A stretch of DNA of 37,539 nt, from positions 1 to 37,539 of the forward strand of contig JAEINO010000036.1 of the NCBI GenBank assembly GCA_016342345.1, in the 5' to 3' direction. The position numbers and the translations under genes are program-made. Origin of the DNA: Pseudodesulfovibrio sp. (lineage in GTDB: Bacteria > Desulfobacterota > Desulfovibrionia > Desulfovibrionales > Desulfovibrionaceae). The first letter of the stretch is position 1; every line of letters starts with the position of its first letter. The notes beneath the pieces were generated by a model, which saw only the letters and a program-made list of their open reading frames with translations, ran no database searches and was not told the DNA's origin. Shown one piece after another: positions 1 through 37,539 of the stretch.

Positions 1-518
1 GATTCATGGCCCAGCTTTCGCATCAGTAATTCGTACCGTTCCCGTACGAGGTTGCGATGTTCCTGCTGCGCGGCTTTCGCGTAGTCGTGGTAGGCGGCCA
101 GGGTTGCGGCGGAATAGGTCTGGAGTTCGCAGCCGAGATAGAGGCAGAATCCGTGTTGGCCATCGGGGTGGACACTCCTTGGAAACTGTGTCGCCACTTC
201 TTTGCGCCATTCGCTTTCCGTGTCGACTATTTCCTTGATGTAGGGTGACTCATTGATGGCAGGGATCAGCGATTCCATGAGTGCGTACTTTTCGGTCATG
301 AAGTTACGGCCATTTTGTTCGGCCTGTTCCAAATCGCACAGGTAGGATTCCAGAAAGATGTCGGGCAGCACGCCGTGGGTGATTTCCCGCATGATCCGAA
401 AGGATTCCGGGCGTTCCTGACACTGTGACGTGCCACCTCGATTGTTGACCGCCAGAAACATGTCCAGTTCACGGTCTACAATCACCTTGATAAGCGTTTT
501 TCTGTCTTTTGTTGCCAT
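1..518 (-). CDS. DUF4125 family protein, 3' end cut by window edge
   Basis: I translated this frame by hand; it is open from the ATG at 518 to the window edge (172 residues visible, no stop), so it is a partial gene. The N-terminus begins MATKDRKTLIKVIVDRELDM, followed by VNNRGGTSQCQERPESF and later FLESYLCDLEQAEQNGRN and MTEKYALMESLIP. This layout (VNN.GG..CQ..PE.F, LESYL.DL..AE..GRN, TEKYA.MM) is what I recognise as the DUF4125 family, usually around 200 residues. No signal peptide or membrane segment is visible, so it is probably cytoplasmic. The function of the family is unknown to me. The ribosome site is poor (an ACGAGAT stretch upstream of the ATG). Nothing upstream within the window ties it to the neighbouring permease, which is transcribed divergently from about 510 bp away. 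Confidence 0.7.
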   Translation of the reverse strand, partial: MATKDRKTLIKVIVDRELDMFLAVNNRGGTSQCQERPESFRIMREITHGVLPDIFLESYLCDLEQAEQNGRNFMTEKYALMESLIPAINESPYIKEIVDTESEWRKEVATQFPRSVHPDGQHGFCLYLGCELQTYSAATLAAYHDYAKAAQQEHRNLVRERYELLMRKLGHE

Positions 519-1028
519 GATTATATCTCGTATCATTTTTAAATAATTAAGTTTTGTTACAGCCAAGGGTGCCATGAAGCTATGTTCTTTGCTGCTTGGA
601 AAGGTGCAGGCCGGATGTCTGTTGCCGTGAATTTCAAGTCCGTCTGCGTTTCATGTGCCTTTTATACTGATAAGGAACATCGTGAAATGAAGATGGAATG
701 TGGTCTTCCTCTCAAATGAAAAAAAGAACGTACGGATGTAGTGCAAAGTGGAGGCCGTTTTGACCGTTCTGATGGAATCTGTATTTGATTGTGCAGTTTT
801 GACTGTATTATACTGATATAATAGTTTAAATTTTGATGGTTTCATTTATTTAGTCATTTATATATGTGTACGTACCTCAACGGTGAATAATAAAAAAAAT
901 TTGTATAATGAAAATTTTTTTTCGATAATGAAAAGTTTTTGCGGGTTGTCTAAAAGTATCTTTGAGTAATATTGTGTTTAAGTGAATGATTTTAATGAGA
1001 TGCTGAGATGGTGAAGAATTTCACGTAT
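519..1028. other. AT-rich intergenic region between divergent genes
   Basis: No convincing gene is present. The stretch around 880-950 is very AT-rich and contains a near-duplicate, ATAATGAAAATTTTT then ATAATGAAAAGTTTTT. A TTGATT/TTATAC pair with 17-bp spacing around 785-813 could be a weak sigma-70 promoter on the plus strand. Short ORFs here have no ribosome site or family resemblance. Confidence 0.5.
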
Positions 1029-1044
1029 TGGCACTCAAATTGCT
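1029..1044 (+). promoter_or_regulatory. Sigma-54 (-24/-12) promoter for the APC permease
   Basis: TGGCACTCAAATTGCT matches the RpoN consensus TGGCAC-N5-TTGCW at every fixed position with correct spacing. The predicted start is near 1055-1057, giving a ~270-nt untranslated leader before the permease start codon. No adjacent sigma-54 activator gene is evident for this promoter other than the one at 5314-6720, and no GTCTTG-N5-CAAGAC repeat was seen upstream of it. Confidence 0.75.
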
Positions 1045-1055
1045 TTGTGAGGATT

Positions 1056-1325
1056 TGTCAGCTCGTGGAGCTGCTTTCAGCCGAAGGTATTTTGAGTGCA
1101 GGGGATTCGTTCGCCTTCTGCAGTTACAGAAAAGCCATGTGCCGCATGGGCGGTTCTTGAAGAGCATGGTTTTCACTTGGCCACACCCACAAGGTGTATG
1201 GCGCCACACGGCAGGATTCCAGTGGGGAGCATTTCCGGAGGAGATGCCTGTCGCCAGTGCGAGTCCACCCTGACTGAGTCAGGGGCATGTTTGTCGTGAA
1301 CTCATTAAATAGAGGAGATGATTTA
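1056..1325 (+). promoter_or_regulatory. Long structured 5' leader of the permease mRNA
   Basis: The leader contains several perfect hairpins: CAGCTC-GTG-GAGCTG at 1059-1073, right at the predicted 5' end; CGGCAGG (1209-1215) pairing with CCTGTCG (1247-1253); and CCCTGAC-TGA-GTCAGGG at 1268-1284, about 40 nt before the start codon and without a U-tract. A ribosome site GAGGAG lies at 1313-1318. I could not match the fold to a named riboswitch. Overlapping short ORFs (for example 1028-1273) look like chance frames. Confidence 0.4.
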
Positions 1326-2837
1326 ATGTCGAAAGAACAGTTAAAATTGAATAAATCGCTTTCGCCGTCACAGGTGTGGGCTCTGGCACTCGGGTCCATT
1401 GTCGGTTGGGGCTGCTTTGTATTGCCTGGAGACATGTTTTTGCCTCAGGCCGGTGTTCTTGGGACGTTGATTGGCTTCGTGGTTGGTGCGTTTCTCATCT
1501 GTTTCGTTGCTGTATGTTACAGCTACATGATCAAATACGCCCCTGTTGCGGGTGGTGCTTTTGCATACGCCTATGTGGGGTTCGGCCCGACTGCGGCCTT
1601 CTTCTGCGGTTGGGCTCTCGTGCTTGGATACGTGGCCATCATCGGTATTGATGTTGCCGCGCTTGCATTGATATTCCGTTTTCTTTTTCCGGGTGTCTTT
1701 GAATTCGGGTCGCTTTATTCCATTGCAGGATGGGAGGTGTTTACGGGTGAGGTTCTGCTCATGACCACGGCAACGCTCTTGTTCGGCTGGATGAACTACC
1801 GTGGCACCAGTTTTGCCGGAAAGTTTCAGGTGGTTCTCACTTTTCTGCTTGTTGTCGGCATTGTCTCCTTGTTCACTGGTTCTGCCTCGCTGGAGACAGC
1901 ACAGATGGGCAACCTGTATCCTCTGTTCGCCGAGCATCGCTCTGCATTTTCCTGCGTCTTGATCATTTTTGCCATTTCCCCTTTTCTTTTCGCGGGGTTC
2001 GACACCGTACCTCAGGCGGCGGAGGAGTTTACCTTTGAACCCGCTCGCGCTCGCAACATCATGATTGTCGCCATTCTGTGCGGTGTTGTTCTCTACAGCC
2101 TCGTGACGCTCGCGGTCGCCATCGCCATTCCATATCCCGAGATGCTTGCAAAGATGGACATCATGCGCGCCAGTGGTGGTACGGCTTGGGCCACAGGCGA
2201 AGTCGCTGCCATGGCTTTTGGCAAGATGGGTGCTGTCGTACTTGCCTGCGCTGTCATGGGAGCGGTCTGTACTGGTATCAATGGTTTTTATATCGCTACT
2301 TCCCGCCTGCTTCTCAGCATGGCCCGCGGTCGTATTCTGCCCGCGTGGTTTGGTGATATCCATCCCAAGTACCGCTCACCATACAAGGCTATCCTGTTTA
2401 CCATCGCCATTGTTCTGCTGACTCCTTTTGCCGGTCGTTCCGTGATCGTCTGGATCGTGGATATGAGCTCCGTGGGAACCGGCATCGGCTATCTCTTTTC
2501 CTGTCTTGCTGCCCGGCGGGTTCTGCTTGGCAGTGCTGATGTGGAAGACAGATCTGTTCGATTGTTCTGTTGCGTCATGGGCACGCTCGCTTCCGTGCTG
2601 TGCATTGTGCTGCTGCTTATCCCTGGTTCGCCTGCCTATATCAGCGAGGCTTCCCGTTGGTGCATGGTGGCCTGGCTTGGCATGGGCGTCTTCTTCTACT
2701 TCTCCAACAAGTCCGAATGGGCAAAGCTTCCTGAAGAGGAACTGCGTATCAGCATTCTCGGTAGCAAGGACATTCCCGTGTTCTTCAAGAGCCGTGAACC
2801 GCAAGGGCAGGTTCAGCCTGAGGGCGTTTCCAAATAG
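1326..2837 (+). CDS. APC superfamily amino acid permease
   Basis: Predicted inner-membrane amino acid/polyamine/organocation transporter of 503 residues, the usual size for the family, with about 12 hydrophobic segments. The N-terminal part shows LGSIVGWGCFVLPGDMF, the typical APC first helix with a GxG-containing unwound segment, and mid-protein the QAAEEF region after helix 6 corresponds to the conserved P/E-rich loop of YfnA/ethanolamine-permease-like members. A start at 1287 is also open, but the ATG at 1326 follows GAGGAG with an 8-nt gap and starts MSKEQLKLNKSLSPSQVWAL, so I chose it. Substrate is not determinable from sequence; an amino acid or amine is likely. Expression is predicted to depend on sigma-54 from the promoter at 1029. 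It is followed by a strong hairpin shared with the convergent gene. Confidence 0.9.
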   Translation: MSKEQLKLNKSLSPSQVWALALGSIVGWGCFVLPGDMFLPQAGVLGTLIGFVVGAFLICFVAVCYSYMIKYAPVAGGAFAYAYVGFGPTAAFFCGWALVLGYVAIIGIDVAALALIFRFLFPGVFEFGSLYSIAGWEVFTGEVLLMTTATLLFGWMNYRGTSFAGKFQVVLTFLLVVGIVSLFTGSASLETAQMGNLYPLFAEHRSAFSCVLIIFAISPFLFAGFDTVPQAAEEFTFEPARARNIMIVAILCGVVLYSLVTLAVAIAIPYPEMLAKMDIMRASGGTAWATGEVAAMAFGKMGAVVLACAVMGAVCTGINGFYIATSRLLLSMARGRILPAWFGDIHPKYRSPYKAILFTIAIVLLTPFAGRSVIVWIVDMSSVGTGIGYLFSCLAARRVLLGSADVEDRSVRLFCCVMGTLASVLCIVLLLIPGSPAYISEASRWCMVAWLGMGVFFYFSNKSEWAKLPEEELRISILGSKDIPVFFKSREPQGQVQPEGVSK

Positions 2838-2847
2838 CAATACATCA

Positions 2848-2876
2848 CCCCGGCAGAGACTCTGACTCTGCCGGGG
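2848..2876. terminator. Hairpin terminator between convergent genes
   Basis: CCCCGGCAGAG and CTCTGCCGGGG form an 11-bp perfect stem around a 7-nt loop, placed between the permease stop (2837) and the stop of the convergent binding-protein gene (2891). There is no long U-tract on either side, but the position and strength suggest a bidirectional terminator. Confidence 0.75.
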
Positions 2877-2890
2877 ATTCTGCAATAGTA

Positions 2891-3856
2891 CTACTTCTGA
2901 AGAGCCACACTCCACTGGCGGAATATCTCGGGGTATTCAATGACGCTGGAATCACCATAAAAAGGCAAGCTGAATACGGCACCATTCTTGATTGCCGGAA
3001 CTTCGCTCACGGTCGGGTCATTCTTTATGATCTTTCGCAAAGCAGCCTGTACGGCAAAGGCATCTCCGGTCATGACGATGACATCAGGATTGGCCTTTAT
3101 CAACCCCTTGAGGCGTGAGCATGAAACATGGCCTTTGGACAGCTTCATTGTGTCGGAGATCATTTCCCCGGCAACATTTGTGCATCCCAGCGGATTCAGA
3201 ATATACTGATCCGAATACCCTCCGGGAGCTTCAAGACGAACAAATGTCTTGCCTGTTGCCGTCGAATATTTTCCGTTTAACACGACCACTCGTTTATTCA
3301 ACCCACTGGCGGGTATCAATTTTTCTGTTTTTTCCATATTCTTTTCATATGATGCCAGAAGTTCATGTCCTTGAGCCTCTTTATCGAGCAATCTGGCAAT
3401 TTCCGTGATTGCGGACGGTATCCCCTTGCTGAAGTCCACATATTCTATTGTCAGTCCGGGAATATTCTTGACGACATTGGCAACGTTAATAGGGTCAGCT
3501 TTTTTCATGTACAGGCAGAACTTGGGGCTTTTTTCCAGAATCAACCGCGTGATGCCATGTTCTTTCATGAATATGCCAACTGTTTCCGGTTTCTTGATTG
3601 TCACACGCATGGGACAACCAAGCAGTTGCGAACTCAGTTTAAGTGAATCGGCTTGTGGCCACATGGATGCGCGAGCGGAAAAACCTTCGGGCACAACGCC
3701 AAGATTCATGGCCACATCAACGAGCCTGTCCCCAACCATTACTGCCTTTATCCGTTCTGGAACCTGGAGCGGATTGGCAAACGCTCCGCCAACTGCGGCA
3801 AGCAGAAACAGGCTGGCCAGGCACAAGACTGCCAAGGGTTTTTTTCTCATTTTCAT
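2891..3856 (-). CDS. Periplasmic substrate-binding protein, BtuF/FepB-like (TroA fold)
   Basis: 321-residue exported protein. The N-terminus (MKMRKK then a hydrophobic run ending GGAFA) is a Sec signal peptide with cleavage near residue 27. The rest has the two-lobe helical-backbone binding protein pattern of iron-siderophore, heme or cobalamin ABC receptors: PERIKAVMVGDRLVDVAMNLG at the start of lobe 1, an NPDVIVMTGD strand in lobe 2, and a final EYPEIFRQWS helix. The start ATG at 3856 has AGGAG at a 6-nt gap. It lies 18 bp downstream of the beta-barrel gene and shares its Fur-type promoter, so an iron-related ligand is likely. No ABC permease or ATPase gene is adjacent, so it would have to use one encoded elsewhere. 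The exact ligand is uncertain. Confidence 0.75.
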   Translation of the reverse strand: MKMRKKPLAVLCLASLFLLAAVGGAFANPLQVPERIKAVMVGDRLVDVAMNLGVVPEGFSARASMWPQADSLKLSSQLLGCPMRVTIKKPETVGIFMKEHGITRLILEKSPKFCLYMKKADPINVANVVKNIPGLTIEYVDFSKGIPSAITEIARLLDKEAQGHELLASYEKNMEKTEKLIPASGLNKRVVVLNGKYSTATGKTFVRLEAPGGYSDQYILNPLGCTNVAGEMISDTMKLSKGHVSCSRLKGLIKANPDVIVMTGDAFAVQAALRKIIKNDPTVSEVPAIKNGAVFSLPFYGDSSVIEYPEIFRQWSVALQK

Positions 3857-3874
3857 ATGAATTCTCCTGATGCT

Positions 3875-4918
3875 TTAAAAACTGAAACCAAGACGAGTTA
3901 CAACCTGAAAATCCTCACCCAAGCCATATTTGCTTGAGATGTCAGGAGTGGCTGATTCGCCATTTAGTCGACGATAGACAACAATGGGTACACCCAGAGA
4001 CAGATGGCATTTTTCGGCAATCTTCCAATGAACGCCGGGAGTGACGAAAATGGTGTGTCCGCCTGTGTTGATGGTGGAAGAGTGATCATACCAGTGAGAG
4101 GCCTGATCAACTCCGTTCAATTCTATTTCAAGATCAAACAGCCTGTTGAGTGCATATCCGTATCCGAAATTGTATTTGAACTGATTGCCTTTGCGCGAGC
4201 CATGAGCACCATCTCCGGGCAGGGTGTACATGAAATGAGTATCGAACCGGGACCGCCCGGCGAACTTTGTCGCGCCTATCTCGAATTTCGGATCCCATGA
4301 TCCGGTTCCGAGCTGCGCTCCTGGTCCCATGTATTCATGCAGGGTGGAAAATGGCGGTGGGTTTTTCTTGTCCGAATCACCTGTAGGCATCTTCAGCCCG
4401 GCTCCGACAGCCAGATTCATCCAATCCCCTTGACGTTCGGTCATCACTGCGTAGCGACCCATGATTACGACATCGCCCAAACCTGAAACATTTTCTGTAT
4501 TGGTGTGAGATGGGGGGTTACCAGTTTTGCGTTTTACCTTTTTGTCCCAGAAGGGCACCATGACCCGAGCCTCGAACCTATCGAAAAGTCCAACTTTGGC
4601 AGTGAGATTCACGGCCTGATTTACCCGGTCGAATTTTCCATTGTAGTTGCCGGTCTTTTTGTCGCCTCCGTTGTACAAGCCGTCCTTGTGAACGTAAAAA
4701 TGTTTGATGCACGCAGTCACCTTGCCCTTGGGCAAGACCATGCCATTGGACATGTTTACCAGCCCGACGCATTTGACAGGCTTCTTGTCCGGTAAATCAG
4801 TAAGTGTTTTTTCGGACTCCGTTCCTTTGCCCATAACCGGCCCGGCCCATGCCGTTTGCCAATCACCGCCAAACATGAACGTTGCCATGAATAGTGCTAT
4901 TGCCAACATTCGTTTCAA
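3875..4918 (-). CDS. Outer-membrane beta-barrel protein (phenol meta-pathway/transporter-like family)
   Basis: Predicted outer-membrane protein of about 347 residues with a signal peptide (LKRMLAIALF... ending QTAWA) and a C-terminal GFSF, the aromatic end typical of beta-barrels. Alternating strands such as VNLTAKVGLFDRFEARVMVPF and a LGDVVIMGRYAV segment resemble the MetA-pathway phenol degradation family (PF13557-type), a poorly understood group of transporter-like barrels. I chose the TTG start at 4918 because AGGAGG (4925-4930) ends 6 nt before it; the alternative TTG at 4933 lies upstream of that ribosome site and an ATG at 4909 is 15 nt from it. It is the first gene of a two-gene operon with the periplasmic binding protein and has a Fur-box-like sequence over the promoter. 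A role in outer-membrane passage of an iron-related ligand is inferred from context only. Confidence 0.7.
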   Translation of the reverse strand: MKRMLAIALFMATFMFGGDWQTAWAGPVMGKGTESEKTLTDLPDKKPVKCVGLVNMSNGMVLPKGKVTACIKHFYVHKDGLYNGGDKKTGNYNGKFDRVNQAVNLTAKVGLFDRFEARVMVPFWDKKVKRKTGNPPSHTNTENVSGLGDVVIMGRYAVMTERQGDWMNLAVGAGLKMPTGDSDKKNPPPFSTLHEYMGPGAQLGTGSWDPKFEIGATKFAGRSRFDTHFMYTLPGDGAHGSRKGNQFKYNFGYGYALNRLFDLEIELNGVDQASHWYDHSSTINTGGHTIFVTPGVHWKIAEKCHLSLGVPIVVYRRLNGESATPDISSKYGLGEDFQVVTRLGFSF

Positions 4919-4975
4919 AATAAACCTCCTCAATTTAAAACCGCATAACCCTTCCCTTCGGGTAGCCTCTTTCTA

Positions 4976-4998
4976 TTGAAAACGAGTATCATTTTCAA
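4976..4998. promoter_or_regulatory. Fur-box-like palindrome
   Basis: TTGAAAA (4976-4982) and TTTTCAA (4992-4998) flank a 9-bp core ending TATCA, resembling the classic GATAATGATAATCATTATC Fur operator (TGAAAAcgAgTATCATTTTCA). It lies just downstream of the predicted -10 of the operon 4918-2891, in a position to block transcription when iron is replete. Confidence 0.65.
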
Positions 4999-5008
4999 CG
5001 AACTGCTT

Positions 5009-5037
5009 CCATAAGGGCAAAAGCAAACTGTCGTCAA
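5009..5037 (-). promoter_or_regulatory. Sigma-70-type promoter of the beta-barrel operon
   Basis: On the minus strand TTGACG (5037-5032) and TTATGG (5014-5009) are separated by exactly 17 bp and directly precede the Fur-like palindrome. The -10 is weak, so this is a moderate prediction. Confidence 0.45.
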
Positions 5038-5038
5038 C

Positions 5039-5313
5039 CATTTAGTTTAATGTGATTTCAGATCAAAAAAGAATGGAATTGGATTTCATTTGCACACATA
5101 ATCCTAAAATCTGACGTCACCTTTCAAGTGACGAAATGCAAAATTAAATGGCGGTTTTCGGGAAGGGTTTTTAACCAGCACTTCGGGAGAGCACCAGTGA
5201 GAAGGTTTTTAAACTGGGGTGTGATAAATCCGACAATCTGGCAAACAGATGAAGGGAGGTCTTGATGTCGAGTAACCCATGTCTTTCATTTGTTTTGAAT
5301 CAGGAAAAGACGG
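5039..5313. other. Intergenic region with small hairpin
   Basis: Contains a 6-bp hairpin CGTCAC-CTTTCAA-GTGACG (5115-5133) and two near copies of GGTTTTTAA (about 5166 and 5205). A 43-codon plus-strand frame starting ATG 5264 has a good GGGAGGT ribosome site but runs into the 3' end of the opposite-strand regulator gene and resembles nothing known. Confidence 0.35.
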
Positions 5314-6720
5314 TCATCCTCTGGTTATATGATGCTGCTTTAACAGGGCGTACAGACGCGCTCTGGACAGGCCGGATATCTGGCATGACTGTTTGATCTC
5401 GCCTTTGGTTATTTCCATAAGATTCTTGAGATAGCGTCCTTCGACTTCTGCTGTTTGCAGGATTCGGTACGATTTGAGGTCCGGAAAATCCGTTGTGTCG
5501 ACAGGGTGGTGTTTTTGGCGGGCCTCTGCGAGCGCGTGTTTTTCCAGAGCGTGGCGGGCAACTTGAGAGCGTATCTCTTTGGGAAGGTGGCGGGGATAAA
5601 GGATACTCTCATTCACGGCGCGGGACAGGGCTCGCTCGATTGTGTTGCTGAGTTCGCGAATGTTTCCGGGCCAATTATACGTCATGAGCGCATCCAGAAA
5701 GTCCGGCGAAAAGCCCTTGCTTTCCATTTTGAAATGGTTGCAGTGGCGTCGAATGAAATTGCAGGTGAGTTCGTTGATATCTTCCATGATGGCCCTGAGT
5801 GCGGGGAGCTGAATGCGGGTTCCGAGAAGACGGTAAAAGAGATCGCGTCTGAACTCTTCTTTAGCCACCATGTCTTCGAGGTTTCTGTTGGTTGCGGCAA
5901 GGAGTCTGAAGTCGCTGGACACCTCATTGATACCACCGACAGGTCTGAAACTTCGGCCCTCCAGAACTCTGAGAAAAACCTTTTGCATGGTGATCGGGAG
6001 TTCTCCGACTTCATCCAGAAACAGCGTGCCGCCATCCGCCTGTTTTATAAGGCCGATGGAGTGGCTGTCTGCGCTGGTGTAGGCCCCTCTGGCGTGGCCG
6101 AACAGCAGGTTCTCGGCAAGGGTATCCGGCAGGGCGGCACAGTCGACGACCACAAAGGGCTTTTTTTCCCGTGCGCTGTTTTTATGGATGGCCCTGGCGA
6201 AAAGTTCTTTTCCAGTGCCTGTTTCTCCAATGATGAGCACGTTTCCTTCTGTTGCTGCCGCATGTGCAACGTTGTCCAGGCAGGAAAGGAGTGGACGGCT
6301 GTTGCCGATGATGCCTTCTCTGCGCAGAGAGATGGGGAAGCATCCCGAACGTTTGTCCTTATGGTAGTTTATTACTCGATGTATGAGCACAAGGAGTCGC
6401 TGCATATTCGGTGGTTTGGTGATGTAGTTCCAGGCTCCGTTTTGTATGGCCTGTTCCGCCAAATCAGGATTTCTGCTGTTGGAAATGACTATGATTTCAG
6501 GGAATGATGGGATTTCTCGTATGATGGAAAGATAGGCAAGGCTATCGCCGTCAGGAAGGTCATCACCCAGAAGGACCGCCTTGAAATCCCCCGTATGGAG
6601 CAGGGCCATGGCTCGGGTAAGGGAGTCGCAATGCGCTGCGGGCAGATCATGACACAAGAGGTCCTTCACCAACTGCATGGTAAAAGTGCTGTCTCCATCT
6701 ATGATGAGGATGTCGGCCAT
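5314..6720 (-). CDS. Sigma-54-dependent transcriptional activator (NtrC type) with degenerate receiver
   Basis: 468 residues with three domains. Residues 1-120 are a receiver (ADILIIDGDST start, conserved Lys in YITKP), but the usual phosphoacceptor motif L-x-D-x-x-LPDG reads LLGDDLPDG, so the Asp is Gly and phosphorylation at the normal site looks impossible. Residues ~140-370 are an AAA+ sigma-54 activation domain: Walker A GETGTGKE, Walker B GGTLFLDEVGEL, arginine-finger region FRRDLFYRL. The sigma-54 contact loop is GAYTSA instead of GAFTGA. The C-terminus is a Fis-type HTH (EIKQSCQISGLSRARLYALL). It is divergent from the Hdr operon; the intergenic region carries inverted repeats and a -24/-12 promoter, so it most likely activates that operon, responding to something other than phosphorylation. 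Confidence 0.9.
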   Translation of the reverse strand: MADILIIDGDSTFTMQLVKDLLCHDLPAAHCDSLTRAMALLHTGDFKAVLLGDDLPDGDSLAYLSIIREIPSFPEIIVISNSRNPDLAEQAIQNGAWNYITKPPNMQRLLVLIHRVINYHKDKRSGCFPISLRREGIIGNSRPLLSCLDNVAHAAATEGNVLIIGETGTGKELFARAIHKNSAREKKPFVVVDCAALPDTLAENLLFGHARGAYTSADSHSIGLIKQADGGTLFLDEVGELPITMQKVFLRVLEGRSFRPVGGINEVSSDFRLLAATNRNLEDMVAKEEFRRDLFYRLLGTRIQLPALRAIMEDINELTCNFIRRHCNHFKMESKGFSPDFLDALMTYNWPGNIRELSNTIERALSRAVNESILYPRHLPKEIRSQVARHALEKHALAEARQKHHPVDTTDFPDLKSYRILQTAEVEGRYLKNLMEITKGEIKQSCQISGLSRARLYALLKQHHITRG

Positions 6721-6840
6721 GATCTCTCCCGGAAGATATTTCCCGATAAATCATATCACAATTATGCATGCCTCTGTCAATCTCCCTGCCTTTTGAAATC
6801 ATTGAGGTTATAAAATCGTATTGGTGAGAGAGCCGACGAT

Positions 6841-6857
6841 GTCTTGTCAGGCAAGAC
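6841..6857. promoter_or_regulatory. Activator site 1 (inverted repeat GTCTTG-N5-CAAGAC)
   Basis: Perfect 6-bp inverted repeat with a 5-bp spacer, GTCTTG TCAGG CAAGAC. The same arms and spacer length recur at 6964-6980. It sits about 230-245 bp upstream of the predicted -24/-12 promoter, the typical distance for an upstream activating sequence bound by an NtrC-type dimer. Confidence 0.7.
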
Positions 6858-6963
6858 GTTATTCTGTGTTTATCGTCATATGTTCTCAAGAGAGTGTCGA
6901 GGGGGGTAATCGATCAAGATGCTTTGTTTTTAGAGTGAAATAGTCTCTTTGCCTTGGCCTTGT

Positions 6964-6988
6964 GTCTTGCAAAACAAGACATGTCTTG
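6964..6988. promoter_or_regulatory. Activator site 2 with extra half-site
   Basis: GTCTTG CAAAA CAAGAC at 6964-6980 repeats site 1, and a further half-site GTCTTG follows at 6983-6988. The two full sites are 123 bp apart. Likely binding sites for the divergent regulator's Fis-type HTH. Confidence 0.7.
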
Positions 6989-7086
6989 CGGTGGGAGATG
7001 AAAAATATTGAAATTTAGCTGTTTTTACGTTTCTCAGCGATGTCATTAATCTCCTAATTCAAGGGAATCTTTTCAAATAATCAATT

Positions 7087-7102
7087 CGGCACACATTTTG
7101 TT
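7087..7102 (+). promoter_or_regulatory. Sigma-54 promoter of the Hdr operon
   Basis: CGGCACACATTTTGTT fits the RpoN pattern (GGCAC-N5-TTG) with correct 12-bp GG-to-G spacing; deviations are C for the first T and T for the C of the -12 GC. It lies about 100 bp downstream of the second inverted repeat and ~190 bp upstream of the first gene. An overlapping alternative at 6956-6971 (TGGC then TTGC) has a spacing one base too long. Confidence 0.6.
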
Positions 7103-7291
7103 TTAGAGAGCCTAGAGACACATGTGAGCCGTTAGGGAAAAATGGGGAACGGTACTTGTTTCAGAATGCCGATACGTTGCCAAAGAGGGATGAGGCGGAT
7201 GGCTCGGATCGGAGATGGCGATAGTCTCATACTCTCCATGTGAAAGCCCTGAAAGATTGAGATTGGGGAAAGGTGGCAAGGAGGTAGGCGG

Positions 7292-7561
7292 ATGAGGCGT
7301 AAATGGGATGCTAAAACAAAGGCGAAGCTCGTGTTGGATGGGCTTATGGGCGGTTGTGTCAATGAGTTGTGCCGCTCGCACGACCTTCGTCCTGGTCAGT
7401 ATTACAAATGGCGGGGGTATTTTCTGGAAAATTGTTACCAGGTCTTTGAAAGGCAATCGAGCGGAACAATGGAGTCGGATCTTGCCATTGAGAATGAAAA
7501 GCTCAAGCGGTTGGTCGGCGAACTGACCCTGGAACTCGATAACGGCAAAAGCATTCGCTGA
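7292..7561 (+). CDS. Small HTH protein, IS3 OrfA/transposase-like
   Basis: 89 residues beginning MRRKWDAKTKAKLVLDGL, with NELCRSHDLRPGQYYKWRGYF as the helix-turn-helix and a C-terminal charged helix (ENEKLKRLVGELTLELD), the leucine-zipper-like tail of IS3/IS911 OrfA proteins. The family normally comes with an OrfB integrase; none is here and no IS terminal repeats are visible. AAGGAGGT at 7278-7285 gives a strong ribosome site, and the stop is 22 bp before hdrA, so it looks like a true first gene of the operon, not debris. It might be a domesticated DNA-binding protein regulating the operon, or a decayed IS remnant fused to the transcript. DNA binding is inferred from the fold only. Confidence 0.7.
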   Translation: MRRKWDAKTKAKLVLDGLMGGCVNELCRSHDLRPGQYYKWRGYFLENCYQVFERQSSGTMESDLAIENEKLKRLVGELTLELDNGKSIR

Positions 7562-7583
7562 CCACCGGGCGGAGGAATGAACC

Positions 7584-9617
7584 ATGGCTAAAAAAATTGG
7601 CGTGTACGTGTGTCATTGCGGGTCCAACATTGCGGGCAAGGTTGACTGTGAAGGGGTTGCCGACTTTGCCAAGGGGCTAAAGGACGTTGCTGTTTCGCGG
7701 GATTATCAGTTTATGTGTTCAGACCCGGGCCAGGAGATGATTATCAAGGATATCCGGGAGCATGGCCTTAATCGCGTGGTGGTTGCTTCCTGCTCTCCCC
7801 GGTTGCATGAAAAGACTTTTCAACAGGCGTGTGCGCGGGCTGGTCTTAATCCGTATCTCTTGCAGCATTCTTGTATTCGTGAGCATTGCTCTTGGATTAC
7901 GGCAGATCCTGAGGAGGCAACGGCCAAGGCCAAGCATATTGTTGAAGCCGCTGTCGAACGGGTGGGCAGGCATCAGGAATTGTTCTCGCGGGAAGTCGAG
8001 GTCCTGCCGGATGTCATGGTTGTGGGTGCCGGGATTGCCGGAATTCAGGCTTCGCTTGATATCGCCAAGTCCGGTCACACTGTCCATTTGGTGGAAAAAA
8101 GCCCGTCCATTGGCGGCCATATGGCGCAGTTCGATAAGACCTTCCCCACATTGGATTGTGCGGCCTGTATTTCTACACCCAAGATGGTGGCGGTTTCCCA
8201 AGAGCCGAATATCAACCTCATGACCTGGAGCGAGGTTGAGGATGTCTCGGGATTCGTGGGCAACTATACTGCCACGGTCCTGCATAAGCCTCGCTATATC
8301 AATGCGGATGTCTGTACCGGCTGCGGAGCCTGTTTGGAAAAGTGTCCGACCAAGGCCCTGAGTGAATTTGATGAAGGACTTGGCATGCGCAAGGCTATTT
8401 ACAGGAATTCGCCGCAGGCCGTGCCGAATACGCCGGTTATTGATGGAACAATCTGCAAGAAAATTACCAAGGACAAGTGCGGTATTTGTCAGACAATCTG
8501 TCCCACCGGGGCCATTGATTACGAGATGAAGGAGACCCGCGAAGTGTTTCATGTAGGCAGCATTGTTCTGGCTACCGGCTATGACACCATGGACCCGACA
8601 CCCATGGCTGAATACGGGTTCGGTAAATATGACGAGGTCTACACGGCTTTGCAGTTCGAACGTCTGAACAATGCCGTTGGTCCCACAGAGGGCAGGATTG
8701 TCATGAAGAACGGCAAGTCGCCGGAGAGTGTGGCGATCATTCACTGTGTGGGAAGCCGGGACGTGAACTATCATGAGTATTGTTCCCGGACCTGCTGCAT
8801 GTATGCCCTCAAGTATGATCACCTTATCAAGGACAAGGTCGGTCATAATACCAATGTCTATAATTTCTACATTGATATGAGGTGCTTCGGTAAGGGGTAT
8901 GAGGAGTTCTTCAAGCGGGTTCAAGAGGAGGGAGTTACCTTCATTAGAGGTCGTCCTGCGGAGATTGTACAGGAAAACGGCAAGCTGGTGGTGGTTGGCG
9001 AGGATACGCTGCTCGGCATGAATGTGCGCGTACCTGTTGATATGGTTGTACTTTGCACTGCCATGGAGGCGCAAAAGGATATGGCTGAGGTGGCACGTGT
9101 CTTTGGTGTGGCTCAGGGGCAGGATGGATTCTTTCTGGAAGAGCATCCCAAGCTCGGGCCGGTCTCCACGGCAACAGATGGTGTGTTCCTGGCTGGGGCC
9201 TGTCAGGGACCAAAGGATATCCCGGACGCTGTTGCCCATGCCTCGGGTGGTGCGGCGCAGGCGTTGGCACTGGCAGCCAAGGGTACGGTTTCCATTTCAC
9301 CCACCACATCGTGGATCAACCCGGATATTTGTGTCGGCTGCAAGGTCTGTGTTGGATTGTGTCCTTACTCGGCTATCGAGTTTGATGATCGCAGGCAAAT
9401 TGCAGTGATCAACGAGGCCATGTGCAAGGGGTGCGGCAGTTGCGCTGGGTATTGTCCAAGCGGAGCGGCTCAGATCAAGCATTTTAATGAAAATCAGATA
9501 TTTGACGAGATCGATGGGTTGTTGGGCTTGCTCCCAGGTCTCCCTGAAATCATTGACGAAACAGGTGCCCAAAGTGTTCAAGCCCGGAATGTAATAACGC
9601 CAGGCGAACCGGCCTGA
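7584..9617 (+). CDS. hdrA: Heterodisulfide reductase subunit A-like flavoprotein
   Basis: 677 residues, the normal HdrA length. The order is: N-terminal domain with YVCHCGSNIAGKVD; FAD-binding Rossmann motif VVGAGIAGIQAS (~147-158); the HdrA cysteine segment LDCAACIST (~190); inserted ferredoxin clusters CTGCGACLEKCP and CGICQTICP (~246-315); and a C-terminal pair CVGCKVCVGLCP and CKGCGSCAGYCP (~583-625). HdrA is the FAD subunit that, in methanogens and several sulfate reducers, performs flavin-based electron bifurcation between a low-potential donor/acceptor and the HdrB active site. Acts in the cytoplasm. Start ATG 7584 follows GGAGG. The next gene, mvhD-like, begins 10 bp after the stop, as expected for proteins that contact each other. 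Confidence 0.93.
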   Translation: MAKKIGVYVCHCGSNIAGKVDCEGVADFAKGLKDVAVSRDYQFMCSDPGQEMIIKDIREHGLNRVVVASCSPRLHEKTFQQACARAGLNPYLLQHSCIREHCSWITADPEEATAKAKHIVEAAVERVGRHQELFSREVEVLPDVMVVGAGIAGIQASLDIAKSGHTVHLVEKSPSIGGHMAQFDKTFPTLDCAACISTPKMVAVSQEPNINLMTWSEVEDVSGFVGNYTATVLHKPRYINADVCTGCGACLEKCPTKALSEFDEGLGMRKAIYRNSPQAVPNTPVIDGTICKKITKDKCGICQTICPTGAIDYEMKETREVFHVGSIVLATGYDTMDPTPMAEYGFGKYDEVYTALQFERLNNAVGPTEGRIVMKNGKSPESVAIIHCVGSRDVNYHEYCSRTCCMYALKYDHLIKDKVGHNTNVYNFYIDMRCFGKGYEEFFKRVQEEGVTFIRGRPAEIVQENGKLVVVGEDTLLGMNVRVPVDMVVLCTAMEAQKDMAEVARVFGVAQGQDGFFLEEHPKLGPVSTATDGVFLAGACQGPKDIPDAVAHASGGAAQALALAAKGTVSISPTTSWINPDICVGCKVCVGLCPYSAIEFDDRRQIAVINEAMCKGCGSCAGYCPSGAAQIKHFNENQIFDEIDGLLGLLPGLPEIIDETGAQSVQARNVITPGEPA

Positions 9618-9627
9618 GGAGGCAATC

Positions 9628-10053
9628 ATGAATAATGAGTTTGAACCGACCATACTGGCTTTTGTCTGCAACTGGTGCACTTATACTGCTGCTGATCTGG
9701 CCGGGACATCGAGGATGGTGCAACAGCCCAACCTGCGTCTGGTTCGGATGATGTGTACCGGCATGGTCGATCCCAAATATATCGTTAAATCTCTCCTGTC
9801 CGGGGCGGACGGAGTGCTCGTCAGTGGCTGTCATCCAGGTGACTGTCACTATATCAACGGCAATTACAAGGCGCGGCGCAGGGTCAAGCTTCTTAATGAG
9901 ATCCTGCCCCAGTTCGGCATAGAAAAAGAGCGGGTGAAATTAACCTGGGTCGGCGCCAGTGAGGGGAATGAGTTTGCGGCGACTGTGAATAATTTCATCA
10001 ACGAAATCAGAGAGCTTGGCCCCATGGAAGCATGTTCCATGGCAGTGGTTTGA
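9628..10053 (+). CDS. mvhD: MvhD-like [2Fe-2S] electron-transfer subunit
   Basis: 141 residues with the MvhD/VhuD/FlpD layout: an N-terminal FVCNWCTYTAADLAG motif, RLVRMMCTGMVD, then VSGCHPGDCHYINGN, which carry the cysteines for a [2Fe-2S] centre. In methanogen and sulfate-reducer complexes this subunit docks on HdrA and passes electrons from a hydrogenase, formate dehydrogenase or other hydride donor. All motif cysteines are ordinary Cys codons; there is no selenocysteine as in some VhuD proteins. Cytoplasmic. It lies between hdrA and an FrhB-like gene, so electrons probably flow from the FrhB-like protein through MvhD to HdrA. Confidence 0.9.
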   Translation: MNNEFEPTILAFVCNWCTYTAADLAGTSRMVQQPNLRLVRMMCTGMVDPKYIVKSLLSGADGVLVSGCHPGDCHYINGNYKARRRVKLLNEILPQFGIEKERVKLTWVGASEGNEFAATVNNFINEIRELGPMEACSMAVV

Positions 10054-10077
10054 TGCGACTGACCAGGAGGTAATGAC

Positions 10078-11226
10078 ATGGCGACCACAGTGAAAATACA
10101 GGTTGACGGGAACAATCCGGTCCTGGCCCTGCAAGGGTTTTTGAAGGGGCTTCTGGACGATGAATCCATCGGAGGCATTCTGGTACCGGTTCATTTGTTC
10201 GAAAAGGGGTTACCCATGCCGACGCTGGTGACGGATTCGGCCAAGTTGTCCGGAGCTGATCCCCTGGCTCCAGCTTTTTCAATGAACAGTGCAAAGCTTC
10301 TGGCCCGTCTGACTCGTGGGCAATCGGGTGAGCGAATCGCTGCGGTCTTGCGGCCATGCGAAATCAGGGCGTTTGTTGAATTGGTCAAACTCAATCAGGG
10401 GAGCCTTGATGATGTGGTCATCGTGGGCGTGGACTGCATGGGGGCTTATGACAATCTGAGTTACAAGACATTTCTCGGTGATGCGGATTCATTTCAGGCG
10501 ACACTTGATTTTCACGGTCTGATAGGCGGGGAAGCTGATACTGTGCGAAATGGTGTTGATATAGCATCAGCCTGCCAATCATGCGAACACCCCGCTCCTC
10601 AGAATGCGGATGTTGTCATCGGCATTGCAGGGGCTCATCTGCATGAATCGATTCCGGTCATGGCGACCAGTGCTCGTGGTGAGGCCCTGCTCAGCGGGCT
10701 GAATTTGCCTGATATAGAATCAGCCAATGGTCGAGACAAAACACTTGAATCCCTGATTGCTGCCCGGATTGTGAACAGGGATGCCATGCTGGAAAAAACC
10801 AAGGCATTGACGGGAACCCTGACCGATTTGTCGGAATATCTTTCGGCCTGTGTCAATTGTTACAACTGTCGGGTGGCGTGTCCGGTCTGTTACTGCAAGG
10901 AGTGTGTTTTCAACACTGACGTCTTTGAGCACAAGCCGTGGCAATACATGGAATGGGCCAAGCGAAAGGGCAGCCTGAAGATGCCGACAGATACTATCTT
11001 TTATCATCTGACTCGCATGGCACATATGAGTACGGCTTGCGTTGGGTGCGGGCAATGTTCCAATGCCTGTCCCAACGGCATTCCCGTAATGGAACTGTTC
11101 AGGACCGTGGCGGCTCGAACTCAGGAAAGTTTTGATTACGAGCCAGGCCGAAGCCTCGACGAATCGCCACCGTTGTCCGTGTTCAAGGAAGACGAGTTCC
11201 AGGAAACGGTGTCGCACATGGCCTGA
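10078..11226 (+). CDS. FrhB/FdhB-like iron-sulfur flavoprotein subunit
   Basis: 382 residues. Residues ~80-180 (AAVLRPCEIRAFVELVKLNQ, VIVGVDCMGAYDN) match the coenzyme F420 hydrogenase/dehydrogenase beta-subunit family, which binds a flavin and handles a hydride carrier. The C-terminal third has CVNCYNCRVACPVCYCKECVF (~258) and CVGCGQCSNACP (~321), a two-cluster ferredoxin-like arrangement. F420 is not expected in this lineage, so the partner could be a pyridine nucleotide, ferredoxin or formate dehydrogenase; the sequence does not decide this. Its place between mvhD and a second HdrA-like gene suggests it is the electron entry or exit point of the complex. Good ribosome site AGGAGG before the ATG at 10078. 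Confidence 0.8.
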   Translation: MATTVKIQVDGNNPVLALQGFLKGLLDDESIGGILVPVHLFEKGLPMPTLVTDSAKLSGADPLAPAFSMNSAKLLARLTRGQSGERIAAVLRPCEIRAFVELVKLNQGSLDDVVIVGVDCMGAYDNLSYKTFLGDADSFQATLDFHGLIGGEADTVRNGVDIASACQSCEHPAPQNADVVIGIAGAHLHESIPVMATSARGEALLSGLNLPDIESANGRDKTLESLIAARIVNRDAMLEKTKALTGTLTDLSEYLSACVNCYNCRVACPVCYCKECVFNTDVFEHKPWQYMEWAKRKGSLKMPTDTIFYHLTRMAHMSTACVGCGQCSNACPNGIPVMELFRTVAARTQESFDYEPGRSLDESPPLSVFKEDEFQETVSHMA

Positions 11227-11254
11227 TTCCGGGCCTGCTTATTGGGAGGACGGT

Positions 11255-14200
11255 ATGAGAAAGCAATATGGAGCATTGGTGGTCGGAGCAGGTATTGGCG
11301 GCATACGGGCTGCTCTGGATCTGGCTGTCACTGGTCACAAGGTCGCTCTTATTGACAGGCGGCCCACTCATGGTGGCATCTTGAGCCAGTTGGACCATCA
11401 GTTCCCGTCAGATCATTGTGGCATGTGCAAGATGCTGCCACTCATGTCGCGGGATTCATCCAGCCAGTTCTGTCTGCGCAAGGGGCTTTTTCACGACAAC
11501 ATTGACATCATGTTGTCCACCGAAGTGGCTGAACTCGAAGGCGAACCAGGCAAGTTCTTTGTTTCCCTCAGTACCAAATCGCCGCTGATTGATCCGACCA
11601 AGTGTGTGAGTTGCGGCAAGTGTGCCGAGGTCTGCCCTGTACGGGTGCCAAGCGAATTCAACGCCGGTCTGACTGAGCGGACGGCTGTGTATCTGCCTGT
11701 GCCCCATGCCATTCCCAATCACTACGTTCTTGATCTCGACAACTGTCAGCGGTGCTGGAAGTGTCATGATGCGTGTCCCACCGGAGCCATTGATTTGAAA
11801 TTCAACGAACGTGTGGATTTCCATATTCTTGTGGTGGACAGAGATCCGGCAGTGGAAACTATGTTGAAGGATATCCTGAATGAATTGAACTTTCCCCTTC
11901 ATTGTGTCCAGACGGGTCAGGCTGCCGTGGACATGCTTGCTTCTGACGATCGAATTCGTTTGGTGCTTGTTGGTATGAATATCAATGACATGGATGCCGA
12001 GCGTGTTTTGACCAGAAGTCTGGAGCTCAATGCAGATATACCGGTAGTCGTGATGGCAGAGACATCTCAGATTTCCACTGCAGCCGCCATGGTCACGCAG
12101 GGGGCGCGTGAATATCTGGTCAAGCCACTTGAAGCCAAGAGGTTTGTGCCGTGGCTGGACAAACTGTACATGCGAATCATGTCCGATACCACCGAAGATC
12201 TGGAGGTCGGGGCTGTTGTTCTGGCTGGCGGATTCGAGTGTTACAATCCCGTCGTGGACCCGGAGGGCGGCGAGGATATCTGGAGTTATGGTCATCCCGG
12301 CGTTCTTACTGCTGTGGAGTTTGAGCGACTCTTGAGCGGTACCGGTCCCACAGGCGGGCGATTGCTTCATCCCGGTGACAATTCGGAAGTTCGGAAGATC
12401 GCCTGGATACAATGTGTTGGCTCGCGTGACGTGAAGAAGAACGCGGATTTCTGTTCGGGCATCTGCTGCATGTTTTCCATCAAGGAGGCCGTGCTTGCAA
12501 AGAAGGCCACCAATGGGGCTGTTGAAACCACGATATTTTACATGGACATGCGAACGTCCGGCAAGGGTTATCAGCGATATCGCAATAAGGCGGAACACGA
12601 GAAAGGTGTACGTTTGGTACGAAGCAGACCGCATTCGGTCATTCCCGTGAATGATGGCATGGACTTGAAGGTCGAGTACATGACCGATGCTGGAGAATTG
12701 GTCTCTGAAACGTATGACATGGTGGTCCTGGCTGCCGGGGCGCGACCTCCGGGTGGTATGGAAAAGTTTGCCTTGACCATGGGGCTGGACCTCAACGAGT
12801 GGGGATTTGCCCAGATGCAGCCTTATGCAAGTGAACGGACCAGTCGTCTCGGTGTATTTGCTGCCGGGTCCTTTGGGGAGCCAAGGGATATTTCGGAATC
12901 CGTCATTCAGGCGAGTGCTGCCGCACAGGCCGCATCCCGTATCATCAAGGTCTATGATGTGCTTGCAGGTATCGAGAGCGAGCCTGAGCCTGAGTATCCC
13001 GATGTTTCACGGGAACCTCCCCGGATACTTGTGGCGGTCTGTACGTCATGTCCAACCCTGGAACAGACAGTTGATCTGGAAGCTTTGAGTCGGAAAATGT
13101 CCGCTGTTCATTCCGTGTGCAAGGTTATTTCCGTTGGTGCGACGTGCACCGGGGAAGGGTGGGCTGAAATCGAAAAGGGTGCTGCCGAATTCAAACCCAA
13201 TCGGGTGCTCATCGGCGCGTGTATGCCTTATGCCTATATTCCGAGGCTCAAGGAGTTGGGCCGAAGTATTGGGCTTAACCCGGCTCTCATGGATGTGGTG
13301 GACATCTACACACCTACATTTGTTTTGGAATCGGAAGGCCAGGCGGAAAAGGAAGTTTTTGCTGCCCTGTCCATGGCTGTTGCCCGATTGCAGGGGGCTG
13401 ATCCTGTTCCGGTGCCTGTCACGGTTGATGTTGCTCGTTCCGCCCTGGTCGTTGGTGGAGGATTGGCCGGAATGACCGCTTCCATGGCCATTGCCGATCA
13501 GGGGTATGGCGTCTGTCTGGTGGAATCCGAGGAGGAACTTGGGGGCATGGCCATGCGGCTGCATACGCAGCTTGATGGGTCTGATCCGCACAAGTTCATG
13601 GAAGAACTCATCGGACAGGTGGAGAAGCATCCCAATATCAAGGTGCTCAAGGATTCCAGAGTGGCTATTTCCAGAGGCAGTGCAGGCCGATTCCGATCCG
13701 CAATAGCCGGGCCGCAGGGGGTATTTCCCCTGGAACACGGTGTTTCAATTCTTGCCACTGGCGGCCATGAAACCAAGGTCTACGAGAGTGGATTGTGTGT
13801 ACACAAATCAGTGATGACGCACCTTGCTCTCGAAGAGCAGCTTGCCACAGGCGTTCTTGATGCCGGTGCCTTGACCGGAGTTGCCATGATTCAGTGCTGG
13901 CGTTCCCGCGATGAGGACCGCACGTATTGCAGTCGGGTCTGTTGCCCGGAGATGTTGAAGAATGTCCTTACTCTCAAAAAGCGTAACCCGGACCTGCCCA
14001 TCTATGTCTTCTACAGGGACATCATGGTTCAGGGGTTCATGGAAACCTATTATACGCAGGCTCGCAAGGCAGGGGCAATCTTCATTCATTACGAACCGGA
14101 CAACAAACCCAAGGTGGCATTCGAGGACGGCAAGCCCGTGATCACGGCTCTTGATCCGGTCTTGAATGCTGAAGTGGAGATTCGCGCTGATATCCTGTCC

Positions 14201-14686
14201 TTGTCCAGCGGTCTGGAACCCAATGATGTGGAAGATCTGCTGGAGGTCTTCGGGGTGGAGGTCAACGAGGACGGATTCTATCAGGAAGCCGATTTCAAGT
14301 GGCGGCCCGTGGATTTCCTCAAGCAGGGAATTTATATGTGCGGTGCCGCCCATTCGCCTCGACGCATGGATGAAACCGTGGCCTCGGCAAAGGCTGCGGC
14401 ACAGCGCGCACTCAGGATTCTCAGTACGGAAAAGATAGCCCGTGAAACCGTGGTGGCTTCGGTTCGTCATTCGCTGTGTTCCCTGTGTCAGGCGTGTGTA
14501 GCGGCTTGTCCTTACGGCGCGCGGGTCGTGGATTTGGAGGAAGGAAAAATCATTGTGGACGAGATTCTCTGCCAGGGGTGTGGCGCGTGTGCGGCGGTCT
14601 GCCCCAACAGTGCAACTATTCTCAAGGGGTTTCATGACGGGCCTATGATGTCCGTCATCGATGCGGCATTGGAGCAACCTGCGTAG
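11255..14686 (+). CDS. Double HdrA-like flavoprotein with embedded pseudo-receiver domain
   Basis: The frame is open from 11132, but the ATG at 11255 follows GGGAGG and starts MRKQYGALVVGAGIGGIRAA, a FAD motif, so the protein is 1143 residues, far longer than HdrA. Order: FAD domain; cysteine segment DHCGMCKM; clusters CVSCGKCAEVCP (C117) and CQRCWKCHDACP (C164); a receiver-like domain (~189-305, FHILVVDRDP start, EYLVKP near the end); the remainder of the first HdrA module; an HdrA N-terminal-type domain (ILVAVCTSCPT, ~590); a second FAD motif LVVGGGLAGMTAS (~730); and C-terminal clusters CSLCQACVAACP (C1075) and CQGCGACAAVCP. The receiver's phosphoacceptor position is Gly (LVLVGMNIND, G240). 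The second FAD module lacks the central cysteines. Likely a cytoplasmic electron-transfer hub analogous to QmoB/HdrA proteins. Confidence 0.88.
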   Translation: MRKQYGALVVGAGIGGIRAALDLAVTGHKVALIDRRPTHGGILSQLDHQFPSDHCGMCKMLPLMSRDSSSQFCLRKGLFHDNIDIMLSTEVAELEGEPGKFFVSLSTKSPLIDPTKCVSCGKCAEVCPVRVPSEFNAGLTERTAVYLPVPHAIPNHYVLDLDNCQRCWKCHDACPTGAIDLKFNERVDFHILVVDRDPAVETMLKDILNELNFPLHCVQTGQAAVDMLASDDRIRLVLVGMNINDMDAERVLTRSLELNADIPVVVMAETSQISTAAAMVTQGAREYLVKPLEAKRFVPWLDKLYMRIMSDTTEDLEVGAVVLAGGFECYNPVVDPEGGEDIWSYGHPGVLTAVEFERLLSGTGPTGGRLLHPGDNSEVRKIAWIQCVGSRDVKKNADFCSGICCMFSIKEAVLAKKATNGAVETTIFYMDMRTSGKGYQRYRNKAEHEKGVRLVRSRPHSVIPVNDGMDLKVEYMTDAGELVSETYDMVVLAAGARPPGGMEKFALTMGLDLNEWGFAQMQPYASERTSRLGVFAAGSFGEPRDISESVIQASAAAQAASRIIKVYDVLAGIESEPEPEYPDVSREPPRILVAVCTSCPTLEQTVDLEALSRKMSAVHSVCKVISVGATCTGEGWAEIEKGAAEFKPNRVLIGACMPYAYIPRLKELGRSIGLNPALMDVVDIYTPTFVLESEGQAEKEVFAALSMAVARLQGADPVPVPVTVDVARSALVVGGGLAGMTASMAIADQGYGVCLVESEEELGGMAMRLHTQLDGSDPHKFMEELIGQVEKHPNIKVLKDSRVAISRGSAGRFRSAIAGPQGVFPLEHGVSILATGGHETKVYESGLCVHKSVMTHLALEEQLATGVLDAGALTGVAMIQCWRSRDEDRTYCSRVCCPEMLKNVLTLKKRNPDLPIYVFYRDIMVQGFMETYYTQARKAGAIFIHYEPDNKPKVAFEDGKPVITALDPVLNAEVEIRADILSLSSGLEPNDVEDLLEVFGVEVNEDGFYQEADFKWRPVDFLKQGIYMCGAAHSPRRMDETVASAKAAAQRALRILSTEKIARETVVASVRHSLCSLCQACVAACPYGARVVDLEEGKIIVDEILCQGCGACAAVCPNSATILKGFHDGPMMSVIDAALEQPA

Positions 14687-14718
14687 TGCCGGGTATAGGA
14701 TATCAAGGATGGTGAACC

Positions 14719-15288
14719 ATGAGTGGTACGATGAAACAGACATGGAGTCCGCCGACCGATGAATTACAGTCGGTGCTTGCCGAGCTGAAGGAAACAGTAG
14801 GGGCGTGCATGCAGTGCGGTACCTGTACGGCATCTTGTCCCAATGAGTTTGCTATGGATGTGACTCCGCGTCGCATGTGGCGGATGATTCAGTTTGGTAT
14901 GCTTGATGAGATTCTTGAAAGCCGGACATTCTGGTTTTGTTCATCTTGTTATATGTGCACGTTACGTTGTCCGCGTGGTTTGAAACTGACTTCGGCCATG
15001 AGTGCGCTCAAGCGGTTGGCTAGTTTGGATGGAAGTCGTCAGGCCCGGAAGAATGGTGCCTTTTACGAGGCCTTCATGGACAATGTGGAAACCTATGGGC
15101 GGGTGCAGGAAACAATCATGATGAACGGGTATTTCCTCAAGCGCAAGGACCCGGCCGTGCCGCTGGCCTTTATCCCCATGGGGATGAAGATGATGGCAAG
15201 GGGCAAGTTGCATATGCCCAGTGGCAGGCAGCGCGGATTGCTCAAGCCCTTGTTCTCCAAGGCGCGGGAAATGGAAGGTGGCATATGA
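14719..15288 (+). CDS. hdrC: Heterodisulfide reductase subunit C-like
   Basis: 189 residues with two [4Fe-4S] motifs, CMQCGTCTASCPNE and CSSCYMCTLRCPRG, in the HdrC arrangement followed by a helical C-terminus. HdrC relays electrons between HdrA and the HdrB active site. Its stop overlaps the hdrB start by 4 nt (ATGA at 15285-15288), indicating translational coupling and a stoichiometric partner. Cytoplasmic. Confidence 0.92.
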   Translation: MSGTMKQTWSPPTDELQSVLAELKETVGACMQCGTCTASCPNEFAMDVTPRRMWRMIQFGMLDEILESRTFWFCSSCYMCTLRCPRGLKLTSAMSALKRLASLDGSRQARKNGAFYEAFMDNVETYGRVQETIMMNGYFLKRKDPAVPLAFIPMGMKMMARGKLHMPSGRQRGLLKPLFSKAREMEGGI

Positions 15289-16208
15289 AATACGCATATT
15301 ATCCGGGGTGCTCCCTGCGGGAGAGTGCACAAGAATTTGATATTTCCGTTCAGGCAGTCATGGAGAGGCTTGGTGTGGAACTGGAAGAAATTCCGGATTG
15401 GACCTGTTGCGGAGCGAGTGCGGCCGAGCCGGTGAGCAAACTCATGAATTATGTTCTTCCTGCGCGCAATCTTGCCATTGTGGAAAAAGAGATGGGGGCC
15501 ATGGATGTGCTCGCACCATGCAGTGCTTGTTATCTCAACTTGCTCAAGGTTGATCGGGAAGTCATTGGAAACAGGCATCTTCATGGCAGAGTCAACGAAG
15601 TTTTGGCTGCATCGGGATTGGTCTATGGCGGGACCGTGAAGGTCCGTCACCTGCTCGATGTGCTTCTGAACGATGTGGGAGCCAAGATTGTTGAACAGAA
15701 AGTGACTGACAGTCTGGAAGGAATGACGGTTGCGCCTTATTATGGCTGCCAGATTCTCAGGCCGTACCCGGTATTTGATGATCCGGGCAGACCGACCTCA
15801 ATGGAACCCATTCTCAAGGCTCTCGGGGCAACCGTGCATAAATGGGATTTTGGCAATCGGTGTTGTGGTGCGTCTCTCATGGTGGGTCATCGTGATGTGG
15901 CCCTTCGTTCCGTGGCGGATATTCTGGCTGGTGCCGAGGGGGCTGATGTCATTGTCACGGTCTGTCCGCTTTGCCAGATGAATCTTGAAGCGTATCAGAG
16001 CCAGGCTGTGAAATCAGGTGGGCGTCATGTGCCAGTCATATACCTGTCCCAACTCATGGGCTTGGCTTTCGGCATGGGAGAGAAACTCATGCAGTTGAAA
16101 AAAAACATGACTCTGACAGGCACGGCCAGAAAAGATTTCAATGCCAAGGTTTGGCGTCCTGATGTTCAGTCCGAAGGTGAAGATGAGGCTGTTGATATGA
16201 GCGGATAA
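15285..16208 (+). CDS. hdrB: Heterodisulfide reductase subunit B-like
   Basis: 307 residues with two cysteine-rich CCG domains. Domain 1: YYPGCSLRESA, then TCCGASAAEP and APCSACYLN. Domain 2: PYYGCQILRP, then RCCGASLM and TVCPLCQMN. This double C-x(n)-CCG-x(n)-C-x2-C pattern binds the two noncubane [4Fe-4S] clusters that reduce a disulfide in methanogen HdrB. All ligand positions are Cys. The physiological disulfide or thiol in a sulfate reducer is unknown. The C-terminus has an extra ~30-residue basic/acidic tail after VIYLSQLMGLAFGMG. Coupled to hdrC by a 4-nt overlap. Confidence 0.93.
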   Translation: MKYAYYPGCSLRESAQEFDISVQAVMERLGVELEEIPDWTCCGASAAEPVSKLMNYVLPARNLAIVEKEMGAMDVLAPCSACYLNLLKVDREVIGNRHLHGRVNEVLAASGLVYGGTVKVRHLLDVLLNDVGAKIVEQKVTDSLEGMTVAPYYGCQILRPYPVFDDPGRPTSMEPILKALGATVHKWDFGNRCCGASLMVGHRDVALRSVADILAGAEGADVIVTVCPLCQMNLEAYQSQAVKSGGRHVPVIYLSQLMGLAFGMGEKLMQLKKNMTLTGTARKDFNAKVWRPDVQSEGEDEAVDMSG

Positions 16209-16226
16209 TCTAGCAAGGGGGTAACC

Positions 16227-17132
16227 ATGTTTAAGGACATCATTGTTGGCGTGACTCCGACCGGGATTGATGATTTTGCAGTCAAGGCGGCAGCGGAATT
16301 CTCCAGAAAGTTCGAGGCAAAGCTGTATCTGACACATGTGGCAGGTATGGAGCAGGGATGGGGATCTGTCGAAACACTGGAACCGTCTGGAGAGACGGAA
16401 CGGCTCAAGGTTCAGATCACCGAAATGTACACCGATGACTTGAAGGGAATAGAGGGGGCACAGGTTTCGGTAGTGGCCGGAATTCCTCATAATGAGATTC
16501 TCAGGCTGGCGCGAAAGAAGAACACGGATCTTATTGTCATGGGACCACATACCAAGGAATTCGAAGAAAAGCGTTCCAAGATGTGGGGCATGGCAGGCAG
16601 TACTTTGGAGCGCGTGAGTCAGAAGGCCCGTTGTCCTGTCATGATCGTACACAAGGATATCGTTCTCAAGGACCCGTTGTTCGAGAATATTCTTGTGGCT
16701 ACCGATTTCTCGGAGCAGGCCGAATGTGCTGTGAGCTATGGGGGCCAGATAGCGCGTCATTACAAGGCTCACCTGACGGTAATGCACGTTGCCGATCCTG
16801 GGGATTCACGGGCTGATATTGTTGAGCGGCTCGAAAAGGAATTTGCCCCGCGCCTGCAGGGAGTGTCCTGCACCTATAAGGCCAGCTTGGGCAAGCCTTC
16901 CATGGAAATTCTGCGGATGGCACAGGAAACCAATACGGACTTGGTTATCATGGCGCATCACTCCAAGGAAAAGGACCCGGAAAAGGCGTTTCTCGGATCA
17001 ACGGTGGTTCAGGTGGCACTCAACGGTTCATGTCCGACCATGAGCGTTAATCGTCATTTCGATCTGCGCTGTGGCTTGATGTACGACCAGACAGGTCAGG
17101 TTACTGAGGCAGAGAGTGAGGCCGTGGTTTAG
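16227..17132 (+). CDS. Tandem universal stress protein
   Basis: 301 residues made of two Usp domains: residues 1-~145 (MFKDIIVGVTPTGIDDFAVK ... ARCPVMIVH) and ~150-290 (NILVATDFSEQAECAVSYG ... GSCPTMSVN). Each has the strand-1 (F)K.I(L)V and the terminal CP-x-M-x-V strand of the family. Usp proteins bind ATP or related ligands and often sit next to redox operons. A clear GGGGG ribosome site precedes the ATG. It lies between hdrB and the selenoprotein gene in the same orientation, so it is part of the operon; a regulatory or protective role for the Hdr complex is inference. Confidence 0.88.
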   Translation: MFKDIIVGVTPTGIDDFAVKAAAEFSRKFEAKLYLTHVAGMEQGWGSVETLEPSGETERLKVQITEMYTDDLKGIEGAQVSVVAGIPHNEILRLARKKNTDLIVMGPHTKEFEEKRSKMWGMAGSTLERVSQKARCPVMIVHKDIVLKDPLFENILVATDFSEQAECAVSYGGQIARHYKAHLTVMHVADPGDSRADIVERLEKEFAPRLQGVSCTYKASLGKPSMEILRMAQETNTDLVIMAHHSKEKDPEKAFLGSTVVQVALNGSCPTMSVNRHFDLRCGLMYDQTGQVTEAESEAVV

Positions 17133-17286
17133 GTAGCTAATAATGGGGTCCCCTGTGCGGGATTTTCCATGTGAAAAAAAGGCAAACCATGAAGAGGGCC
17201 ATGCCGCTTGCCGGAAGCTTCTGAGATTCACCGGTATGGTTTGCGGGATATGTTCCAACGGTTCATGAATTATTGGGGAGGGCACC
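17133..17286 (+). other. Structured intra-operon spacer
   Basis: This 154-bp gap is the longest in the operon. GCAAACCAT (17182-17190) pairs with ATGGTTTGC (17236-17244), enclosing a smaller hairpin GCTT-GCCGG-AAGC. There is no U-tract, so it may be an RNA processing or stability element or a weak attenuator ahead of the selenoprotein gene. Confidence 0.4.
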
Positions 17287-18585
17287 ATGGGTGAAACAAC
17301 CGTGCTTGCTGTTGAACCAAAGCAGTCAGAGTTGATGAAAAAAATTAAGGACTTGTTGCCGGAAGGCGGTAACCTGAATATGTGCCTTGCCTGTGGTGCC
17401 TGCTCATCCGGTTGCCCGGCAACCGGTATGGAGGGAATGGACCCGCGCAAGTTCGTCCGTTTGGCCCTTTTGGGTCAGGAGGAGGTGCTGCGATCAACGC
17501 CCTGGGTCTGGATGTGCACCATGTGTCGTCGGTGTATCCATGCATGTCCCATGGGAGTTGATATTCCGCAATTGGTCTATCTTTGCCGTCAGACCTGGGC
17601 CAGAGAAGATCGGCCCAAGGGAATTCTCGGGTCCTGTGAACAGGCTTTGAATACGCCTGGCAATAGTGCCATGGGCGCATCCAGTGAGGATTTCAAGTTT
17701 GTGGTGGAGGATGTGTTGGAAGAGGTCCGGGAAGGACAGCCAGGACAGGAAAATCTGGTGGCTCCCATTGACAAGCAGGGGGCGTATTACTTTCTGAACC
17801 AGAATTCACGTGAACCTGTTACTGAGCCGGATGAAATGGTTCCCCTATGGAAAATATTGAGTTTGGTCGGTGCTGACTGGACCTACGGTACAAAGGGGTG
17901 GGCCGCCGAGAATTATTGCATGTTTTTGGCTGATGATGATGCGTGGGAAACTGTCGTGCGCAACAAGGCCAAGGCCGTGGAGGATCTGGGGTGCAAGGTC
18001 TGGCTCAATACGGAGTGAGGACACGAGTTCTACGCGGTCCGGGCCGGACTGCAACGGTATAATGTAAAACATGATTTTGAAATTGAAAGTATCATTCGCT
18101 TGTATGCCCGCTGGATTCGGGAAGGCAAGCTGCCTGTGAATTCCGATTGGAACAAGGACCTTGGAGTGACCTTTACTGTCCAGGACCCCTGCCAGTTGGT
18201 GCGTAAGTCTCTGGGAAATCCGGTAGCCGAGGACCTTCGTTTTGTTGTTCGTTCAGTGGTGGGCGATGACAATTTCATAGACATGTGGCCTAACAAGTCC
18301 AACAATTATTGTTGCGGCGGTGGCGGTGGATTTTTGCAGTCGGGTTACTCGGATGAACGGAGGGCCTATGGTCGCATCAAACTTGACCAGATTCTCCATA
18401 CCAAGGCCGACTACTGCATAGCCCCCTGTCACAACTGTCATTCTCAGATTCATGACCTGAGTGAGCATTCCGGGGCGAACTTTCCCGTGGTGCACCTCTG
18501 GACTTTGATTTGTCTGTCGCTGGGGATATTGGGCGAAAATGAGCGAGAATATCTGGGCGACGATCTCAAGGAGGTTGGGTTGTAA
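17287..18585 (+). CDS. Selenocysteine-containing HdrD/GlpC-like Fe-S oxidoreductase (UGA read through)
   Basis: Conventional gene calling splits this into 17287-18018 and 18100-18585, but both are in one frame, separated only by UGA 18016-18018. Reading UGA as Sec gives 432 residues. The N-terminal part is HdrC-like: CLACGACSSGCP and CTMCRRCIHACP (~36-90). The C-terminal part is a CCG domain: NTE-U-GHEFYAV, DPCQLVRKS, NYCCGGGGGF, APCHNCHSQ. In relatives the corresponding motif is E-C-G-H, so Sec244 replaces a conserved cluster-ligand Cys. A hairpin with correct SECIS geometry follows. The internal 18100 TTG start has no ribosome site and would lack part of the domain. Likely a thiol/disulfide-active or electron-relay subunit of the Hdr complex. 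The alternative, a nonsense mutation or read error, is less likely given position and SECIS. Confidence 0.88.
18016..18052 (+). other. UGA(Sec) codon and bacterial SECIS hairpin
   Basis: UGA at 18016-18018 is followed after 15 nt by GCGGTCC (18034-18040) and GGACTGC (18046-18052), a 7-bp stem (one G-U pair) with loop GGGCC. The loop begins 22 nt after UGA and has G in its first two positions, fitting the bacterial SECIS requirements for SelB recruitment (loop roughly 16-37 nt from UGA, G early in the loop). Confidence 0.8.
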
Positions 18586-18921
18586 TCCAAATGATTATCA
18601 TGTGATTCAGGCTCACCCTGTTCTTTCATGCTTTGGCGATATTGTCTGGGTAAATGACAAGAAGCATGTTCGGGATTGGGTGAGCTATTCATTTCAGGAT
18701 TGTAATAAATGGTGCGTTTTTTGACATGTTGCCAATGTGGAGTTCCCACACCAATCATATTTATTAATACCTGATGGGTACAGTTCTGCCCGAGGCGAAA
18801 GGCTGAAGAACCAATCCAGAAGATCTCGGAGTGTCTGCAAACAATTCGGATGTCCTTTGGGGCGAGTCTGTGCTTGTTTGCGGCTGAAATAATTGTATTT
18901 TTATTTTTAATATTAGCTGTT
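18586..18921. other. Intergenic region after the Hdr operon
   Basis: No gene is supported. A short hairpin TGTGG-AGTTC-CCACA (18736-18750) and a distant pair GCTCACCC (18611-18618) / GGGTGAGC (18678-18685) are the only foldable signals; neither has a U-tract, so no clear terminator is assigned. Confidence 0.4.
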
Positions 18922-18953
18922 TTCACATAAATTCACAGGGATTAACATTGACT
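18922..18953 (+). promoter_or_regulatory. Shared direct-repeat promoter element, copy 1
   Basis: TTCACAT (18922-18928) and TTCACAG (18932-18938) are 10 bp apart, followed after exactly 9 bp by TTGACT (18948-18953). Same format as the elements at 20494 and 26092; this is the most diverged copy. It lies ~170 bp upstream of the DUF1566 gene. No good -10 at 16-18 bp is visible. Confidence 0.6.
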
Positions 18954-19121
18954 GACAATTCTCAAACCAGTCATATTCTATATGATGTAGATGAGATTGT
19001 TTGATCATGGGTTTTTTCAAAAGAACCAAAAAATGTGCACCCATCCATAACAGGCAGAGCACGACGCAGGGGTGGTTTTTTGTAAGGAATCAAAGACATC
19101 ATGAATAATCGGAGGAGAATA

Positions 19122-19613
19122 ATGTACACCTTTATTGTCAAAAACATCGGTAGATTCTGTTTTATGGTTTCAGTTTGCTGCCTGCTTGGCCTTGGTGTGG
19201 CGAGCAGTGCACTGGCTGGTGGCTTGGTGGATAACGAGGATGGGACCGTGACTGACACAAATACCGGTCTGATGTGGTCAAAAACTGCACATCCGTTCGG
19301 GGGTGTTCCTGTCCCGTGGTCTACTGCCGAGTCTCAGGCTCCATCATTTAGTGCCGGAGGAAAAACCGGTTGGCGAGTGGCTACCAAGAGTGAATTGCAG
19401 CAGCTTTTCCAGAATATGTCAGGGGCTGAAAACCCATTTACCAATCTCACGGACATGGGCGGGAATGTGCATTGGACGAGCACAGATATTTCTGGCCATA
19501 AGGCCGAGGAATATCACTCTTGTTACGTTATCGACATGACCAAGGGGCGGGTGATTTCCATAGGCAGGGATAAAGCTTACGCTTATATCTGGCCTGTTCG
19601 CAGAGCCAATTGA
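19122..19613 (+). CDS. DUF1566 (Lcl C-terminal domain) exported protein
   Basis: 163 residues with a Sec signal peptide (MYTFIVKNIGRF... ending SSALA, cleavage near 33). The mature part is a single DUF1566 domain: DNEDGTVTDTNTGLMWSK, the WRVATKSELQQLF motif, HWTSTD, and a terminal YIWPVRR. This family is found in many secreted or surface proteins; its function is not established. An in-frame ATG at 19101 exists, but GGAGGAG at 19111-19117 fits the ATG at 19122. It precedes a second small exported protein by 27 bp, so they are probably cotranscribed from the element at 18922. Confidence 0.85.
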   Translation: MYTFIVKNIGRFCFMVSVCCLLGLGVASSALAGGLVDNEDGTVTDTNTGLMWSKTAHPFGGVPVPWSTAESQAPSFSAGGKTGWRVATKSELQQLFQNMSGAENPFTNLTDMGGNVHWTSTDISGHKAEEYHSCYVIDMTKGRVISIGRDKAYAYIWPVRRAN

Positions 19614-19640
19614 ACTTTTTTGATACAATAAGGAATGATT

Positions 19641-20030
19641 ATGAAAGCGTTGAAGAGTTTTTTTGCGGTTGTTTTTTTGTTTGCGATATTTGCTGTTACC
19701 GCAGCGCATGCAGACAACGGCGTTGAGATTGAAGTCATCAACAAAACAGGTGATGAACTGAGTGTGCAACTTGAGATTCATGTGTATGGTGAGAAAAAAA
19801 TCATAAATCGTTCTGTGGCACAAGACGCAACCATCAAGTTCTACAGGACCGAGACGGCTCACGATGAAGGTGCCCTGTTGCCGTACTGGGATATCGTCTT
19901 TAATGGCAATTGCGTGTATAAGATAATGTCTGAGGATGGCAACCTGTGTGGAGTGCAAACCGGGGCATCAAGCTGCGCTCATGTCGAGGAACTTGGAACG
20001 TGCTCCTATCGGTTTACAGTGGCAGAATAG
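19641..20030 (+). CDS. Small exported hypothetical protein
   Basis: 129 residues starting MKALKSFFAVVFLFAIF with a signal peptide ending AAHA. The mature ~105 residues are beta-rich (VEIEVINKTGDELSVQLEIHV, IVFNGNCVYKIMSEDGNLCG) with four Cys (NGNCVY, NLCGV, SSCAH, GTCSY), which could form two periplasmic disulfides. AAGGA at 19630-19634 favours the ATG at 19641 over 19635. I recognise no family. It is probably cotranscribed with the DUF1566 gene and ends before a strong terminator. Confidence 0.75.
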   Translation: MKALKSFFAVVFLFAIFAVTAAHADNGVEIEVINKTGDELSVQLEIHVYGEKKIINRSVAQDATIKFYRTETAHDEGALLPYWDIVFNGNCVYKIMSEDGNLCGVQTGASSCAHVEELGTCSYRFTVAE

Positions 20031-20146
20031 GACACGTCGAACCATTGTCTTGATGGTGAGATTTTGATTTTGTTGAAAAATTGAAGGGGTAGCAATTGGT
20101 TGTGCCTTGCATCCATTTTTACGAATAGTATTCTCAATACCATAAT

Positions 20147-20187
20147 GAAAATGAGGACTTCCAACATTGTTGGAAGTCCTCATTTTC
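20147..20187. terminator. Strong bidirectional intrinsic terminator
   Basis: A perfect 19-bp inverted repeat (20147-20165 and 20169-20187) with a 3-nt ATT loop; stem core ATGAGGACTTCCAAC, outer arm GAAA/TTTC. AT-rich flanks allow termination in either direction. It ends the DUF1566 transcript. Confidence 0.85.
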
Positions 20188-20493
20188 TTGTGAATCCAGT
20201 GAGTCGTGAGATCGAAGGAGACCTTTCTTTAAGAACACAAGGTGTTGCACGTGTTTTCGTCAAGTTGTGTAGTGATATTCTTGGTCTGGTAGACACTGCC
20301 TTGCTGAAGCGCCTTTGTCTTGGGTGCGTTGCATGAAAACGGTGCCAAATAATGGATTATCAACAGTATCTATTCTTTGAGAAGTGCCATGGTACTCATT
20401 TCCATGTGTTGTCATTTTCCCTTTTTTTATACTGCGATGGCGTCGCCAGGCGTGTTGGTTTAATTTAAATATTTAAGGTAATTATTGTATTGT
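20188..20493. other. Intergenic region, no clear feature
   Basis: A short open frame (about 20190-20336) has no ribosome site and no recognisable product. Base composition becomes AT-rich towards the promoter element at 20494. Confidence 0.4.
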
Positions 20494-20525
20494 TTCACGT
20501 AAATTCACGTGAAATGTTTTTGACA
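20494..20525 (+). promoter_or_regulatory. Shared direct-repeat promoter element, copy 2
   Basis: TTCACGT (20494-20500) and TTCACGT (20504-20510) are exact direct repeats 10 bp apart; the second sits in a perfect palindrome TTCACGTGAA. TTGACA (20520-20525) follows after 9 bp and could be a -35 box. It lies ~200 bp upstream of the TolC-like gene that opens the exporter operon. Confidence 0.7.
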
Positions 20526-20727
20526 ATTCAGTTGTGTCTTGGGAAGTTTCATTACCTTTAAAATACAAAGATTTTATTTGTATTGTGAACTATGCTTTTG
20601 GGGGGCATAAGGATAAACACTCATTTTCTAATAACTGCCTGAGTTGTGTTTTGGGACTTTTGTTTAATCAGTATGAAGATGGCATTCATGACGATCGTAT
20701 TTATAAAGTTAGGGCCCGCATAATTTT

Positions 20728-22362
20728 ATGAGGGAGAAGATTTTGTTGGAGCCTTTTGCGCGGGTATTTATACGTGGAGTTCTAGCCTGTTTGCTTCTGT
20801 CTGTCCTTTTTGTCGGGACAGGCTGGACCACGGGCTTTTCTGTTGAGGGTAAGAATACGGAAACCCTTCGCATGAGCATGGGCGATGTTGTTGGTTTGAC
20901 GTTGCGCAACAATCTGAATGTGCGAACCAGTTACCTGAGCAGAGTGCTGGAGAAATTTGAGATTGAGCAGGCTGAAGCCAAATTCGAGCCTACTGTGAAT
21001 ATTGATGGCACGGTGAATTTAGAGGCGGTTGAGAAGAACAAAAGGATGTACGGACATTCCAAGAAGGCCCCCTCTTCCAAGTTGGACGCCGGGGTCAAAG
21101 CTTCAGTTGTCCAGAAAATTCCCACAGGGGCGGACCTTTCTTTTGTTTGGGACAACACTCATACTGATACTTCTGACGGCTCTTTGTCCTACGATGGTTC
21201 CGCTGGTGTCATCAATCGTACCAAGAGTAATTCCGGTGGATTCAAGTCGTCCTGGCGTGTCGAGTTCTCTCAGCCGTTGCTCAAGGGTTCCGGACTTGAT
21301 TACAATATGGCTTCCATTAAATTGGCCCGTATTCAGGAACAGCGTAACATACTGAGTTTGCGGGATACATTGAGTGCATTGATTAATGAAGGTGTGAACT
21401 TGTTTTTCACTTTTGTGCAAGCACGGGAGAATCTGGAAATTCAGCTTCAAGGGTTGGAACGTTCCAAAAGACTTTTGGAAACCAACCGACTCAAAATGAA
21501 ATTGGGGCGTATGTCCAGAAGTGATGTCACCCAGGCAGAAGCGGATGTTGCGTCTCAAGAGTACTCCTTGGAGCAGACCATAAACAGTCTGGACGATGCA
21601 CGGCGTAATCTTTTGAATCACTTGGAGTTGGATCAAAATGTCAATATTGAGCCGGTGAAGCAGAAGTATCCCAAGATCAAACCTGTTCTGGATGTCTGTC
21701 TGAACATCGCTTTGAAGAATAATCAATCATATTTGGACAAGGTGTTTGCTGTTACGGAGGCGAATACCAATTACATGATAGCCGAAAACGATCGTATGTG
21801 GGAGTTGGCAGTAACCGGGGGGTATGGAGAAGCCTATACCGATGCAAATCCTGGCTACTCCTATAAGGATACCGAATTGAGAGGGGGGATTGAACTCAAG
21901 GCCCCGATCAATCTTTGGGGCGGGGATTATCTGGACCGGAAAAAGGCCCTTCTTCAGGCTGCAACGAACAAGCGTCGTGCCATGATTGAGCTGGAAAAGG
22001 CCAAGAGAAATATTCAGAATCTGGTGACCAATACTGTTCGTAATGTGACTATGGGGTTGAAATCCATCAAGCTGGCAAAACGCAATACCGAACTTCAGGC
22101 TGAACAGTTGAAGAATGAGAATGCCAAACTCATGGCAGGTCGTTCAACAAATTTTCAAGTAGTCACCTATCAGGATCAACTTACTCAGGCTCAACAGGAT
22201 GAAGTGGCCAGTTCAATTTCCTATCTTCAGGCTCTTCTCGAGTTGGATCAAACACTTGGCACAACAATGGATACATGGAAAGTCGAGTTCAAGCATGATG
22301 ATACTAAACTGGAAAAAGATCTGAACGACGAAGTTCGGCCGCTTACATGGACATGGTGGTAG
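20728..22362 (+). CDS. TolC-family outer-membrane efflux protein
   Basis: 544 residues with a signal/anchor region (FIRGVLACLLLSVLFVGTG) and two long helical repeats typical of outer-membrane efflux proteins: SRVLEKFEIEQAEAKFEPTVN near 70-90, ETNRLKMKLGRMSRSDVTQAEADVASQEY in the first half and the matching NTELQAEQLKNENAKLMAGRSTNFQVVTYQDQLTQAQ in the second. It forms the outer-membrane duct of a tripartite exporter. The ATG at 20728 lacks a good ribosome site; a TTG at 20743 follows AGGGAG by 6 nt and may be the true start. First gene of a four-gene operon with the adaptor, ATPase and permease; the adaptor starts 3 bp after its stop. Confidence 0.88.
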   Translation: MREKILLEPFARVFIRGVLACLLLSVLFVGTGWTTGFSVEGKNTETLRMSMGDVVGLTLRNNLNVRTSYLSRVLEKFEIEQAEAKFEPTVNIDGTVNLEAVEKNKRMYGHSKKAPSSKLDAGVKASVVQKIPTGADLSFVWDNTHTDTSDGSLSYDGSAGVINRTKSNSGGFKSSWRVEFSQPLLKGSGLDYNMASIKLARIQEQRNILSLRDTLSALINEGVNLFFTFVQARENLEIQLQGLERSKRLLETNRLKMKLGRMSRSDVTQAEADVASQEYSLEQTINSLDDARRNLLNHLELDQNVNIEPVKQKYPKIKPVLDVCLNIALKNNQSYLDKVFAVTEANTNYMIAENDRMWELAVTGGYGEAYTDANPGYSYKDTELRGGIELKAPINLWGGDYLDRKKALLQAATNKRRAMIELEKAKRNIQNLVTNTVRNVTMGLKSIKLAKRNTELQAEQLKNENAKLMAGRSTNFQVVTYQDQLTQAQQDEVASSISYLQALLELDQTLGTTMDTWKVEFKHDDTKLEKDLNDEVRPLTWTWW

Positions 22363-22365
22363 AAA

Positions 22366-24111
22366 ATGGCAGCAATGATCATGAATACCGTATTCACAGA
22401 CAACGTTTTTCAGAACATGAATGATGGTGTCTTGGTTCTGAATGCTACAGGAAGCATTGTTGATGTGAACAAGGCTGCATCCGCATTTTTGGGGCTTGAT
22501 GCTTCTGCAACAAATGCGCTGCCTCTTGCAGAGGTTGTCTTGAACAAGGAAGAGAACGACGATTTTCTGCAGGTCCTTCTTGATTCTGTCTATGAGGACA
22601 GGACCATCCACAACCGAATAGTGGCTTTTATTCACCCGGATGGCAGGAAGCTCTTCTTGTCAGTGACTGCATCTCTTTTGCGCGATGATTCCGGCACGAT
22701 CAAAGGGGCAATTCTTGTTCTGCGTGACATGACCGAAATTGAGCGACTGAGGGGGAGTGAGCATGCGCTTAATGTCGAGCTGACAAAGGCTTTGCATGAA
22801 GTGGATGAAAGCAACAAGGCTCTGGAAATGTCTCTGAAACAGGGACAGAAAATTCGTACCAACCTTACCTTTGCAATTATCTTTCTCTTTGTTGTTTTGG
22901 GGATTTATCTGTGGGCTGGAAGCAGTGTGGACCAGGCTTCGGGCAAGCGGATATCTGCCATGGGAAGTGCCGGGGACCAATCCTCCTTGACTGTAGCCTT
23001 TCGCCCTCTTTCTCGATCGATTTCTCTGTCTGGATCGGTTGCTCCACTTGAGGAAATGACTCTGGCCGCACCTTTTCAGGGGAAAATCCAAAGCAAAGAT
23101 TTTTTTTATGGGGACAGGGTTGAGCGCGGACAAACTCTCATTACCCTTGATACCACCGAGATAGAAACACAACTTCGGGAAGCTCGGTCCGAGTACATCA
23201 AGGCCCGGAAGAATTATGCCGAGTTTGAACAATGGAACACGACTCCCGATGTTTCCAAGGCCAAGCGCGATCTGGGGCAAGCCAAAAGCCAGCTCGACAA
23301 GGCCAAGAACAAAATTTTGGAAGACAAGGCTCTTTTTGATGAGGGGATAATCCCCAAAAGTGAATATGATAGTACAGTGCAAGACCATCGGGACAAGCAG
23401 ATGCAACTCCTTTCCAGTCGGGAAAACCTGCAATCGATTCTGAAAAAGGGAGATGAGGAGTATCTGGAAATAGCTCAAATGGAGCTGGATAACGCCGAGA
23501 CAAAGGTCAAGGCTACTGAAATGAAACTGGCTCAAGCCGAGGTCAAGGCTCCGGTCTCGGGAATCGCCATACGTCCCAGTTTTACAGAGAAGGAGGCCAA
23601 GAACATTGCGACCGGGATGACGGTGTCCGAAGGGCAGTCTCTGATCTCCGTTGCCAGTTTGGAAGGATTATCCATCACCACCCAAGTGGACGAATTGGAT
23701 ATCAACAACATAGAGACCGGTCAGTCTGTGCTCGTTTCAGGCGATGCATTTCCTGGTATTCAGCTGAATGGTCAAATTTCTCAGATTTCCTCTCAGGCCA
23801 ATGAGGGGCAGGTCCCGACTTTTACGGCAGTGATTCGTTTATGGGATTTGCCCAAAAATGTGGAAAAGAAAGTTCGCCTCGGCATGAGTGCCAATATGGA
23901 GATAGAAATATATTCCAACCCGAAAGCGTTAATGGTGCCTTTGGCCGCCGTGAAACGTATGGGAGGGAAGACTCTTCTTAGTGTGCTGGGAGATGAAGGC
24001 CAGATCCGCGAGGTCGAGGTGAAGACCGGACACACCACCCTGACCGAGGTTGAAATTCTTTCTGGTCTTGAAGAGGGCCAGACCATTTTGCTTGTCCCCT
24101 CTGAATCGTGA
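22366..24111 (+). CDS. HlyD/MacA-type membrane-fusion protein with N-terminal PAS domain
   Basis: 581 residues. Residues ~14-125 form a cytoplasmic PAS domain (FQNMNDGVLVLNATGSIVDVN start, ILVLRDMTEIERLR end). A charged coiled coil follows (~125-165), then one transmembrane helix (LTFAIIFLFVVLGIYLW, ~167-187). The periplasmic rest is a membrane-fusion protein: lipoyl half LAAPFQGKIQSKDFFYGDRVERGQ, a coiled-coil hairpin (SEYIKARKNYAEF ... LAQAEVKAPVSG), a beta-barrel region, and a C-terminal AVKRMGGKTLLSVL domain. Membrane-fusion proteins normally have only a short cytoplasmic N-terminus, so the PAS sensor is unusual. It would link the TolC duct to the MacB-type pump and may sense a small ligand or redox state to gate export or ATPase activity (inference). 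Confidence 0.88.
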   Translation: MAAMIMNTVFTDNVFQNMNDGVLVLNATGSIVDVNKAASAFLGLDASATNALPLAEVVLNKEENDDFLQVLLDSVYEDRTIHNRIVAFIHPDGRKLFLSVTASLLRDDSGTIKGAILVLRDMTEIERLRGSEHALNVELTKALHEVDESNKALEMSLKQGQKIRTNLTFAIIFLFVVLGIYLWAGSSVDQASGKRISAMGSAGDQSSLTVAFRPLSRSISLSGSVAPLEEMTLAAPFQGKIQSKDFFYGDRVERGQTLITLDTTEIETQLREARSEYIKARKNYAEFEQWNTTPDVSKAKRDLGQAKSQLDKAKNKILEDKALFDEGIIPKSEYDSTVQDHRDKQMQLLSSRENLQSILKKGDEEYLEIAQMELDNAETKVKATEMKLAQAEVKAPVSGIAIRPSFTEKEAKNIATGMTVSEGQSLISVASLEGLSITTQVDELDINNIETGQSVLVSGDAFPGIQLNGQISQISSQANEGQVPTFTAVIRLWDLPKNVEKKVRLGMSANMEIEIYSNPKALMVPLAAVKRMGGKTLLSVLGDEGQIREVEVKTGHTTLTEVEILSGLEEGQTILLVPSES

Positions 24112-24120
24112 TGGATTATC

Positions 24121-24789
24121 GTGTTTAAGCTCAAGGACATTCATAAGGCGTATACTCTTGGCCCCATGGAAGTTGAGATCCTCAAGGGGGTTGATATGGA
24201 CGTGAAAAAAGGGGAGCTTTTGGCTATTCTCGGTTCTTCCGGTTGCGGGAAAAGCACGCTCATGAATATTATCGGTTTTTTGGATCAACCAACTTCAGGG
24301 CGATATGTCTTTGATGGCAAGCCAGCCGAAGGGCTTACCGATAACGAACTGTCAGGCATTCGCAATCGCAAGATCGGCTTTGTTTTTCAGCAGTTTCATC
24401 TTTTGCCCAAATTGACTGCCTTGGAGAATGTCTGCCTGCCCTTGTTGTATCGGGGAGTTCCAGCAGGAGAACGAGCTGAACGGGGGCGAGAGGTGCTTTC
24501 CAAGGTGGATATGATTGATCGTGAACATCATCGGCCAGGAGAGCTTTCCGGAGGTCAGCAACAGCGTGTGGCTATTGCCCGCGCCTTGTGCGGCAGTCCC
24601 TCTCTGATCCTTGCCGATGAGCCGACCGGAGCCTTGGATACGGCCACGGGCAATGAGATCATGGATATCTTTCTTTCCCTTAATGACAATGAGGGCGTTA
24701 CCATTGTCGTTATCACTCATGATCCCGGCCTGGCCATACGCTGCAAGCGATCTGTCCGCATGCAGGACGGAAAGGTGGTAGGACAGTGA
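24121..24789 (+). CDS. ABC exporter ATPase, MacB/LolD type
   Basis: 222 residues with complete ATPase motifs: Walker A GSSGCGKST, Q-loop FVFQQFHLLPKL, signature LSGGQQQRVAIARAL, Walker B LILADEPTGALD and the switch His in VVITHD. GTG start at 24121, 9 bp after the adaptor stop. It overlaps the permease start by 4 nt (GTGA), so translation is coupled. The short length and LolD/MacB-like sequence indicate a stand-alone nucleotide-binding subunit that pairs with the next gene. Confidence 0.93.
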   Translation: MFKLKDIHKAYTLGPMEVEILKGVDMDVKKGELLAILGSSGCGKSTLMNIIGFLDQPTSGRYVFDGKPAEGLTDNELSGIRNRKIGFVFQQFHLLPKLTALENVCLPLLYRGVPAGERAERGREVLSKVDMIDREHHRPGELSGGQQQRVAIARALCGSPSLILADEPTGALDTATGNEIMDIFLSLNDNEGVTIVVITHDPGLAIRCKRSVRMQDGKVVGQ

Positions 24790-25970
24790 TTCTCGGGGAA
24801 AATGTCAGGGAGTCAATCCGTTCCTTGTGGGGAGCCAAGCAGCGTTCCCTTCTGGCCTTGATAGGAATTGTCATCGGCATTGGTTCTGTCATCGCCATGG
24901 TGACAGTCGGCCAGATTGTCGAGAATGAAGCCATTCGTCAATTCAAGGAAATGGGAACTGATATCTGCATAGTCCGTCTGAGTGGAATTACTTCCGGCCA
25001 GAAGCAGAATAAGTCGTTGAATCTGGATGACATAATGGCAGTTCCCGAACATTGCTCGACCATCAGGGTGGTGGCTCCTTATGTTTCTACCTATTCAACA
25101 TTGACCTTTGCCGGGGTGCGGAAATCATGTCCTGCGTTGGGGGTAACCGAAGAATTCAGGAACATGTTCAAAGTCCCCCTTGTGGCTGGCAGATTCATAT
25201 CCGACCTGGATCGTCATGCCAATTTCTGTGTGCTGGGTTCTTCCAAGGCAGAATGGCTGGCTGAGCAGGGAGTAAATGAGCCTGTCGGAGAGAAAATTGT
25301 TTTTGGTGAGAGGATGTATACTGTCATCGGAGTGGCGCGGGCTGTGCCTTCAGGCACATTCAGTCCCTATGAGATCAACGAAGGGATCATGCTGCCCATT
25401 TCCACAGTGTTGCGGAGTCCTGAACGACCGGCCTTGAGTGTTTTCGGGGCACGCATGATAGGACATGGGGTAAGTGTTCACGCCTCTGAGCAGCTTCAGA
25501 ATTATTTCAATTATACGTCCAAGCAGAAAACCCGGATAACCAGTGCCGAGGAGTTGGTCGCCCAGATGGATCGGCAGATGCGGATGTTCACTTTGCTTTT
25601 GGGGGCTATCGGCTCCATTTCCCTTATAGTGGGCGGGGTTGGGGTCATGAATGTCATGTTGGTCTCTGTTTCGGAGCGTCGTGGGGAAATAGGCATTCGC
25701 AGGGCTGTTGGAGCAGAGCAGAACGATATTCAGCTTCAGTTTCTGGTAGAATCTGTAATCCTGTCTTTTGTTGGCGGGATCATCGGGTTGGGAGTTGGCA
25801 TCGGAGCCACTGCCATCATATGTCATTTTTCCGGTTGGGAGTTTTTTGTTTCCAAAATCGCTGCCATCCTCGGCGTTGGAGTTTCTGCCGCTGTGGGCGT
25901 CTTTTTTGGATACTACCCCGCCAGACAGGCTGCCAGGATGAGCCCAATCGACGCGTTGCGTTCTGCGTGA
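24786..25970 (+). CDS. ABC exporter permease, MacB/FtsX type
   Basis: 394 residues with the MacB permease topology: one N-terminal membrane helix (SLLALIGIVIGIGSVIAMVTVG), a ~230-residue periplasmic domain, then three C-terminal helices beginning LLLGAIGSISLIVGGVGVMNVMLVSVSER, with the conserved SERRGEIGIRRAVGA cytoplasmic loop and a terminal YYPARQAARMSPIDALR. It transmits ATP-driven motion to the periplasm to push substrates through the adaptor-TolC duct. Start is GTG overlapping the ATPase stop. Substrate unknown; the pump belongs to the group that handles periplasmic peptides, lipoproteins or macrolides. Confidence 0.93.
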   Translation: MILGENVRESIRSLWGAKQRSLLALIGIVIGIGSVIAMVTVGQIVENEAIRQFKEMGTDICIVRLSGITSGQKQNKSLNLDDIMAVPEHCSTIRVVAPYVSTYSTLTFAGVRKSCPALGVTEEFRNMFKVPLVAGRFISDLDRHANFCVLGSSKAEWLAEQGVNEPVGEKIVFGERMYTVIGVARAVPSGTFSPYEINEGIMLPISTVLRSPERPALSVFGARMIGHGVSVHASEQLQNYFNYTSKQKTRITSAEELVAQMDRQMRMFTLLLGAIGSISLIVGGVGVMNVMLVSVSERRGEIGIRRAVGAEQNDIQLQFLVESVILSFVGGIIGLGVGIGATAIICHFSGWEFFVSKIAAILGVGVSAAVGVFFGYYPARQAARMSPIDALRSA

Positions 25971-26091
25971 CCATTTTGGAAACTCTTTTGTCATTCAGAC
26001 AATATTGTTTTGCTTTGTATTAATCTTAGGGAGGCACTCACGTGGTTGGTCTCTGTGATTTTTTTTATGAAAATCGAGAGAAAATCGTGTA
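25971..26091. other. Intergenic region upstream of hydrolase genes
   Basis: Short AT-rich spacer with no gene and no clear terminator for the exporter operon. Confidence 0.4.
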
Positions 26092-26123
26092 TTCACGTTA
26101 ATTCACGTGGAATCTTTTTGACA
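26092..26123 (+). promoter_or_regulatory. Shared direct-repeat promoter element, copy 3
   Basis: TTCACGT (26092-26098) and TTCACGT (26102-26108), then 9 bp, then TTGACA (26118-26123). Core and spacing are identical to copy 2 at 20494. It is ~120 bp upstream of the first hydrolase gene. Confidence 0.7.
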
Positions 26124-26243
26124 AAAAAACTGTGCTTTGTGATTTGTAATGATCATAAAATTTTGATCGTGAAAGAAGGCGTATCACTGGTAGCCAGAGT
26201 ACGCGTTTTGTAAAAAATGCTCGCGTAGCGGAGGAACCACTCA

Positions 26244-27956
26244 ATGAATTTTTCCTTACTCACCCAAAAATCACTTTTCCCGTTCATTTTGCTTGCGGTG
26301 TTTTTTGTCTGGCACACACCAGCTTTTGCCACGGGTGGGATCGATCCTGCCGATCCCATGATCAAAATCACTTCTCCTCCTACAACTCTTGATATCAACA
26401 AAGTCCTGGCCGCTGTGAGCAAGGATGTGAGCAAGGCCACGGGAATCAAGGAATCCTTCATTACGTATTATTGGCAGACCTCTGATCATATTGTGTATGA
26501 GGGAAATGAAACAGCCAAGCCGCTATTCGTCGATCTGTATGTTCCGGGATTCTTTAGTGATGACGATGTAACAGGAATGCTGAACGCCATATCTGACGCC
26601 CTTGTGGATCATGCCAAGGTGGAGCGGAAGTGGCTCTTTATTCATACACACTTCCCTCTTCCCGGACAGGTCTATATTGGCGGTGGTATTACGAAGTGGG
26701 ACACTTATCGTGGCAAACCGAATAATAATCCGCGCGATATTTCAGAGCGTTCCTTGAATAAATTCCAGTTTAATGATGCCTCTTTCGTTTTTCAATGTCT
26801 CTGGCGTTTTGGTGTGGCCGCAACAGGGGGAGCCGACCTTGGCGAGGTGTTGACCATCACGAGCCGAATCGAGGATTTCAACAAGGAAAGTTGGTATAAA
26901 TCCTGGGATTCGATGGCCGGAAGAGTTCACGCCATGGCCGATGAGTTTGCGTCAGGCAAACATGCGACCAGTGCTCGTGAAGCTTATTTCCGTGCAACAA
27001 ACTACTATCGGGCAAGCGAAATATACCTTCCCGAGGCCGATCCTCGTAAACACGTGGCTTGGGAAAATGGGCGAAATGCATTTCTCAAGGCTGCGGCTCT
27101 TTCCAACGGACGGATAGAGCACGTTCGTATTCCATACGAAAAGACCACCCTTCCAGGCTATTTTGTCAAGGCTGACAACACAGGCAAAAAGCGTCCGTTG
27201 CTGCTCATACAGACCGGTCTCGATGGGACTGCCGAGGACCTGTATTTCATTTTGGGAGCACAAGCTGCCAAGCGTGGCTATAATTGTCTCATTTATGAAG
27301 GTCCGGGTCAGGGCGAAGCTATTGCACTTCAGAAGCTGCCTTTCAGATACGATTGGGAGAAGGTCGTTACTCCCGTGGTGGATTATGCGCTGACCAGGCC
27401 GGAAGTGGATGCAAAACGGCTGGCAATTCTTGGGTATTCCATGGGTGGCTATCTTGTTCCGCGAGCTTTGGCCTTTGAAAAACGCATTCGTTGGGGCATT
27501 GCCGATGGCGGTGTTTTCAGCGTGTATGACGGCACCATGTCCAAATTTCCCGAGGAAGTTAAAAATGGTGTCGGCAAATCCGGTCGTAAAAAGATCGTGA
27601 ACACGCTGGCATATCAGGAAATGGAAAAGCACCCGGACTTGAAACAGTTCATCAATCAAATGCTGTGGACCTTTCAGGTAGACTCTCCATATGATCTGTT
27701 CGTCAAACTGAAGAAGTTCACCATGGAAGAGGTCATTGACAAGATCGATACCGAAATGTTGGTGGGCAATTCCAGCGAAGATCAGATCGCAGGTTCCAAC
27801 GCACAGGCCAAGACGTTTTATAACAAATTGAAATCAAAGAAAAGTTATCTTGAGTTTTCCAATGCTCAAGGTGCCCAGTTCCATTGCCAATCAGGTGCAC
27901 CGTTTGTTTCAAGCGAGCGCATTCTCAACTGGTTGGATGAACGTGCAAAGCCGTAA
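26244..27956 (+). CDS. Secreted alpha/beta hydrolase (paralogue 1)
   Basis: 570 residues. Signal peptide MNFSLLTQKSLFPFILLAVF... ending TPAFA (~29). The C-terminal ~300 residues are an alpha/beta hydrolase: strand KRPLLLIQTGLDGTAEDLYF (oxyanion region), nucleophile elbow GYSMGG (Ser), an acid in the NSSEDQI region, and His in AQFHCQSG. A helical cap with AREAYFRATNYYRASEIYLPE resembles the FrsA / 2,6-dihydropseudooxynicotine-hydrolase group, which cleaves C-C or ester bonds. The N-terminal ~170 residues (VFVDLYVPGFFSDDDV-like segment and FIHTHFPLPGQVYIGGG) are extra and not recognised; they could bind a partner or substrate. GGAGG precedes the ATG. First of a tandem pair sharing the element at 26092. 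Confidence 0.85.
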   Translation: MNFSLLTQKSLFPFILLAVFFVWHTPAFATGGIDPADPMIKITSPPTTLDINKVLAAVSKDVSKATGIKESFITYYWQTSDHIVYEGNETAKPLFVDLYVPGFFSDDDVTGMLNAISDALVDHAKVERKWLFIHTHFPLPGQVYIGGGITKWDTYRGKPNNNPRDISERSLNKFQFNDASFVFQCLWRFGVAATGGADLGEVLTITSRIEDFNKESWYKSWDSMAGRVHAMADEFASGKHATSAREAYFRATNYYRASEIYLPEADPRKHVAWENGRNAFLKAAALSNGRIEHVRIPYEKTTLPGYFVKADNTGKKRPLLLIQTGLDGTAEDLYFILGAQAAKRGYNCLIYEGPGQGEAIALQKLPFRYDWEKVVTPVVDYALTRPEVDAKRLAILGYSMGGYLVPRALAFEKRIRWGIADGGVFSVYDGTMSKFPEEVKNGVGKSGRKKIVNTLAYQEMEKHPDLKQFINQMLWTFQVDSPYDLFVKLKKFTMEEVIDKIDTEMLVGNSSEDQIAGSNAQAKTFYNKLKSKKSYLEFSNAQGAQFHCQSGAPFVSSERILNWLDERAKP

Positions 27957-28015
27957 GAAGCCATGGGGCGCGAGAATATCCTTTGATGTCCGGAATCGAA
28001 CAGGGGGCGTATGCC

Positions 28016-29284
28016 ATGTATAGAATATTGACTTCTGCCTTAGTGCTTCTGGTTGTGTTGGGGTTGTTTTCCGGGACCATCGTGCAGGCATCTGAAGGTG
28101 ACAATTTTGATGCTCATGCGATGAGTTTTAGTTACTTCTTTGAAGATGGTGACATGGATTTCCATTTCGGAAATCTCATTCTTGGCTCTGCCGTAAACGG
28201 GGGAGTCGAGATTGGCGAGGCGTTTTATGCTGCTTCGCAGATCAAGGACGGTGATGCTGCAAGCTGGCAATCGGAATGGTTCAAGCTTGCGAACCGGGTT
28301 GAAGTTCGTGGAAATGCGTCTTTTGCTGAAGGTCATATTGTCAGTGCGCGGGATCAATTCCTGCGCGCAGCCTATTACTACCGCATCTCGCTGCTTGCGA
28401 TGCTGCCGGACAATCCCGAGTTGGAGAGAAGGGCTCTCAAGTGCCGAAGTTTGATGAAAAAAGCAGGCCCTCTCTTTGATCCACCCTTGGAATACTTTGA
28501 AATTCCCTTTGAAAATACGGTGTTGCCAGGGTACTTCCGCAAGGCGAAAAATGATGGGAAGCTCTGCAAGACCTTGATCATGATCGGCGGGGGCGAGACC
28601 TATATCGAAGACCTCTTTTTCTACATTGCTCCGCAGGCCTTTGAGCGTGGGTATAACTTCATGACCGTTGATTTGCCGGGTCAGGGGATGTTGCCTCACA
28701 CCGGTCATGTTTTCAGGACAGATACCAATATTCCCATGAAGAGTGTCGTTGACTACGCCCTTAGTCGTCCTGACGTCGCTCCTCAAAAGCTGGCAGCCTA
28801 CGGCTTTAGCGGTGGAGGGTTGTTTGTACCCCAGACCGCTATGCACGATTCTCGTCTCAAGGCCATTGCCATGAATTCCGCAGTGGTGGATGCCTATCCC
28901 CTTTTCTCGACCATGCCGGCTGCTTTGGCCACGCCTGATGAAGTCGCGTCATGGTCGTCTTTTCACGGTAATGTGGTCAAGTCCATCTGCTGGCGTTATG
29001 GCGTAGATCAGGACAACCCCTTTGGGCTGATTGAGGCCAACAAGGGGAATACCTTTGATCCGTCCAGAGTGAGTGTTCCAGCCCTGCTCATAGTGGGGGA
29101 AGGTGAATACAAGAGCAAGGAAGTGCAACGACAACAGCAGCTTGCTTTGGATAATTTTCCAAATCCGCAAACCAAAATGGTCATAACTCCTTCCAATGAA
29201 GGTGCGACAAATCATTGCATCATGGAAAACAGAAGCCTTGTGGGAGTTGTTCTCTTTGACTGGTTGGATGAGGTTTTTAAATAA
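28016..29284 (+). CDS. Secreted alpha/beta hydrolase (paralogue 2)
   Basis: 422 residues. The ATG at 28016 follows AGGGGG and starts a signal peptide (MYRILTSALVLLVVLGLF... ending VQASEG); earlier TTG/ATG codons at 27983-27986 would add a polar extension in front of it. The hydrolase core matches its neighbour: ARDQFLRAAYYYRISLLAML cap helix, KTLIMIGGGETYIEDLFFYI oxyanion strand, nucleophile elbow GFSGGG, acid in the VGEGEY region and His in GATNHCIMENR. It lacks the extra N-terminal domain of paralogue 1. The ~60-bp gap and same direction suggest cotranscription; it arose by duplication. Export implies the substrate is periplasmic or extracellular. Confidence 0.87.
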   Translation: MYRILTSALVLLVVLGLFSGTIVQASEGDNFDAHAMSFSYFFEDGDMDFHFGNLILGSAVNGGVEIGEAFYAASQIKDGDAASWQSEWFKLANRVEVRGNASFAEGHIVSARDQFLRAAYYYRISLLAMLPDNPELERRALKCRSLMKKAGPLFDPPLEYFEIPFENTVLPGYFRKAKNDGKLCKTLIMIGGGETYIEDLFFYIAPQAFERGYNFMTVDLPGQGMLPHTGHVFRTDTNIPMKSVVDYALSRPDVAPQKLAAYGFSGGGLFVPQTAMHDSRLKAIAMNSAVVDAYPLFSTMPAALATPDEVASWSSFHGNVVKSICWRYGVDQDNPFGLIEANKGNTFDPSRVSVPALLIVGEGEYKSKEVQRQQQLALDNFPNPQTKMVITPSNEGATNHCIMENRSLVGVVLFDWLDEVFK

Positions 29285-29403
29285 GGAATGATTGCAAAGT
29301 TCCTTGTTTGGTTTATGAGAGGATTGTATTTTCAGAACCATGGATTCTGGATGAGTGTCGGTGCCCGATTTACGTTAAGGAAGTACTGATTAATTCAATT
29401 TTT

Positions 29404-29531
29404 AGGAAGTGCTGTAGAATTGTTCGCTGGCAAGGCGCAAGAAAACATCAAGGCCGACGCGTACTTCCTGTACGCTAGGATTTGAAGTTTTTAAAGCAAC
29501 GAAGTCATCGGACAATTATGCAGTGCTTCCT
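29404..29531. repeat. MITE/REP-like palindromic repeat between convergent genes
   Basis: Imperfect ~21-bp terminal inverted repeats: left begins AGGAAGTGCTGTAGAATTGT, right (reverse complement) AGGAAGCACTGCATAATTGT. Inside is a perfect hairpin GCGTAC-TTCCT-GTACGC (29459-29475). A near copy of the terminal motif (GGAAGTACTG) lies just outside at 29379-29388. The internal style (GCAAGGCGC, AGGCCGACGCG, GCAACGAAG) resembles intergenic repeats I associate with Desulfovibrio genomes. No coding capacity. It may also serve as a terminator for hydF and the hydrolase gene. Confidence 0.6.
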
Positions 29532-29534
29532 TAA

Positions 29535-30740
29535 TCAGGCTCTGCCAAAAGGCGCGATAATCCTTTCAAGCACTCCTTGAACTTTTGATATGGCCACGCC
29601 GTAGTTGGTGATGGGTATGCCTCGGCGTTCGCATTCGTTCATGCGGCGTAACATTTCCGTTCTGTTGATCATGCAGGCACCGCAGTGGATGGCGAGTTTG
29701 AATCGTTCCAGATCCTCCGGGAAATCATGGCCGGAATAGACTTCAAACTTGAGGTCTTTTCCCGTGTACCGTGTGACCCATCGGGGGATTTTGACTCGTC
29801 CTATGTCGTCGGCCACAGGGTGATGGGAGCAGGCTTCGCCAATGAGCACGGTGTCACCGTCCTGGAGAGTGTCGATGGCGTTTGCACCTTCGACAAGGCG
29901 CGTCAGGTCTCCTTTGTACCGGGCAAAAAGAGTGGAGAAGGTGGTCAGGGGGATATCGGCTGGCACGTCCCCGGCTACGCTGAGAACCACCTGTGAATCG
30001 GTAATCACAAGGGCTGGCTTGCGTTTGAGGTTGGTGAGGGCTTCCTCGATTTCCCGTTCCTTGACGGTGACTGCCACGGCATCACAGTCCAGCAGTTCCC
30101 GCAATACCTGTACCTGCGGAAGTATGAGGCGTCCCTTTGGTGCTGCCAGATCGATGGGGATCACGCAGATCACCCAGTCTCCTTCGCTGATGAGATCTCG
30201 GGCGAGCACCGGATCGTGCTTCATTTCCGCAGGGGCAATGTCTATGATCGCCTGTTTCAGTTCATCGACGTTTGTGCCGGTTATGGCCGAGGTGGACAGG
30301 AACCGAATGTTATGCTTTCGACAGTATCCAAGGTCTGCATCCGATGATTCCCGAAGGTCGCTTTTGTTGAAAATCAGGATGAAGGGGATATTCAGTCTGC
30401 GGATATCGGCTATGATTTCCTTCTCATGGGAGGTCATTCCATGCTCGCCGATGACCACGATAGCCACGTCAGATCGCCAGAGAATCTTTCTTGTCGCCTT
30501 GATCCTGAGCTCTCCCAGTTCGCCCGTGTCATCAAGACCTGCCGTGTCGTAGAATGTGACTGGGCCAAGGGGGAGCAGCTCATAATGTTTGGCAATCGGG
30601 TCCGTGGTTGTTCCCGGTTGGTCCGAGACAATGGATATTTCCTGATCCGTGATGGCATTAATCAGCGATGACTTGCCCGCATTCCGTCTTCCGGCGAGAG
30701 CTATGACCAGTCGCACTCCGCGAGGTGCTTTCGTAGACAT
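29535..30740 (-). CDS. hydF: [FeFe] hydrogenase H-cluster maturation GTPase HydF
   Basis: 401 residues. GTPase domain: Walker A GRRNAGKSSLINAI (~17-30), DQPGTTTDPI switch, DTAGLDD G3 motif, and the NKSDLR specificity motif. C-terminal region carries the cluster motif with C-S-H-H and H-C-G-A-C (HCGACMINRTEM), the CxH...CxxC ligands typical of HydF. HydF is the scaffold on which the diiron H-cluster precursor is built before transfer to HydA. The ATG at 30740 follows AAGGAG; a start at 30782 would lie deep inside hydE. Last gene of the maturation operon. The preceding gene hydE overlaps its first 83 nt. Confidence 0.93.
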   Translation of the reverse strand: MSTKAPRGVRLVIALAGRRNAGKSSLINAITDQEISIVSDQPGTTTDPIAKHYELLPLGPVTFYDTAGLDDTGELGELRIKATRKILWRSDVAIVVIGEHGMTSHEKEIIADIRRLNIPFILIFNKSDLRESSDADLGYCRKHNIRFLSTSAITGTNVDELKQAIIDIAPAEMKHDPVLARDLISEGDWVICVIPIDLAAPKGRLILPQVQVLRELLDCDAVAVTVKEREIEEALTNLKRKPALVITDSQVVLSVAGDVPADIPLTTFSTLFARYKGDLTRLVEGANAIDTLQDGDTVLIGEACSHHPVADDIGRVKIPRWVTRYTGKDLKFEVYSGHDFPEDLERFKLAIHCGACMINRTEMLRRMNECERRGIPITNYGVAISKVQGVLERIIAPFGRA

Positions 30741-31737
30741 TATGACTCCTTGGGGAGAATCCTTTGGATGTTGATGGCACAAGGCCGAGGGATCGAATAT
30801 TGGCTTTTGCGAGTGTTAATGAATCAGAAACGTTGGTGTCGGACTGGTTCTTCCCCGGATAGATGTTGTAGTCCGCCCGATGCTCTTCCGGGGTCATGGA
30901 AGGCATGAGGACGTTGCATCCCCTGAGCAGGGCCAGTTCGCGGCATTCCGAGTCCAGCGCACTCAAGGCCGAGGTGGCCGGAATGTTGGCGGACGGATTG
31001 AGGATGCGCAGAAGCGCGGTTACCCTGTGTGATAGAGATATGTTTCCGGGCATTGCATTGGCCAGTGGCGTCTGGGGATGGGGAACGAATGGCCCGGCTG
31101 CGATCATGGCCAGATCGAGATCGGTAATGAACAGGATGTCCCGAAGGGCGGAAATGATATCCGAGTCGGGCAGACCGACAATAATCCCGGACCCGACCTC
31201 GTATCCGAGATTTTGCAGGAATTCGACTCTGTGGAGGCGTGCCGAAAAATCCTCGCCATCCCGGAGTCTCTTGTACTGGCGCGGATCGGTGGTCTCCAGC
31301 TTCAACAGGCATCGGTCAGCTCCGCAGTCCCGCCAATAGGCGTATTCATCCAACCCCCGGTCGCCCAAAGACAGGGTCACGGCCACATCGTGACGGTCCT
31401 TGATGTCCCGGATTATTTTGCCGAGAGCCTGTGTGGAGTAGCTGAAGTCGTCGCCGGATTGAAGCACGATGGTTCCGGCTCCACGGTATGTGGCCATGGC
31501 CGCCGCGTTCAGTATTGTCGTGTCGCGCATCCGGTAGCGGGTGATTGCCCCGTTGGGAGCGCGCAGGCCACAATAATGGCATTTTTTGTTGCACACGTTG
31601 GAAAATTCAATGATGGCCCGGAGGTATATCTCGTCGCCAAAGACTTGCCGTTTCACTTTATTGGCGCGTTCAAACAACTCGTTGTCATTTGCGCCGATGA
31701 GGTATGTGAGAATGTCTTGCTTGTTCAGGGTATGCAT
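30658..31737 (-). CDS. hydE: [FeFe] hydrogenase radical SAM maturase HydE
   Basis: 359 residues from the ATG at 31737 (MHTLNKQDILTYLIGANDNE). The radical SAM CxxxCxxC motif is CNKKCHYCGL (~43), followed by the barrel pattern TIVLQSGDDFSY and GSGIIVGLPDSD. HydE processes the organometallic Fe-cysteine precursor made by HydG. The start overlaps the stop of the 197-aa gene by 13 nt, indicating coupling. Oddly, the frame continues 83 nt into hydF, giving a polar C-terminal tail (after NIRSLGLVP) unlike the rest, so the real stop may have been lost by a small indel, or the tail is simply tolerated. Confidence 0.92.
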   Translation of the reverse strand: MHTLNKQDILTYLIGANDNELFERANKVKRQVFGDEIYLRAIIEFSNVCNKKCHYCGLRAPNGAITRYRMRDTTILNAAAMATYRGAGTIVLQSGDDFSYSTQALGKIIRDIKDRHDVAVTLSLGDRGLDEYAYWRDCGADRCLLKLETTDPRQYKRLRDGEDFSARLHRVEFLQNLGYEVGSGIIVGLPDSDIISALRDILFITDLDLAMIAAGPFVPHPQTPLANAMPGNISLSHRVTALLRILNPSANIPATSALSALDSECRELALLRGCNVLMPSMTPEEHRADYNIYPGKNQSDTNVSDSLTLAKANIRSLGLVPSTSKGFSPRSHNVYESTSRSATGHSSRRKTECGQVIAD

Positions 31738-32318
31738 ATTTGTGCCGGGTTGGAGGTGTTGGTCATGGCTCGGACACATTCGTTGATCAATCTAAAGGCG
31801 GCGATTTCTTCGACGGTGGCCCATGCCGGAGTCCTACCGGTTCCTGCCCATTCAAGCAGTTTTTCGACATCGGTCTTGACCATGCCCCAGAAACCATGTG
31901 GTGCATGGAGTCTTGCATGGGCATACTGGCCGAAAACAATGGTGTCATCGGCAACGAGTATGGGCAGACAAGGGAGTCTGTGGGCTGTATGAAGGCGAAT
32001 CCTGTCGGGGTGCCTGGCGGCCAGTTCCATCAGAAACTGATGGGACGAGAGAACTTCATCGGTGACTCCCTGTGTGGATATCCCGAATCTGAGTGCATTG
32101 AGAAAGGAGGGTGTCCATCCGGCATCGTGCCCTGGCTCGACAGCGATGATGTCCAGATGCTTGAATCCGGGTTTTTGAATGGCTGTTTCCAGCCCGTTTC
32201 GATGGGCACCGGATTTGGCAAAAGCTCCGTACACGGCTGCATGAAGGATTATCCTTCTGTTGGCGGTAGCGAACAGATCCGGCGTATTTAATGCGTCGAT
32301 GCCTGCAACGAGTTTCAT
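31725..32318 (-). CDS. Unknown protein in the hydrogenase maturation operon
   Basis: 197 residues, no signal peptide or membrane helix, so cytoplasmic. It begins MKLVAGIDALNTPDLFATAN and contains LHAAVYGAFAKSGAHRNGLE, LDIIAVEPGHDAGWTPSFLN, HPDRIRLHTAHRLPCLPILV and YAHARLHAPHGFWGMV; histidines are numerous. The strand order and the RIRLHTAHRLPCLPILVADD segment remind me faintly of PLD-like nuclease folds without an HKD motif, but this is weak. Start ATG overlaps the aspA stop (ATGA, 4 nt) and its end overlaps hydE by 13 nt, so it is translated in step with the maturation enzymes and probably acts with them. Its function is not known to me. Confidence 0.75.
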   Translation of the reverse strand: MKLVAGIDALNTPDLFATANRRIILHAAVYGAFAKSGAHRNGLETAIQKPGFKHLDIIAVEPGHDAGWTPSFLNALRFGISTQGVTDEVLSSHQFLMELAARHPDRIRLHTAHRLPCLPILVADDTIVFGQYAHARLHAPHGFWGMVKTDVEKLLEWAGTGRTPAWATVEEIAAFRLINECVRAMTNTSNPAQICIP

Positions 32319-33754
32319 TTGATGTTCACTCCACGGTATTCATCGGGCGAGAATCCGAGTTTGCACAGCCGTTTCGGGAGCAGCAGTTGGTCCAGTATTT
32401 CGGGTGGGGCCAAGTCCTGAAGCACGGCTTCTTCCCGGATGGTTGTTCCCGATATGGTTGCTTGGGTTATCAGTTTTTCCACTCGACCATAGCCCAGAGC
32501 AGGGACAAGGACTGTGGCCAGTGCGCTGCTTTTTTCCACATGGTACCGACAGCGTTCCTGATCGGCTTCAATGCCGGGGATGCATTTTTCAGTCAGTCCC
32601 CTGGTGGCGTTGATCAGGAGCGTCAGGGATTCCATGAGCGCATGGGTGAGCAGCGGGAGGAGATGGTTGAGTTCCATTTGTCCCATGGATGCCGCAAGGG
32701 TGATGGCCTGGTCGTTGCCAATCACTCTGAGAGCTACCTGCGTGACGGCTTCTGGCATGACCGGGTTTATCTTGCCGGCCATGATTGAGGAACCGGCCTG
32801 AAGAGCGGGCAGCGTGATTTCCCCGATGCCTGTTGCCGGACCGCTTGCCAGCAGGCGAAGGTCAGAGGATATTTTCATCAGGTTGCTAGCATAGGTCTTG
32901 AGCATGCCAGAAATTTCCACGAAGCAATCCATGTTCTGGGTGGCGTCCACCAGGTTCTCGGCTCGGGATATGGGCAGCCCTGTTATGTGCCTGACATTGT
33001 CTGTCACTTGGAGAATATAGTCGCGGGGTGCGCCCAGTCCTGTGCCGATGGCAGTGCCACCCAGGTTGACCTTTTTGATGCGTTCCCGACTCTTGAATAT
33101 CCGCCAGCGGTCCCGTGTTACTCCTTCGGCAAAGGCCCCGAAGGTCATGCCAAGGGTCATGGGTACGGCATCGGTCAATTCCGTGCGGCCTACCTTTACG
33201 ATGTCGCTGAATTCCGTTTCCTTTTCCTGCAGCGATTGCTGTAGTTCCGAAATTCGGGTTTCCAGTTCCGCGAGGAGATTGAGAGCGGCAATCTTGAGTG
33301 CTGTCGGGTACACATCGTTGGTGGATTGATGCATATTAATGTGGTTGATGGGATGCACGAACGAATGATCGCCTCGTTCGCCGCCCAGAAGTTCGGTGGC
33401 CCGGTTGGCAATGACTTCGTTGAAGTTCATGTTTGTCGAGGTCCCGGAACCGCCCTGAAACGGGTCAACCACGATGTCGTTATCCAGTTTTCCGGACTCA
33501 ACCTCCATGCATGCAGTGGTGATGGCGTCACCACGCTCTTCGGATAGATATCCGAGGTGCGTATTGGTGCTCGCGCAAGCCTGTTTGACCTGTGCGAATG
33601 CACTGATGAACGCGGGGTGCAGTCGATATCCCGAGAAGGGGAAGTTTTCTACTGCGCGTAGCGTATGAATGCCATAATAGGCCTCGGAGGGCACATTCAT
33701 TTCGCCGAGGGCGTCGCGTTCACGCCGCATGGAGGAAGAGTCCTGATTAAGCAT
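32315..33754 (-). CDS. aspA: Aspartate ammonia-lyase-like enzyme (aspartase/fumarase family)
   Basis: 479 residues, standard length for class II fumarase/aspartase enzymes. Conserved segments: YYGIHTLRAVENFPFSGYR near the N-terminus, GGSGTSTNMNFNEVIANRA, HPINHINMHQSTNDVYPTA, VGRTELTDAVPMTLG, and the catalytic loop GSSIMAGKINPVMPEA (GSSxMxGKxNP). It cleaves aspartate to fumarate and ammonia; fumarase cannot be wholly excluded from sequence, but RAVENFPFSG favours aspartase. It lies 18 bp after hydG and overlaps the next gene, so it is part of the hydrogenase maturation operon. A plausible role is supplying ammonium for the bridging azadithiolate nitrogen of the H-cluster (inference). Confidence 0.88.
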   Translation of the reverse strand: MLNQDSSSMRRERDALGEMNVPSEAYYGIHTLRAVENFPFSGYRLHPAFISAFAQVKQACASTNTHLGYLSEERGDAITTACMEVESGKLDNDIVVDPFQGGSGTSTNMNFNEVIANRATELLGGERGDHSFVHPINHINMHQSTNDVYPTALKIAALNLLAELETRISELQQSLQEKETEFSDIVKVGRTELTDAVPMTLGMTFGAFAEGVTRDRWRIFKSRERIKKVNLGGTAIGTGLGAPRDYILQVTDNVRHITGLPISRAENLVDATQNMDCFVEISGMLKTYASNLMKISSDLRLLASGPATGIGEITLPALQAGSSIMAGKINPVMPEAVTQVALRVIGNDQAITLAASMGQMELNHLLPLLTHALMESLTLLINATRGLTEKCIPGIEADQERCRYHVEKSSALATVLVPALGYGRVEKLITQATISGTTIREEAVLQDLAPPEILDQLLLPKRLCKLGFSPDEYRGVNIK

Positions 33755-33772
33755 GTATATTCGTTCTTTCGA

Positions 33773-35197
33773 CTACAGGTACAGGTCTCTTTCACCGGCT
33801 TCAATGCGGGCAATTCTTTCCGTAAGCAATTTCTTCTGCTTGAGATCCTTGTACCCTTTTATTTCCCGATCAATGAGTGCCTCGCCCACTTTTTTGGTGT
33901 CTTCGGAGGCGTAGTCTTCAAGGTATTCCTTGAAAGTCAGCAGCCCGTTGGGCAGACAGAATTTCTGGATGAATCCGGTTTTGGCAAGTTCCATGAAGTG
34001 CTCTCCGGTACGTCCCAGTCGGTAACAGGCCGTACACCAGGAGGGTACATAGTCGTGATCACCGGAGATGGAGCGAATGACTTCATCCAGATTGCGGCTG
34101 TCACCCACGCAGAATTGTTGCACGCCAGGTCTGTCGTATTCTGGATCGCTGTATGCGCCGGGATAGGTACGGGAGCCTGCGGAAATCTGGGATACGCCCA
34201 TTTGCAGCAGTTCCGTGCGGAATTCGGCGGTCTCGCGAGTTGTCAGAATCAGGCCGGTGTATGGAACGGCGATGCGAAGAACTGCAACGATTTTTTTGAA
34301 ATCGTGATCCGAACTCAGATAGGGCGGGTTGAATGCGATTTCCGATCCCATGGCCGGCTCCAGTCTGGGGAAGGATATGGTGTGTGGTCCCACGCCCCAG
34401 TCCTGTTCGAGTTGCAGGGCGTGGTGGAGCAGTCCCAGAACTTCGTATATCGGATCGTACAGCCCGAAAAGCGCGCCCATGCCCACATCGTCAATGCCCG
34501 CTTCCTGAGCACGATGCATGGCGTGTAGTCTCCACAAATAGTCGGTCTTGCGGCCTGCAATATGGAGCTTCTCATAAGTCGGGCGATGGTAGGATTCCTG
34601 GAAGCATTGGTACGTGCCTATGCCGACTTCATGCAGTTTTGCAAATCCTTCGACCTCCAGGGGCGCGCAATTGATGTTGACCCGGCGGATTTCACCGCTT
34701 TTTTCCGAGGTGACGGAATAGACGTCGCGAACGGTCTGGGCGATCCAGTCCGCATCGTGCTTGGGGTGTTCCCCATATACGAGCAGGAGGCGTTTGTGTC
34801 CCTGATCCTCCAGTACGGAAACTTCCTTATGGATGCCCTCGGCATCGAGAGTCCTGCGCTCCAAGTCCGTGTTTGTGGCTTTGAAGCCACAGTAAGCACA
34901 TTGGTTGACACATTCATTGGAAATGTACAGTGGGGCAAAAAGAACCAGACGGTTGCCGTAAATGCCCTTTTTTATGGACATGGCGGTCTGGAAGATGGCT
35001 TCGTCCAGTTCCTTGTCCGTGTTTTTCAGCAAGACAGCGGCCTCGAACGGAGTGAGGCCCTTGCGCTCCTTTCCTTTGGCCAGGATGTCCCGGACCAGTC
35101 CCGGATCGGGGTTTTCCGCTTTTTCCATTTCGGAACGAATGACGGTATCGTCGATGAAGTTTGCCAGACCTTTTCCCAAATTGATGTCCTGTTTCAT
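33773..35197 (-). CDS. hydG: [FeFe] hydrogenase maturase HydG (tyrosine lyase)
   Basis: 474 residues. Radical SAM motif CVNQCAYCGFKATN (CxxxCxxC, ~90), barrel segments LLVYGEHPKH and GIGTYQCFQESYH, and the C-terminal auxiliary cluster motif CTAC followed 22 residues later by FC, an exact C-x2-C-x22-C as in HydG. The enzyme splits tyrosine to CO and cyanide to form the Fe(CO)2(CN) synthon. GGGAG and AAGGA precede the ATG at 35197. It follows the TM1266-like gene by 17 bp. Confidence 0.95.
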   Translation of the reverse strand: MKQDINLGKGLANFIDDTVIRSEMEKAENPDPGLVRDILAKGKERKGLTPFEAAVLLKNTDKELDEAIFQTAMSIKKGIYGNRLVLFAPLYISNECVNQCAYCGFKATNTDLERRTLDAEGIHKEVSVLEDQGHKRLLLVYGEHPKHDADWIAQTVRDVYSVTSEKSGEIRRVNINCAPLEVEGFAKLHEVGIGTYQCFQESYHRPTYEKLHIAGRKTDYLWRLHAMHRAQEAGIDDVGMGALFGLYDPIYEVLGLLHHALQLEQDWGVGPHTISFPRLEPAMGSEIAFNPPYLSSDHDFKKIVAVLRIAVPYTGLILTTRETAEFRTELLQMGVSQISAGSRTYPGAYSDPEYDRPGVQQFCVGDSRNLDEVIRSISGDHDYVPSWCTACYRLGRTGEHFMELAKTGFIQKFCLPNGLLTFKEYLEDYASEDTKKVGEALIDREIKGYKDLKQKKLLTERIARIEAGERDLYL

Positions 35198-35214
35198 GAT
35201 CCTTGCTCCCTGCT

Positions 35215-35457
35215 TTAAACCAGAAGTGATTTGACTTGCACGCCGTTGAGCATGCCCAGTTTACCTGTCAGGGCTCCCACTTCGTCGGTGGTTGCCTCGA
35301 TTATCAGGTCTATGATGTTCACGCCTCTGTCCTTGAAGGGCAGTCCCATGCGTCCCACGATCATGTGTGCATGATCGCTGAGGATGTCGTTTACTTCCGG
35401 GGCCGCCTTGAACCTGTCCTTGATGATGATACCGATGATTCCCAGTCGCTTTTCCAT
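35215..35457 (-). CDS. TM1266-like putative iron-only hydrogenase system regulator
   Basis: 80 residues, MEKRLGIIGIIIKDRFKAAPEV... ending LNGVQVKSLLV. This is the small ACT/NikR-C-like ferredoxin-fold protein (TM1266 family) that is found with hydEFG in many anaerobes; it has no DNA-binding domain of its own, so 'regulator' is a name from genome context. First gene of the maturation operon, downstream of a long foldable leader. Confidence 0.88.
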   Translation of the reverse strand: MEKRLGIIGIIIKDRFKAAPEVNDILSDHAHMIVGRMGLPFKDRGVNIIDLIIEATTDEVGALTGKLGMLNGVQVKSLLV

Positions 35458-35502
35458 GCGAGTGTCCTTTTTTGATCATTGATCTCGTAGTGTTAGGAGA
35501 AG

Positions 35503-35638
35503 GCCCGGTTTAGCACTCCCGGGCAATCTGCAGGCGGGGACAGGAGGGAGCTTCAAGACGTCGATCTGCTTGTGGAAAGCGGTAGAGTCCAGATGGCTCC
35601 ACCCTGTGGCTCAGGTTGACCCTTACCGCAGGCAGATT
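35503..35638 (-). promoter_or_regulatory. Candidate structured leader RNA of the maturation operon
   Basis: Nested complementary segments: AATCTGC (35525-35531) with GCAGATT (35632-35638); GCGGTA (35579-35584) with TACCGC (35624-35629); inner CCAC-CCT-GTGG (35599-35609). A separate GCCCGG/CCGGGC hairpin (35503-35508 and 35519-35524) lies nearer the gene. This could be a riboswitch-like leader on the minus strand. I could not match it to a known class. Confidence 0.4.
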
Positions 35639-35697
35639 CTCTCCAGTTGGAGGTGTTCTGGGAAAAAGTAATAAGCCAATTAATAATACGAATCAAG

Positions 35698-35726
35698 AAA
35701 AAGTTGTACTAATAGTATAACTTTTT
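35698..35726. promoter_or_regulatory. Long near-perfect palindrome upstream of the maturation operon
   Basis: AAGTTGTACTA and TAGTATAACTT (35701-35723) are inverted repeats with a single mismatch around a central A, extended by AAA/TTT on both sides. Low GC makes it a poor terminator, so a repressor or activator operator is more likely. A smaller hairpin TACAC-TTTC-GTGTA follows at 35762-35775, and GGGAA-GCG-TTCCC at 35824-35836. Confidence 0.5.
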
Positions 35727-35881
35727 TAAATTGATGTTACGAATAGCATATGAGTCAGAAATACACTTTCGTGTAGAAAAATAGAATAGGAATGGGGATA
35801 TGGTTGTTTTCCGGGGAAGATGGGGGAAGCGTTCCCTTGGATCAGATGTATCCTGGCCGCAGGTTGACGCTGTGTGACGTT

Positions 35882-36220
35882 TTAGAAGTTCAGCTTGAAT
35901 CCCTTTGCCTTGAGAGCAGCCACCTTGGCACTGCGATCAACGTAATGCGTATGCAGCAGGTGGTGGGACATGTGGCCGCACGGACCTTCGTGAAGGAATC
36001 CGGTTTTCTTGTCGTAGATCTTCGTGATCATGGGGTTGTCCTGAGACTTCCTGAGCTTGTAGATCTTGGGATTGGCGTCAGCGGCGTACACGGACTTTTG
36101 GCGAAAGCCCACGAAATCCATGCTGGCGGAGACGGCCTCTTTGGTCATATTGAGGCCAAGTACGGCATAACCGGCCATGACACCACATGTTTTGATGAAA
36201 CCGCGTCTGTTCATTATCAT
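35882..36220 (-). CDS. hydB: Periplasmic [FeFe] hydrogenase small subunit
   Basis: 112 residues with a twin-arginine signal (NRRGFIKTCGVMAGYAVLG), which exports the folded hydrogenase. The mature part has VYAADANPKIYKLRKSQDNP and the conserved GPCGHMSHHLLHTHYVDRS segment of Desulfovibrio-type [FeFe] hydrogenase small subunits, which wrap round the large subunit. AAGGAGG upstream. It starts 14 bp after the hydA stop; the large subunit has no signal peptide and is co-exported as a complex. Confidence 0.93.
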   Translation of the reverse strand: MIMNRRGFIKTCGVMAGYAVLGLNMTKEAVSASMDFVGFRQKSVYAADANPKIYKLRKSQDNPMITKIYDKKTGFLHEGPCGHMSHHLLHTHYVDRSAKVAALKAKGFKLNF

Positions 36221-36234
36221 ATCTGAGTTCCTCC

Positions 36235-37494
36235 TTATGCCGTGACCTTGCGTGTCCGGAAGCGTTTGTTGACCTGGGCGACCGTGTTCCTGAAGAGGGA
36301 CGCGGTAACCTCGGGATCAAGCGGCTGGCCTCCGCCGTTTACGCAACCGCCGGGGCAGCACATGACCTCGATGAAGTGGTAGGGCGACTTGCCTGCTCTG
36401 ATCTCATCGCACAGCTTGGCGGCATTCTTGATTCCGCTGGCCACGGCGACCTTGACCGTTCCAAAGCCCGGTACCTTGACGTCGGCAGTATTGATGCCTT
36501 CGTGGGTACGTACGACCTTGATGTTCGGGTCTTTCAGTTTTGTTCCGGACAAGACTTCATAGGCCAGTCTGAGAGCTGCTTCCATGACTCCGCCGCTGGT
36601 GCCGAAGATGGTAGCTGCACCAGTTGAATCACCCAGGACAGGATCGGGTTTTTCTTCAGGCAGACTATTGAAGTTGATGCCCGCAGTCTTGATCATGTAG
36701 GCCAATTCGCGGGTATTGATGGTGGCATCGGTGTCCCGGAAGCCGCTATCAGCCAATTCAGGTCTGAGACCTTCGTATTTCTTGGCGATACAAGGCATGA
36801 TGGACACGGTGTAGATCTTCTTGGCCTCGGTGTGTGTTTCATGTGCACCATATGTTTTGGCCAAGGGTCCCAACATGCCGATGGGGGACTTGCAGCTTGA
36901 CAGATTGGGCGTCAGGTCGGGGTAGAAGGCTTCCACGAACTTGACCCAGGCAGGACAGCAGGAAGTGAACTGCGGCAGGGGGCGAGCACCTTTCTTGCCT
37001 TGTTCCTGAACGCGCTGGATGAGTTCGGTACCTTCTTCCATGATGGTAACGTCAGCAGTGAATTCGTTGTCCCAGATATAGTCGAAGCCGAGCTGGCGCA
37101 AGGCTGCATGCATCTGACCGCCGACATATGTTCCGGTAGCGGCGCCGAAACATTCACCCAGTCCGTAGCGGACGGCGGGAGCGGGCATGGAAACGACCAC
37201 TGTGTCGGGGTCTTTGAGTTTTTCAAACAGTTCATCAACATATGAGACGCCTTCGTAGATGGCCCCATAAGGGCAGCTCACAAGACACTGTCCGCAGTTC
37301 AGACAGGCCGCAGGATCAACGACCTGACGAATGCCGGCCTCGTTGATTGATTGGATCGCGCCGGTGCCGCAAACCTCTTCGCATGTCCCGCAGGCTTCGC
37401 ATTTGGTGGCATCAACCTGGACAAAATAGATATTGTCCGGGTCAATCCCCTTGGGTGCGTTTGACTGGTACATGACGCCTTCAATCTTCTTCAT
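36235..37494 (-). CDS. hydA: Periplasmic [FeFe] hydrogenase large (catalytic) subunit
   Basis: 419 residues from the ATG at 37494, preceded by AAGGAGG; a TTG at 37527 is in frame but lies upstream of that ribosome site. N-terminal ferredoxin clusters CEACGTCEEVCG and CLNCGQCLVSCP. H-cluster motifs: L1 FTSCCPAWVKF (~180), L2 MPCIAKKYE (~230) and L3 EVMCCPGGCVNGGGQP (~376), all ligand cysteines present. It oxidises or produces H2 in the periplasm, probably exchanging electrons with a cytochrome c3 network. The first cluster ends CG instead of the usual CP. First gene of the hyd block within the window; its promoter lies at or beyond the right edge. Confidence 0.96.
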   Translation of the reverse strand: MKKIEGVMYQSNAPKGIDPDNIYFVQVDATKCEACGTCEEVCGTGAIQSINEAGIRQVVDPAACLNCGQCLVSCPYGAIYEGVSYVDELFEKLKDPDTVVVSMPAPAVRYGLGECFGAATGTYVGGQMHAALRQLGFDYIWDNEFTADVTIMEEGTELIQRVQEQGKKGARPLPQFTSCCPAWVKFVEAFYPDLTPNLSSCKSPIGMLGPLAKTYGAHETHTEAKKIYTVSIMPCIAKKYEGLRPELADSGFRDTDATINTRELAYMIKTAGINFNSLPEEKPDPVLGDSTGAATIFGTSGGVMEAALRLAYEVLSGTKLKDPNIKVVRTHEGINTADVKVPGFGTVKVAVASGIKNAAKLCDEIRAGKSPYHFIEVMCCPGGCVNGGGQPLDPEVTASLFRNTVAQVNKRFRTRKVTA

Positions 37495-37539
37495 TGTTCC
37501 CTCCTTGTTGGGGTGGATTGAAGACAAGTCGACCGGTGC

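Follow-up and report, generated by a model that had tools for sequence, protein, structure and literature searches.

The three upstream elements compiled in Table 1 are copies of one conserved promoter element, which most likely serves a transmembrane transcription factor of the ChiS family as operator. They lie within the window, i.e. the whole analysed stretch of 37,539 nucleotides from Pseudodesulfovibrio sp. (contig JAEINO010000036.1). In related bacteria this 32-base tag again precedes genes of exported and cell-surface proteins. Since it recurs nearly always in genomes which encode a membrane sensor with a ChiS domain, this sensor is likely to bind it and would turn on the genes directly from the membrane. 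The candidate regulator is a member of a known family, and operator and regulon are new, predicted entities. The analysis proposes targets for 7TMR-DISM/ChiS-domain regulators; according to this prediction, autotransporters, FG-GAP proteins and an exporter would be controlled from the membrane. The putative operator is conserved in 20 genomes, from seven genera, which also have the domain, and it provides, along with natural variants of the domain, DNA-protein pairs for testing.

All three elements claimed by the sequence-only reading are present and match TTCACRTNNNTTCACRKNNNNNNNNNTTGACW with 0 mismatches. No further match with up to 3 mismatches occurs in the window, nor in 100 dinucleotide shuffles. 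A scan of the genome (4.15 Mb, 149 contigs) at this threshold yields one extra match (contig C30, 3 mismatches), and the backwards pattern used as control gives 1 match as well. With at most 2 mismatches the full pattern is confined to the three elements, i.e. the element is not scattered over the 4.15-Mb genome. A 15-base core (TTCAC, TTCAC and TTGAC at fixed spacing) is present with at most 2 mismatches at 11 genomic places (backwards control: 4), with 0 mismatches in the three elements and 2 mismatches in the other 8. Pfam assignments agree with the genes previously named downstream, namely an Lcl_C/DUF1566 protein paired with a small protein free of Pfam matches, an exporter with a PAS-adaptor and tandem hydrolases; where such a protein is called exported, this derives from its family or from a by-eye reading of its start. 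We would like to note that the window also contains a sigma-54 activator gene (5314-6720). This activator was set aside, the three promoters looking, by eye, unlike the sigma-54 type.

Table 1. Elements, predicted -35 boxes and downstream genes in the window
Feature	Position	Strand	Evidence and remarks
Element 1	18922..18953	+	two units of 10 bp and a TTGACT box; precedes Lcl_C unit; exact match; R1 E 3e-7 (partly self-derived, as model R1 was built partly from element 1)
Predicted -35 box of element 1, TTGACT	18948..18953	+	sequence; also in promoter scan
Lcl_C (DUF1566) protein, 170 aa	19101..19613	+	PF07603 E 2.2e-15; exported-looking by eye
131-aa protein	19635..20030	+	no Pfam match; signal-peptide-like start by eye
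Element 2	20494..20525	+	upstream of exporter operon; exact match; R1 E 6.8e-10
Predicted -35 box of element 2, TTGACA	20520..20525	+	sequence
TolC-type outer-membrane channel	20728..22362	+	PF02321 E 4.4e-35
PAS domain fused to MacA/HlyD-type adaptor	22366..24111	+	PF13426, PF16576; MacA structures best E 1.3e-13
ABC transporter ATPase	24121..24789	+	PF00005 E 4e-35
MacB-like FtsX permease	24786..25970	+	PF12704, PF02687
Element 3	26092..26123	+	upstream of hydrolase pair; exact match; R1 E 1.4e-10
Predicted -35 box of element 3, TTGACA	26118..26123	+	sequence
FrsA-like alpha/beta hydrolase (hydrolase-1)	26244..27956	+	PF06500; PDB 3fnb E 7.3e-27; signal-peptide-like start by eye
Second FrsA-like hydrolase	27983..29284	+	PF06500 E 6.4e-7

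Columns which had initially been given as N are conserved as well, leading to the consensus TTTTCACGTGAATTCACGTGGAAT-N4-TTGACA. In its ideal form, TTCACGTGAATTCACGTGAA, the 20-bp core reads both as a tandem repeat of 10 bp and as a perfect palindrome. Over 34 distinct sites (one with 3 mismatches, the others with at most 2; 32 of them make up model A3, L115 and L120 being omitted as near-copies) conservation reaches 26 bp upstream of TTGAC. No column downstream of this box is strongly conserved among the 34 sites, so that a distinct -10 box at fixed spacing is not discernible. The lack of a clear -10, already noticed in the sequence-only reading, is thus borne out, with weak scores at all spacings tried. 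The mean score is best for a 17-bp spacer (-1.38), marginally above that at 24 (-1.52), and at 17 bp 10 of the 34 sites score above zero, which is a weak and marginal signal. The TTGAC box is located exactly 6 nt from the core at 31 of 34 core places, the loci having been fetched by the full motif. Cores devoid of TTGAC exist, for instance L143:1501-1526 in genome G259, where the downstream ORF resembles, by eye, a two-partner-secretion transporter.

In other species the element recurs before orthologous units, with flanks near chance identity. Site identity to the window amounts to 0.69-0.84 versus 0.20-0.42 in the 60-bp flanks (12 comparisons; as the sites were found by the motif, their identity is partly selected). 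The proposal of a shared regulon is hence strongly supported, the element accompanying the same operons across species. Most of the targets that can be recognised have surface or export functions, the genes encoding autotransporters, FG-GAP and Lcl_C proteins, a MacAB-TolC-type exporter and hydrolases, and in relatives the predicted target is often a large surface protein encoded near the regulator gene. At locus L040 two sites are arranged back to back in opposite orientations. Two-mismatch matches in G002, G009, G015, G024, G035, G051, G087 and G041:C1 were left out of the sites; those of G024 and G035 fall within an ORF that resembles a chemotaxis receptor. The R1 match in G314 (E 7.4e-5) and a second match in G259 were counted from the tabulated matches.

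The link to a regulator arises from a survey of 348 genomes of the order, own genome included. Sites with at most 1 mismatch are present in 21 genomes, 28 encode a DNA-binding domain of the ChiS family, and 20 genomes possess both, three of these 20 having served to build the domain profile A1 (Fisher 4e-25, phylogeny ignored). By genus, all 7 site-bearing genera are among the 8 domain-bearing ones of 59 (p 2.3e-8, phylogeny likewise ignored), and outside the own genus the domain accompanies the site in 15 of 15 cases. The backwards pattern has no match in the rows of this order-wide survey. Site and domain are at most 15 kb apart in 16 of the 20 genomes having both, and in G123, G258, G275 and G328 the site is less than 100 bp away from the regulator gene. 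As a natural control we used hydrolase-1, which is matched with more than 750 bits in 13 of 345 genomes. The element is placed directly upstream of its gene in 6 of the 7 genomes with the domain, the seventh (G021) carrying it before the adjoining exporter operon, versus 1 of the 6 genomes without the domain; in the other 5 it is absent. Kinase-less 7TMR-DISM proteins adjoin the same element at L047, L048, L112, L113, L118 and L119, which points to the shared C-terminal domain as the part that tracks the site. Several observations, however, count against an assignment to ChiS-type proteins. Regulator and sites are unlinked in the window's genome as well as in G034, G299 and G267. Neither G016, where a site precedes the hydrolase gene, nor G096, whose site is strong (E 2.2e-7), has a domain match. 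Conversely, no site was found in the domain-bearing genomes G024, G035, G029 and G090. Nor was any found in G313, which possesses a LuxR-fused form of the domain, and 5 domain-bearing genomes outside the order have no site below E 0.1.

The window's genome encodes a single ChiS-domain protein of 1153 aa, on another contig (C14:11836-15297, minus strand). It consists of a 7TMR-DISM receptor (7TMR-DISM_7TM), HisKA, HATPase, receiver and PAS domains and the C-terminal ChiS-type domain, residues 1056-1141 of which match PDB 7kpo with E 5.5e-19 (domain profile: E 2e-21). Five positions are described as critical in ChiS, namely 1068, 1074, 1078, 1090 and 1092 (PMC8092284). In an alignment of 33 domain sequences, in which one gene is present twice and four sequences originate from outside the order, Arg or Lys is kept at 1068 in 28, at 1078 in all 33, at 1090 in 32 and at 1092 in 21 sequences. 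Position 1074, which the ChiS model places close to the bases, is occupied by Gln in 31 of the 33 sequences. This residue and the lower count at 1092 speak against the assignment, the basic residues kept at the three other positions for it. The domain of the window's genome has basic residues at 1068, 1078 and 1090 and Gln at both 1074 and 1092.

We propose that the 7TMR-DISM receptor would receive a signal from outside, likely in the form of a small ligand, and that this would alter the state of the cytoplasmic domains, upon which the C-terminal domain would bind the tandem TTCACGTGAA units while the protein remains in the membrane. The bound factor, in this genome presumably the protein encoded on C14, would then turn on transcription at the neighbouring TTGACA box, no separate response regulator being needed. 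The predicted regulon comprises the Lcl_C pair, the MacAB-TolC-type exporter and the hydrolase pair. The promoters would be used by sigma-70 together with an activator, which fits a TTGAC box at fixed spacing and a -10 that is weak. As forms lacking the kinase also occur next to this element, phosphorylation would seem dispensable.

Activators of the OmpR/PhoB class usually recognise direct repeats, spaced by one helical turn, beside a -35-like box, e.g. the CpxR box GTAAA-N5-GTAAA, whose tandem half-sites are likewise situated upstream of the -35. The element shares this layout, on account of which the sequence-only reading had proposed a response regulator of this class. OmpR-type proteins are indeed encoded in all 17 site genomes tested (the 20 with both features minus G299 and G267, where the domain is unlinked, and G304, where it is linked), with three in the window's genome. 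They are, however, also found in 10 of 14 control genomes, and with a class so widespread presence marks nothing. Moreover, an OmpR-type C-terminal domain is encoded within 15 kb of a site in just 2 of the 17 genomes (G308 and G004) versus 15 of the same 17 for the ChiS-type domain. Lacking a regularly linked winged-helix regulator, this proposal is not supported; we rejected it on linkage and consider it very unlikely. Somewhat less improbable, though still very unlikely, is a different regulator travelling with the ChiS-type protein and binding the element, the latter protein being its sensor only. Co-occurrence and linkage cannot tell apart two constantly co-travelling proteins, and L112 has a TetR gene close to its site, while at the site of L113 there is a GntR gene, as there is, judged by 98% identity, in L115. 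Yet, apart from GntR in these two close species, no second DNA-binding family is repeatedly encoded beside the sites among the proteins scanned, and the ChiS-type domain of Vibrio cholerae alone suffices for sequence-specific DNA binding (PMC8092284).

The weak -10 at every spacing tried could also indicate promoters of an alternative sigma factor with TTGAC as its -35, as had been envisaged earlier. We regard this as highly improbable, since the conserved part spans 26 bp upstream of TTGAC with nothing strongly conserved downstream, the best -10 score coincides, though marginally, with the sigma-70 spacer value of 17 bp, and the core also exists without TTGAC. An alternative sigma factor is not needed. 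Finally, the palindromic core followed by T might represent a hairpin or terminator of the upstream transcript, and a terminator scan does report stem-loops followed by T runs at elements 2 and 3. The 6-nt distance to TTGAC at 31 of 34 core places, the conservation of sequence beyond mere pairing, with unit 1 often breaking the palindrome, and the opposite-facing sites of L040 nevertheless argue against it. As it also leaves the co-occurrence with the ChiS-type domain unexplained, we give it hardly any credence.

A ChiS-type operator can be compared with the Vibrio chb promoter, reportedly bound by ChiS at two sites (Klancher et al. 2021, PMC8092284). A first look for the pattern in Vibrio loci gave nothing convincing, in contrast to the gapped comparison. 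An alignment of 71 of 80 loci, limited to those where chiS and the gene of the binding protein are arranged as expected, shows a conserved TTTTRACGTTTTTRACGGGAAT-N4-TTGATA block in the chb promoter, with GAAT-N4-TTGAYA across Vibrio promoters. Within the block region, which was chosen after seeing the block, the motif beats all 400 column-permuted motifs, and over the whole promoter 1 of 400 reaches its score. For single promoters 0, 1, 2, 2, 49, 7, 28 and 29 of 60 shuffles reach the observed score. We infer that this block corresponds to the known ChiS binding sites. In both systems the protein is a hybrid kinase of the membrane which includes receiver and PAS domains and carries the same DNA-binding domain at its C-terminus, and the Vibrio promoter has a similar block layout. 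In contrast to Vibrio cholerae ChiS, the sensor here is 7TMR-DISM, kinase-less forms exist, position 1074 is Gln, and the predicted targets have surface and export functions; among the target genes scanned with Pfam, surface, export and hydrolase families were seen, but no chitinase or chb-like family. The unit, too, differs, being TTCACGTGAA with a 10-bp period here and TTRACGTT-like with 9 bp in Vibrio; this difference in period and the shuffle counts of the single promoters count against the assignment. ChiS-type domains from Vibrio to this sulfate-reducer-like order probably share one recognition mode, i.e. TTNACG half-sites in pairs, spaced by about one helical turn, at a fixed distance before the -35. 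Here they would act as self-contained switches in the membrane, some with and some without a kinase, each controlling a few surface and export genes, so that one protein would carry an outside signal to one promoter.

A survey of the ChiS family lists 7TMR-DISM among the partner domains (PMC8092284, Fig. 5 legend); no binding site or target for the combined 7TMR-DISM and ChiS-domain architecture was found in its text, and "Desulfo" is absent from its main text. The open-licence literature yielded no mention of the TTCACGTGAA motif, no 7TMR-DISM regulator with a DNA-binding domain in Desulfovibrio and, judged by title, no paper on a ChiS protein in Desulfovibrio. The arrangement of the candidate regulator resembles a further known system. 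In the hybrid two-component systems of Bacteroides, too, a single membrane protein combines the sensor with kinase, receiver and a DNA-binding domain, the last of these being of the AraC type there and of the ChiS type here.

Judged by sequence comparison, the three elements of the window which share the 32-base pattern TTCAC..TTCAC..TTGAC most likely serve as operators for a transmembrane regulator of the ChiS family whose sensor is of the 7TMR-DISM type. Through these predicted operators the regulator would control export and surface genes; its direct binding, its activation of these genes and its signal are all proposed steps. The sequence-only reading had placed the elements correctly, each being an exact match, and its assignment of the units downstream holds as well, namely an Lcl_C/DUF1566 protein with an unknown small protein, a TolC/PAS-HlyD/ABC/MacB-like exporter, and two FrsA-like hydrolases. 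Random scatter of the motif, which it had considered, is not observed: allowing up to two mismatches to the full pattern, the whole genome contains these three elements only, three mismatches add one further place, and the shuffled window sequence yields no match. The adaptor of the exporter is of the MacA/HlyD type and carries an N-terminally fused PAS domain, an uncommon position for a sensory domain within an exporter. Elsewhere in the window, an HdrA-like FAD/Fe-S protein harbours a receiver domain between its modules, and FlpD, FrhB-like and CCG genes adjoin its gene.

With up to two mismatches the pattern is found in 16 of 98 genomes, the window's own included (backwards control, 2 of 98). 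The neighbourhoods of the better sites, read over stretches of up to 20 kb, reveal the window's units behind them again: the exporter operon follows a site in both G021 and G004, as do Lcl_C genes, recognised by Pfam or similarity; hydrolase genes do so in G004, G001, G078, G016, G275 and G308, and the second hydrolase only in G299. In 12 comparisons with the window, identity amounts to 0.69-0.84 within the sites and to 0.20-0.42 within the 60-bp flanks. Other sites lie directly in front of an autotransporter (L044, L114, L123; L046 by similarity), an FG-GAP protein (L047, L118, L121), a GLUG/fibronectin-type protein (L049) or a collar-domain protein followed further downstream by an autotransporter on the same strand (L108, L109). 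No target is recognisable for the sites of L041 and L110 and for two of L040; the recognisable targets are mostly surface or export proteins. In G021, one TTGAC is preceded by three tandem units rather than two, and two sites stand back to back in opposite orientations.

The 34 distinct sites yield the consensus TTTTCACGTGAATTCACGTGGAAT-N4-TTGACA. Conservation extends to columns left free by the search pattern, with 32 of the 34 having G at 17, 29 having A at 19 and 27 having T at -1; this supports their being genuine sites. The ideal core consists of two 10-bp units, each palindromic, and can therefore be read as a direct or an inverted repeat. TTGAC follows exactly 6 nt past the core in 31 of 34 core places, a figure biased by the loci having been fetched by the full motif. 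The model-found sites of G259 and G269 are devoid of this box, which is thus probably a separable -35.

Near the sites of L045, L047 and L048 a 7TMR-DISM protein is encoded, and these three proteins have a C-terminal stretch in common which lacks a Pfam match. A profile built from it, that of a ChiS-type DNA-binding domain, finds matches in 11 of 98 genomes, one in each. Across the order (348 genomes), taken to be Desulfovibrionales from the source names of matching proteins, among them Maridesulfovibrio frigidus and a Desulfonatronum MAG, the domain occurs in 28 genomes, sites with at most one mismatch in 21, and both in 20, 16 of which have site and domain within 15 kb. A more sensitive site model (R1), built in part from element 1 of the window, adds sites in the domain genomes G259, G269 and G314 (E 7.4e-5), giving 23 of 28, and produces no match below E 0.1 in 12 genomes that lack both the domain and any site with one mismatch or fewer. 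Kinase-less 7TMR-DISM forms of 549-657 aa adjoin the same element, suggesting that it is the C-terminal domain that reads the site. In the window's genome the regulator gene resides on a different contig from that of the three sites, with no site found in the 20 kb around the gene; the domain order of its product is 7TMR-DISM, HisKA, HATPase, receiver, PAS and ChiS-type domain. In two relatives the ChiS-type domain occurs in short proteins, that of L126 combining it with a LuxR (GerE) domain, i.e. two DNA-binding domains per chain.

Orthologues of the first hydrolase provide a natural control; among the 345 genomes searched, 13 have a match to it that exceeds 750 bits. Where the domain is present, the element lies directly upstream in six of seven genomes (in the seventh, G021, it precedes the adjoining exporter operon instead), versus one of six where it is absent (G016, whose element scores lowest among the seven). 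The element tracks the regulator and not the hydrolase gene. Sites are present in G016, where a further, partial one follows some 75 bp downstream, and in G096, with no ChiS-type domain found in either genome; their regulator may have been lost, missed or be a different one. In G024 and G029 the regulator gene is split into separate frames and no site was found, which may reflect decay of the system or an assembly error.

The ChiS regulator family is already known. Vibrio ChiS reportedly binds at two places in the promoter between chiS and the chitin-binding-protein gene, and 7TMR-DISM is listed among the partner domains of the ChiS-type domain; the available text of that article gives neither target nor site for the 7TMR-DISM form (PMC8092284). 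Within the literature searched, there appears to be no earlier account of the operator, of its targets or of kinase-less versions occurring at the same element. In 71 Vibrio loci this intergenic region contains a conserved block, TTTTRACGTTTTTRACGGGAAT-N4-TTGATA, plus an upstream copy. There our motif averages 16.8 bits, compared to 11.5 for column-permuted motifs, none of 400 reaching it (one of 400 for the whole promoter), and its best match falls within the block in 47 of 71 loci. Since shuffled single promoters reach the observed score (0, 1, 2, 2, 49, 7, 28 and 29 times of 60), this likeness is supportive, not decisive. The TTNACG unit carries C here, in contrast to A/G in Vibrio; we infer that this difference in specificity goes with a recognition-region swap from QTR to RTQ.

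Coordinates of the elements, the predicted regulator and further features
Feature	Location	Strand	Remark
Elements 1-3	window, 18922-18953; 20494-20525; 26092-26123	+	
Predicted regulator, single domain match of the window's genome	contig C14, 11836-15297 (L062)	minus	1153 aa
PAS-fused adaptor	window, 22366-24111		
HdrA-like protein	window, 11132-14686		receiver at residues 232-338
Site in G016	L050:10008-10039		
Site in G096	L049:15320-15351		
Split regulator genes, G024 and G029	L063:9238-12687; L070:52-3196		
Short ChiS-type proteins, G313 and G314	L126:8902-10032; L127:6343-7515		376-390 aa
Three-unit site, G021	L040:12842-12883		
Back-to-back sites, G021	L040:9883-9914; 9981-10012		opposite orientations
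Third gene after hydrolase pair	L043:3240-4331; L045:5474-6568; L048:395-1492		about 364 aa

The third gene following the hydrolase pair in relatives has no counterpart after 29284 on the + strand of the window; its L043 copy has no Pfam match and its L048 copy a lipoprotein-like start. The L048 protein is identical, over the region compared, to a protein of a Desulfonatronum MAG.
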